Origin: Eucommia ulmoides
Lineage: Eukaryota; Streptophyta; Magnoliopsida; Garryales; Eucommiaceae
Reading direction: 5' to 3'
Length of the DNA stretch: 64,000 bases
NCBI GenBank assembly: GCA_016647705.1
Contig: CM028326.1
Coordinates: forward strand, 44,670,785 to 44,734,784
Positions within the stretch are counted from its first letter, which is position 1, and each line of letters opens with the position of its first letter. A model generated the notes under the pieces. That model saw nothing but the letters and a program-made list of their open reading frames with translations. It searched no databases and was not told where the DNA came from. A program made the position numbers and the translations under genes. Positions 1-64,000 of this stretch are shown one piece after another.

Positions 1-2130
1 ACCGGTTCATTTTAGAAAACTAGTTTCAGGGGATTTTCTAGGCACTGATTTTGGATCGTTCTATGGGAAACGATTTATTTTAAAAATGGAGTCACCAACT
101 ATCATTGAGTTAAATGGTGTGCTAGGTTACTGGAATTTTTAGAAAATAATTTTTAATTTTTAATGGCCCAAGTTTTTACTCAAAAGCAGTTGGTCTTTAC
201 TAGAGATTTCTTTTAATTTCAGGGGTTGGTTATTCTAAGGAAAAGTGTTGAGTACCCCAAGACACCTATCCGAAAAACGTACCTAAGTCTAAATAGATCT
301 TTATGTTTAAACAAGTCCAAGTAACTTCCTTCGATTTCGGTTAACACAATAATTCCTTTTTTTTTTTTTTTCTTTTTTAAAAGACAAGAAAACTTTATTA
401 TCTAATAGCAGCAACAGATAAAATAGATTAAATGAAAATATTTTATTTATTTTTAGTGCCGACCAAACATATAAAAGTTTCCGACATTTCCCAATTTTCA
501 CGGAGAATTAGGTTGAAATGTAGTTCACCACAAGATGATTTTATTTAAATGAACGACCGAACTCGCATAAGGTTTCCTACGTATCCTAGTCTTGACCAAG
601 AATTAGGTCAAAACATAGTTCACCACGACAGAATGATTTTATTTATTTTTATTTTTTATTTTCTTTTTCTTTTGTTTAAGATAAGATAAGAACATAACTA
701 GTACCAATGGTAAGTGGATATACACGTTTGATTTTGTCAAGAATACTCCAACCGAACTTACTTGCTTAGCAAGTTTAATGTTAACGTTTACTTTATTAGT
801 TCAAAAGATAAGAAAATATCTTATATAAGTCCTACTCGTAACTAAGAAGACAAAAATGGTTCTTAAGAAGGTGCACACTTATCCCCTAAGGAATATAGGT
901 CCTCATTTTATTTTGACTTTTAGGCACAAGGGTCTTGACAAAGTAATATGGATAAGGTGTCATTCCTCCTTGTAATTAAGAAAACGGAAACATTTCCAAA
1001 TTAGGTAAACATGTATCCCCAAAGGAATAGAGGTCCTCCCTTAATTCTGAATTTTAGCCACAAGGGGTCTAGACGTGATAGTATATATAGGGTGCCAATC
1101 TACAAGCCCGAGACTTAGTGCCGGGTTGTGATCTAGGCTAGTGCAAAAATGTAAATTTAAATTGTTAGTAGTTAGTAGTTCTTCATCGGAAGTTTTGTTT
1201 TATATTCATTAAAGTTCTATTTCACATGTTCTTGACAGAGCGAAAGATGTTATGTACAAATCATAGTGTTCTGGATGTTCTTGATGCGAACTATGATATT
1301 TACAATATATACATGATCTAAACTTCTAGTAACTACTCAAATATACTACATACAAGTAATATAAAGGTATTTAAGCAAAATAAAGCAAGACTTTGAGAGG
1401 ACTTACCTAACTTAGCGGAGTAGTATTTCCCTAAGTGTTTTTCCTTTTTCTCATTATTTAATATTTTTGTTTCTTCATGATTGTTCCTTTAGCAACTTCT
1501 TGAGATCTTGTTCTAAGAGTCTCAAGAACACCTCTTTGGAGCCTTTTTGGTAAGATTTATGTGTGTCTATGGAGTGTAATGCTTAGGAAATCCCAAGATT
1601 CGAGAGAAAAATTCGAGCCTAGAGAGAGAAGGGAAATGTCCAATGTTGTTTCTGAATGAAAATAGGCTGGTATTTATAGGCTCAAGAACCCTACGCATTG
1701 GGGAATCCATAGGTTCTCCCAGCCTGCTACACATGGTTTGTTTAGGCTAGCTATGACTATTTAATGTCATTTAATGCTAGGGTTAGTGCCATGTGATGAA
1801 GATTTACCTAGATTTCCTCGGCAATCATTAGATTTTGGTAATGATGACATGATCATTGCAAGATATTTGCCATTAATGATCATTTAATACTTTCATATGG
1901 GCCATTAAATGCTTATTTAATGTCCAATTTGATGTATTTCAGTTTGGTTTGCTTGGTAACTACTCATTAGTCTTGGTAATCTAGTTACTTGATTTAGAAA
2001 ATATCTTTTCCATTTAATACCATTTAATGCAAACATTGAATGTAGTCATTAATGGCAATTCAAGTCACTTAATATAATAAGTTTTAAGCACTTAATTACG
2101 TTGTCAAACATGCCCTAAACGTGCAATCAA
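1..2130 (-). mobile_element. Tat/Ogre-like LTR, truncated (minus strand)
   Basis: Read on the minus strand, this matches the later family-1 LTRs block by block. Near the window edge is the conserved stretch ending in ACACACCATTTAA and a GGTGACTCC-like core. Further in come the decayed hairpin cassette (about 553-621), the 'gaccccttgtggct' block (about 1050-1075), and a TATA box with leader near 1671. The LTR 3' end must lie roughly 100 bp outside the window. Its 5' end (TGTAGACACC) is not found; similarity fades near 2.1 kb where copia-like sequence starts. It is the most diverged LTR of this type here. The extent of the right edge is uncertain. Confidence 0.7.
1671..1678 (-). promoter_or_regulatory. 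LTR TATA box (minus strand)
   Basis: TATAAATA on the minus strand, followed by the CC..CCTATTTTCATTCA-type leader seen after the TATA boxes of the other Tat/Ogre-like LTRs. It is the expected core promoter of this truncated LTR. Confidence 0.5.
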
Positions 2131-2290
2131 TCAGTAAACAACGAGTAAATGTGTAATCAATCAATAATAATTGTAGGCTATAACTTAGGATTTAAAGTCT
2201 TTGATTTACTCTTTATATTTGTATAAATATATGTGTGCTTGAGAGAAAAATATACAAGAAATTTTCCTTCTAGCAAGGTATCAACTTCAA
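2130..2290 (+). mobile_element. Probable Ty1/copia 5' LTR end and primer site
   Basis: A TATA-like TATAAATATATG near 2223 is followed by a short tail and then GGTATCAACTTC at 2276-2287, a decayed form of the initiator-Met primer site TGGTATCAGAGC. An ATG follows at 2320. This fits the small LTR and short leader of Ale-type copia elements, and copia gag/protease debris lies 2 kb downstream. The LTR start is not identified and no partner LTR is in the window, so this is an inference. Confidence 0.35.
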
Positions 2291-2345
2291 GGATTTTTCT
2301 TTGCCTCCATTGTTGCATTGATGGCCATTTCGTTTTCTTTGGTAT

Positions 2346-3885
2346 GGGAAAAATACCAAATAGTCTCTTTAAAAGGCTAAATATACAAAATAGTCCACTA
2401 TTTTTCGTTTTGCACAAGATGGTCCTTTAAAAAGTGTGGGTATGCACAAGATAGTCCTTTTTTTTTGGTTAAGTGATGATTTTACCCTTCCTCATTTCTT
2501 CTTCTTTCCCTTATGAATCTAAGACTAACATAGGAGGCCAAAGTTCTTCTTTCCCGTCTCCTTTGATCCTGCGACAAAGGCTTCCGACGAGAGAGAGAGA
2601 ATGAGAGAGAGAGGAGATGAAATCGGAAGCGATCAATGGTGTCTTGATACCACTTCGATCGGCTTCGAAATTCGCCGTATAATCCATCAGCTATTTACTT
2701 TCTTGAATTCGCCTTCATCGATAAGTTTTGTTTAATTCTTGAGATTTACAAACCCTGGAGTTTCTTCCCATGACTTCCTCCATATCAAAGGTATAGTTTC
2801 TTTGTGCGTTCGCTTTCATTTTTCTTTTGGTTACTAGTTGATATCAATGGCTTTAGAGAAACCGAGAATACAGATTTGTTCAGTTGTTACTTTATCATTG
2901 CCCACTCTACCTAACAAATATTGACAGAGCTAAAACTATGTACTTACGAGTTTGTTAGCATATAGTGAGGATTTGAGGTTAGAATTATTGTTTGTGGTTG
3001 TTTTTTGTTAAAAGATCGTTGCTAGGTAAGTTTGCAAGAGGAAATTTGGATGGTTGAATTATTAGGGTTTCAATTGCGTTGATCAAGTTTTTAGAATAAA
3101 TTGTGCGACAATGTGATGTTAAACATAACATGATGTTATATTCAATGTCACACTGATTCGAATACTTGTGGAGTTTCCAAGATTCTAATTGCGTGGATTA
3201 AGATTTTTGAATTGATTATGCAACAATGTGATGTTGAATATAACATAATGTTATTTTCTTAATGTGAAGAATTATGTTTTGGAAAGAGTTTTGCTTTAAT
3301 TGTTTTGTGTTTTTGTGATAATATGTGATGTTGAATATAACATCATTTTATTTTCAACATGATGTTGATTTGTTTTATTTATTTTTTCATTTGAATACAA
3401 CATGATACCATATTGAAATATAACACGATCGTGTTATATTCAACAATGTTTTATTTACAAACATTACTTATTTTTTTTCAAAATATTTTTTGGATTTTTT
3501 AAGAATTATCATGATTTAAAACAGGATGATATCATGTTGAATATAACATGATGTTATATTCAACACAGATCTGCCAGTATGAAAATACCGTCTTTCATCA
3601 TCTGTTCAGAATTTTTCAAATCGAAGTGTTTGATGAAGTTTCTGCACATATTTATGCAATGAATCTCTCTATTTTTTGTTGATTAAACGATGGATTTGGA
3701 GTTGCGACGATGATTATTTTCATAATAGATCTTGGATGAACAGTAACGCAGGGGTAAAATTGTCCAAAAAACGAAAAGGACTATTTGGTAACATGTTTTT
3801 GGAAAAGGCTTATACTGTAGTTTTCTCCTCCTTTGAGGACCATCATGTAAGCGCCCCTTCTTTCGATTTTCACTTATTTTTATTA
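2346..3885. mobile_element. Candidate MULE-like DNA element
   Basis: The ends carry inverted similarity: the left end reads TACCAAATAGTCTCTTT and the right end, reverse-complemented, TACCAAATAGTCCTTTT. Both are followed by an A/T-rich run and an ATTTTACCC core. Such 'ccaaatagtcc...tttaccc' ends occur on plant Mutator-like elements. The interior (2560-2830) has a GA-rich stretch, C-rich leader-like sequence and a possible exon edge (AAAG/GTATAG), reminiscent of captured gene sequence. No transposase is visible and a 9-bp target duplication could not be placed. Confidence 0.35.
3114..3565. repeat. Dispersed palindromes, AACATGATGTT type
   Basis: At least five copies of a near-perfect palindrome built on TGTTGAATATAACAT and its complement occur at about 3114-3150, 3227-3262, 3321-3365, 3404-3450 and 3535-3565. 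The last is a 31-nt inverted repeat with one central mismatch; the fourth has a changed centre (CACGATCGTG) that remains palindromic. Spacers are unrelated and AT-rich. Confidence 0.7.
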
Positions 3886-3915
3886 GTTCCTATTTAAAAA
3901 AAAAAAAAAAATTTT

Positions 3916-4160
3916 TACAGAAACATCCTCAATCCATTCTAATACCGGCAAGAATTGTCCAACAACGTTTGGAAACTTGCAGAAACAACCCCATCATTTC
4001 TTGGAATCAGTAGAAACAACCCCAAATCTTTTTATAATTTACAGAATTAGTCACAAATCTTTCTAGAATTTTAGAAATATCACCAAACCTTTCAAGTAGT
4101 TACAAGAACAGACTCAATTATAGAGTAATGCCATTTTTTCTGAATTCATAGAACAACTCC
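3916..4160. repeat. Degenerate ~32-bp tandem repeat
   Basis: Successive units resemble 'cagaaacaaccccaaatctttctagaattta', with the GAAACAACCCCA core at about 3991 and 4012 and weaker versions around 4055-4110. About six decayed units lie between the MULE-like candidate and the copia remnant. No coding sense is apparent. Confidence 0.5.
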
Positions 4161-4229
4161 ACATCCTAAGCCAATTGCTATTTGAAACAAAAAATTATCA
4201 ATTTTTTTTTTGCTATTTCCATTGCCCCT

Positions 4230-4707
4230 TCATTATCATGACTACGGATTTTGCCAGTGGATACACTGCCTATAGTACCATGTCTCCTAAAAATTGTGCT
4301 TATCTATATGGTGTTCTTGGCCCTACTTTTGCACTATCTTCCATGTTTGTGTGCCAATTATGTTTTGGGATTAACCAGTCTGCTCAAAAGTTCTATTGGC
4401 TCTCTACATTTATGAAATATTTTGTTCCTCGTTCGTTGAACTCTTCTCCGTCCCAACCACTTCATAAACCCTAGGTACACTTCCCGACCCTAGTTGGTAT
4501 CCTGACACTTGTACATCTACCCATATGATGAAGAAGTCGACTCTTCTCAAGCAACGTAAACCCTACAATTGTCGTGACTCCATTCAACTTGGCAATGGTG
4601 ATTAACTCCAGTCGCCTATAGGGGTAACATGACACTACCATTTGGCTCATCTTCATTTCTTATTAATGATGTCTATATTTTTCCTTCTATGCGTAAAAAT
4701 TACTCTC
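4230..4707 (+). pseudogene. Ty1/copia gag C-terminus and protease start, remnant
   Basis: The frame through 4349-4405 encodes a decayed CCHC zinc knuckle: CQLC is kept, but the His and last Cys positions read Gln and Phe. After a frameshift, about 4489-4545 encodes the copia junction between gag and protease (PDPSWYPDT...STHM); the expected protease DTG/DSG site reads D-T-C. Another frame at about 4630-4700 gives the 'LPFGSSSFLINDVY' stretch that precedes the pre-integrase domain in copia polyproteins. Stops and frameshifts separate the pieces, so this is dead. It ends exactly where a Tat/Ogre-type LTR begins at 4708, and the next part of the same polyprotein appears at 23.5 kb. Confidence 0.75.
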
Positions 4708-6212
4708 TGTAGACACCGTATTTTGTCCAGCCCAATCACTGTCGGATCAAGTACAAGTTTAGATAAACTTTAAACTTGGATTTAAAGAGAATGAATTTCT
4801 ACCTGAGATCACACTATAAAATATACAAATACAATCAAAAACAAAAACACAAAAATATTAAATTTGACAAAATACAACTAAGTAAAAGTTTCAGGTCAAA
4901 CTCGAAATTCCTATGATTTAAGGAGGTCCAAAATAACTTTAATAAGGTTTGATTTTCATCAAATCATCTTTAGTATAGATAAATCTTAGTCACTAAACTT
5001 AAATTATAGGACATTCCAAACAATTAACTCGATTACCCCACCCCGACTTTGAAACATTTATTTTTCACTGAATCCTGTCAATAAAACACCAAAAACAAAA
5101 TTTTCTCTCAAGCATAATACATCACAAATTACCAAGAAAAAAATCCAAGACAACTTATTCAAAGCTTGGAAAGGTCATGACAAAGCCCTAAATCGCAAGC
5201 TATTTTAAGGATTAGGCTCGACTTGGATTTTTACCAAATTTAAATAGGCTTGAAAAACCAGCCTAGGCCCAAGAAATTAAGGGGCCTAGCCATCATTTAA
5301 GGCCCAAAAAACAGTCCTTATAATGACCAAGGAGCCTTCCTAGAAGGTTCCTACCAATTGGCTAAGGAAGGAAAACCAAGACACTTAGAGTACAACCAAC
5401 TATTATCGAAACTAAACCGATTCAGTTCACCACCTAAGTAAGGCATTCAATGGGCATTGAATGCCCATTCCATCAAGAATAAAATAATTGGGATGACATG
5501 TAAAGACCACATTCAAGGTATCGATATTTTTTAAGCAAAACATTTTAGAACCAACCGAAAACCTTGAATTGTGATAACCCATTATACGAAACCAAACCGG
5601 ATGAGTAGCTTCTAAGAAATGCATTAAATGTACATCCCATAAAGCATTAAATGATTGGTATGACATGGAATTTCTAGGTTCAAAGGATCTAGATATTTTT
5701 ACCAAAATATCTTAGGGTTAACTTCAAATTTGAAAACCAACCGTCAGTTACAAGGTAAGTTAACTCAATTCCATCCGAATCCAACCGTAGTTGTGCCCTC
5801 CAAGTTATGAATCATCACTTTGAATTAATTTCAAAGTAACACCTAAGGACTAGATGCAATGAACCTTGGATGCATTTATCGCGACCAAATCGAAATAGTG
5901 GATCCAACTACTACTTAGCCCCTAAACCGAACCGGATGCATCACATTAATTCATAAATGCACCCATGTGCAAAGAATTTAATTGGAGGAGAGCTAATGAT
6001 TGGCAATGATTTCCAATCATTAGTAATGATTGTCAATCATTACCAAATCTTTGACAATATTTAGTAACGATTACCGAATCCTTGAGAATCCAACCTTCCA
6101 TCCTAAATTCGTTCAAAGCAAAACAAGTTCAAAGCAGGAGAGAAAGTCCTCAAGGCCAAACATTACCCAAGAAATATCCTAGATATCGATTAATGCACAA
6201 GCATACCAGGAT

Positions 6213-6220
6213 TATAAATA
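6213..6220 (+). promoter_or_regulatory. LTR TATA box, copy A
   Basis: TATAAATA followed by 'gggagcctattttcat'; the homologous position carries TATAAATA at 32221 in copy B and TATAAACA at 60773 in copy D. About 1.5 kb of U3 lies upstream and about 2 kb of transcribed LTR downstream. Confidence 0.6.
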
Positions 6221-7375
6221 GGGAGCCTATTTTCATAAATTTCAAATCTTGAAGGCCTAGTTTCTCTGTCTAAAGTCTAGCAACTCTCTCAATTCCTTGG
6301 CCTCTCGAGCGGATTTTTCAAATAGCACGTCATTATTCTTCTAAAATCTGGTCGTGGAAGGTGTTCTTGAAGTTCTTAGAATAAGAACTTCAAGGATCGA
6401 TGATCACCAATCAACATCCAGCCAAGAAAAGCAAGGAGGAAAATGAGGTTATCTAATTAGGGATGACCACACACCCTAAGTAGGTTGTTCTTGTGTTCTT
6501 AGCTAAGTAATCAAGGAATCGATGACCATCAAGGGAGGAAAATGAGGTAAACACTTAGGGAAGACTACATTCCTTAAGTTGGTATGTTCCTATAAAACCC
6601 CCTAAGATTCTTGGTTAATCTTTTGTATATTGCTTGTATATAGTAGGGTCATGTAGATGATACACTTACTTTCATGTACATAACACATAAAACCCATAAA
6701 ACGACCAAACAAACTTTTTATTTTGTTAAGACCATCAAACAAACACCTAATCTTAACTATAACAACCAAATTAAGGTCAAATCATGCAAAATCATTCAAA
6801 GCATCTCAAGAACATCCAAAAACATTCAAGAGAATTCAAGAACATTCCAAGACATTCAAAAACATCATATCATCCAATAACATATTAAGAACATATGAGG
6901 ATTCGAACAAAACTATTATCACACCATGAGTTCTACATAGTCTATATGATACCCCCAAGAACATCGTATTTATTTTCTTTCTTTAGCTAAACAAAACACA
7001 CATATATACTTATATACTATACCGACAGACCCTTGTGGCTAAGATCTTGGGATAAAGGGGGAGCCCTATTCTATCGGGGATATGTGTGATTCTTCTACAA
7101 AAACCTTCCTATTTTCGTTTTTTATGAGTAAGACAGACATAAATATATGGTATTTATTTTTACTTTTAACTAATAACTCACACACAAACCCTAAACTAAC
7201 CAAAGCAAAAGAGTTTGTTTAAGGTTCTTGACAAAATCAAAGGGTTGTTACTTAGGTTGTTCACAACAAATACTAACTGATAATCAATCAAAACAAAATA
7301 AACAAACCAATCCTTAACTAAAACTAACTCAGCTTTAACCAAAAATAGTCCAATTTTTTCAAACATAACAAGACT

Positions 7376-7653
7376 AAACGACGTTCGACCTGATCTTTGG
7401 TAACTACCCAAAGTACGTAGGCAACCCATAAGGGTTCGGTTATACCTCTAATAATGAATCCAGTTTTCAACGAGACAAGGATGAATTATGTCTGACCTAA
7501 TCTTTTGTAACCACTCAAAGTATGTAGGCAAGCCATAAGGGTTCGATCACACTTCTAATAATAAACCATGTTCTTACCTAAACCAGAATGAAATATGTGA
7601 TGACCTGATTCTCATTTGAGATACATAGGTAACCTACCTGCGGGTTCGGTAGC
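7376..7653 (+). repeat. Hairpin cassette, three tandem units in LTR A
   Basis: Units at 7376-7443, 7483-7550 and 7590-7653 follow the pattern CTACGT - TGACC - TGAT - hairpin - ACGTAG - GCAACCC - loop - GGGTT - CGGTCA. Unit 1 has inner stem CTTTGG/CCAAAG and AACCC/GGGTT. Unit 2 is decayed. Unit 3 has TCTCA/TGAGA and replaces the ACGT/ACGT pairing with TATGT/ACATA. The triplet lies about 1.2 kb downstream of the TATA box, so it should be transcribed. Confidence 0.75.
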
Positions 7654-8273
7654 ATATCCAAACAACTTGTCTTAGTTTGCATTTCATTTAGCGTAACTTG
7701 CATATTTACATATATATCTGTATATAAACTGTTATTGGGTGTCATTGACTAGTAGTAGCTATAGTATTTACCTGTTTTCCATTAAATAATGTCAAAAATA
7801 CATAAAAAGAACAAAAAATTTAAAAACATGAATTAATCTTGTTTAAGTAAATCAAAGAAAACTTCTTGGATAGCGTTTAACAGTGAATATCTATTTAGAC
7901 CGAGATACCATCTTTGGACGAGTGTCTTAGGGTATCTAACACATTCCCCGAGCATAACTGACTCCTAAACTTAAAAAATATCTTTGGTACATAGACCTAT
8001 GGAAGTCAAAATATGGGCCATTTCAAAAGAAAAATGATTTTTTAAAGTCTCGGTAATCTAGCACATCATTTAACCCCATGCTAGGTGGCAACTCATTTTT
8101 TAACAAAAATCTCGGTCCAAGAAGGTTTTCAAAATCGACGCCTTGAAATCCCTTTGAAAACTATTTTCAAAATGAACGGATTTGGATGACTTAGAGAGGA
8201 AGGGATCAAACTTGTTTTCATTATCTTTCCGATTCTCTACTTTTTCCGCTATCAAAATTCGGGGTGTGTCAGC

Positions 8274-8293
8274 TGGCGGCTCCTCTAGGGAAC
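8274..8293 (+). promoter_or_regulatory. Primer binding site, copy A
   Basis: TGGCGGCTCCTCTAGGGAAC, two bases after the LTR end, is a slightly decayed form of TGGCGACTCCACTGGGGA. This site (reported as tRNA-Arg type) is typical of Ogre/Tat elements. Confidence 0.8.
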
Positions 8294-9000
8294 ATCTGTA
8301 AGACAGTCAGGCCTAGTTGGAGTCTAAATCCATATTCACTATTTAATAACATCCAAGCATTACGTCATTGATTTTAAAGATAAACAATTCCCTTCCAAAA
8401 ACATAACAGTAATAATAACATTAATAGCAATAATAATAAATAACAAAACAATACTAAGCATATCATTTCTTGTGTATATATCAATATGCATACATATCTA
8501 TTGTCTTTATTTACTGCATTTACATTTACTGTCTTTAAATACTGCATTTAAATATTGTCATTACATTTCTGCATTTACATTACTAGGTATTATCTCCAAT
8601 ACACGAGCACTCACTTTGCATTGCATATCATGATGAAAACCCAAGCTATAACCCTCTTAGGGATAGAGAGGCCGTTAGTAGGGGCTTTCATCGATGGTTT
8701 CATTGCACCGATCTAAGTCCTAAAAACCCTTAGGTTAGAAAGAGAAGTTTATAGAAGCAAGGCCGGGGGTTACATCCCCTGAGATTCAGCTACAAACCTC
8801 TTCTTGCTCGGACCACCAACCAAAGATAGATGTTCCCCTAGGGAGGATGGTGGATGTTTAAAGGTTTGGGAATTGAGCTATTTTTAGGATGCATTAGAAG
8901 AAAAGCCAAAACCACATATAGTGAGCCTAGGATAGAGGATAACTAGAACCCTGTTCTACTTAAGGCACTTATTTTGGAAAGAGATGTCATTTATTTTAAA
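8294..9000 (+). mobile_element. Family-1 leader (5' UTR), copy A
   Basis: This noncoding stretch is shared with 34369-35150 and 62809-63167: 'agtcaggcctagttggagtcta', a run of TTTACTGTCTTTAAATACTGCATTT repeats written in short AT-rich units, then 'ccctcttagggatagagagg' and a block ending 'ccctgtt(c/g)tacttaggacact'. It lies between primer site and gag, as in other Tat elements. No ORF is conserved across the copies. Confidence 0.7.
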
Positions 9001-9734
9001 TTCTGTAAAGTTATTTACATTATTGTTGTACTCGATATATAGAACAAAACTTACAAGACAAGTAGGAGCATAATAACCAGTGTAAGAATTCTTATTCTAT
9101 CCCACGCATTGCTAACTTGCTCGACACCAAAATCATCCACACAAATTCGAATATGGAGCAAGCTGCCGGAAAGAACAAGAATCGTTACTTCACTTAAACA
9201 AATAAACCATAAAAAATAAAACATCAAACTAATAATGCCCATTGCATCCATAATAATTCACTAAAAACAACCTTTACCTATATTATCACTTTTTAAACAC
9301 ACACACACACACAAAAAAAAAAAACAAAAAAACAAAAAACCAACTCATAATAACCAAACAATCTTAGATTTGCTAAACAAGTATGTCTAATGTTCGTCCG
9401 CTAGGTCAACGCAAAGTAATCTTCTTCGATCGTGCGAAATCACATTAAACTACCAAAACATAAGAAAATGTCGTCAACCAATCAAATCAGGACTGTGTGA
9501 TCCAAAGCGTAAACATATCCCAAGTCACAGTTCCCTAAGAGAGGCATGTCGTGTCCTAAGCATAGTGTCTTTTCTCATAAAGCCTATACCTTAGGAATTA
9601 TGCACCATTAGGAAGACATTTTGTTTAGGTTCAAAACGCCTCAAGCCATTCAAAATCTATCTTGATAAGAGGCCACCTAGGGTTTTCCAGTCAGACCGTC
9701 AAAATGAATTCACCCTTAGTAGACATCATGAAAT
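9001..9734 (+). other. Unresolved family-1 interior
   Basis: AT-rich sequence with a CA run and poly-A tract near 9297-9345 and no recognisable domain. It is probably decayed leader or gag-upstream sequence of copy A, judged only from its position. Confidence 0.3.
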
Positions 9735-10330
9735 CAAAGCCGTCTTAGACTCTTCCTCAAGCCCTAAGAATAATAATCCATCTCTAGAGGGAGAAAAAAG
9801 ATAGAGTTGCCATTAGGTTCTAGGGAAAATGATCCACGTTTTGAGGGAAAATATAGGATAATTCCGTCATTAGGTCTTAGAATAGTAATCCATTTCTAAG
9901 GAAGAAGGACGTATATGTCATCAAGTCCTAGGAGCAATTATCCCTACATCAAAAAGAAAAAAGAAGGGATAATCCTGTCATCAAGTCCTAAGAGCCACGA
10001 TCTATGCTTGAGGAGAAAGTAGGGCAACCCTGTCACTTAGTCCTAAGAAAAGTAATCCATAGGAAGAATCTAGGATAATTCTATCACTAGGACCTAAGAG
10101 CAGTGACCAAATTAAAAGGAAAAGACGAGTCTATCACCAAGTTCTAGGAGCAAAATATCCCTACTCTGAAAAGAGAAAATGAGGTATATTTCTGTAATTA
10201 ATTCCTAGGAGCCCTGGTACATGCATTAAGGAAGAAAATGACATACGTACCCTAGAGTCCTAAGAAGAATGATCTTTGACTTAAGGAAAAAAAGTCAAAT
10301 CATGCCATAATCTTAAGATGACCCTAACTC
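9735..10330 (+). repeat. Degenerate ~50-64-bp tandem array
   Basis: About ten units share the frame 'gtcatcaagtcctaagagca..tgatcc..' followed by a purine-rich filler (aaggagaaa). The core CAAGTCCTAGGAGC / TAGTCCTAAGA recurs near 9760, 9825, 9880, 9930, 9990, 10045, 10095, 10145, 10205 and 10255. The array lies between the leader and the gag debris of copy A. Confidence 0.7.
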
Positions 10331-10593
10331 CTAAATATGAGGATAAGACAAAAATTTCAAGTCACCTTGGTCCTATGAAGCCAAGTCCAAGCCGAGGTCT
10401 ATCTGGAACATATCTGAGAATTGTCTGCTAGAGCTACATCTTCCTAAGATTGTATATACATATCACAAACATCATCATCTATATAGACATACTCACGTAT
10501 AGCCAAGAATATAATTACGCATAAAGGTAGGTTAACTTGTATCCTAAAAAAGTTCATTTGTAGAGGTCTAGGTTGGTTAGTCACTTAATAAAC

Positions 10594-11400
10594 CTAGGAA
10601 ATCTGCTTTAGATAACTTTTGCTAAAAGCCATCCAGGAGCTGCTTGCAAGATCATAAGATGGAGTTGATCCCTCTCTCCATTGGAAGTATTCAGAACAAC
10701 TCCAAGATATTGACGACGCCAGAAGATATTTCCTCCCTGACACAAATGTTGAGCTAGATGAATCCAGCCTCGCTATTCCAAGAAGATGACCAATTACCGT
10801 CACCAGGAGATACCCTTAGCATGATAACATATTGGGACAAATTACAAATTGAGAGGCTCCCTCATGGAGAACGGATTGCTACTGAAAATCACAACTACCT
10901 CGCTAAACCGAAGGACTTCATCTATGCTACCACTGCAAGTCAAGACCTGCCTAATTGGGAAAAGAGCCCCAAACCTAAGGAAAACCCAATCGTAGGGGAT
11001 AGTTTTGAGATATGGAAACCATTGGACTATATAAGCCAATTTACTGATGAGATCAAACTGGTCATCTGGACCCTTATCCACCCAGAACACCAACCTTTCA
11101 TCTCTACTCCATATCCCAATATTTCTCCACAAAATTGTAGTCAATTACCAACCTCAATTTAATTGCATTATCAAACCTCCAAGTCTACCAATTTACCTCA
11201 TTCGATATGCTATTGCTTCAAGAATAAGCTGTTAGCACCCATTTCCCCTAAGCTAGGAGACCCTCAGGATCTGAGTTCTAACCGTCGCACTTTCTACCAG
11301 TATCACTCCGGAATGACTGGTCACCACACCAATTAGTGCTAAGACCTAAAAAACCGTGTCGAGGATCTCATCCAGGAAGGGATCATAAGTATCTCAGTAG
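10594..11400 (+). pseudogene. Tat/Ogre-type gag remnant, copy A
   Basis: The longest open frame (10758-11162, 134 codons) matches nothing I can name, but just downstream, at 11298-11360, another frame reads YHSGMTGHHTN, a stop in place of a residue, C, then DLKNRVEDLI. This is the degenerate zinc-knuckle-like segment (YHSxxxGHxTxxC...LKxxVxxLI) typical of the gag C-terminus in Tat-lineage elements; the same segment is readable at 28.0 and 40.2 kb. Stops and frameshifts throughout show it is dead. Assignment of the upstream 134-codon frame to gag is by position only. Confidence 0.55.
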
Positions 11401-13990
11401 AAACTCTAACTAACTATAGAAGAATAGGGGAAATAAACATCTATATCTTCATTTCCTTTAGTTTCTTAAGTACTTCCTAATACACCAAGTATTATCTTAT
11501 ATGCGTATGTACTATGATCTTCAAATCACTAAATGCAAGCTTATTTTATCTAAGGTCGACTCAGTTCTTTATACCCTAACTATCAAAAATCAATTTGCTT
11601 GTCGCAATCTACATCCCAAAATAATTAAAAACTAATATAATTTCAATACTAAATTAGACCATTATCCAAAGGAAAAAATTAAAAAAAAAATCTTGTTTCA
11701 ACCAAACGATGGTGAGATATTGACAAGAAATCTAAGAACGGTAGAAAACCTAGGAACCCTGAGTGTGGAATCGCTACACATGTTCCGACCAGGGAGTATC
11801 CAAGTAAACTTGAAGAAATACAAAAGACTTCCTCAACCAGAACAAAGTAAGAAATATCTTGAAGACTAGCGACACAAAGAATGATGGATAAAGTCTTAGA
11901 GCCTAAGCCCGTCCGAGAAAAACTCTTGAAAGATCGGGTAGCTGAACAAATGAAGACTGACAAACATAAGCTAAGACTTTATCTAGATATAACTAATTCT
12001 GAGATGCCACAGAAAACTTACGTAAAAACAATAGACAAGAAGAACCTCGCATGACTGAAGAAATTTAAGACTAAAAGAAAACGGTAAGCCATATCGGACA
12101 AATGGGCAAAGTAGTCAGGATAAGGGCGGAACAACCAAAGACCTCAAGGCTGGTACAAATTACCCTAATCCTCTAAAAAATGTAAAATTATGAAAGTAAG
12201 TGTTAAGAGAAATAAAAAAATACCAGTCTAAGAAAGTTTCTAAATACTGAGTGGTCACACGCTCTCTATATAATCCGAGTATTAAGTCGTAGGGGTATCT
12301 CAACACCTAGTGACTTGGGCCAACTGGACTAAGATAATACCCAAAGCTCGCTACATGGATTATATAGGAAGTATGACTCCCTACTTGGTGGAGTAAAGAA
12401 AATAACAAAAAAAAACTCTCTTAACACTACCAGGACAGAAAGAAAAAAAAAAAAAAAAAAAAGAAGAAGAAGAATATTTGGTAGTAGTCAGTAATTAACA
12501 CTTGTTTCTCCGTTACTTCCATTCTCTCTCCTCTGAGTCATCTCGGGAAGGACCAATCCTCCTACCCTCAGTCCAAGACAAAATAAATAAAGTAGAGCCA
12601 TTGAAGAAATCTCGGTTAACATATGGGGCCTAGGTAATCTCGATAATAATATTAGAAAATAACAACATCAGAACTTGATGGAATTGAAACTAGACAACCT
12701 TGTTAACTGATAACTACAAATATTTGCTCTAAATTACTATTGAACTTATCTTCATCATAATTTAGATTAATTCGATGCAAAAATCATGATAATCATTAAG
12801 ATGTCTAAACGTTTGAATATGATTATTTGAGTATACTCTAGACAAAATAATCTGGCATAAAGTGAAAAGGGAAATATACACGACTTATAGGCTGTTACTT
12901 AAAGCATTAGAAATTAACCCTATCCCAAAACTCATCTAAAAAGTCATTCAAAGCTTGATCCAAATCAATAGTGATCTCCATTCCGAGACAGATGTTCCCA
13001 TTCCGAGAAATCCCGATATCAACCAAGCAAGATTTGAACTAATCCACTATTTCTGTTTGAACCTTCCCATTTTGCCAACAAAACTCAAAGACTGTTCGAA
13101 GAAAAAAATCCAGATCAGAATTCCAGTTGCAATGCAAGAAGGAGCAAAAGATAATGAAGTCTCTTAGAAGCATCAATCAGCTTTCTGTATCAGAAACGAC
13201 ATGGAAAAAATAAGAAAGAAGGCTAACAGCAAAAGGTACCTAGAGCAAGCATTGTAGGAAGCATTTTAGGAAAAGACAATATCTCCAAACAAACGATGTA
13301 TTTCCTCGAAAAATATTCTAGAATTAGACATTATAAAAATTGTACAATACAGAAAGTCAGTTCCAAAGTACTATACAAGCACTATGCATTACGAGTCACT
13401 TAGGCATGCATAACCTTCATACACATGAGGAAACTTAGGCATCATACTTCACAAAATCCTGTGACATCCTCCATATTATTTAGCATCAATAGGCCAGCAT
13501 CAACACGACACTTTCAGCCATACACCTTATCTAGAAAGCTCTAGTAAGAATAACAAGTAATCCTCAGACGTGTAATCTGGTCAAGTTACCTCACTAGTCA
13601 CCGTACCGGTGTTCGTCTCCAATAATGGGTCCAACTAACTCAGAAGTTATACTAGGAGTCGATCTTACCGAAGGTGTGTCTTGATAAACCGTGCCCATTA
13701 CTGTGAAATATCGGGGGTGTATTAGAGTGTGTTTATAAGTTGACCTTGCTAGGATCTAATGCGATCTTCTCCTCATTGAGTAAAGCATAGAATCGTTCAA
13801 AATACTCCAAGTTTCGAGCCTCTAATAAAAGAAATAAAAACAATGTAATTCAAAGACTTAAACAAGCTACTAATTAAGGATAACAATCAAATCATAACTA
13901 GCTAATGCTTAGGTAAGAGACTCTATCCATTAGGCTAGGGAAATATTGCTGCCAACAAATGTAGCTATTCTCATCTACGATGGGTGTAAT
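11401..13990 (+). other. Unrecognised family-1 interior
   Basis: AT-rich, stop-rich sequence. A 70-codon frame at 12955-13167 has no recognisable motif and a poly-A/GAA tract lies at 12438-12471. I cannot find protease or RT motifs here. It probably represents decayed coding and 3' regions of copy A, inferred from its position between gag debris and cassette arrays. Confidence 0.3.
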
Positions 13991-14008
13991 TCTTAGAATC
14001 ACCAGACT

Positions 14009-14268
14009 GAAACTACGTTTGTCCTGATCCTTGGTGGATCACCAAGGTACGTAGGAAACCTAAGCGAGTTCAATTTTAATGAAGAATAAAGAGAGATATC
14101 AGCTTCATGATATTCTCTCAACCCTATACCAAGCATACCTCTAGAACAGTCCTTTGACACATTCCTTGCTATCGAAACAAATAGAGGACAACTAAGCCAG
14201 AATTATGCATGACCTGATCCTTGCTAACACTACCAAGGTACATAGGAAACCCATTGAGGCTCGGTCAT
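14009..14268 (+). repeat. Two hairpin cassettes outside an LTR
   Basis: Unit 14009-14072 has the strongest inner stem in the window, CCTTGGTG-gat-CACCAAGG, framed by CTACGT and ACGTAG. Unit 14200-14268 has CCTTG/CAAGG, framed by TATG/CATA, and an ATGACC/GGTCAT pairing. They lie within the copy-A block but far from its recognised LTR. Confidence 0.7.
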
Positions 14269-14529
14269 CCAACTATATGAACTCTCCCAGCTACGGACTG
14301 GAACGCATTCTCACAGTTTCCACTATCATACAAGGATTATAATTTAACTAGTAATTTCTAATTCCTCAGGATTAGAAGCTATGAAAGATGAAAAACCGCT
14401 AGAAATCTAGCAAACCTACATAGCAAGCTATGACTTCTGATTGTCCATGCTCTTCCTTCATCTTTGAGAAGATTGCTGAGAGAACAAACAATATAGGAAA
14501 GATAAAAGGTAAGAGAAATACCATCCAAT

Positions 14530-14737
14530 CCTAAGTGGTCAAAAAATCTACCTACTGCCCAACCTCAAATGTTTAGAAAACCAACTTTCTTACCTACCTC
14601 AAATGGTCAAAGAAGAATACCCATTGACCTACCCTAAGCAGTCAACAATTAAACCATACCATACTACCCAAGCAGTCAATGATCCATCCATACCATACTA
14701 CCTTAAGCATTCAACGATACAACAGTACCATACTACT
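14530..14737. repeat. ~35-bp minisatellite, left part
   Basis: Units follow 'ctacc(t)taagcagtcaacgat..taccatacc ata'. About six are recognisable up to 14737, where an Athila-like LTR cuts the last unit after CTACT. The array resumes at 20284 with CTACCTTAAGCAATTAACG. Confidence 0.75.
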
Positions 14738-16125
14738 TGGTAGCGCGTAAATACGTTGCTACTTTCACCGCAAGTGTATGGGTCAAGTTTTAGTATAATG
14801 GGAAGAATAAGGGTTGTCGTATCCACAGGGATTGGTTGAGATTGTCGTTGAGTACCGTAATTATCATAACCCAATTTTATTTAGGTGATAAAAATATGTT
14901 TTGTTCATATTAATAATATACTAAACTAATTAACTAATTAAACTTTTTATACTATATTGAGACATTTAGGGGAATGGATTGTCTAGGGATTAACTTCATT
15001 TACTTAAACGTGTTTGGTTTCGTTTAGTTAACAATAATGGTATTCAACCTATCCGACAATCTCAGTATCGTAAACTCATTCACTCCCTTTCCCAAGTGTA
15101 AAGTGAATGAGTATGTGACTTCACATTAATGCCAAAGTCCCCCTCTAGCATTTTTTAGAACATATGGTCACACGAGTCTCTCCCCAATGTCACGGATTGT
15201 ACACTTTCTAACTCCCTCCCAGGTTATTAGATCGTCGCGTTGTGTTTAAACCCTAGTCCGAATTCGGGGTTACTTCTCTTGAGTGTCAAACTCCGATTTC
15301 TCAATATATTTAAACAAGCATTTAATGGAAATACAAGAATGATAAACACAATCGAATAGCGAAGAACAACCGTTAAAAAAACACAATTTAACAAACAATA
15401 TTTTCATAAACTATATTAATCCCATAGATAATCCATGTTTAGCCAATGGCCATAACCGTATATACAATAACAAATGAGCTAAACATGCTCAAACAAACTA
15501 ACAAATTTAATAAATAAGGGAAGAAATGAATTAACTTAGCCATTATCCGAAGATCCGATGCTAAAACCACTCCGAGAGTATTTCTCCTTCTTCGCTCGGT
15601 GTTCTTCTTCTTTGGTTTGGTTGAACTCTTCCCAAAACTCTCAAGACTAATCTATCCTATCTCTAATGAGCTCTCATCGCCAAAAAAAATGAGAGGATGA
15701 AAGGATATGGGCACAAAAATATCTCAAAATATCTAAAAAACACACTTTACAGGTACAGGGTTCACCGCTGCAGCGGTGGGTATGTCGGCAGTGGTCACCG
15801 CTGCAACGGTGGCTTGATTGCTGCATCGGTGGTTCATCAGTGAGCATCCTGTTGTTTTACCACTACAGTGGTGGCTTGACCGCTGCGGCAGTGAACTTTA
15901 TGTACTCCCATTAGTTTTACCGCTTCAGTGGTGGATGTACTGATTTAAATCCTTATTTCTTTTCATCGATTTTCCACCGTTTTTCTTTTTTATCGATCAT
16001 TTAGATCCCTACACCTAATTTATAGAAAAATAAATAAAATATAATTAAAACAAACTAAAACACGACAAAATACTCCAAAACTACCAAATTCGGTTTGGAA
16101 ATAAATGGATAAATTACCCCTATCA
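14738..16125 (-). mobile_element. Athila-like 3' LTR (minus copy)
   Basis: 1388 bp. The left edge TGGTAGCGCG is the complement of the CTACCA end; the right edge CCTATCA is the complement of TGATAGG. It shares long stretches with 18853-20283 and, in reverse, with 53657-55047 and 56798-58137. It contains an array of GC-rich palindromes at 15763-15935. Confidence 0.85.
15763..15935. repeat. Palindrome array in Athila-like LTR (left)
   Basis: Six or seven variants of CACCGCTGCAGCGGTG. The first (15763-15778) is a perfect 16-nt palindrome; later copies read ACCGCTGCAACGGT, GCTGCATCGGT, ACCACTACAGTGGT, ACCGCTGCGGCAGT and ACCGCTTCAGTGGT. The array is strikingly GC-rich against the AT-rich surroundings. 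Confidence 0.75.
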
Positions 16126-16140
16126 AATACCCCCAAACTT
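16126..16140 (-). promoter_or_regulatory. Athila-like polypurine tract
   Basis: On the minus strand AAGTTTGGGGGTATT directly precedes the 3' LTR. It would prime plus-strand synthesis. Confidence 0.7.
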
Positions 16141-17750
16141 AGAATTTTGCTAGTCCTCGGGCAAAACACCCACACAATACAAGAAACTGCAATGACTAAT
16201 TACAAAATTTAAATACTAAAAATAAAAAACACAAACAAACTAAAAACAACAACGTGCAAGTTTTGAATTTCATCTACCCGGCCAAACGGTTTTCCCTCAT
16301 CGGCCTCCAAGTCTATCGAGTTCAAAAATAAAACGCACCATGTAGTGTTCTAGAATTTCAACATTCAATAATAGTAAGCGCCATTCTAGATTATTTTCAA
16401 ATGTGTGTGCGAAAACTCAATTATATAAATATCCACCGATCGGATTAGATTATCTACCAATAAAGCTCTTGACTAAAACCAATAAGGTATAGAAAATCCA
16501 TATGCCTGATAGGGTTCCATTCTCCACTAATGTAGGTTAAGAAATTCAAAAAGATCAATAGGACTTGGTTTGGTTTGTGGAACATTTGGCCAAGGGTATA
16601 TCAGGAATATAAAACAGGTTAACGTTATTAACTTAACAATACCAGAGGCACATGCTTGGCACTCAATCACTCTCGAACCCACAAAGATCAATTCAAAACA
16701 ACCCTGAACACACATTTAAGAACTTCATACTCACTTGTCAAAAGAAACGGAAATAGAACAATATTTACATATGTTTTTTTTATTTTTATTTTTCATAAAC
16801 CACACCCCCAAACTTATTCGATTATTACAATTTCATGGGTGTAGTTAAAACGAAAGAAAAATGACAAGTGAGTACTCGAATACCGAACCAATGAAAAGTT
16901 CACCCTAAACCCAACTGCTCACTTCAAGTATCATAACGAATGCTAACTTGATTCACTCAAATTGTGCCTTTGGCTCAATGATATTGGTTTGGAAATAAGT
17001 TTTTTTGGCCAGGGTATTTGTTATGTGTCCAGAATTGAAACAGTTTCCAATTTCGACAAGGCAACGAGGGATAAACATATAACATGGAAGGCTTAAAAGG
17101 CTCAAGCGATCAAAATGAATACCTAAATCATATCTCCTGAACTCTTCGCCTTGGATTTTTCCTCGATTTTTCCCCAAATCAGGTTCTAGAATCCCTATTG
17201 TTTTGAACTTGGCTAACGGATAATCGACATCAAATCAATTGGATAATTATACATTGGGTTTATGTGCTCGTGCAATTAGGATTCAAAATAACTTTTACTT
17301 AAATGAGACGTCAAGCACACAAAACACTCATGAATGAGCATTACTCTCGACCTCAATAAACAACTAGGGGACAAACTCATCATCGGGTAATGGCCCAGAT
17401 GAAGTACAAAACTTAGAACATGCACAACAACTACCCTAAACAAACATGCATACAATAAAAACAATACAACATAACTAAAAAAATAATAACATACTAAACA
17501 TCACCACCGAACTTAAAATGGGTAGTGTCCACATTGACCCATCATCAATCCCAATAAAAGCATATAGCATGATAATGAAGACGGGGGTTTAGAACACATA
17601 CCTGGGAGGCGAGATAATCTCGCCTCCGAATCAAGTCAGCAGTGACAGATCTAATTTATTTTAGAACCTTGGGTTGCCTCCCAAGAAGCTCTTGATTTAT
17701 TATCCTCGCCTTGACACAGAGAAGGGCTTGTCAAAGAGCGGCTTCTGCCC
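16141..17750 (-). mobile_element. Athila-like 3' noncoding region
   Basis: This region is shared with the plus-strand element at 55340-56780, including the conserved hairpin-forming motif CTTGGGAGGCAACCCAAG (here about 17668-17684 in complement) and 'ggactagcaaaattctaag' before the polypurine tract. No conserved ORF is seen. Its retention in both copies while coding regions are lost suggests it carries cis signals. Confidence 0.6.
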
Positions 17751-17753
17751 ATA

Positions 17754-18700
17754 TTATGTGTCATACAACACCACATACGGGTCTTGATTCAGAATGCCCT
17801 CAAGACTGACGAGATGTTGCAATATATGGATTGAGCTCTCAACTTGATTCAGCTCTATCTCAAGTGATTGGGAAGCATGAATGTACTGAGCTAGAAACGG
17901 GATAGGATAGGTGAGCCACATCAGATCCTCGTAGATGTGATCGTCTTGGATCGGGGGCGGTATCACCAATTGGAATTCAAACGATATAAAATCACAACTA
18001 TTAACATGTGATTCTTCATCGCCAATCCATACTTGGGTTATCTCAATATTAGCATGATCGTCTTCGATTTCGCCCAAGTTCCTCCCGCTTGTATTCAATT
18101 CCTCACGGTGGCTTTCACATACGGATGTGACATTTGCTTCTCTCAGTGCCACCGCTTCTGACTCGGCCTCAACATAGCAGATAAGTTAACCGATTTACGT
18201 CTGAAGAGACGTTACGGTCGTATGAATTGTGGTGCAAACCGTCTCAATATTGTCAAGATGATCCTCGTGCTTATTGATCCTGTCCTTCGTTTCCGTCCAG
18301 AAAGACTGAGTTTCCCTCATAAATTCAGCTAACATTTCCTCTAGGGGAGAAGACTCCTCCTATTGGTTAAGGATGTCAATCCATGGCGCCGAAATGGTGA
18401 AACTATCCCCCAAGCTTTGGTACCTTGTTGAATAATTCCAATAATGAAAATCATACTCCGACATGTCTTCCATTACCCAATAGGCTTCCTCCGCGGTTAG
18501 TTTATCGAAAGAGGTGGTACCGTTTCCTCTTTCAACCCACGTTCTGATTGCGGCTAGTAACCCATTGAGGAAGTTTAGTAGTTGACACTCCCTCGGGAAA
18601 TGATAATTCGAAACCCAGAACAATAACTCCTTGTATCGATCCCGAGCACAATAAAATAGCTCAGAATCTCATTAAAAGAAATACATTAATACTTGTTGAT
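17754..18700 (-). pseudogene. Athila-like gag remnant
   Basis: Read on the minus strand. A frame around 18650-18360 encodes RYKELLFWVSNYHFPREC, then LLNFLNGLLAAIRTWVE and LTAEEAYWVMEDMSEYDFHY. This is the end of the gag capsid domain of Athila-type elements (W-x-R-F/Y-K-x-LL...FYNGL...T-x-EEAYELIE-M). The continuation at about 18340-18190 gives the predicted coiled ETQ...LDNIETVCTTIH segment that normally follows, ending at a stop; 18152-17754 (132 codons) continues open without recognised motifs. The gag N-terminus and all of pol are missing. Confidence 0.65.
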
Positions 18701-18829
18701 CTAGCATCTTCAAGTACCCTGTATGAAAAACAAAAAACAAAACTACAAACAAAAATTATAAACAAAATAAATGCCTAAATTAAAATCAAGTTATTTACTC
18801 CCAATATCCACAACAATCTAAAAACCAAT

Positions 18830-18846
18830 TCCCAGTAATGGCACCA
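18830..18846 (-). promoter_or_regulatory. Athila-like primer binding site (minus copy)
   Basis: The minus strand reads TGGTGCCATTACTGGGA six bases after the LTR end, a decayed form of TGGCGCCGTTGCCGGGGA, the tRNA-Asp-type site of Athila elements. Confidence 0.75.
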
Positions 18847-18852
18847 AAAACT

Positions 18853-20283
18853 TGGTAGCACATAAATACGTCGCTACTTTAACCGAAAGTGTATAAGTCA
18901 AGTTTTAGTATAGTGGGAAGAGTAAGGGTAGTCGTATCCATAAGGATTGGTTGAAATTATCATTGAGTATCATAATTATCATAACCTAACTTTATTTAGG
19001 TGATAAAAATATGTTTTGTTTATATTAATAATATACTAAACTAATTAACTAATTAAAATTAATTAAACTATTTATACTATATTGAAACGTTTAGGGGAAT
19101 GGATTGTCTAGGGATTAACTTCATTTACTTAAACGTGTTTGATTTTGTTTAGTTAATAATAATGGTGTTCGACCTATTTGACAATCTCATTATTGTAAAC
19201 TCATTCACTCCCTCTCGCGAGTGTAAAGTGAATGAATATGTGACTTCGCGTTAATGCCCAAGTCCTCCTCTAGCATTTTTTAGAACACATAGTCACATAA
19301 GTCTCACCCTAACGTCATGAATTGCACACTTACTAATTCCCTCCCCGGTTATTAGATCATCGTGTTGTGTTTAAACCCTAGTTCGAATTCGGGGTTACAT
19401 CTCTCGAGTGTCAAACCGCGATTTCTCAATATATCTAAATAAGCATATAATGAAAATACAAGAATAGTAAACACAATCGAATAGCGAAGAACAACCATTG
19501 AAGAAACACAATTCAAACAAATGACATTTTCATAAACTATATTAATCCCATAGATAATCCATTTTTAGCCAATGGCCATAACCGTATATACAATAACAAA
19601 CATGCTAAACATGCTCAAACAAACTACCAAAGTTAATAAATAAGGAAAGAAACGAAGGAACTTAGTCGTTATCTGAAGATCCGACGTTAAAACCACTCTG
19701 AGAGCGTTTTTTCTTTTTCGCTCGGTGTTCTTCTCATTTGGTTTGGTTGAGCTCTCCCCAAAACTCTCAAGACTAACCTATTCTATCTCTAATGAGATCT
19801 CATCGCCAAAAACAATGGATGGAGGAGAGGATATGGGCACAAAAATATCTCAAAATATCTAAAAAACACATTTTACATGTGTAGGGTTCACCGCTACAGC
19901 TATAGGTATGTCGGCAGTGGTCACCGCTGTAGTGGTGGCTTGATCGCTATAGCGGTGGTTCATCAGTGAGCATCCTATTGTTTCATTGCTGTAGCAGTGG
20001 CCTGATTACTACGATGGTGAACTTTCTGTACTCCCAGTAGTTTCATTGCTACAACGGTGGCCTGACCGCTGCAGCGGTGGATGTGCTGATTTGAATCCTT
20101 ATTTCTTTTCATTATTTTTCCACTGCTTTTTCACCATTTTGCTTGTTTATCGATCGTTTATGTCTCTACACATGTTTTATACAAAAACAAATAAAAGCTA
20201 ATTAAAACAAATTAAAACAAGACCAAAATACTAAAAAACTACCAAATTCGGTTTAGAAATGAATGGATAAATTACCCTTATCA
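18853..20283 (-). mobile_element. Athila-like 5' LTR (minus copy)
   Basis: 1431 bp and colinear with 14738-16125, with scattered substitutions and small indels, so the insertion is not recent. It contains its own palindrome array around 19885-20080, whose last member is ACCGCTGCAGCGGT at 20065-20078. Confidence 0.85.
19885..20080. repeat. Palindrome array in Athila-like LTR (right)
   Basis: Seven variants of the CACCGCTGCAGCGGTG palindrome, several with matched changes in both arms (CACCGCTGTAGTGGTG, ATCGCTATAGCGGT, ATTGCTGTAGCAGT). The sister LTR has the same order with different variants. Confidence 0.7.
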
Positions 20284-20400
20284 CTACCTTAAGCAATTAA
20301 CGATTCTGCCATACCATCTTATCCTATCTAAGCCATCAGTGATTCTACCATTCCATCCTACCTCAAATGATCGAATATTCTACCATAGCGTCATACTTTC
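20284..20400. repeat. ~35-bp minisatellite, right part
   Basis: About three units (CTACCTTAAGCAATTAACG..., CTATCTAAGCCATCAGTG..., CTACCTCAAATGATCGAA...) continue the array broken at 14737 by the Athila-like insertion. Confidence 0.7.
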
Positions 20401-21372
20401 ACGATAACTCATGATCGTAATAAATGATAGTTGATTTCAAAATCAGTTTGGTATGCCTACAGTTATTGCTGAACCAACCATACACAATGCCTCAAATTCC
20501 CACAATAGCTGCCAGTAACTATACAACCTTAGTGGATACTATCTTGTGATCCAATTTATTCAGAGGCCTTAGAACCAAGGAACCACCACACCATAGGATA
20601 GGTTTCAACCACAAGAGAAGTGCGGTACACTTTAAAGACTAACCTCTAGGAAGCATCCTTGACGAAAGAATAAGACCATCCGTAGATGAAGATTTTCCAA
20701 CTTTTGGATAAAAAAGCCACGGAAGTCTCACTAAAGAATAGAAGCAATAGGACGTGATTGTATTAATCCCTTAACTCTAGGTCCTCTAGAGCTAGAAGGG
20801 TGAAGATCGACTTGGGCACTAAGTTGCTATATTAAATATACACTCCGCTTCTCACTTCTCTTGTTACCTTAAATGATCGAAGATTCTACCATACCATCAT
20901 ACTTTCATGATTACTCACGATCCTAATAAATTATAGTTTATTTCGAAATCAGTTTGGTATGCCTACAGTCATTGCTGAACCAACCATACACAATGCCTCA
21001 AATTCCCATGATAGCTGCCAACAACTATACAACCTTAGTGGATACTATCCTGTGATCGAAATTCATTAAGAGGCCTTAGAACCAGAGAACTACCACACCA
21101 TAGGATAGGTTTTCAACCACAAGAGAAGTGCGGTACACTTTAAAGACTACCTCTAGGAAGCATCCTTGACGAAAGAAGAAGACCATCCGCAGACGAAGAT
21201 TTCCCAACTTTTGGATAAAAAAACCATGGAAGTCTCACTAAAGAATAGAAGCAATAGGACGTGATTTCACTAATCTCTTAACTCTGGGTCCTCTAGAGCT
21301 AGAAGGGTGAAGATTAACTTGGTCACTAAGTTACTATGTAAAATACGCACTCCGCTCCTCACTTCTACTGGT
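20365..21372 (+). repeat. ~506-bp direct tandem duplication
   Basis: 20365-20870 and 20871-21372 are head-to-tail copies. Shared landmarks include 'tcagtttggtatgcctacagt', 'accataggataggttt' and 'ctctaggtcctctagagctagaag' at an offset of about 506. They differ by scattered substitutions and small indels. Copy 2 opens an 89-codon frame (21307-21576) extending beyond the repeat; it matches nothing I recognise and may be chance. Confidence 0.85.
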
Positions 21373-21589
21373 ATAGCACCCGAAGAGCCGACCATCATCG
21401 AGTCATCAACTCTAGATGCTCTAAAAGTATCCTTAGCAGTGGAAGTGGAAAAGATAGGAATGTATTTGGAAATCCTAAGTGCCAATGTCTTGGGTCAACC
21501 TCCGGAGCGCTTCGTAGCATTCTTTCCGATCGAGGACTCAAGGGCCTTGCCTTTCTTACAAGAGCGGGAAGGATGACGGTCTCCATCAC

Positions 21590-22460
21590 CTGAGATGGCT
21601 GACATAATGTATTCTAGAAAGAAAGTCAAGGTTTTATCATTAGGGTTTTGACTTGAGAGAAAAGTTGGAATCGCTAAGATTCATACATAACTTTTGAAAG
21701 GCATGTTAGGCTCACCGCTAACAGAGAAACAATCGCAAGTGACCAAGACTAATCTTTAACGATCTATCGTTAGCTGAGCAATAGGGGAAAATGATTGAGT
21801 TTACCTTTCCAAGAACAACGATTATGACCATGCACATTCTCTACTACTTAAGACTAAGGTATAGATGGGAAAACCAAGTCGAAAACCCCTGCCCCTACAA
21901 GTGCGATATACCAAATATTTGCAAACCCATCTCGCTTGGGATAAACATCAAAATGCATAACGAAACACCACTACAAGAATAAATAACAAATCCTGAAAGA
22001 CAAACTAATACACCATCAATCCAATGCAATGAAAGATAATATCCATGACTCTCTAAAAAACAACAAACAATCCATAAGCCTTGACAAAACAAGTAATTAC
22101 TCTTATCAGATCATGACTAGATATAATACACAAAACTGCATGGCCAAGAGGTTACGCTAGCCGACAAATTCCTAAGATACTAACTTCACAAACAAAATGA
22201 TAATAAATCCTTCGACCAGGTATATTTTAGGATCTAATCAACAAAATCCCAAATTCGTCACCTTGACACATAATGAGACATACCGATTTAGCTTCACATT
22301 CCGATAGTTAATCAATATCCTCTCTAGCGCATAGACAGGGGCAAATTTTACACTGTCAATAATCACAAATTGCATGATAGGAAGTGTTGAATTAGATTCC
22401 ACAACATGAAACAAAATGCCTCAATCATAATGAACTTAACTAATCTCACTAAACCAAAAG
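21590..22460 (+). other. Unrecognised family-1 interior
   Basis: AT-rich with short frames only. I see no domain motif, repeat or RNA gene. It is probably decayed 3' interior of copy A. Confidence 0.3.
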
Positions 22461-22466
22461 AGCTAG

Positions 22467-23373
22467 GAACTACGTGTCAACCTGATTCTCGGCAACGCTC
22501 GAGATACATAGGAAACCCTTGCGGGTTTGGTTGACAAATTTAAGCTCATCAAAAACCAGGAACTACATGTCAGCCTGATTCCTAGCAACGTCTAGGATAC
22601 GTAGAAAACCCTAACGGGTTTGGTTGACAAGATTAAGCCCAACCATGTGTGTTGAACTACGTGCCAACCTGATTCTCAGTTATCTGAGATACGTAGGTAA
22701 CATTTACAAAGTTTGGTCTTTCCCTTTAAACTAAAAACTATTAATGCGTATTGAACTAAGTGTCAACCAAATCCCATATGCAAAATAAGAATACCTAGTA
22801 GCATTTTGACTAGATCCTTGGCAGATCACCAAGGAACGTAAGAAACCCAAGTGGGTTCGGTTGAAATAAAAAGAAGAGACAAGTGTCATCTTTATGACAC
22901 TCTCTTATCTCTAGACCAAGGTGAATCTCTAGGAATAGTCTTTGGACTCTCCTAAGAAAGCTATATGCACTCTCCTTATTTACCAAACAATAGACGATGC
23001 TGAACTAGGAAACTACATCCAACCTAACTCCTAGCAAAGCCTGGGATACGTACGAAACCTTCTCTGGTCGCCATTAACAAAAATCCCATGTCAATGGGGA
23101 TTGAATCATGTCATTAATGCTAAAAATCCCAATGGAAGCGCATCAATAATTAAAATCCCATGCAAATTGAGAATGAATCATGGCAAACAATAAAATCCCC
23201 ACAGAGCTGTTCAATAATAAATTCCCTAATCAATTGGGATTGAAACCAAATATAAAAATAACCCAACAATCCAGATCTAACTATATTAGACTTTAACCAG
23301 CCAAGGAAGAATTAGATGTCGACCTAAGTCATGGTAAACACCAAAACACGTGAAACCTTTCTAGGTTGGGTCG
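22467..23373 (+). repeat. Six hairpin cassettes outside an LTR
   Basis: Units are at 22467-22535, 22560-22628, 22654-22718, 22797-22864, 23008-23070 and 23309-23373. Inner stems differ but stay paired: TCTCG/CGAGA, TCCTAG/CTAGGA, TCTCAG/CTGAGA, TCCTTGG/CCAAGGA, TCCTAG/CTGGGA (one G-T), TGGT/ACCA. The first two also pair AAACCC/GGGTTT and GTCAACC (or GTCAGCC)/GGTTGAC. A seventh, decayed unit may lie at about 23407-23475. This is the densest and best-preserved set in the window. Confidence 0.8.
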
Positions 23374-23501
23374 TTACCTTAAACAAAATTTCTCCATCCC
23401 TAGCAGACTATGCTTAGACTTGTCTTTTGTAAATCTCCAAGGTCCATATCAAACCCAAGTCAGTCCAGTTGAAGCTGGAGAGATGTCCCCATCATGACAT
23501 T

Positions 23502-23827
23502 CTCTCAGTCCTATATCACGTTCTTTGTGGTTTTGATGCTCCTTACTTCTATATCTTTGATCTTGCCACCAGTTCCCTCCTTTATCAAGGCTTACGTAAG
23601 GATTGTATCTACAAGTTTCATTCCCTCTTACATCACCTATATGCTTTGTCTGACACCTACAATTCATCTCCCATGTGGCACAATCGTTTAGTTATCCTTC
23701 TGCTCAAATTATGTCTTATGTAGATGATAATAAATTGTTTGTCTTCCACCTTCAAATTCAAATCCTCATGTGCCTTGTGTAAGTTTACTAGCTTTTCCTT
23801 TCCTTCGTCTAACACAATAAAAATATA
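23502..23827 (+). pseudogene. Ty1/copia pre-integrase remnant
   Basis: One frame gives FDAPYFYIFDLATSSLLY, then QGLRKDCIYKF and MWHNRL, the gag-pre-integrase domain of copia polyproteins (DLATxxLLxQG..DGLY...LWHxRLGHPS). One base is missing after HNRL, and the following HPSAQIM and a CALC...F-P-S-S segment (zinc-binding start of integrase) fall in other frames. It continues the polyprotein cut at 4707. It is cut again at 23828 by a Tat-type LTR. Confidence 0.75.
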
Positions 23828-24140
23828 TGTAGACACTCCATTTTCGCTAGTCCCAAATTTTTTATTGTAATTTATTTTATTTTATTAATTATTATTACTT
23901 TATTTTTTTTATTTAAAGAAAAGGAAAAACAAAAAGAGATATAAAAAAAATAGAAAAACAAAATAGAAAACGAAAAAAGAAAAAAGAAAAATAGAAATGA
24001 AAAAAAGTTCTATTTTCTTAGGCGAAATAGGATTAGTTTTTTTTTTTCCTTGCCACATTTTCCTTTTCCATGCGGGGTTAGGGTTAGGCTACCTAAGGTT
24101 TCATAGGGCTTTAGGGTTGTTTTTACTCTGTATCTTTCCC

Positions 24141-24148
24141 TATAAATA
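24141..24148 (+). promoter_or_regulatory. LTR TATA box, family 2
   Basis: TATAAATA preceded by 'ctttcccc'-like sequence and followed by GAACCCTCAT, about 310 bp into the LTR. Confidence 0.6.
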
Positions 24149-24174
24149 GAACCCTCATCTCATAGTTTAGATAA

Positions 24175-24440
24175 GAAAAAATTCAAAGAGAAACCCTTTG
24201 AGGAACTTAGATATTTAGGGAGAAATCCTTGTAGGCAGCAAGGCTTTAAGAGAAAAATATTTGTGGGTAATTTTTAGAGAGGAACCCTTTGGGGAGAGAT
24301 AAAATTCAAAGAAATACCCTTCGAGGAGACAAAAAAAATTAAGAGAAAAATCCTCTTGGACACTAAAACATTTAGTGAGGAACCTTCATAGGGAGCGATT
24401 CTCAGTGAAAATCCATTTGGGAAGCCATCTTCGAGAGAGA
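24175..24440 (+). repeat. GA-rich ~35-bp repeats in the family-2 LTR
   Basis: At least six units related to 'agagaaaccctttgaggag' follow the TATA box (near 24187, 24220, 24250, 24285, 24310, 24340). They would be in the transcribed leader. Confidence 0.55.
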
Positions 24441-25695
24441 GAAAGATCCAAGTGTTTAGGCTCTTGGCTAGGGCAGGTTTGTTTCTTCTCCTTTAATTTT
24501 TTTTCTCTAATTATTGCAATTTAAATTCCTGCATATTTCTTTCTTTTAAAATCATTCGATGATTCGATGAAAATGTCAGGGCGAGATGTTTTCTTCTTAT
24601 GCTTAGCCTCCAAACGTTAAATGAGAATATGTTTTTGGTTTTATTTTACGATTTGTTTTTTTCATTATTATCTTTTTATTTAAGTTGTTGATATACCAAA
24701 ATTCATTAAAAAAAGAAGAAGAAGAGTAGTATGTTTGTTTTGTAAGAATTAATTATTGCAGGCCTTAGGATTAATCCCACAATTCAATAAAGTGAAGGAT
24801 AGGTTTCCATACCATCGATTCAATTCCCTAAATAGGGTGGAATTTAGAAATGGTTGATTTAGAAATCACTTCCCTCGGTAAATCTCTTCATGGGCGTTCC
24901 ACTTAAGTTTTGGAAGGATTAATTCCGACAAAACTTGTTTTTATGATTTTCCCTGGATTCTCATCTCCATAGCATTTGAGGGAATGCCAAATTGGGCTTC
25001 TTTGACTTAATTGGGCAAAAAACTACATATTGTCCCATTAGCTTAGGCCATGATGTTCTGGCATAAATAAAATAAATTCATATCATACTAATTTAAATCG
25101 TTATCCTCGTGTTTTGCATTTTTTCTTTCACACTTCACTTAGATTAGTTTGACTACTTAAATTAGACAAGTTCTTTGAAAACATATATAAAACACCCCTG
25201 GGGACCCCCTTTGTCAAATCCCTTAATATTTGGTAAGAGGTCATACCAGGGGAAAAATTCCAAAAATACCAAAAAATTGTCTCATCGAAATTTAGAAATT
25301 ACCAAAAAGAGCTTTATGAAGAAGGAAAAGGTTTTCAAAAGTAAAATAAATATCAGATTTAAACTAATTGGACTTAATTCGACATAAGGTACCATTTTCG
25401 GACGGGCATTTTAGGGTGCATAACACCTTCCCCGAACGTAACCGACCCCTGAACTCTTTAAATGAATCTTTGGTTTGACATGTTTTTGGAGTCAATTTTA
25501 TTCAATCCTTTTAAATTATTTTTCTTAAAAACTCAGTGACCTAACACACCATTTAAACCCAATTATAGGTGGCAACTCCTTATTTTTAATGGCCTAAGTA
25601 ATTTTGTTTAGAAAATTGGTGTTTTAAAAATCCATTCTCTTTTACGGTTTACTATTTTATATTCTTAAACCTCTCGAAATATCGGGGCACATCAG

Positions 25696-25715
25696 TAGGT
25701 AACTTCATTGGGGAC
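25696..25715 (+). promoter_or_regulatory. Primer binding site, family 2
   Basis: TAGGTAACTTCATTGGGGAC aligns with the TGGCGACTCCACTGGGGAC type, with several transitions, just after the LTR end. Confidence 0.6.
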
Positions 25716-26400
25716 AAGTTAGAGGGTCAAGCCTAAAATGTCCAAATGTCGTATTTTATTTTGTTACCTTTTCTTTATGTTTTGTAAATAGTTTGTGATA
25801 TTTTTCCCCTTTTATACTTATATATGTTAACCAGATCCTATATTATTGTAGACCTTCCGATGCGAGTGCATTTGTCTTGCAACCATATTGTCCCTCTGGG
25901 ACTGTATGATACAAGATGTAGAAGAGGGTTTTATATCTTATGGATTCATGATGTATTAGGGAATCTTAAAATCCAAATGAGTTCAAAGTTTCCAATACCA
26001 ATGAGAATTAAGTAACACAAGAATTTCCATGAATCTCAAAATAATTGTTGTCGAACTTATACTTTCATCTCAAGGGTTACACTTATATTGGAAGGCTTCA
26101 AGTTGTAATAAGTCTCGAAATCATGCGGTATGGTTGTAATGGTATTTTGAGGCAAATAAAAATTCTTTCGCCAAATAACTACGTTTGTCTGATTGGTCAT
26201 CATTGGACTTGAAAACTTCAAACTTGAATGGGTTTTAAGGCTACCTAAGATTCAGGTGGACTAATAAATGAGACTTGTTTAAAGAGTAGAATAAGACAGG
26301 AAAATTGGTCCTGGGAAAGTAATTCCAATTTCCCCCAATCAAAGTTTGATCATCACTCGCAGTCAAGCTCAAAATCATTCCAAGATGACATTTGAAGGTA
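25716..26400 (+). mobile_element. Family-2 leader
   Basis: This noncoding stretch is matched in reverse at about 35900-36411, e.g. 'agagggtcaagcc' after the primer site and 'gttttaaggctacctaaga' near 26230. It separates primer site and gag. Confidence 0.6.
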
Positions 26401-28160
26401 ATTCCAAATCTCCCTGCACAGCTTAGATGGATTAGATGCAAGAGACTATCAACCTACAAATAGAAAATATCAATGAACTAAGCCAACGACCTCGAGAGAT
26501 GCTCATTCATTCGTCGAGTGGAAACCCCGTGATTCAACCCAATTCTAAAGCACTAAATGAAAACCCTCCAAGTTCCAGGATAGAAACCTTGGTACTAAAT
26601 ACAAACCTTGTTGTTCTAAACTTCTCGGTGGTAGCCTATTATAGGGCTCAGATGTGCCCTCATTCCTTCATTTATGGTGCGCCAACATATCTTAGCTAGG
26701 GGTCTATCAGATCTCACCCAGAGACCCAACCACCTCTTCATCGCAGATCCTTATTCACCCGGAGAAAGTCGTTACTCCACTAAATGATCTGAATGCTAGT
26801 CAACCAGTCTTGACCACTAAAACCAAAGATAAGGAATAAGAGAATGGACCCCCCCATCCAGGGTTCTAAAAATGGAAGAATTATAGAGAACATAAGAGGA
26901 GTTGAAAAAAGAAAAGTCCTCTAGAAAAGCGACGTGCAAGGAGTTGTCAACATCGTACTAGGTGGTGTTTTTGAAAAGCTTAGTAGTTCCAAAATTCATG
27001 AAATATGATGGTACTAACCCCCCAAAATGGAATATCACCATCTATAAAGAGGAATTAGGAGTACATGCTCAAAATGAAGACCTTTGTTGGTAGATGTTTC
27101 ATCAATCGTTGATGGGATCAACCCTTCGCTGGTACATAAATCTAGACCTGACTCATATTTAAACTTTTGAAGACCAGTTAGAAATCTTTTGTGAGTAGTA
27201 CGTGTACAACAAAGACACCGCGTTGGATTATTGTCCCATATACCAAATACTTAAGCAATTGATGAAAGCATCCGAAGATACATCACCCGCTGAAAGGAGA
27301 AAGCTGCCAAAGCCGTCCCTAAACTGAGTGAGGAGGATCAGTTAAACATAATAAAATTAATGTAGAGACCACTGTTCTATTAGGGTTTATCAAGTATAGT
27401 AGTGGCCTCATTAGGCAATGCGATCAAATAAGACGAGGTGATAAAAGAAGTAAAGAACAGAAAAATTGAATGGGCCTCACCTGATTTCATAAAACGGTTA
27501 GCTCTACCAAAGAAGAAAGAGAATGAGGTAGCCTTTATCATTTTCCTGAGAAAAATATTTACCAAAACAACTTCCAAACTTCCCACACCCAAAATTACCT
27601 GAACTAAAACAACCACTACCATAACCATCTCCCTCAAAATTGCTAAAGCCAAAATTATCCTTGAAACCCTCCATATTCCCAAAATCGTCCACACTATTCC
27701 CAATACCAGAACCCACCTCACTCTCTTTGATACTATCCTCAAGCCTACAAAAAACTCGCCTACCATATAACTCCATATCAGCTAACCCAAAATTCCTCGT
27801 CTCTAATCTTGAACCACATCCTAAATACAGGAACCCAATACTACCATGATTACCCACCTCGTGCGACTGAAGGGATTTCAAAATGATGAAAAAGAACCAC
27901 TAGACCTTTTGGTGTCCATCATTGAGTTGCATCGAAACTGTTTCAAGTAGAGGATGCTAGTGTCTCTTCCATTCTACGAGCTTAAGCCCAATAGCAAAGC
28001 CACTTCTTCGAATGTTTTTTGTGAATACTATTCAGGAGATAGAGGACATACGACTGAGAAATTCTATCACTTGAAGGACATGATTCGGTATTTCATACGG
28101 AGAAGAGCCATCACGTTTCCAAAAAAACCTAAGTTCACTACGTTGAACTTTCAGTAGAAT
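26400..28160 (+). pseudogene. Family-2 gag remnant
   Basis: The N-terminal part (26436-26699) parallels the minus-strand frame at 35449-35868: ETI-NL/DML...INELSQ, SLNENPP, PHSFIYGAPTYLS versus PHPFAYGAPVYPS, then IHPEKV versus IHPERV. A capsid-like stretch follows at about 26970-27260 (VPKFMKYDGTNPPKWN ... LRWYINLD ... F-E-D-Q-L). At 27954-28157 a frame contains CEYYSGDRGHTTEKF then HLKDMIRYFI, the Tat zinc-knuckle-like segment with the last Cys replaced by Phe. Stops and shifts interrupt it repeatedly, and the 27400-27850 part is unreadable. Confidence 0.7.
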
Positions 28161-28326
28161 TCGTTACGGGAACATGCCTCTTTAGAAGGGGGTCAATTTG
28201 AAATTTATAGAAGAGGTCAAAGAAGAAGTAGCTATTTGATATCGGTCGTATTTGTATGCATGCTGAGATTTTTGAAGAAGGATTCGAATTTCACTTATAG
28301 AAAATGGCCATAAAATACCAAAATCA

Positions 28327-28752
28327 TTGGTCCTGTCTTTCCCAATCCAAGAGCCAGTGAAAAAACTAAACAAGGTCACGTGGAACTACGAGATTGTTGC
28401 TGCTAAAACTAGAGAAAGAGGGGATTTGTTGATCATAGTCGGAGAAACTGATGGAATCACTCGATTTGGGAGGGTGTATACTCTACAAGATTTGATTAAG
28501 GTTTCTGTGAAAGAACTAAGAGGGGCCCTAAGGAAGTCAGTGTCAGAACAAGAGGCTCATAACTTCCTAAAGGAAATGAAGATCTTGGAATACAAGATAG
28601 TGGAACAACTCAGTAAGTCACTAGCACAAATATTTATGCTCTTGCAAATCCTATCCTTAGAGGAACACAGACAGGCACTGTTCAAACTCTTGAATGAAAC
28701 TCACTTGCCAAGCTCGATCCCTCCAGGGAAATTTTTCATCCTATTCGAGTAG
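28327..28752 (+). pseudogene. Family-2 pol N-terminal segment (pre-protease)
   Basis: An open stretch of 141 codons reads VTWNYE near the start, ITRFGRVYTL in the middle and FLKEMKILEYKIVEQL, then LSLEEHRQALFKLLNET. Tat/Ogre polyproteins carry this module between gag and protease (VTWNY...TRSGR...FLK...EY.VVEQL...R..LLKVLNE). It lies in the right order, ahead of the protease remnant, and is the longest intact piece of this element. Confidence 0.75.
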
Positions 28753-28849
28753 GTCCTAGGATATAGCACCATCACTTTCAAAGTTGACGACATTGATAAA
28801 CATGGAACTGTTCACAACAAGTTCCTAAATATTAAAGTTAAAGCCACGA

Positions 28850-29250
28850 GATGTTCATAGCTCAAGTGCTCATTGACAATGGATCAACGCTAAATATCTG
28901 TAATTTGTCAACAATAGAAAAATGAGAATCAATCTATCACATATTCATCCATCAAAATGATTATTAGGGCATTCAATGGGGTCAAAAAAGATACTATCAT
29001 AGAAATTGACCTACCAATTAAAATTAGCCCAATCCAGTTCAACATCAAATTCCAAGTAGTAGACAATCCGGTTTCATACAAAATGTTATTGGAGAGTCCA
29101 TGGATCTACAATGCTAGTGCAATGTCTTCGTCACCATATCAGAAGATCAAGTTTATCGTTGACAACATGTTAAATGTGATCAAATACAGACTCGAATGTC
29201 ACATCTTTTCGTTAATCGATAAGCCAATATGTCCCAGTAGTAGACGGTAA
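28850..29250 (+). pseudogene. Family-2 aspartic protease remnant
   Basis: At 28868-28895 a frame reads VLIDNGSTLNICN. Tat-lineage proteases carry the D-N-G-S form of the active site, so the motif is preserved here. After a stop, 28957-29250 (97 codons) gives AFNGVKKDTIIEIDLPI and LLESPWIYNASAMSSS, then HQK/YQKIKFIV, the C-terminal half of the same fold. It is broken by at least one stop and frameshift. Confidence 0.75.
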
Positions 29251-29916
29251 GAAAGGGAAAGAGAAGATTGAGGCCTCCTATCAGGTGTTCGACATTGTGA
29301 ATGATACTTTCATGAAAAAAAATGAGGGCACAAGATGGTGCCATCACTGTCTAGTATCGTAACCTTCATCACCAAAGAAATGAAGTCTTTGGGCTACATT
29401 CTTAGGAGAGGGTTTAGTAAAAACCTAGATGGAATACTAGAGTCGATTAAAGTCAAATAAAAATGGGAAGATTCGGGTTGGGGGACGAGCCAACGAGATG
29501 AGATAGGGAAACATTCTTCCAGAAGAAGAATGACGGATTCTCGAACTATCAGTCAATAGAAATCCCACACATCTAGATCACCTTCCCCTATTAGACATGA
29601 ACCATCAACAAGGAGAAATAAGCTATAGATTTCGAGCTATATCCTGAGAAAGTACTAATCAATGAAGCTATGAATGTAATCCTGGGGAAGGATTCAAGGT
29701 TGAGCCATGGGTCCGACATTCATAGAAAAGGGACTAAAAAGCTGCAAAATTGAGATTCTTGTTCCCTCCCAGTTTGCAGAGCAGTTCGATAAAATTGGGA
29801 AAAGTTTTTGTACTTACCCTTTCGTCTTGTTAGCTTTTTGGATAGAAAGGGATTTGCTTTGCAATGGATTTTAAATTTAATGAATGGAATTTAGTTTGAT
29901 TCAATCTATGGTTTAA
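29251..29916 (+). other. Unreadable family-2 pol spacer
   Basis: Sequence between protease and RT remnants, with many stops and no long frame. Fragments such as ITKEMKSLGYILRRG suggest pol linker. Nothing else is visible. Confidence 0.35.
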
Positions 29917-30728
29917 ATGTCAGAATTTTACTCTTTCACGTTGCCTAAATTACCAGTATATGATGCTTTCTATATAACTATGCTAAAGTGCGATAAGTAT
30001 GATTTAAATGTAGAATCAAACTATAATCTGATGGGAGTGAAAATAGAGGAAAACTTTTTCCAGCCAGATGATGGTGAGATCTGGAAAGCCTTTATGAAAT
30101 TTGAAAAAAAATTAATTCCCAGTGTTGACGAGACTGAGTTAGTAAATTTGGGGACCCCTGAGGACTTGAAGAAAGTAAATATTGGATCAACCGTCATTGC
30201 TCTAAAGAAAAATGAATTGACAACTCTCCTGATTGTCTACCGAGATATTTTTGTCTGGTACTAAGATGACATGGTAGGACTGGACAAAATTATAATGACC
30301 CAAAAGTTTTCGTTAAAGCCTGGGAGGTTAAGTAAAAGTTGAGGGAGCTAAGGCCTACCGTCAGCCTCGAAGTCAAGGAGAAAATCAAGAACCAATTTAA
30401 TCCCCGAATCAAAATTTTATAACTACAGTGAGTAGCTCTCTAATGATGTTTTATTGCCAAAGTCCTCGGGAAAAATCAAAGTGTGCGTGGATTATCGTGA
30501 CCTCAACTAGGAGTGTCCAAAATATGATTTTGTGTTGCCTAATATTCGCATCATCATCGAAAATACTATGGGGTGAAATCTCTATTCCTTTGTTGATGGA
30601 TTCTCTGGCTAAAACCAGATTCTGATGGATGAGAAAGATTGGGAAAATACATCCTTCACCACATCATAGGGAAGTCTTCTGCTATAGGGCAATGCCTGTT
30701 GATATCAAACATCCTAAGGCAACATACC
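29917..30728 (+). pseudogene. Family-2 reverse transcriptase N-terminal remnant
   Basis: 29917-30264 (115 codons) ends ELVNLGTPEDLKKVNIG, then LLIVYRDIFVWY, the linker that precedes RT in Tat pol. After stops, about 30470-30700 reads KVCVDYRDLN, LPNIRIIIENTMG, FVDGFSG-NQILMDEKD, RT motifs 1-3 with an in-frame stop inside F-S-G-Y. The last readable residues, ATYL, correspond to the GATYQR motif. The catalytic YxDD would come next, but the sequence stops at 30728 where a family-1 LTR is inserted. Confidence 0.8.
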
Positions 30729-32220
30729 TGTAGACACCACATTTTGTCTCGCACAATCAGTGTCGGATGAGTACCAGTTTAGATAAAATTTAAAATTAGG
30801 TTTAAAAAGGAATGCATTTATACTTGAGATCCAACTGTATAATATACAAAAAATACCCAAAAACATGAGAAAACTCAAAATTGTTAAATTTGACTGAATT
30901 CAACTAAGTAAAAGTTTTGGGTCCACCTTGAAATTCCTACAATTTAAGGGGGTCTAAAATGACTTTATTAAAAGTTTATTTTCATTAAATCATATTTAGT
31001 ATAAATAAAAATTAGACACAACCCCTTAATTATAGGATATTTTAAATAATTACCTCGTTTACCTACATTGACTTTGAAACATTTACTGTCATTGAATTTT
31101 GTCTGTTTAACACCAAAAACATTAATTTAATTTATACATATTACATAAAATACTACCTGAAAAAATACAAGAGTCCTTGATCAAGTCTTGGAAAGATCAT
31201 GACAAATCCTAAATCAGCAAGGTGATTAAGGACTTGGGTTCGGTTTGGAATGACACTAATCCAAGTTATCTTAACAAACCACCCTAGGCCCAATGAATCA
31301 AGGGCATACCCATCATTAAAAGGTCAACAAAGGATATTTTAAATGATCAAATAAACCCTAGATATTCTCTGCACAAAATATCTAAGAAGGAAACTAAGGC
31401 ATATAGGAAGTAATCAACCTCTATCGAAACTAAACCGATTCGGTTCGCCACCTAAGTTAGGAATTCAATGTGAATTAAATGCCCATCCCATCAAGAATTA
31501 ATTTTTTGGGATGACATGGATAGGACACATTAGAGGTATCAATATATTTTGATCAAAATATCTTAGAGTTAATCGAAAACCTTGAAATGTGACTACCCGT
31601 TATCGACACCAAACCAAATCGGTTTGCTACCTAGCCCATGCATTTAAAGAGAATTAAATTCACATACCATAAAGAATTAATTTCTTAGGGATGACATAGA
31701 ATGGGTGGATGCATTGAATCTAGATATTTTCTCAAAATATCTTGGGGTTAACTAGAAACCTTAAAATCCAACAATCGATTACCAAGAAAACCAACCCGAT
31801 TCGATCCAAAACCAAACGGATGCATGTTGACCAAGTAATGAGTTATAATAGTTCATTGAACTCCAAGTGACGCAGTGAGACCATGTTCAATGCACCTTGA
31901 AAGCATTAATAACAACTAAACCGAAATATTGAAACTAATCGATACTTAGCCCCTAAACCAAACTGGAAGTGTCACATCAAGACATTAGTGCACCCATGTG
32001 CAACCAATAGGATGAGAGGAGCAGTAATGATTGGAAATCATTACCAAATCTAGGAAAAGATTTGGTAATGATTAAAAATCTTTTGAGATATTGCCTTGCA
32101 CCTAAAATTCATTCAAAGCTAAACGAGATCAATTCAAGATAGAAAGTCCCCTAGGAAAAACACACCCCAAGAAAGATGCTGGAATAGACTATGGATGGAT
32201 AAGTATGTGGGCTCCCATCC

Positions 32221-32228
32221 TATAAATA
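32221..32228 (+). promoter_or_regulatory. LTR TATA box, copy B
   Basis: TATAAATA at the position homologous to 6213 in copy A, followed by GGTGCGGGGGTTCTCA. Confidence 0.6.
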
Positions 32229-33045
32229 TAGGTGCGGGGGTTCTCATATTTCAAGACTTCAAGTCCTAGCTTCTCTCTCAAAAACCCGAGCCAAGCCTCG
32301 GGTTATAGGATTCTTCAGCAAGATTCTTGAATAACACATTGTTATTCTATTGAAATCTGGCCCCGGAGGGTGTTATTGAGATTCTTAAAGCAAGAATTCA
32401 AGAGAAAGACGGTCACCAATCAAAGCCAAGCCAAGAGACTCAAGGAGGAAAGGGAGATAACAACTTAGGGAGGACTACTTTACCTAAGTAGGGTGTTCTT
32501 CAGGTTCTTGGAGAAAGAACTCAAGAGGCTGACGGTGATCGATCGAGTTCCAACCAAGAAGATCAAGAAGGAGATGAAGGTTATTGTTTAGGGATAGACC
32601 ACTCCCCTAAACTAGGTATGTGCCATGAGGTTCCTTGATCTTGTCTTAAAATTTCATATATTAAACTTGTACATATCATAATCATGTAGTTCATACACTT
32701 TAATTTCATGTACATAACTCACATAACCCATAATTAACCAAATAATCTTTAATTTTTTATATAATCATTAAATCATGTCCAAATCATTCCAAGCACCTCA
32801 AGAACATCCGAGAATAAGTTAAGAACATGTAAGGACCCAAATTATCCAAGAACATGTTAAGAACATGTGATGATTCAAACATAACATCTATCACACCATG
32901 AGTTGTGGATAGTCTCTACGATTATCTCATGAACACTTCAAACCGACTCTTTACTAACTTTTAATCTAACTATATACTGTTAATGACCGGATTTACTTTT
33001 TGCTAAACTTTAAGATCATAGAAAGGATGGTGTATGGACTGGCAC

Positions 33046-33046
33046 C

Positions 33047-33077
<31 letters not shown>

Positions 33078-33078
33078 T
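33046..33078. repeat. (TA)n(CA)n microsatellite
   Basis: About 9 TA then 8 CA units, just upstream of the 'cattgacagacctttgtagct' block of the LTR. Copy C carries an (AC)n tract at the same relative place. Confidence 0.85.
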
Positions 33079-33404
33079 ACATTGACAGACCTTTGTAGCT
33101 AACAAAATCCGGGATAACAGGTGGGCCTCTATTCCTTTAGGAATATGTGTGATTCTTCTTCAAAAACCTTCCAATTTTTCTTAGTTATGAGAAAGACTAG
33201 CATAAATATATGGTATTTCTTTTAAATTTTAATTAACAAACTCACACACTAACACTAACTAACCTAAAACAAAAGAGTTCGGTGAAGGTGTTCTTGATAA
33301 AATCAAATAGGTCATGTCCATATCATGTTGTGATTGATGTTGTTCACAACTAATAAACAATTAAAATTATCTCAAGCCAACCTAGATTTCAACTTAACAT
33401 GAAT

Positions 33405-33684
33405 GAACTACGTGATGACTTGATCTTTGGTTACCCGCCAAAGTATGTAGGCAACCCACATAAGGGTTCGGTCACCTATAATAACATAAACCATATACTT
33501 TAACCTAACATAAATGAACTATATAAAAACTTGTTTCTCATTAATCCGAGATACATACGCAACCCATGTGCGGGTTTAGGTCGCACATCCAAATAATTTA
33601 GTTTAGTTTGTATGCTGGAACTACATGTCGACCTGATTCTTTGTGAAAGCAAGGATACGTAGGCGACCTATATATGGTTTGGTC
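33405..33684 (+). repeat. Hairpin cassette, three tandem units in LTR B
   Basis: Units at 33405-33476 (CTTTGG/CCAAAG, CTACGT/ATGTAG with one G-T, AACCC/GGGTT), 33516-33584 (TCTC/GAGA, AACCC/GGGTT) and 33618-33684 (CTTTG/CAAGG with one wobble, GACC/GGTC). Same relative place as in copies A, C and D. Confidence 0.75.
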
Positions 33685-34348
33685 TCTTAAAAATAACAAA
33701 AATATTTGCATTTCATATAGCTTGCATATTTATATTCTTATCTCTTATAAACTGCTATTAGGTTGTTACTGCGTAGAATAGTATAGTATTTATTGCTTTT
33801 ATTATGTTAAAAAAAAAAAATTCTAGTTGTAGTTTCATAATAGATAATATTACTATTTAAATCACGTTAAAAATACATAAAAAAAGGAAAAACTTTAAAA
33901 AAAGGAATTGTTTTGTTTAAGGAAATCAAAGAAAGTTACTCGAGTAATGTTTAACAGTGAATATTCATTTAGACTAAGGTACCGTTTATGGATGGGTGTC
34001 TTGGGGTGCATAAAACCTTCCTGAGCATAATCGATTCCTCAATTTTAAGAACATCTTTTGTAAATAGACCTAGTGAAGTCAAAACATGGGCCATTTCAAA
34101 GTAAATTTAATTTCCAAAACTCCTAGAGACCTAACACACCATTTAACCTTATTCTAGGTGGTGACTCCCTTTTTTAACATAAAATCTAGGCCCAATAAAT
34201 TTTTCAAAACCGACGGCTAGAAAAGCCCTTAAAAAACTATTTTCAAAATAAACGAATTTCGATGACTTAGAGAGGGGAGGAATGAAACTCGTTTCCTATT
34301 CTTCTCGATCACTATTTCTTCCACTATCAAAATTTGAGGTGTTTCAGC

Positions 34349-34368
34349 TGGCGACTTCGCTAGAGACC
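34349..34368 (+). promoter_or_regulatory. Primer binding site, copy B
   Basis: TGGCGACTTCGCTAGAGACC, two bases after the LTR end; same type as copies A and D. Confidence 0.8.
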
Positions 34369-35150
34369 TCATAAGAGGGTCAGGCGTAGTCGAAGTCTAA
34401 ATTTATATTCACGGTTAAATAAAAACCCGAGAAATATGACTTTTATTTTTAAATATAAATAATTCCCTTCCAAAAATAAATAATGAATAATCATAATAAA
34501 TAAATAAAAAATTAAAAAATAATAATATTATAATAATAAAATAATAATAATAATAAATAATAATGACAATAATACAATTTTTTCCCTATCTATATTAGCA
34601 TGCATGCATATTTACTGTTTACTACATTTATGTTACTGTCTTTCAATACTGTATTTTAAGTATTGTCTTTAATGTTCTTGCATTTCATTACTATATACTC
34701 TCTCTAACGCACTCATGCTCGCTTTGCATTACATATCGTATCAAAAACCAAAGTTGTAACCCTCTTAAGGATAGAGAGGACGGTAGTAGGAGTTGACGTC
34801 AGTGATTTCATCACACAAAACTAAGCCCTGAAAACCCTTAGGATAGAAAGAGGCATTGGTAGAAGCAAGGCCGGAGGGTCTCTCCCCCCGGGATCCAGCT
34901 ACGAAACTTGATTTGCTCAGACCACCAACCAACGATGGATGTTCCCCCGGGGAGGACGCCGAGGGTTTGAAGGTCTGGGAGCCGAAGCTTTTTAGGATGT
35001 ACTAGTAAAAAAGTCATAACCTTATATAGTGAGCCTGGGATAAAGGATAACCAAAACCCTGTTGTACTTAGGACACTATCTTGGAGAGAGACATGTACAT
35101 TGATGTCAGTATATAACTACCCTGAAATCTTGCAAAAGAGTACATCTAGG
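34369..35150 (+). mobile_element. Family-1 leader (5' UTR), copy B
   Basis: Colinear with 8294-9000 ('gagggtcaggcgtagtcgaagtcta', 'cctcttaaggatagagagg', 'ccctgttgtacttaggacac'). It contains an AAT-rich low-complexity stretch at about 34490-34570. It breaks off near 35.15 kb against minus-strand sequence of another element. Confidence 0.7.
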
Positions 35151-35170
35151 ACTAATAGATAACGGAATAG

Positions 35171-35452
35171 TCAATTGAGAATTCTCATGTTTTTCCTACG
35201 AGCCTGCTCATAGTATGGAATTGTATAAAAAAAAAATGACTGTTGAACAAGCCATAGGAAATGATAGAGAGAATCCTTATTATGACTATACGAGACTTTA
35301 TTAGACTTGGAAACTCCATTTTGTCCAGATTCCAATACTGCTTTAGTTTGAGGTCGATAATGACCAGGTGTTGATACAAGATTTCCATACTTCCAAATAA
35401 AAGTTTTAATTGAATCTATAAATATAAGGCACCTCGCCTGAGGGGTTGTCAT
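35171..35452 (-). other. Unassigned 93-codon frame at a junction
   Basis: An open minus-strand frame lies between the family-2-like gag start and the copy-B leader. Its residues (e.g. KYGNLVSTPGHYRPQ, QQSFFFYTIPYYEQARRK) match no retrotransposon domain I know, and no counterpart is visible after gag in the family-2 copy at 26.9 kb. It may be chance, or a captured or filler fragment at a truncation junction. Confidence 0.25.
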
Positions 35453-35868
35453 GTCAAAATCCTATTTGATTTATAAAAATTGGATGTAGCAATGACCCTC
35501 TCCGGGTGGATGAATATTTGGGCTGCGGGAGGGGCTGAACCTTCAGGTGGAGCCTGATAGATATGCCCCTGACTAGGGTATACTGGTGCTCCATAGGCAA
35601 AAGGATGAGGGCCCGTTTGGGGTCCACAATAGACCGATCCCGCGAAGTTCGGGCCAACATGGTTCGGATTCGGCACAGAGTTCTCCATCTCGGAAATTGG
35701 AGGGTTTTCATTTAGTGATTCAGTCATGGGAGTTCCACTAGAAAAGGGAACAGGGGCCTCCTGAGGCTGGCTAAGTTCATTGATCATTTCTCTCAGCATG
35801 TCAATGGTTTCGTGCATACGATCCATCTGGGCCCCACAGGGAGATTCGGGATTGCTTTCTGATGTCAT
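35449..35868 (-). pseudogene. Family-2-like gag N-terminus
   Basis: 139 codons open from a Met at 35868: MTSESNPESP, then METIDMLREMINELSQPQ-like text, SLNENPP, GPHPFAYGAPVYPSQG and IHPERVIA. It aligns with the plus-strand remnant at 26436-26780 and is better preserved, retaining the start codon. Low complexity and Pro/Gln-rich, as in Tat gag N-termini. The capsid domain is missing because similarity ends near 35470. Confidence 0.65.
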
Positions 35869-36411
35869 CCTGGAGTGAATCTGGGCCCGACTATGAGTGA
35901 AGACCGGACTTCGAATGGGGGGAACCAGAATTGTTTTTCTCGGACCAATTTTCCTGTCTCGTCATATTTTACAACAAACCCCTTTATTAGTCCACGTGGG
36001 TCTTAGGTAGCCTTAAAATCCATTCAAGTTTTAAGTTTTCAATTCCAATAGTGACAGATCAAAAGAGATAAAGATTTGTGAAAATTCTTTCGTTACTTAG
36101 TTGGTATTGGAAACTTTAAACTTGTTTGGTTTTTAAGGCTTCCTAAGACATCATTAATCCATTAAGTATGAAACTCCCATCTTGTATCATAGAATCCCAA
36201 GGGGATAATATGGATACAAGACGACCGTACTTGTGTTGGAAGGCTTACAACAATATAAAAGCCCAAGAGAGAAGAAATAAAATAAAAGAAATAAACATCA
36301 CAACTTATTTAAAAAAAAAAAAAAAAAGGAAAAAATAGCAAAATAAAATATAACATTCAGACATGAAATGGTAGGACTTATTTGGACATATTAGGCTCGA
36401 CCCTCTAATTT
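35869..36411 (-). mobile_element. Family-2-like leader (minus)
   Basis: The complement matches 25716-26400, including 'agagggtcgagcc' just after the primer site. It is noncoding. Confidence 0.6.
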
Positions 36412-36429
36412 TCCCTAACTGAGTCACCA
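36412..36429 (-). promoter_or_regulatory. Primer binding site, family-2-like minus element
   Basis: The minus strand reads CTGGTGACTCAGTTAGGG after the LTR end, a decayed TGGCGACTCCACTGGGGA-type site. Confidence 0.65.
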
Positions 36430-38212
36430 GCTGACGTGCCCCGATTTTTCAAAAAGGAAAAAATAATAAATAATAAATAAGCTTAAGGAGAGGGGATTTT
36501 TAAAGCGCCGGTTTTCCCAAAAAAATATACTTAGACCATTTTAAAAATAAGGAGTCGCCACCTAGCATTGGGTTTAAATGGTGTGCTAGGTCATCGAATT
36601 TTTAGAAAACAATTTAAAAGGCCTAAGTTAAAAATTGAATCAAAAAGAAAAAACACGATCAAACCAAAGATTCATTTAAAGGCTCGGGGGTCGTTTACGC
36701 TCGAGGAAGGTGTTAGCAACCTCAAGACGCCTATCTGAAAATGGTACCTTATGTCCAATTAGTTTAGTCCTAGTGTTTTATTTTATTTTGAAATCATTCA
36801 CTTCTTATGAAATCCTTTTGGTATTTTTCACAAATAAGGTGAGACAAGTTTTTGGATTTTTTGGGAGTGTTCCACCGATATAACATCTTATCGAATATTA
36901 AGGATTCGACACGGATGGTCCCCGGGGGGGTTTCGGTATGTCTCCGACATATTTCTTTAATTTAAATAGGCAAACTAAAATTGATACATGAGATTTGGAA
37001 ATATGAATGCAAAACTAACACCTAAATAAGTTTTATTTTTTATTCAAGAGTGACTAAAAAAAACTAAATGATTTAATTTAAATATGTCAATGCAAAATAA
37101 TATGAATACGGGAATCGAAAAAGGAATACTATGTGAATTAATGTGATTATGCGTGACAATGATTTAATTAAAAAATAGAAGTGGTGCACGTGTCATGACT
37201 AGATGTGAAAAAGTAGCGTGGATTCGTAAAAAAAATAAAAATAAAAACTATATGTATGAAAAGTGTAAGTGGTGAAAGTATCATAAACATGCCGTTTAAA
37301 TTATACAAGAAATAAACATGCTAAGTGGATGCCAAAAAAAAAAAATCTACTTTGAGTTTGCTTGATTAATTTAAAGAAACCCGTTTTCAAATTCTCTCAA
37401 ATTCTATGGATAAGAGAATCGAGGGAGGTTCGCGAAAATAATTTAGTTGAAATTAATTTTTTCGATACTTAAAAGAAATCCCACGAAAATTTATCGAGGG
37501 AAGAGATTTCCTAAAACCATTCGTTTCTAAATTCCACTCGAGTCGGGGAATGGAAACGAGGTCACGAAAAACTCTCCCATGATTTATCGAATCGTCGGAG
37601 TCAACTTAAGGTTCATAAGGATTAATTTCTACAAATAAAAGATTTTATTATTTTATTTTTTTTGGATTTTTTATTTTTATTTTTTAGGATTTTCATAACA
37701 AGAATAAATCAAATAAATAAATAAAAAATACAGAAAAATAAATAATGAAAACATCCTTCACCTAACGATCAGGGTTAAGTTTAAGCACGAGAAACCCACC
37801 CCGACGTTTTCATCGGATCATCGGACGACCTTTCTTTTTTTGAGTTTTTATTTATGAATTTGTAAATAAAATAAAATAAAAATGCAAAAAGTAAAAAAAA
37901 AAAAATACAGCGATATGGGTGTCCTCTTCTAAACGCTCAAAGGTTCAGATTGAGATTGAGGAACCTCGTCCCGGCTTTTTTCCTCGAGTCATCGGACTAC
38001 TAAAAGGAATAAAGTTTGCAAGAATTTAAACTATAGAAATATTTAAATAAACTGAAAAATAAAATAAAAACATACCTGTTCTAGCCCAAGAATCCTGATA
38101 CTCGGGCTTTTTCTCTCTTGTAGACGGCTTCCTGAAAAGGTGTTTGGGAATCACTATTCTAGGGGGTAGCTCCTTTCAATTTTTGAATGAATAAACCAGG
38201 AGGAAAATGTCC

Positions 38213-38220
38213 TATTTATA
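38213..38220 (-). promoter_or_regulatory. LTR TATA box (minus)
   Basis: TATAAATA on the minus strand, followed by GGACATTTTCCTCCTGG; about 680 bp into the LTR. Confidence 0.55.
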
Positions 38221-38587
38221 GGAGAAGATCGGGCATGAAAAACACTTTAGGAAACCCTAAAACTAGATCTGGCCACCAAACCCAGTCTAAATTAGACTGG
38301 GAAAGGGTAAAACAGTAAAAAAAGCATAAAAAGAGAAAATTCTAAGCCTCTGCACGTGCCCTGTCCATCGCCTCCAATCAGCGACACGTGGCCAAGGCCC
38401 ATTGGTCCTCTTCTTCTCTTTCACATGTACCCATATACACATGTGGCTGGTCAATGGGCCCTACCCACATTTGTCTTTTCTATTTCTTTCTCACATGCAC
38501 ACACACAAGTTTGGTAGACAAAAGGCCCACAAGTTCACTCACACACATACATGCTAACGTGGCGGTGGGCCCTCCTCCATCTTTAAC

Positions 38588-38668
38588 TTTCTCTCTCTCT
38601 CTCTCTGTGTGTCTCTTCTCTCACTCTCACGACTTCTCTCTCTCTCTCTTCTCTTCTCTCACTCTCTC
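38588..38668. repeat. CT-rich low-complexity tract
   Basis: Runs of CT interrupted by GTGT and TTCT; it creates a spurious 126-codon Ser/Leu-rich frame at 38388-38768. Confidence 0.8.
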
Positions 38669-38929
38669 AAGTTTTAGAGCCAAAAGATGTCCCACTCCTT
38701 TTCCCCTTTTCATTTCACTCCCTATTTTCTCATTCTTTCAATTTCAAAACTCATTTCTTTCTCTTTGAATTTCACCCCCTTTTATTTATTTCATTTTTTT
38801 TAACAAATAAAACAAAATTAATTAAAACAAATTCCGCTATAAAATGAAGCATAATTATTTTTATTTTTGTAGGACGGTCAAAATGTCGTGTCTACAAAAC
38901 TCCTGCAGCAACTTTACCAATCTCAGTAG

Positions 38930-40902
38930 AACCTTGTAACCCCTGTTCAAACCCTAAACCCATTGGAACCAACAACCAACCATTAGCCCTCCAATTCCCA
39001 AGGCCCTAGCCCAGTTACTAGAGAAACAATCCCTATTGAACCTCAGCCAAAAGTCACTCTGACTGTGACTCAAACCCACATTTAAGAAGTATTGCTCCTA
39101 AGGCCCTAGCCCAGAGGTGAAAGAACAATTTGAGAAGACATCCCTACTGAAAGAAAAACTATTGAAAATGGAAAAACAACTCCAAGAAGTAAAGAAGGGA
39201 GAATTTGGAACCAATGCTCGATATCTTGACCTATCTTCTATACCTCAAGTAAAGTTCCCCGACAACTTTGTTATGCCCACATTCAAGAAGCGCGACTGAT
39301 CAGGGTGCCCAGACTAGCAGATCCAACAACTGTTGATGGACCTGCCGCTCGTTGGTACTCGACAATAGAACATTCGAAGGTAAAGACGTTCCTTGACATA
39401 ATTAAGGTTTTCTATGAGTAGTACGACTACAATCAGGAAGTGTCATCGAATAAGATTTCTCTCCAAACCTTGACTAAGAAGAGTGGGAAAAGATTTTGGG
39501 AATATGTTGTACGATGGAGGGATAGAGCTGTACAAAGTAGTACAGCCAGTGAAAGAGGTCAAGATGGTCCAAATGTTCATTCCAGACTTAGCCTCACCCT
39601 TACTACGAGCCTTTATTGAATACACTGAATGTCCTATTTTCCAACGTGATCCTTCGAGGGGAATATATTGAAGAAAGTGTTAGGACACACAGAATTCAGA
39701 AGCCAACTGAGCACGAACATAAAAGAGCAACACCTAAGAAGACAGACACTGAACTGTCAATAGTAGGCCAAGGTCAAAGAAACCAGTAGAACTTCCAGCC
39801 TCAGTATAAACCTCAATAGCCTAATCCCCCCAAATTTGAAAATCAAGTCTTCTAAAAGCGACCACCTCAATATGCACCACTACCTTAATTCGCACTACCA
39901 CCTCAATTCACACCACTACCTTAGGTTACACCTCTACCTTAGCTTATATCACCACCTCAATTCACACTGTTGCCTTAATTTGCTTATTTTCCAGATCCAG
40001 CATATAACCTGTATCCGTATAAACCCCTCTAAAAAACTCCACCACGACCTCCAAACACATTCAACTACCAACAAAATTACAAACCCAATCCGCCATATAG
40101 AGAACCAAGGTAATATACCCCTCTCATTATAACCCTTCCTAGGAGACGAGTGTGTTAAAAAGAAAAATATTGAACCTATAACCCCAAAACGCCAAAACAT
40201 CCATAGCCTATACTATAATCCAAACAAATTTGGCACTTATCATTCTGGAGCACCAGGTCACCCTACTGACAATTGTAACACTCTGAGAAATAAGGTAGAG
40301 GATCTTATATAAGCCAATATGATATGTTTCCCAAAATAATGAGAGACATCTCAGCCTAATAGTTAGCAAAATCCATTGCCCAAGCATGATAACTCAGTTC
40401 CAACTGTCAACATGGTCGGACAAGATTGGGGGACTAATTTGAGCAACTATACTAGGGTATAGAAAATTGATCCCAAATCACTCGAAGCAATATAGATAGC
40501 AGGCAGAAAGTTTCCTAAAGCCTATTGGATAGATATATCGGTCTCGACTTCAGGAATGAATGATAGACCTATATCTCCTACAAGCTGGGGAAGTGAATTT
40601 GAGGAGGAAAATAAAAAAGGAAAGGGACCAATGATAGATGAGAGTCCAAAATTAATAGGTGGAGACGGAAGAACCTCTAAAGGAAGAAAAGAGTTAGACT
40701 AGATGTGCGGAGAAATTGACACGTTGAACAAGAATATCACCAATATAAGCATTGTAGTTGAACATGTCTTGAACGTATATCAACCACCCTAGAAAAAGAC
40801 TCCAAGAAATGAAGCGTTGCCACCGCCTAAGAATAGATTTAACCTCAATTACCCAAGTCAGGATATGATGAGGATGAATCTAACCAAGCCTTGGAAACCT
40901 GG
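38930..40902 (+). pseudogene. Tat/Ogre-type gag remnant, probably of copy B
   Basis: Readable parts in order: a coiled KEKLLKMEKQLQEVKK stretch at 39117-39299 ending IPQVKFPDNFVMPTF; capsid at 39330-39640 (ARWYSTIE, FLDIIKVFYE-YDYNQE, LQTLTKKSGKRFWEY, VRWRDRAVQ), with the next frame giving VKEVKMVQMFIPDL; a Pro/Leu-rich tail with PPQYAPLP-like repeats at 39846-40130; and the zinc-knuckle-like YHSGAPGHPTDNC with LRNKVEDLI at 40238-40310. This order is typical of Tat gag. Many stops and shifts are present. It is cut at 40903 by a minus-strand LTR. Confidence 0.75.
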
Positions 40903-41522
40903 TGACGCACCCCGAATGTTTATACCAGAAGAAGTAGAGAATCAGGAAGAGGATGAAAATAAGTTTCATCCCTTCCTCTCTAAGTCTTCCAAATCTATTC
41001 ATTTTTTAAATGGTTTTTCAAGGGTTTTTCTTGGCGTTGGTTTTGAAAAACCTCTTGGGCCAAATATTTTGTTAAAAATGGAGTCGCCACCAAGCATAGG
41101 GTTAAATGGTGGGCTAGGTCACTAGGATTTTTGGAAATTCATTTTTCCTTTTAAAATAGCCCGTGTTTTGACTTCCATAGGTCTATTTACCGAACATATT
41201 CTTTAAGTTCGGGAGTTGGTTATGCTTGGGAAAGGTTTTATGCACCCCAAGACACCCGTCCATAAACAGTAGCTTGGTCTAAATAGATATTCACTATTAA
41301 ACACTATCTAAATAGTTTTCTTTGATTACTTAAACAAAAATAATTCTATTTTTAAAAGTTTTTCGTCTTTTCATGTTATTTTGCATGATATAATGGATAG
41401 CAGGTAAATACTATAGCTAATACTAGTCAACGACACCCAATAATATTTTATATATAGACAAAAATGTAAATATGCAAGTTATACTAAATGAAATGCAAAC
41501 TAAGACTAAATTGTTTGGATAT

Positions 41523-41803
41523 GCGACCGAAGCCACACATGGGTTGCATACATATCTCAAATAGGAATCAGGTATTTATGTAGTTTGTTCTGGTTAGGAT
41601 AAAAACTATTTTTTATTGTTTATGGTGACCGAACCCATATCATGTGGTGCCTACGTACTTTGGGTTGTTACTGAAGATCAGGTCAAACGTAGTTCATTTT
41701 TGTTAGGTTAAGGTATATGATTTGCTATTAAAGGTGTGACTGAACCCTTATGGGTTGCCTACATACTTTGGGTAGTTACCAAAGATCAAGTTAAATGTAG
41801 TTC
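41523..41803 (-). repeat. Hairpin cassette, three tandem units in LTR C
   Basis: Minus-strand units at 41523-41590, 41624-41695 and 41734-41803. The third has CTACAT/ATGTAG, a clean double change from CTACGT/ACGTAG, with CTTTGG/CCAAAG and AACCC/GGGTT. The second has CTACGT/ACGTAG and TGACC/GGTCA but a weakened inner stem. The first has TACAT/ATGTA. Confidence 0.75.
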
Positions 41804-42273
41804 ATTCTTTTACATTTGAAAGTAGGGACAGGTTTAGTTAAAGACTGGTTTGGTTTTAATAATAAAACCAGTTGGTTTTAGTTGATTTTGGTTGTGAACA
41901 ACCTGAATCACAACCTTAGTTAGTTATTAACTGTTTGAAATTGTGAACAATCTAAATCACAACCTTAATTATGTTTATTGTTAATTGTTTTTAAGTCGTG
42001 AACAACCTAAATCACAACATGATATGTATATAATACTTTTTGATTTTGTCAAGAACACCTTAAGAAAACTCTTTTGTTTTGATTAGTTAGTGTTAGTGTG
42101 TGATTTTTTAGTTGAAAAAGGAAAATAAATATCATAAATTTATGCTAGTCCTACTCGTAACTAAGGAAAATTGGAAGGTTTCTAAAGAAAAATCACACAT
42201 ATCCCCGAAGGAATAAAGACCCTTCATTTATCCTAAGTTCTTAGCGATAAGGGTCTATTGGTGTAGTAATAAG

Positions 42274-42275
<2 letters not shown>

Positions 42276-42309
<34 letters not shown>
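42276..42309. repeat. (AC)n microsatellite
   Basis: About 17 AC units in LTR C, at the position of the TA/CA tract of LTR B. Confidence 0.9.
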
Positions 42310-42315
<6 letters not shown>

Positions 42316-42526
42316 GGTACCAGTTCACAAGCCAACCTGACTGTAATCTTGACGACCAACCTGGCTGTGATCTTAATGTTTAGCAGAAAGTAAATCTGTT
42401 TATTAGTAGTTGTATAGTTAGTATTAACATTTAGTAAAGAGTTGGTGTAAAGTTTTTGAGAGAATCGAAGAGAGTATGTACAACTCGTAGTGTGATTGAA
42501 GTTTTATTTGAATCTTCACATGATGT

Positions 42527-42950
42527 TCTCGGATGATTTGAGTCCTCACATATTCTTAACTCATTCTCGGACATTCTTGAGATGCTTGGAATGGTTTTGT
42601 ATGATTTGAACATAGTTTGACTATTATAGTTGAAACTTATGTGTGTGTTTGGTTGTTTTGACAAAATCAAGTGTTCGTTTGGTTGTTATGACAAAATTAA
42701 GATCACTTTTGGTAACCATTCCCATCCCATATTCTTAACTCGTTCTCAGATGATTTGAGTCCTTACATATTCTTAACTCGTTCTCGAACATTCTTGAGAT
42801 GCTTGGAATGGTTTTGTATGATTTGAACATGGTTCGACTGTTATAGTTAAAAATTATGTGTGTGTTTGGTTGTTTTGACAAATTCAAGTGTTTGATTGGT
42901 TGTTATGACAAAATTAAGATCGTTTTTGGTAACCATTCCCATCCCATCCC
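42527..42950. repeat. ~215-bp tandem duplication with transposon end
   Basis: 42527-42730 is repeated at 42731-42950 ('ttcttgagatgcttggaatggttttgtatgatttgaaca' and surroundings, quoted in part). The first copy ends with the first 28 or so bases of the adjacent PIF/Harbinger-type element (TTAAGATCACTTTTGGTAACC), so the duplication happened after that insertion. Confidence 0.8.
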
Positions 42951-43876
42951 ATTCCCAGATTTTTGGGATTTCTGTTTGGGCATAGCTTTGGGTAAAACTA
43001 TTTATTATCCATCCCATCCCAAAAACTAGAATTCATTCCCAAAATTGTGAAGGCCACGAGAAACAAAAAAAATTTGTTTCTCATAATTCCCATCCCATTC
43101 CCAAACCAAAAATAGACACGACCATCATTATTTGCATTGTTAAAATGAGCCCTCCTTCAACTTTTTTTAGCTCCATTTTTTTTTCTATTTCTTTTTCCAT
43201 TTTGTGAAGATGGCCATCATCTTCTTTATGGTTGCAGTAGTAGTCATCGTTTATCTTCTTCTTCAATGATGTCTTCATCGCCATTACTATGGTTGCTGCA
43301 GTCGTCATTGCTCGATCTCTATCTCCATCGTTGGGTTTAGAGTTCACGATGAAATCAATTTCGTTGCTCGATCTCCTTCTTCATCTTCTGTCGCCATTGG
43401 AATCGATTTCAATTTCGTTGTCCATCGTTAGTCGTTCGTCATCACTAGCATCGATTTTAATTTCATCGTTTGTCAATTTCGATTCCATCGTCCGTCGTTC
43501 ATTGCTCGTCCTTCCCTAGAAATCAATTCCTATTTCCTCGATTTTTATTTAGGGTTTACGAAAATTGATTTCAATTAAGGGGATGAAATTTATTTCTATT
43601 TCATCGATTTCGATTGGGGATTAGGATTTCAATTTCAATTTCGATTGATGTTTAGGATTCGATTGCTTGATGATTTCTTGATTGTAGTTTAGGGTTTGTT
43701 CTTGATTTCTAGGATAATATCATTACCAAACGCGATTCTGTTCCTAGAACCCAAAAATAAAATTGTCATTACCAAATGCGATTCTGCTCCCAAGAAAAAA
43801 ACAAAGTTCTCATCACATCCTATCCCATCCCATCCCACTTGAAAGGGATGGGATGAAAACAGTTACCAAATAGGGG
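42917..43876. mobile_element. PIF/Harbinger-type non-autonomous element
   Basis: 960 bp flanked by TTA on both sides (42914-42916, 43877-43879). Terminal inverted repeats share TTTGGTAAC and then CATCCCATCCC (the right end reads CCCCTATTTGGTAACTG in complement). Related LTRs have the uninterrupted target AAAATTAAGTGTTTG, which supports the insertion. A TTA duplication and GGTAAC ends fit PIF/Harbinger. The interior is TCx-repeat-rich with stretches around 'catcgttt' and lacks any transposase; its open frames (43081-43347, 43289-43519) are low-complexity. Confidence 0.7.
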
Positions 43877-44583
43877 TTAAGTGTTTGTTTGGTTGTTTTT
43901 GGGTTTTATGTGTTATGTACATGAAATTAAAGTGTGTTAACTACATGGTTATCCTACGTACAAGCAACACATAAAAGTTTACATCAAGATCATCGTTTTT
44001 TTTTTTTTTTTTTTTTTAAGAAACATGCCTACTTAGTGGATGTAGTCTTCCCTAAGTGATTATCTCTTTTTCTTCCTTGATCTTCTTGGTAAGAAGTTGA
44101 TCAGTGATCGTCGATCCATTGAGTTCTTAGCCAAGAACCTTAAGAACACCCTACTTAGGGGATGTGATCGTCCCTATGTATCTATATCATTTTCTTCCTT
44201 GATCATCTTCGCTCGGTATTGATCGATGGTCATCGTTCTTCTGAGTTCTTGCTCCAAGAACCTCATGAACAACTTCCAGGATCAAATTTAAGTAGAATAA
44301 CTGTAAGACCCCGATCTTTGATATACGTATAATTTTACTCGTATTTCAAAATATTTCGGATATAACGGGGGTAGATTTTGTCAACTATTGTATGATTTAA
44401 AAATTTAGGGGTCAAATTATAATTTTTATACACATTAAAATTGAGAATGGGTTTAATTAATTTCCTAACTAAAAAGAAGGGGGGCTTAGTGTAATTAAAA
44501 CAAAGATATATATATATATATAAGATCGTGTGCCGTGATCTCAGCTGAAGGATCAAGAAAATGGAAGAGGGAAGTCGGTGGCT

Positions 44584-44584
<1 letters not shown>

Positions 44585-44636
<52 letters not shown>
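44585..44636. repeat. (TA)n microsatellite
   Basis: About 25 TA units in the 5' LTR; the 3' LTR has only about 8 at 51004-51020, showing post-insertion length change. Confidence 0.9.
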
Positions 44637-44639
<3 letters not shown>

Positions 44640-45662
44640 CACAATTATACACACGCAAGAGAAGGGAGAAGCAGACATAGAGAAAATGAAATAGAAAAAG
44701 AAAAAAAAACAGAGAGAAAGTAGCGTCGGCGGTGGGTTTGTGGGTCTCGTCAGTGTGCGTCCGTTCGTCCGGCGATGTGGGTGTCGGTAGGTTGTCGATC
44801 GTCAGTGATGTCGGTGGTGTGATGCTTGTTCGTCGGCAATTTTGTGGGTTGCCGGTGATGCGCCATTCAGTCCGATGGGAATATGTGTGTGATCGTTGTT
44901 GATCGGTCTGGTTGTATAGGTGGGAGTTGTGAACATCGTTCGTGTTCAGGTGCGTTCTGGTTGTCCGGTCCAAAGGTGAGGGTGTATGTTTCGTGGGTGT
45001 TGCCGTCGGTCGGTTTAGTCGGTGAGTGGGTGCCTGTCCGGTGGTGTGTGCGCGTCGAAGAGGTTGCGGGGGTGTGTGCTCGGTTGTTCGCTGTCGGTGT
45101 GTGCGTGTATTTGTCCCCGTCGTTCGGCATGGGTATGGGTGTGTGGGCTGTCCCGTGATCGCCGATGGTAAGGTTGAGTGTGTGTGTGTGTGGCGGCGGC
45201 TGCTGAAATCAGAAATAGTAGATGCAAACAGAGAAGGAAGAAGAAGAAAAGGAAAAAAAAAAAAAAAAAAGAGAAAAAGAGAGGAAGAAAAAGGAAAAAA
45301 ATACGCAAACCACCCCAGTAGAATCCAAAAACCCAATTCACGGCTGGCGGGAGATTTGGAATTAGTTCGCAGGAACCGGAGTACCAATAGGGAATATGCA
45401 GTTAAAGTTTTCGAAAACGGATAATTAGGTGAGTGTACTGTCTTCTTACCAAACTATTTTCTATGTATATATATGATGACATATGTGTTTACTTACACTG
45501 TACGATTTCATAAATGATATGGATCAAGCAGGTTTTTGGGGTGAGTTGGTAAAATGAACTTCCGGGGAACTATGTTGGTTTCTAAAAAGAAGGATTAAAA
45601 ATAATTTTTGTTGGATATGGGTGGTACTTTTAAAAAGGAGAGTGAAAAACATGATTTTGGAA

Positions 45663-45790
45663 ATTCTCCCCGAAACGGGTGTGGTTTATATTCTCCCCGT
45701 AAGGGGTGTGGATTTTTCCCCAAGAGATGTGGATGTTTCTCCCCGTAAGGGGTGTGGATTATATTTCTCCCAAAAACGGGGTGTGGATAT
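45663..45790 (+). repeat. Minisatellite CTCCCCGTAAGGGG in Tekay-like LTR
   Basis: Five units of about 28 bp, each holding CTCCCCG..(A)GGGGTGTGGAT, an inverted repeat CCCC...GGGG followed by GTGTGG. It is repeated in the 3' LTR at 52054-52181 with the same order. Confidence 0.8.
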
Positions 45791-46376
45791 TTCGTAGGAA
45801 GGCATTCCTACGGATGTTACGGTACCGTTGCAACTCTCGATCGTGAGGTCAAAACGATCACTATAGCTAGCCAGTGTGTGTTGTGGTAGAGGGGTGTGTT
45901 TGAGGTGTGTGTGAGATGTAGTGTTTTACTTATATTGGGTAATTTATTATTGATTATGGTATTTGGAAACTTAATTATACTGCTTTACTTTCACTGCTTA
46001 TTTGATATTGGAGATTTTACCAACTGTGTGGTGGATATATATATTTACGCTTGATCCATTTAAATGTGGTATTATTTAGAATGTATTATTGTTATGAAAA
46101 AAATGTTATTACTAAGAAGGCAGTACACTCGCAGGTGAATCTTTTAGGAGACAGTCCCCTACTGGCATTAGGTGAAGTCATCTGGGAATAATTTGACTTG
46201 AGCTGTCAGAGGTGAACCATGTGAAAAACAAAGATTATGTATGTCTTGGTTATTGAATTGTATAGTAAAGTATCCAATTTGTTTATGTATAAGAAGTAAT
46301 GTATGTAATAGGTGATGTCTCGTTGTCGTCACGCCGGCCCTGGGATGACGGGTGTCCGGGGCTGGCCATGACAATT

Positions 46377-46388
46377 TGGTATCAGAGC
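46377..46388 (+). promoter_or_regulatory. Tekay-like primer binding site
   Basis: TGGTATCAGAGC, complementary to the 3' end of initiator tRNA-Met, three bases after the LTR. Confidence 0.9.
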
Positions 46389-47420
46389 CTAGGTTATAGG
46401 TTCTGTAGACTTGCTAGTTGTGGTGTCAGTAGAGGACCATGAGATAGGAAGACGTGCCAGTCGTTTAGTCAGTAGGGGACATAAGATAGGATGTCGATAG
46501 GTGAGTTCGGCACGTAACTGGTAGGTATTTCATTATATTAATTAGTGCATTGGCATAGTACATGATTGGTTGTCTTATTGGTAATTAGTGGGTGCGATAA
46601 AGCTGTGATTTGCTTTGTAGGTGGTTTGGGTTGTGTGGTATTCTGGGTAGTGGTAATAGGTGGATCATGATTTTGGGATACGAGTAGTTGGGAATGTTAG
46701 AATATAACTGATAAACAATCATATGGGTATTACTAGATGTTGGGATCAGTTATCGATAACACCTAATATATAGCTGTTAAAACAATTGATAGTATAGTAG
46801 AACACACTTAAGTTGGAATATAAAATGACATCCAAGATGAGTATAAAACTGCCTTTTTGGGCAAGACTAAGGGAATCTTAAATATATATATATATATATA
46901 TATATCAAAAAGGGAGTTTGAAATTAGTTGGAATTAAGCATATGAGAAACTGTGGCAATGTTAGAAATGATTTAATTTGGTAGTACATTCTAGGATTGGC
47001 CTGCAGGCAGAGTAAAAAATTTGTGAAATTAGTAAATACAACAAACTTACTAATGAATGATATGTAGAAGATAGCCGAGAAATTGTAAGTTTGTGATAAT
47101 GTAAGTGTGTAAAACCATAGTCCGTGTCGTAGGAGTTGTCGGTAGTTTGTTTCAAAAATAAGTTATCTTCCGAATCTTAGAAGAGGTAAAGTTTGTATTT
47201 TGGGAGATGTAATCATTACCCCAGTCAATTTGATTTTTGGTTCGGGAGGTCAAAAGTTGTTGGAAGAATGTCAGGGATACCTCACGCCGGTGATGGGCAC
47301 CAGTCCAAATAACGTTTAGACGACGGATACTCCAGTAGTGAGAGATTGTCTTGATGCATGTCCCAACGGAATTGTCAGGGTTGCCAGTAAACACTATCGA
47401 GTTACTTCTAGGACCTGTTC
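46389..47420 (+). other. Unreadable Tekay-like interior (expected gag/protease)
   Basis: About 1 kb where gag and protease should lie (they need about 1.5 kb or more), but every frame is full of stops and no CCHC knuckle or D-S/T-G site is visible. Deletion plus decay is the likely reason. A TA repeat lies at 46880-46903. Confidence 0.5.
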
Positions 47421-48330
47421 TTATATAAATTCTACCCCATCATAGAGCATATACCGAGTTGCCGAAATTGAAAGATCTGTTAACCGGCGATTATAGTAGA
47501 GACCCAGTGTTTCTCTCTATGGAAATCTGATGTTATTAGGAAGAGTGTTCGGGTAAAATTATTATACCCATCGTGTAGGATTGATGATTTGTTCGATTAG
47601 CTGCAAAAAAAAAAAAAACAGGGTGTTTTCCCAAATAGATTTTCGATTAGTATAGCACCAGTTGGAGATCAGAGATAGTGATGTGGTGAAATCGACATTC
47701 CGGTCGAGAGTAGAAGAAAGTATGCAAAGCATCTCCAGACTATGTTGTTGACGATTTCCAGAGAAGCGATTGCATGCCAAATTCAATAAATAAGAGTTGG
47801 GTTGGATCGAGTGGTAAATTTGGGACATGTGATCTTGGGAGATGGCATTCAGGTGAATCCAAAGAAAATCGAAGTTGTGATTTAATGGGAAAGGCTGAAA
47901 AGTGTGACTGAAGTTCAAAACTTTTTGGGGATTGGCGGGTTACTATTATCGATTGGTGCAGGGATTCTTTGTTACAGCCGTTTCGTTGATCTGATTAAAC
48001 CGCAAGAAAGCTAAAATCGAAAAGACTGATAAATGTAAGCGTTATTACCCGACGCACGAATTGGAGTTGGCGATAATTGTGATTGCCTTGAAGTTGTGGA
48101 GACATTATCTGCATGACAAGACTTATGGGATATACACCGACCACCAGAGTTCGAAATAATTGCTTATTCAAAAATGAGCTAAATCTGAGGTAGAGACGTT
48201 GAATAAAGTTGATCAAAGACTATAGTTGTACCATCTATTATTATTCGGGAAAGATCAATGTTGTAACAAATACTTCGAGTCGGAAATCGATAAGTTTGGT
48301 TGCGCACATCCAAGTTGTTCATATTAATTT
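47421..48330 (+). pseudogene. Tekay-like RT-RNase H remnant with deleted core
   Basis: At about 47425-47480: HRAYTELPKLKDLL (RT entry, normally PYRMAPxELxELKxQL). At 47650-47705: HQLEIRDSDVVKSTFRSR, the segment after DLRSGY. This runs straight into VEESMQSISRL and HAKFNK, which normally lie after the catalytic YxDD/FxDD motif, so the RT active site is deleted. Then LGHVILGDGIQVNPKKIEVV and FLGIGG (47820-47940) and RNase H at about 48030-48170 (RYYPTHELELAIIVIALKLW, YTDHQSS). Several stops are present. It cannot encode active RT. Confidence 0.8.
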
Positions 48331-48439
48331 ATGTGTTGAATTGAGACCTTTATGAGTTTAGTGGAGGGTTAGTCAGATGACAATGCTGTTTGAGATTTTG
48401 ATTTTTGAAAACCAACATTGATTGACCATGTTGTAAAAG

Positions 48440-49560
48440 CACAGAAGTTGGATGTTCATTTCGGAAAATATTAGAAACGAAGTGGAAAATGGTTGTAGAG
48501 CTGACTATTGTGTCCAAAAGAAGGATAAAGTTTTAATGATTGAAAATGGATTGTGTGTTCCTAATGTTACCCATTTGATGAAAGATACCTTAAAGGAAGT
48601 GCATGGTTCAATATACGCAATGCACCCTGATAGTATCGACCTGTATCAAGATTGCATGAGCATTATTGGTAGTTTGGAGGAGAATGAGAAATCGCAGAAT
48701 TTGTTGTTAGGTGTCTTGTGTGTTAGCAAAATTAAGGTCGAGCATTAATATCCAGGTGGGTTATTGTAGCCTTTACCTATTCCAGAATGGAAAGGAGAGT
48801 CTTGATTCGTATGTCAAGTGCATATTGATGGAATTGTTCGGTTGCATAAGGCACCAGTCCAATGTAAGTGTCGAATAAAATTGGGATAAGATACCAGTGT
48901 GGTAAAAATTGGTTGTTGACTTATTCGCTCGATAATTGATAGTTGCTTTAGGATAAATAGATTGACCGTATTTTTGATAAATTGAATTGTTAATTTGGAA
49001 GTGTTGCCACGATACTGTAACTGGAAGATAATTTTGATCAAAACAAATTAAGTCGTTGTTGTATGAACAGTCTACAGAGGAGTTTGAAATACTGTATTGA
49101 ATGATGATATCTTAAAATACGAGTTTCATATGAAATAATTACCGTCGTAAAAAAAAAAGGAAAAAGAAAAAGAAAAAAAAAAGAAATCGACATGTTGTAA
49201 ATATAAAAAGTCAGGTAGCTAATTCCAGGTAAAAAAAAATTCTCTATCGGATAAACTGTATAGGAGAAACTGTAGTACCAGGAGCTGATATTTATTTTGA
49301 CGTTCTAATCGAATTTCCCTATCACTTTGGGGTGCCAAGAAGTTGGTGCCTCATTTTATTTGTAGATTTGCGTTGTGATACAAATGTTGGAGGATATGTT
49401 GAGAGTTGCGTTTTGGAAATTTTCTGGTAGCAAGGAGGATTTTGTGGCGCTAATGGAATGTGTTTACAATAATAGCTACTTTTTTAGTGAGCAAGGTGGC
49501 ATTGTATACGCGTTGTACGAAAAGGATGCATGACTTCAGTAAAATAGACTAAACTGAGAT
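48440..49560 (+). pseudogene. Tekay-like integrase remnant
   Basis: The frame 48452-48748 (98 codons) contains ENGLCVPNVTHLMKDTLKEV, HGSIYAMHPDSIDLYQDC and a final KIKVEH, the HHCC zinc-binding domain (vPn...lk..il.E.H.s.y..HPG..kmY.dl...C..C...K.EH). The two His of the pair are kept, but the second Cys region reads GVLCVSKIKVEH. The next bases give PGGLL and PLPIPEWK, as expected. At about 49395-49535, FWKFSGSKEDFVALMECVYNNS and ALYEKDA correspond to the integrase C-terminal part (AYNNSYxxS...ALYGR). Most of the DDE core is lost. Confidence 0.75.
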
Positions 49561-50697
49561 GGGGGAATGGGAAATTATCGAGTGTTGGAGATAGCTCGGT
49601 ATGGTTATATTTTTATTGAGAAACGGAGTTGATAAAAAGAACTCAATTAGATGTATTGATCCACTACTAATTTTAGGCAAAGTCGGCATGTGGGGGATCT
49701 TTGAGATTTCATAAGGAAAGAATAATTTGAATTATCATGGAGGTATAATATTTTACAGTCAGTAACTATTAACTTTTATGATATATTGAATTTTTGTAGT
49801 TGGGACGTATCTATGTCCTTCGATTCATAATTATACGTAGATATATGTTGGAAGTAGGTTTAGGTAGATTGAAACAAAATGAAGCGTGTGACCTTGTCAG
49901 GGACTTAATTAAATGTGGAGACATGAAAAGAATTCTTAACAGATGACTCGTTTGATATATTTTGAGACGTAGTGATGTGGTTTGATGATATCTATGTGTT
50001 TGAGGGACATTGATATGATTTGGATGTGATTTAAAACGTATTTATATGATTTAGGTATATTGCGAAAATTTAACGGTAATATTAGAAAACATTTATAAGA
50101 GAATTGAAGTTCTAAGGTAGATTTTGAAGTCGATGATTTTGGGCTATCTGTACTTATGAGATCGCTTATGCGCTTGGTGGTGAGTATTGTTGGTTTAAAT
50201 GTTGAATGGATAAGTGTTGGTTATGAAAAAAAAAAAATAATAATAATAAAAAATAAAAATAATAAATAAATAAATAAAAATAAACAAAAATAAATAAATA
50301 AATTGTCGGAATGAGATAGGCCCAATCAACCGAGATTACTGCGATATTTTAAGCATATATATTGTTGTTGATCGTTTTTTTTTATCAGAGTAGCGCAGCG
50401 AAAGCAGTTAGAAACATGAGATTCTTTGTCAGTTGGTTGTCCGTATTAAGTGTAACCGACTAAATGCACTTTGTTGTTGGATGTTGGTTATAATATCGAT
50501 CACTGCAAATGAAAATGTTGCATTTGAGGGATATGATTTAACGAAAAAGCTGTTGGTTATAAACTTTGGGCGATTTGTGAGTATGAGACCATTCAAAGGA
50601 AACAGTTTTTCTAGATTCGCGTGAAACGAACATAACATTGTGATGCGACTTCGGAATACTAGAAGCTTGACGGAAATTTCGGGACGAAATTTCTTTT
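49561..50697 (+). other. Tekay-like 3' interior, decayed
   Basis: No chromodomain is readable. AAT/AAAT low-complexity runs at 50228-50302. The end (50640-50695) gives SGRNFF from GGGACGAAATTTCTTTT, a conserved stretch before the polypurine tract in this group. Confidence 0.5.
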
Positions 50698-50708
50698 AGG
50701 AGGGAAGA
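50698..50708 (+). promoter_or_regulatory. Tekay-like polypurine tract
   Basis: AGGAGGGAAGA, one base before the 3' LTR. Confidence 0.85.
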
Positions 50709-50709
50709 T

Positions 50710-52766
50710 TGTAAGACCCCGATCTTTGATATACGTATAATTTTAGTCGTATTTTAAAATATTTCGGATATAACGGGGGTAGATTTTGTCAACTATTATA
50801 TGATTTAAAAATTTAGGGGTCAAATTATAATTTTTATACACATTAAAATTGAGAATGGGTTTAATTAATTTCCTAACTAAAAAGAAGGGGGGGCTTAGTG
50901 TAATTAAAACAAAGATATATATATATATATATAAGATCGTGTGCCGTGATCTCAGCCGAAGGATCGAGAAAATGGAAGAGGGAAGTCGGTGGCTTGTTTG
51001 TCAGTATATATATATATATACACAATTATACACACGCAAGAGAAGGGAGAAGCAGACATAGAGAAAACGAAACAGAAAAAGAAAAAAAACAGAGAGAAGG
51101 AGAGAGAAAGCAGCGTCGGTGGTGGGTTTGTGGGTCTCGTCAGTGTGCATCCGTTCGTCCGGCGATGTGGGTGTCGGTAGGTTGTCGATCGTCGGTGATG
51201 TCGGTGGTGTGATGCTTGTTCGTCAGCGATTTTGTGGGTTGCCGGCAGTATGCCATTTAGTCCGATAGGAGTATGTGTGTGATCGTTGTTGATCGGTCTG
51301 GTTGTATAGGTGGGAGTTGTGAACATCGTTCGTGTTTAGGTGCGTTCTGGTTGTCCGGTCCAAAGGTGAGGGTGTGTGTTTCGTGGGTGTTGCCGTCGGT
51401 CGGTTTAGTCGGTGAGTGGGTGCCTGTCCGGTGGTGTGTGCTCGTCAAAGAGGTTGCGTGGGTGTGTGCTCGGTTGTTCGCCGCCGTTGTGTGCGTGTGT
51501 GTGTCCCCGTCGTTCGGCATGGGTATGGGTGTGTGGGCTGTCCCGTGATTGCTGATGGTAAGGTTGAGTGTGTGTGTGTGTGGCGGCGGCTGCTGAAATC
51601 AGAAACAGTAGATGCAAACAGAGAAGGAAGAAGAAGAAAAGGAAAAAAAAAAAAAAAAAAGAGAAAAAGAGAGGAAGAAAAAGGAAAAAAAATACGCAAA
51701 CCACCCCAGTAGAATCCAAAAACCCAATTCGCGGCTGGCGGGAGATTCGGAATCAGTTCGCAGGCACCGGAGTACCAGTAGAGAATATGCGGTTAAAGTT
51801 TTCAAAAACGGATAATCAGGTGAGTGTACTGTCTTCTTGCCAAACTATTTTCTATGTATATATATGATGACATATGTGTTTACTTACACTGTACGATTTC
51901 ATAAATGATATGGATCAAGTAGGTTTTTGGGGTGAGTTGGTAAAATGAACTTCCGGGGAATTATGTTGGTTTCTAAAAGGAATGATTAAAAATAATTTTT
52001 GTTGGATATGGGTGGTACTTTTAAAAAGGAGAGTGAAAAACATGATTTTGGAAATTCTCCCCGAAAGGGGTGTGGTTTATATTCTCCCCGTAAAGGGTGT
52101 GGATTCTTCCCCAAGGGATGTGGATGTTTCTCCCCGTAAGGGGTTTGGATTATATTTCTCCCAAAAAAGGGGTGTGGATATTTCGTAGGAAGGCATTCCT
52201 ACGGATGTTACGGTACCGTTGCAACTCTCGATCGTGAGGTTAAAACGATCACTATGGCTAGCCAGTGTGTGTTGTGGTAGAGGGGTGTGTTTGAGGTGTG
52301 TGTGAGATGTAGTGTTTTACTTATATTGGGTAATTTATTATTGATTATGGTATTTGGAAACTTAATTATACTGCTTTACTTTCACAGCTTATTTGATACT
52401 GGAAATTTTACCAACTGTGTGGTGGATATATATATTTACGCTTGATCCATTTAAATGTGGTATTATTTAGAATGTATTACTGTTATGAAAAAAAAATGTT
52501 CTTACTAAGAAGGCAGTACACTCGCAGGTGAATCTTTTAGGAGACGGTCCCCTACTGGCATTAGGTGGAGTCATTTGGGAATAATTTGAGTTGAGCTGTC
52601 AGAGGTGAACCATGTGAAAAACAAAGATTATGTATGTCTTGGTTATTGAATTGTATAGTAAAATATCTAATTTGTTTATGTATAAGAAGTAATGTATGTA
52701 ATAGGTGATGTCTCGTTGTCGTCACGCCGGCCCTGAGATGACAGGTATCCGGGGCTGGCCGTGACA
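50710..52766 (+). mobile_element. Tekay-like 3' LTR
   Basis: 2057 bp, TGTAAGACCCC...GTGACA, closely matching the 5' LTR. It carries CAGGTGAGT at about 51826-51834, a strong splice-donor consensus (TAGGTGAGT in the 5' LTR), and the minisatellite at 52054-52181. Confidence 0.9.
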
Positions 52767-52881
52767 ATAACTGCGTGTTATTTAAGAAATATGCTTGAGA
52801 AGACTAGAAACTGAGAGAGTTGCTCGAGTTTAGAGAGAGAAGGTAGGCATTCAAGGCTTCTAATTTATGAAAACAAACCCC

Positions 52882-52889
52882 TATTTATA
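52882..52889 (-). promoter_or_regulatory. LTR TATA box, copy C (minus)
   Basis: TATAAATA on the minus strand followed by GGGGTTTGTTTTCAT, homologous to 6213 and 32221. It shows that 52772-53656 is the promoter part of LTR C. Confidence 0.6.
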
Positions 52890-53656
52890 GGTCTGGTATG
52901 CCTGCACATCCATCAATGTGCAGGCATATCCAACATGTTCCCGAGGCAGTGTTTGGCCTAGGGGACTAGGTCTCTTGTATTGATCTTGCTCTGCTTTGAA
53001 TGAATTTAAGATGGAATGAAAGATCTTCAAAGATTTGGTAATTATTGGCAATCATTACCAATCATTACCTCTCTTCCAATCATATGAGTTTCACATGGGT
53101 GCATTAATGGCTTGATGTGACACTTCCGGTTCGGCTTCGGGGCTAAGTTCCGGTTAGTTTCACTATTTTAGTTTGGTTACCATTAATGCTTCTAAGGTAC
53201 AATGTATGTAGTATTGATGTGTCACCTTGCATTTAATGCCATATAGTGAGTCATGACTTGGAGAGGACACATCTGGTTGGATTTGGAGTGAATTGGTTTG
53301 GTATGCCTTGTAACCTATAGTTATATTTCAAGGTTTTTGTTACTTTGTGATATTTTACTCAAAATATCTACATGCCTCGAGCCTAGTCTTGACATGTCAT
53401 TCCAAGCATGTAATTCTTTATGGGATGGGCATTTAATGACCATTAAATTCCTCGGTTAAATGGAAAACTGGATTGGTTTGGTTTCGATAACGGTTAGTCA
53501 CTTTCTAAGTGACCTGGTGCCTTGCTTAGATATTTTGTAGGAAACTTGTTCGAAGTTTCTTTCGGGCTTCCAATTCTCATTTTGGTAATTTAGGATTTGT
53601 CATGACATTTCCATGGTTTGATCAAGACCGTTTGCGTTATTTTTTTGGAGGGTTTA

Positions 53657-55047
53657 TGATAAGTGTTTTATTTATTGACAAATAAAGTACTTTTAGATTC
53701 AAATATTTATGAGTTTTCAATCTCTTTTGTTGTTTTAAAATGTTTTTGTGTTGTTTGGTAGGTTTTCAAATAAAAGGGTGAAAATGTGCAAAACTGGTAG
53801 AGGTGCAGTAACATCAAGGCCATTTTTTACTACTATGAAATCCGATTTGGGCAAAACTCAAAACGTGGAACTTGTAGATATTTCTCTTATATTTCCATAG
53901 GTTTTTTAATCACCTCAATCTGAGTTTGTACAAAACAATTACATCCAAAACAAGAAAGGGTGTCACCGTCGCGACGGTGAAACAAAAAAGAGTTGCTAAA
54001 CTATCTGCATTTCCAACTCCGCGGCGGTCTGGCATAGGCTATAAAGGGTTTTTCTTGATATTTTGGGATATTTTTCACCCCTTAAGTTGATCCCTTCATC
54101 CCCAACACGTTTTATAAGATATTTAAGGAAGATTTTGAGAGGTTTTTGGGGAGCTCATCCAAAACCCAAAGGAGAAGAACACAAATCAAAGAAGGAGAAA
54201 TGTTCTCGGAGTGATTTTAGCAACAAATCTTCAGAATACAGCTAAGTTCCTTTATTTCATTCTTTATTTTCTTAACTTTAGTAGTTAGTTTGAGCATGTT
54301 TAGCTTATTTCTTGTTGTATAAACGGTTATGGCCATTGGCTAAACATGGATTGTCTATGCGATTAATATAATTTATGAATATGTTGTTTGTTTGAATTGT
54401 GTTTCGTTAACGGCTGTTCTTCGTTATTCGATTGTATTTACCATTCTTGTATTGCCTATATGCTTGTTATGATATATTGAGAATACAGGGTTTTACACTC
54501 GGACGAGATAACCCCGGATTCAGACTAGGGTTAAACACAACGCGACGATCTAACAACTCGGGAGGGAGTTAGAAAGTGTGCAATCGATGACGTTGGGGCA
54601 AAACTCATATGACCTAGTGTCGTATAGACATTGAGGGGGACTCCTTCATTGATGCGAAGTCATATATTCAATCACTTTACACTCGGGAGAGGTGGTGAAT
54701 GAGATTACGATACCAAGATTGTCGAAAAGGTCGAATACCTTTGACCTAAATTAGACGAAATCAAACACGTTTAAGTAAATAAAGTTAATCCCTAGACAAT
54801 ATACTCCCCTAAACATCTCAATATAGTATAAATAGTATAATTAGATTAATTAGTTAATTAGTTTAGTATTTATTAAATATAAACTAATTTTTATCGCCTA
54901 AATAAAGTCTGGTTATGATAATCGCCGTACTCAATGACATCATCTAAACCAATCCCTACGGATACGACAACCTCTACTCTTCCCATTATACTAAAAGTTA
55001 ACCTGTACACTTGCGGTGAAAGTAGCGACGTGGGAATCCTGCTACCA
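53657..55047 (+). mobile_element. Athila-like 5' LTR (plus copy)
   Basis: 1391 bp. It contains a single perfect palindrome CACCGTCGCGACGGTG at 53964-53979 and a CCGCGGCGG remnant where the minus-strand copies have arrays of six or seven. Confidence 0.85.
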
Positions 55048-55053
55048 AGTTTT

Positions 55054-55071
55054 TGGCACCGTTGTCGAGGA
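55054..55071 (+). promoter_or_regulatory. Athila-like primer binding site (plus copy)
   Basis: TGGCACCGTTGTCGAGGA, a slightly decayed TGGCGCCGTTGCCGGGGA (tRNA-Asp type). Confidence 0.8.
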
Positions 55072-56797
55072 TTGGTTTTTCGATTGTTGTTGATATTGTG
55101 AGTAAATAACTTGATTTTAATTTAGACATTTCTTTTGTTTATAATTTTTTCTTTGTAGTTTTGTTTTTATTTTCCCTGCGGGGTACTTGGAGATGTTATA
55201 TTAACAGGTACTTATGTAATTCTTTCAACAAGATTCTGAGCCATTTTATTGTGCTTGGGATCGTTAATAGGTACTTATACAATCTACTCTTTGATGATCA
55301 CTTCTCCGTGTCAGGCTGAAGACCTTAAATCAAGCACTTCTTGGGAGGCAACCCAAGGCAAAAATAAATTAGATCCATCTCTATTGACTTGGTTCGGAGG
55401 CGAGCTTGTCTCGCCTCCTAGGTACGTGTTCTAAACCCCCATCTTCATTATCATGCTATATACTTCTATTGGGATCACTGATGGGTTGTTTTGGACATTA
55501 CCCATTTAAGTACGGTGGTGATGTGTAGTATGTTTGGTATGTGTTAGTATTGTTAGTTTATGTTGTTTTGTTTTTATTGTGTGCATGTTTGTTTAGGTCA
55601 GTTGTTATTATGTGCTGAGTTTTGACTTCATCTGGGCCATTACCCGATGTTGAGTCTGTTCCCTGATTGTTTATTGAGGTCGAGCGTAAAGCTAATTCTT
55701 GTGTGTTCTGTGTGCTTGACGTATCATTTTAGTAAAAGTTATTGTAGATCCTACTTGCATGAGCACGTAAACTCAATGTATAACTATCTAATTGATTTGA
55801 AAATGATTATTCGTCACCCAAATTCATGACAATAGGGATTCTAGAATTTTATTTGGGGAAATTCGAGGCGAAATCCTAGGCGAGGTAGTTCGGGAGATAT
55901 GATTTAGGCATTCATTTGATCGCTTGAGCCTTTGAAGCTTACCTTGTTATATGTTATCCCTCGTTACCCTGTCGAAACTGGAAAGCCGTTTCAATTTTGA
56001 ACACTTAACTAAAACCATGGACAATTAAATTCTTTCCAAACCTGTATCGCTAAACTAAAGGCACAAATTTGAGTGAATCAAGTTAGAATCCGTGTATGCT
56101 ACTTGATGTGAGAGGATGGGTTTAGGGCGAACTTTTAAATTGGTTCAGTAGTCGAGTACTCCCTTGTATTTTTTTTCTTTCATTTTAACCCTACCCGTGA
56201 AATTATAATAATCGAATAAGTTTGGGGGTGTGGTTCTTTAAAAGAAAGAAAGAAAGAAAAAAAAAAGAGAAAGAAAAACATGTATATACAGTTTTATTTT
56301 CCGTTTCTTTTGACAAGTGAGTACAAAATTCGTAAATAGCTTTGGCCATTTTCTAAAACCGAACCAAGTCCTATTGATCTTTTTGAATTGCTTAGCCTAC
56401 ATTAGTGGAGAATAGAACCCGACCAAGCTTATGGATTCCCTATACCTTTTTGGTTTTAGTCATGAGCTTTATTGATGGATAATCCAATCCAATCTACAAA
56501 TAGTTGTATAATTGAGTTTTATCATACACACTTTGACAGGATCTAGAATGACGTTTACTATTATTCAATGTTGAAATTCTAGAATACCTCATGGTGTGTT
56601 TTATTCTCGAACTTGATAGGATTGGGGGCCGATATGGGAAAAATCATTTTTCTAGTAGATGATATTCAAAACTTACACATTATTATTTTTAGTGTTTTTC
56701 ATTTTTAGTTTTTAATTTTGTAACTAGTCGTTTTATTTTCTCGTATTGTGTGGGTGTTTTGCTCGAGGACTAGCAAAATTCTAAGTTTTGGAGTATT
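55072..56797 (+). mobile_element. Athila-like interior, gag-deleted
   Basis: The start matches the 5' flank of gag in the minus copy ('gccattttattgtgcttgggatcg' region, about 55240), then jumps at about 55270-55300 to the region after gag, including TTGGGAGGCAACCCAAGG (55340-55358). The rest is the conserved 3' noncoding part, with an AAAG tract at 56243-56275 and a polypurine-like TTTTGGAGTAT before the 3' LTR. An approximately 1-kb gag deletion relative to the other copy is inferred. Confidence 0.7.
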
Positions 56798-58137
56798 TGA
56801 TAAGTGATTTATTTATTGACAAATTAATCACTTTTAGATTCAAATATTTGTGTGTTTTCAAGCTCTTTTGTTGTTTTAATATGTTTTTGTGTTGTTTGGT
56901 AGGTTTTTGAATAAAAGGGTCAAAATGTGCAAAATCGGTATAAGTGCAATAACTTCAAGGTCATTTTTGACTATGATGAAATTCGATTTTGGAAAAACTA
57001 AAAACGTGGAACTTTTATATCTTTCTCTTATATTTCATAGGTTTTTGCATCACTTCAATCAGAGTTCAGATGAGAAAGTTACAGCCAAACCAAGAAAGGG
57101 TGTCACCGCCGTAGCATTCTGGCACCAGCTATAAAGGGTTTTTCTTGATACTTTGGGATGCGTTTCACCCCTCAAGTTGATCCCTTCATCCCCAACACGT
57201 TTTAGAATATATTTAGGGAATATTTTGAGAGGTGTTTGGGGAGCTCGTCCAAAACCCAAAGGAGAATAACACAAATCGAAGAGGGAGAAATGCTCTCGGA
57301 GTGGTTTTAGCGGCGGATCTTCGGAATATGGCTAAGTTCCTTCGTTTATTTCTTTATTTTATTAACTTTGGTAGTTGGTTTCAGCATGTTTAGCTTATTT
57401 CTTGTTGTATAAACAGTTATGGCCATTGGCTAAACATGGATTGTCTATGCGATTAATATAATTTATGAATATGTTATTTGTTTGAATTGTGTTTCATTAA
57501 CGGTTGTTCTTTTTTATTCGATTGTGTTTACCGTTCATGTATTGCCTATATGTTTGTTATGATATATTGAGAATATGGGGTTTGACATTCGGGAGAGGTA
57601 ACCCCGGATTCGGACTAGGGTTAAACATAACGCGACAATCTAACGACCCGGGAGGGAGTTAGAAAGTTTGCAATCGATGACGTTGGGGCGAGAGTCATGT
57701 GACCTATTGTCATATAGACATTGAGAGGGACTTATTCGTTGACGTGAAGTCACATATTCATTCATTTTACACTCAAGAGAGGTAGTGAATGAGATTACGA
57801 TACCAAGATTGTCGAAGATGTCAACTACCGTTAACCTAAATTAGACGAAATCAAATACATTTAAGTAAATAAAAATTATCCCTAGGCAATCTACTCTCCT
57901 AAACATCTCAATATAGTATAAATAGTGTAATTAGAATAATTAGTTAATTAGTTTAGTATTTATTAATTATAAACTAATTTTTATCGTCTAAATAAAGTCT
58001 GGTTATGACAATCGTGGTACTCAACAACATCATCTAAACCAATCCTTGTGGATACGACAACCCCTACTCTTCCCATTATACTAAAACTTGACCCGTACAC
58101 TTGTGGTGAAAGTAGCGATGTGAGAATCCCGCTACCA
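56798..58137 (+). mobile_element. Athila-like 3' LTR (plus copy)
   Basis: 1340 bp, colinear with 53657-55047. The palindrome region is shortened to CACCGCCGTAGCATTCTGG, so even sister LTRs differ here. Confidence 0.85.
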
Positions 58138-58589
58138 GTTTGATACCTTAAACAAAAACTTACAGAAGTATTTTTGGTGACAAGAAGATGAAACTAGTGA
58201 TAGTAATAGTTTCAGGGGTCAAAATGGGTAACAAAAGTATTTGACGAAATTTCCTTAAGCTAAAGTGTAGTAACTAAGTTCATTCATATTAAAAGTTATT
58301 TCATGAAAAGTCAACTTTAATGTCTTTTAGCCCTCCTTAACTTTAGTAACTTTCAAGGTTGACCCGAAACGTTTACTTATACCAAATTTAATCAAATTAA
58401 CAATTTTATGCTTTCTTGTGTTTTTTGGGTTTTTGTGGTATATAGTGTAATTTAAGGCAGACATTTATTCCCTTTAAACATTTGTTTAAAGTTTATACGA
58501 ATTTGCGCTTTAGACTTAACATGCGAGTTTACTCGTAATGACAAAGATAGAAGACCTACAATATTTTGGGATGCCACTGAGATGAATGT

Positions 58590-59492
58590 TCTTACCATAT
58601 TGACCCTGAGACGAACAATATCATCTAGAGGATTGATTTGGTGGAGGATTTTCACTACACCATCTCATAAAGACAAGATCATGTAAACGGACGCTTTGAT
58701 TGGGGTTTTCGCTACAACGATCTCACAAAGACAAGATCGTGTAGATAGATGATTTGTTTGGGGGTCTCACTCCAACGATCTCATAAAGATAGATCTTGTA
58801 GACGGACATGCTGATATGGGGTCTCCCTACACTACTCCCTTGTAGCAGACGTGTTGGTGTGGGGTCTCCTACAACAATCTCATAAAGACAAGATCGTGTA
58901 AAGGACGTGCTAATGTGGGGTCTCGCTACACTAATCCCGTGTAGTAGTCGTGTTGGTGTGGGGTCTCTCTATACTGATCCTGTATAGCAGACGTGTTTGT
59001 GATAGACTCACTATATTAACCTCATGACGTACAACTCCGTATAGAGGATCGATTCGATGGACGATTTTGAGAGACTCACTATATCGACCTCATGATAGAT
59101 GACTTTGTATAGACGATCGATTTAGCAGACGATTTTTGGACACTCACTATATCGACCTCATGACGGACGACTTCATACAGAGGATCAATTTACTAGAAGA
59201 TTTTTAAGAGACTCACTATATCAACCTCAAGACAGATGGCTCCGTATAGAGGATCGATTTAGCGTACAATTTTGAGAGACTCACTATATCGACCTCATGA
59301 TGGACGACTCCGTATAGAGGATTGATTTAGCGGAGGATTTTTTGAAAGACTCACTATATTGACCTTATGACGAACAAACCCGTATCGAGGATCAATTTAG
59401 CGGAAATTTTTTGAGAGACTTGCTATATCGACCTCATGACGGATGACTCCGTATAGAGGATCGATTTAGTGGACAATTTTTAAAAGATTCAC
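58590..59492. repeat. Two-type tandem array abutting an LTR
   Basis: Type A (about 58651-58995) alternates 'ctcataaagacaagatcgtgtag' and 'ctaatcccgtgtagcagacgtg' with 'gtgtggggtctc' linkers, about 55-60 bp per unit. Type B (one unit at about 58590-58650, then seven at 59001-59480) is 68-69 bp: GACTCACTATATCGACCTC, ATGACGGACGACTCCGTATAG, AGGATCGATTTAGCGGA, ATTTTT. A partial eighth B unit runs into the LTR at 59493. Units are fairly similar, so the array is younger than its surroundings or homogenised. Confidence 0.85.
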
Positions 59493-62400
59493 TATACATA
59501 CCGCATTTTGTCCTGCCCAATTAATGTCGAATCAAGTACAGGGGGCCTAAAATGAATTTATTAAAATTAGATTTTGATTAAAGCATCTTTAATATAGATT
59601 AAAATTACCTTAAATTTTAGGACATTTCCAAACAATTAACTTAGTTACCTACATTTATTTCTTGTCGGTTTAACACCAAAAATAATTATTTCTTCTATGC
59701 ATATTACATCACATACTAACAAGACACAATCCAAGAGACCTTAATTAAGTCTTGGACTAGTCATTACAAGCCCTAAATCACAAGGGCGATTAAAGAGTTG
59801 GGCTTGATTTAGATTTACACCAAATTCAAGTAGTCTTGACAAACCATCCTAGGCCCAATGCATCAAGGGCCTAGACATCATTTAACGCCCAAAAATGAAT
59901 CCTTATAATGACCAAGAAACTTCCTAGAAGTTTCCTACCAAATTTCTATGGACGGGAACCAAGACACTTAGGGTACAACCAACGGTTATTGAAACTAACC
60001 CGATTCGGTTCGCCACCTAAGTTAAGCATTCAATGAGAATTGAATTCCCATACCATCTAGCATTAAATGCTTGGGGTGACACATCAGGACCATATTCAAG
60101 CAATCTAGATATTTTAAGAAAAATATCTTGGAATCAATCGAAAAACCTTGAATCGTGACGACCCGTTACCAAAACCAAGTCAAAGGTGTGGCCACCAAGA
60201 AATGCATTAAATGCACATCCCATCAAGAAATAAATGCTTGGTATGACATGGAATGTCTTATTTCAACGGATGTAGATATTTTCACTAAAATATCTTAGGT
60301 TAACTAAGAACTTGGAATTCAACCGCCGATTACGAGGTTAGTTAACCTGATTCCATCCAAACCCAATCGTAGGAGTGATCACCAATCAATGACTAATTAC
60401 CTAGCATTAAATGCAAAGTGACATCTTAAGACTAGATACAATTCCCCTTGGAAGCATTTATGACGAGCAAACCAAAATAGTGAAACTAACCGATATTTAG
60501 CCACTAAATTGAACCAAATGTGTCACATCAAGTCATAAATGCATCCATGTGCAAGGAATTTGATTGGAGGGGGGCTAATGATTGGTGAAATTTGTTGATC
60601 ATTAGTAATGATTGCCAATCAATACCAAATCTTTGAGAATCCAACCTTCTATCCCAAATTCATTCCAAGCCAAACAAGAGCAAAGCAACACAATTAGTCC
60701 CCTAGGCCAAACACCCCACAAGGAACAACCTGGAATGGCTTGTGCATTGGATAATGCGTAGGCCCCCAGGCCTATAAACACAGGGGCCCTCTTCTCATTT
60801 TTGCAAGTCTTGAAGGCATAGCTTCTCTCTCTAAACTTGAGCAACTCTCTCGGGTCCTAGGCCTCTCAAGCATATTTTTTAAATAACACATCGTTATTGT
60901 GCTGAAATTCGGTCTTGGAAGGTGTTCTTAAAGTTCTTAAAGCAAAAACTCTAAGGATCGATAATTACCAATTAATACTGAGCCAAGAGGATCAAGGAAG
61001 GAAAAAAGATTAGCTACTTAGGGACGACCACATCCACTAAGCAGGATGTTCTTGGGTTCTTGGCTATGAACTCCATGAGTTGACGATCACCGATCATCCG
61101 CCAACCAAGAAGATCAATGAAGAGAATGAGGTAAACACTTAGGGAAGACCACATCCCCTAAGTGGGTATGTTTCTTCAAAAACCCTATGATCTTTGTTCA
61201 ATCTTCTGTATATTACTTGTATATAGCATAATCATGCGGATAACACACTTTAATTTCATATACGTAACACTTCAAACCCATAAAAACCAAACAAATACTT
61301 AAACAACCAAACAAGCATTTGACTTTGTTAAGAACAACCAAACAAACACTTAATTTTAACTACAACAGCCAAACTATGCTCAAATCATACAAAACCATTT
61401 CAAGCATCTCAAGAACATTCAATAACATTCAAAAACATCAAATCATCTAAGAACATATAAGGATTCAAACAAAACTTCTATCACACCATGAGTTGTGCGT
61501 AGTCTCTATAATTCTCTAAAGAACATTGTATTTCTTTTCTTTTTCACTAAACAACTCACACACTAACACTAAACTAACAAAAACAAAAGTCTGTTATGTA
61601 CATATCATGTTGTGATTTGGGTTGTTAACAACTTAAAAATAACTAATAGCAAAACTAATTAAGGTTGTGATTCAGGTTGTTCACAACTTTTAAAACTGTT
61701 AATAATAACTAAGGTTGTGATTCAAGTTGTTCACAACCAAAACTAACTAATAATCAACTAAAATTAACTAAAACAAACCAACCTTTAACTAAAACCAACC
61801 CAGCCTACCAGTTTTCAACTTAACAAAATGAACTACGTCTGACCTGATCTTTATTAACCACCCAAAGTACATAGGCAGCCCATGCGGGTTCAGTCACACC
61901 TTTAATAATAAACCTTTTTTCTTTAATGAGACAAGACTGAACTACATCTATCCTGATCATTAGTAACCACCCAAAATACGTAGGCAGCCTATGCAGGTTC
62001 AGTCGCACCTTTAACGACACAAACCATATCCTTTAAACGTGAAAAGAATGAACTGTGTCTGACCTGATCTTTGGTTACCACCCAAAATACGTTGGCAACT
62101 CACATAAGGGTTCAGTTACCAATAATAATAAAATCAATTTCACCCTAAGAGGTTCGATCACATATCCAAACAATTTCGTCTAAGTTTGCATTTCATTTAG
62201 TATAGCTTGCTTATTTACATTTATGTCGACGTATAAATTGTTATTGGATGTCGCTTACTAGTAGTAGCTATAGTAATTACCAGTTTTCCATTATATCATG
62301 TTAAAATACCATAAAACATTGAAAAACAACCTTAAAAAGAGAATTATTCTTGTTTTAGTAATCAAAGAAAACTGTTTGGATAGTGTTTAACAGTGAATAT

Positions 62401-62786
62401 CAATTCAAATGGAGCTACCATTGTCAGACGAGTGTCTTGGGGTGTCTAACATCTTCTCCGAGCATAACCGACTCCCGAACTTAAATAATATCTCTGGAAC
62501 ATACACTTATCGAAGTAAAAAACACGATCCATTCCAAAAGGAAAAATGAATTTCGAAAAATCTCAATAACCTAACACACCATTTAACCCCATGCTAGGTT
62601 GCGACTCCGTTTTTCACAAAAAATCTAGGCCCAAGAAGTTTTTCAAAATGAATGCCTACAAAATCCCTTGAAAAACCATTTTCAAAATAAACAGATTTGG
62701 ACGACTTAGAGAGGAAGGGGTGAAACTTGTTTTAACCCTCTTCCCAATTCTCTACTTCTTCTGCCATTGAAAACTGAAGTGCGTCA
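59493..62786 (+). mobile_element. Family-1 Tat/Ogre-like LTR, copy D
   Basis: 3294 bp. The start is altered (TATACATACCGCATTTTG for TGTAGACACCGCATTTTG) and about 200 bp near 59540 are missing relative to copy A; the end is GAAGTGCGTCA. TATA-like TATAAACA at 60773, cassette triplet at 61830-62120. It is followed by the best-preserved primer site and a leader, so it acts as a 5' LTR. Confidence 0.85.
61830..62120 (+). repeat. Hairpin cassette, three tandem units in LTR D
   Basis: Units at 61830-61896, 61939-62005 and 62050-62120. Inner stems are weaker here (CTTT/AAAG). Outer CTACGT or CTACAT pairs partly with ACATAG or ACGTAG, TGAC/GTCA is kept, and the general order is retained. Confidence 0.7.
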
Positions 62787-62788
62787 GC

Positions 62789-62808
62789 TGGCGACTCCAC
62801 TGGGGAAA
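62789..62808 (+). promoter_or_regulatory. Primer binding site, copy D
   Basis: TGGCGACTCCACTGGGGAAA, the consensus-like form for this family, two bases after the LTR end. Confidence 0.85.
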
Positions 62809-63167
62809 CTCATAAGAGAGTCAGGCCTAATTGGAGTCTATATCCATATTTACTGTTTAATAACATCCAAGCATTGTGTCTTTGATTTTAAACATAAACA
62901 ATTCCCTACCAAAAATATAATAGTAATAACAATAACAATAACAATAGTAATAACAACAACAACAACAACAACAACAAGAAGCATATCGTTTCATTTGTAT
63001 ATATAAGCATGCATGCATATTTACAGTCTTTATTTACTGCATTTACATTTACTGTCTTTAAATACTGTATTTAAATATTGTCTTTACATTTCTACATTTA
63101 CATAATGTATACTCTCTCCAACGCACGAACACTCACTTTGTATTTGCATATCATTGATGGAACACCC
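62809..63167 (+). mobile_element. Family-1 leader, copy D, truncated
   Basis: Matches 8294-8630 ('agagagtcaggcctaattggagtcta', then 'atttactgtctttaaatactgtatttaa' units), then stops at 63167 where another family-1 LTR starts. An AAT/AAC microsatellite lies at 62922-62977. Confidence 0.75.
62922..62977. repeat. (AATAAC/AAC)n microsatellite
   Basis: Low-complexity AAT and AAC units in the leader of copy D. Copies A and B have related AAT runs at the same place, so the tract is ancestral and length-variable. Confidence 0.85.
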
Positions 63168-64000
63168 TGTAAACATCGCATTTTGTCCCGTCCAGTCAAT
63201 GGCAAATCAAGTATAAGTTCAAATTAACTTTAAACTTGGGATTAAAGAGAATGAATTTATACATAAGATTACACTATGCAATATACAAAAACAACCAAAA
63301 ACATGACAAAAATAAAAAAATGTTGAATTTGACAAAATACAGCTAAATAAAAGTTTCGGGTTAAAATCTAAATTCCCATGATTTAAGGAGGTCTAAAATA
63401 ACTTTACGAAGGCTTGATTTTGAAACATTTACTTTTCACTCAATCTTGTCAAATTTAACAAACATTTATTTCTCTCATACATACCACATCATATACCACC
63501 AGGAAACAATCCAAGACACCTTAATCAAGGCTTATAAAGGTAATGACAAAGCTCAAAATCACAAGGTGATTTAAGGTGTGGGCTTGACTTGGATTTTCAC
63601 CAAATTCAAGTAGTCTTGACAAACCATCCTAGACCCAAGCAATCAAGGGGCCTAGCCATCATTTAAGGCCATAAACCAATACTTATAATGACCAAGGAGC
63701 CTTACTAGAAGTGTCCTACCATATGGCAAAAAAGGGGACAAGACACTTAGGGCAACCAACCATTGTCGAAACCAAACCGATTCGGTTCGCCACCTAAGTA
63801 AAGCATTTAATGAGTAGTCTCCAAGCAAGGCATTAAATGTCCATCCCATCAAGAATTAAATGCTTGGGATAACATGTCAAGACCATATTCAAGGCATCTA
63901 TATATATTAAGCAAAATATCTTAGAAATCAATCGAAAGCTTTAAATCATGACCACCCGTTACTGAAACCAAACCGGATGAGTAGCCTTGAAGCAAAGAAT
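63168..64000 (+). mobile_element. Family-1 LTR, copy E (start only)
   Basis: TGTAAACATCGCATTTTG onward, colinear with the first ~1 kb of copy A, with a deletion near 63418. It continues beyond the window. It is inserted in, or recombined with, the leader of copy D. Confidence 0.8.

Follow-up and report, generated by a model that had tools for sequence, protein, structure and literature searches.

A repeated cassette with crossing stems in probable Tat/Ogre-type retrotransposons of Eucommia ulmoides, a candidate structured RNA family

We describe a cassette of about 75 nt, present in 23 copies in a 64-kb stretch of the Eucommia ulmoides genome (the window, the whole stretch of DNA that was analysed), whose arms pair into four stems, two of which cross. 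The cassette very likely carries a fold that has been kept by selection, with P2 the stem of which we are least sure, and it probably belongs to LTR retrotransposons of the Tat/Ogre kind. We regard it as a candidate for a new family of structured RNA, carried by repeats of a kind already known. Our overall reading, which we advance tentatively and with somewhat less than even confidence, is that of a conserved pseudoknotted cis-acting RNA of a Tat/Ogre-like transcript that helps this transcript in export or in escape from decay.

Cassette copies in the window and the genome

A profile HMM built from 15 hand-picked window copies detected the 23 cassettes at E ≤ 0.033, and the identical 23, of which 18 lie on the plus strand and 5 on the minus strand, were recovered at E ≤ 0.021 by a covariance model whose training alignment includes window copies (Table 1). 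The first-pass annotation of this DNA had counted at least 20 copies, a number that both models bear out, and the stems it had quoted at 7395, 7610, 14029, 22487, 22580, 22674, 22814 and 41.7 kb (minus strand) are all present as described. The segment it had singled out, 22467–23373, covers six copies and ends within a few bases of them; a strongly decayed seventh follows. An extra covariance-model match at 59615–59664 (E = 0.21) was discarded.

The core ACGTAGNCAACCC, allowing up to 2 mismatches, matches the window 18 times, where 2.3 matches are expected and 18 were reached in 0 of 100 shuffles. In the genome (946,670,599 bases searched, or 946.7 Mb), the exact 13-mer core ACGTAGGCAACCC occurs 1,711 times (879 + 832) versus 12 times (8 + 4) for the reversed control. 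The pattern TGACCTGATN{36,50}GGTCA (TGACC..GGTCA) occurs 1,336 times (685 + 651) versus 25 (7 + 18) for its control, and the corresponding TGACC..GGTTG pattern 240 times versus 46. Because just 1 of the 23 window copies holds the exact core, the total number of copies in the genome should far exceed these exact-core counts. The present-day copies are decayed.

Table 1. Cassettes and associated LTR features in the 64-kb window
Feature	Positions	Strand	Evidence or remark
Cassette, F type, P2 arms GTCAACC/GGTTGAC	22464..22543	+	covariance model E 7.7e-20
Cassette, F type	22557..22636	+	covariance model E 2.1e-17
Cassette, F type	22651..22729	+	covariance model E 9.2e-18
Cassette, F type	22793..22873	+	covariance model E 5.2e-10
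Cassette, F type, decayed	23007..23080	+	covariance model E 1.7e-6
Cassette, F type, decayed	23306..23383	+	covariance model E 1.7e-8
Cassette, F type, strongly decayed	23402..23481	+	covariance model E 0.021; profile HMM E 0.033
Cassette, F-related	14007..14086	+	covariance model E 9.6e-16
Cassette, F-related	14197..14277	+	covariance model E 1.5e-13
Cassette, LTR (E) type, array unit 1	7373..7452	+	covariance model E 4.2e-20
Cassette, E type, array unit 2	7480..7559	+	covariance model E 3e-15
Cassette, E type, array unit 3	7587..7662	+	covariance model E 1.5e-15
Cassette, E type	33402..33484	+	covariance model E 1.4e-21
Cassette, E type, decayed	33513..33593	+	covariance model E 1.9e-10
Cassette, E type	33615..33695	+	covariance model E 3.4e-17
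Cassette, E type	61827..61906	+	covariance model E 1.7e-19
Cassette, E type	61936..62015	+	covariance model E 3.4e-15
Cassette, E type	62047..62128	+	covariance model E 4.1e-16
Cassette, E type	41727..41806	-	covariance model E 1.2e-22
Cassette, E type	41616..41698	-	covariance model E 1e-18
Cassette, E type	41514..41589	-	covariance model E 3.6e-10
Cassette	544..624	-	covariance model E 4.9e-18
Cassette	450..529	-	covariance model E 1.2e-12
LTR-like unit E1, start TGTAGACACC, holds cassettes 7373-7662	4708..8990	+	coordinates not a mapped LTR end
LTR-like unit E2, holds cassettes 33402-33695	30729..35091	+	coordinates not a mapped LTR end
LTR-like unit E3, holds cassettes 61827-62128	59492..63167	+	next LTR start adjoins at 63168
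LTR-like unit E4, holds cassettes 41514-41806	40903..53561	-	split by nested repeat pair ~44302-52768
LTR start TGTAGACACT, 347 bases 3' of last F-type cassette	23828..24150	+	stretch only, not whole LTR
TATAAATAG	24141	+	313 bases into LTR start of 23828

Stem architecture

The 6-bp stem P1 (CTACGT/ACGTAG) encloses the hairpin P3, P4 is a hairpin with arms ACCC/GGGT, and P2 (TGACC/GGTCA) spans P4. The arms follow one another in the order P1, P2, P3, P3', P1', P4, P4', P2'. Since CTACGT is thus followed by TGACC, a hairpin, ACGTAG, a second hairpin and finally GGTCA, P2 crosses P1 and the cassette has the topology of a nested pseudoknot, a point absent from the first-pass annotation. P2 occurs in several arm variants, of which GTCAACC/GGTTGAC, TTAACC/GGTTAA, TTGACC/GGTCAA and TTCGACC/GGTCGAA are chosen examples.

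Several unpaired positions are conserved as well. P1 is preceded by AA, each A being present in 150 of 158 aligned copies; the A adjoining P1 faces a G in 139 of the 158, and the first position of P1 is a C in 134. The four-nucleotide word TGAT between P2 and P3 is conserved and unpaired, a single nucleotide (T in 149 copies of 158) separates P3' from P1', and a conserved GCAA follows P1'. The gap from P4 to P2' measures one to three nucleotides; the column before P2' is C in 92 and T in 56 of the 158 copies, and the next column is G in 111 and A in 42.

Place of the cassettes in the LTR elements

Cassettes of the E type mostly come in groups of two to four, about 100–110 bases apart. Their arrays lie about 1.9–2.7 kb after the start TGTAGACACC in most loci that show both; the exceptions are loci L010, L045 and L048, with a start-to-array distance of about 0.5–1.6 kb, and L025, where the nearest start has the opposite orientation. 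F-type and other cassettes are spaced from 83 to several hundred bases. A further group of cassettes, spaced about 140–430 bases and showing ATATGTAGG and ACCCTTTGGGT-like words, was seen in L143, L144, L145 and L148.

In six places (23828 in the window, and loci L010, L023, L028, L031 and L045), an LTR start follows about 190–1,090 bases downstream of the cassettes in the same orientation. Tandem non-coding units in apparent sense orientation upstream of an LTR start, by which Tat/Ogre 3'UTR arrays are recognized, are found at six places. In 7 of 17 contexts, L010, L023, L028 and L031 among them, the LTR start is immediately preceded by the polypurine-like word GACAAAGAGGGGCAG or a decayed form of it; in the remaining 10 of the 17, the flanks look unrelated by eye. 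Position and composition suggest that GACAAAGAGGGGCAG is the polypurine tract, in which case the cassettes would be read in the sense direction of the element. Both locations of the cassette, like its orientation, are read from such sequence features and from position.

We had considered the 3.9-kb unit as a whole short element; this was dropped, as the stretch beyond its end is shared in 10 loci or units, in nine of them directly after the end. In L045, the unit behind the LTR start has E-type cassettes and continues into a conserved stretch, and the unit would therefore be part of an LTR that measures 4.3 kb or more. From position 63168 onward, and in L115, another LTR start directly adjoins the end of E3; the sequence that follows is a second version of the unit with an insertion, arranged in tandem. 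A tandem array at 58615–59496 with periods of 58, 68 and 99 bp is apparently unrelated to the cassette and ends about where E3 starts. Nested in E4 is a direct repeat pair (44302–46375 and 50710–52768, about 2.07 kb, 94% identical) that is probably a younger LTR element.

Protein fragments at 28.3–30.6 kb presumably resemble Tat/Ogre pol. In ten protein fragments that were searched, no Pfam family scored over its cut-off, and the Tat/Ogre label is therefore probable rather than proven. The stretch 10597–13400 holds short open frames, two of which were searched and had no Pfam match. For Transposase_28 (PF04195), a mark of Retand elements, 150 of 2,444 candidates in the genome were scored matches; these are not tied to the cassette elements, and on this count elements of the Retand type may be frequent in the plant.

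The place of the E-type arrays bears on a reading at the level of DNA, in which the cassette would be a repeated enhancer or protein-binding site, its ACGT core lying upstream of the LTR promoter and its inverted arms serving as palindromic sites. Repeated enhancers are common in the U3 region of retroviruses and ACGT is the core recognized by plant bZIP proteins, both of which count in favor of this reading, as does the presence, in 8 of 15 copies, of a TATA-like word 50–63 bases beyond the E-type array; two further copies have one at about 30 and 106 bases. We nevertheless consider it unlikely: the arms of P3 switch among three pair types and yet still pair, which is needless for a binding site, and the crossing arms of P1 and P2 do not form a simple palindrome.

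A second alternative, to which we give a similarly small chance, sees the cassette as a selfish copying unit whose fold pauses reverse transcriptase, such that template switching duplicates folded units and pairing is maintained by a bias in duplication. The arrays do vary in copy number and spacing (about 83–109 nt in tight arrays), and abnormal strand transfer was hypothesised as the origin of Tat/Ogre 3'UTR arrays by Macas 2009, as cited in PMC7004042. However, many copies are solitary or hundreds of bases apart, and pausing alone leaves the conserved unpaired AA before P1, TGAT and GCAA unexplained.

Covariation of the stems

Three sets of copies, aligned by MAFFT without regard to structure, were used for covariation analysis. 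The first comprised 158 copies from 44 sources (40 loci of 5–6 kb around exact cores, three 4-kb loci and the window) that matched at E ≤ 1e-3 and covered at least 45 model positions. Loci L001–L008 were excluded because of overlap with other loci, and copies running off a locus edge or below the coverage limit were dropped. With L115 and eight F-type loci added at E ≤ 0.05, the second set had 216 copies from 53 sources; the third, extended by sixteen more loci at E ≤ 0.01, had 252 copies from 69 sources. These sixteen loci had been picked by patterns that, in one or two copies of each locus, fix TGACC with GGTCA (13 loci) or GGTTG (3 loci), and since they were thus selected on the arms of P2, the cleaner test for this stem is that with 216 copies. 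All copies stem from one genome and are mutually related, and sampling centred on exact matches to the core.

As a statistic for each stem we summed, over its pairs, the Watson–Crick cells beyond the expectation from column composition, and compared the sum with 1000 alignments simulated on a FastTree tree with per-column composition and rate. With 216 copies, z values of 4.5 for P1, 3.9 for P2, 13.0 for P3 and 5.0 for P4 were obtained, each reached in 0 of 1000 simulations. When wobble pairs were counted as well, the values were 4.0, 3.6, 12.2 and 5.1, reached in 1, 0, 0 and 0 of 1000. A tree based on the flanks yielded 4.5, 4.2, 13.7 and 5.4, each reached in 0 of 1000; with wobbles, the P2 value was reached in 1 of 1000 on this tree. 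The 252-copy set gave 4.7, 4.0, 12.0 and 3.9 (0 of 1000 each; P4 with wobbles, 10 of 1000), and the 158-copy set 3.9, 3.0, 10.3 and 3.4, reached in 0, 1, 0 and 1 of 300 simulations. The signal of P2 comes from the two outer pairs of its five, the inner three varying little.

The register of the stems was assessed on 120 of the 158 copies. In the proposed register 85.5% of the cells are paired, versus 22–40% when the partners are slid by 1–3 columns and 80.5% in shuffles, and 247 cells are double-changed versus 122.5 in shuffles. Two of the five measures were no higher than in shuffles in these copies, namely pairs changed on both sides (14 versus 13.9) and further pair types (38 versus 37.3). 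In nine loci outside the training set, which are not independent because they carry orthologues of training copies, a pair-aware covariance model outscored a sequence-only model at 52 of the 57 places matched by both, with a mean gain of 8.2 bits; the sequence-only model listed 69 matches there versus 63 with pairs.

Paralogues were also grouped, and 17 groups of at least three copies account for 204 of the 216 copies; 10 smaller groups were excluded, and majority bases were taken for each arm separately, with ties settled arbitrarily. Counting Watson–Crick and wobble pairs, the majorities pair at 88 of 99 positions in P1, 81 of 85 in P2, 95 of 100 in P3 and 73 of 82 in P4. One-sided Fisher tests, run only for pairs with two pair types and across 17 groups that are themselves related, gave p values of 0.0004, 0.0006, 0.005, 0.053, 0.07 and 0.13 for six pairs of P3, 0.008 for one pair of P4, 0.036 and 0.14 for two pairs of P1, and 0.11 and 0.23 for two pairs of P2, so that covariation of P2 is weak at the group level (best pair, p = 0.11). 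At columns 29/42 of P3, nine groups have GC, four AT and two TA, which includes pair types that differ by transversion.

Pair by pair, the signal is confined to P3. In a G-test of single pairs against a tree null, E < 0.05 was reached by pairs 24–44 and 25–43 of P3 only; the E value was 0.55 for P3 pair 28–40, 2.0 for P4 pair 59–68, 14 for the best pair of P1 and 72 for the best among the five core pairs of P2, and the third and fourth ranks went to column pairs that do not belong to the structure. When all five-pair helices were scanned blindly, only P3 and registers overlapping it exceeded the maximum of the null, P1, P2 and P4 being significant as named stems only. Significant covarying pairs in each of the four stems were the criterion set by the first-pass annotation; all four stems covary at the helix level, and single pairs are significant in P3 only.

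It had also taken double changes that keep pairs in decayed repeats as a sign of selection on structure. Covariation at the helix level supports this; several of the changes cited lie at CpG sites, however, and may be independent decay. Among 1,709 differences from group majorities, C>T (408) and G>A (431) are the commonest, and the exchange of CTACGT/ACGTAG for CTACAT/ATGTAG, a change at a CpG site, is therefore weak as a single example. Absence of any selection on structure, with related dead repeats and parallel CpG decay mimicking covariation, would fit this dominance of C>T and G>A, the failure of most single-pair tests and the high rank of unrelated column pairs. We still judge it quite improbable, given that simulations matched in column composition and rates reach the helix values in 0–1 of 1000 cases and that the changes in P3, for which decay was already an unlikely cause, include transversion pair types.

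A selected fold leaves the matter of the strand. Wobbles are not preferred: G-U accounts for 335 and A-C for 419 of 4,651 cells, and with A-C mismatches outnumbering G-U, the sense RNA is not marked as the selected strand. Folding energies of the 216 copies are mildly below those of shuffles and equal by strand (mean z −0.98 for sense and −0.90 for antisense), and hence do not discriminate. Of the earlier description as a conserved structured RNA, the structure stands, with four stems above the null on two trees and a clear register, and the RNA strand finds no support in the wobble counts. Its position in the element would make RNA of the sense strand the working form.

Comparison with known RNA families

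A known Rfam family, which the first-pass annotation had suggested looking for, did not emerge: at the curators' gathering thresholds, 0 families, hammerhead included, were found in the whole window. Lax Rfam scans gave 1 weak match in the window segment 61780–62180 and 3 in six loci, with E values from 0.63 to 4.5 that we take as chance. Hammerhead ribozymes, exoribonuclease-resistant RNAs and C/D snoRNAs were set aside by their characteristic motifs and the lack of Rfam gathering matches in the window. Pattern searches of viral and genome contigs produced no convincing profile match (best E of 0.011 among 63 loci, and none at E ≤ 1 among 20), and blastn against plasmids and phages produced none. 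One text match of the 10-mer TACGTAGGCA in the literature proved to be an actin primer.

HDV-like self-cleaving ribozymes have the same topology, a nested pseudoknot whose strands run P1-P2-P3-P1'-P4-P2', which in the cassette follows from stems that covary at the helix level. In these ribozymes, P1 has about 7 bp and starts with the G at the cleavage site, and P4 and P2' are joined by an A-rich linker that holds the catalytic C. That the cassette is such a ribozyme or its relic is scarcely credible despite the equal strand order: its P1 has 6 bp and usually begins with C, a TGAT spacer separates P2 from P3, the gap between P3' and P1' is one nucleotide, no A-rich linker precedes P2', no HDV family matched up to E = 10 in the window array at 61780–62180 and six loci, and a 3'UTR with several self-cleaving units would presumably cut the genomic RNA.

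Proposed role and relation to known elements

In the reading that we prefer, a cis-acting RNA of the retrotransposon transcript, several diverged cassettes would sit in the non-coding 3' region, upstream of the polypurine tract and the 3' LTR, and small arrays would also occur inside the long LTR, apparently in sense orientation. The cassette would then fold within the sense genomic RNA, close to its 3' end, and act in cis. By analogy with the constitutive transport elements that some retroviruses carry just upstream of the polypurine tract and that export unspliced RNA, we conjecture that such a multi-copy 3' element might help a long, partly intron-containing genomic RNA to leave the nucleus or to escape decay. 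This guess is prompted by the place of the cassettes, their repeat number and the expected need of Ogre to export intron-holding RNA; an Ogre intron is described as being removed by splicing from a subset of the transcripts only (PMC6317226). Wider still, and in our view doubtful, is the possibility that the cassette represents a new class of pseudoknotted cis-RNA, HDV-like in order but not HDV, in Tat/Ogre-type elements of flowering plants, with many units in the 3' region and the LTR, serving export, protection or packaging of genomic RNA and forming the core behind hypervariable 3'UTR repeats.

Tat/Ogre elements are abundant in the genomes of many plants, and the tandem repeats at their 3' end are described as seeding satellite DNA (PMC7004042). 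If the cassette is what we propose, a fold kept by compensatory changes would give a reason why these repeats exist, and a 75-nt RNA would be a testable handle, open to probing, to mutation of each arm in turn and to searches in other species. In plants, where covariation is described as generally modest in a survey of 130 genomes (PMC12218528), it would also stand as a structured RNA with strong covariation; the words retrotransposon, repeat and pseudoknot are absent from the main text of that survey.

Structured RNAs in LTR elements have precedents. Retrozymes, plant LTR elements that carry hammerhead ribozymes (PMC4918200), share with the cassette elements, as we read them, the presence of a small structured RNA; the difference is that Rfam finds no hammerhead in the window. 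Retroviral constitutive transport elements, such as those of MPMV and MER11, are structured RNAs between the last gene and the polypurine tract or U3, the MER11 element being placed between env and the polypurine tract, just upstream of the latter (PMC11379458). The cassette may be likened to them by place, not by sequence or fold.

The closest relatives by description are the hypervariable tandem repeats that are common in the 3'UTRs of the Tat lineage, Ogre included, and that seed satellites (PMC7004042). About half of recently active Retand elements are said to have such arrays, the origin and function of which are called unknown in PMC11963269; the words secondary structure, hairpin and pseudoknot are absent from its main text, and we found no account of a conserved pseudoknot in Tat/Ogre 3'UTR repeats in the open-access literature searched. 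Like these repeats (Macas 2009, as cited in PMC7004042; Retand, PMC11963269), the cassette is tandem, non-coding and probably located between pol and the 3' LTR. They are described there as sequence-variable and family-specific, whereas the fold of the cassette is common to several repeat groups and occurs also inside the presumed LTR. Coffea_sat11, an 82-bp repeat of a coffee Gypsy/TAT element (Cintra 2022, via PMC13013560 and PMC11963269), resembles the cassette in unit length and in its 3' non-coding place, a comparison by description only, and may be the same unit.
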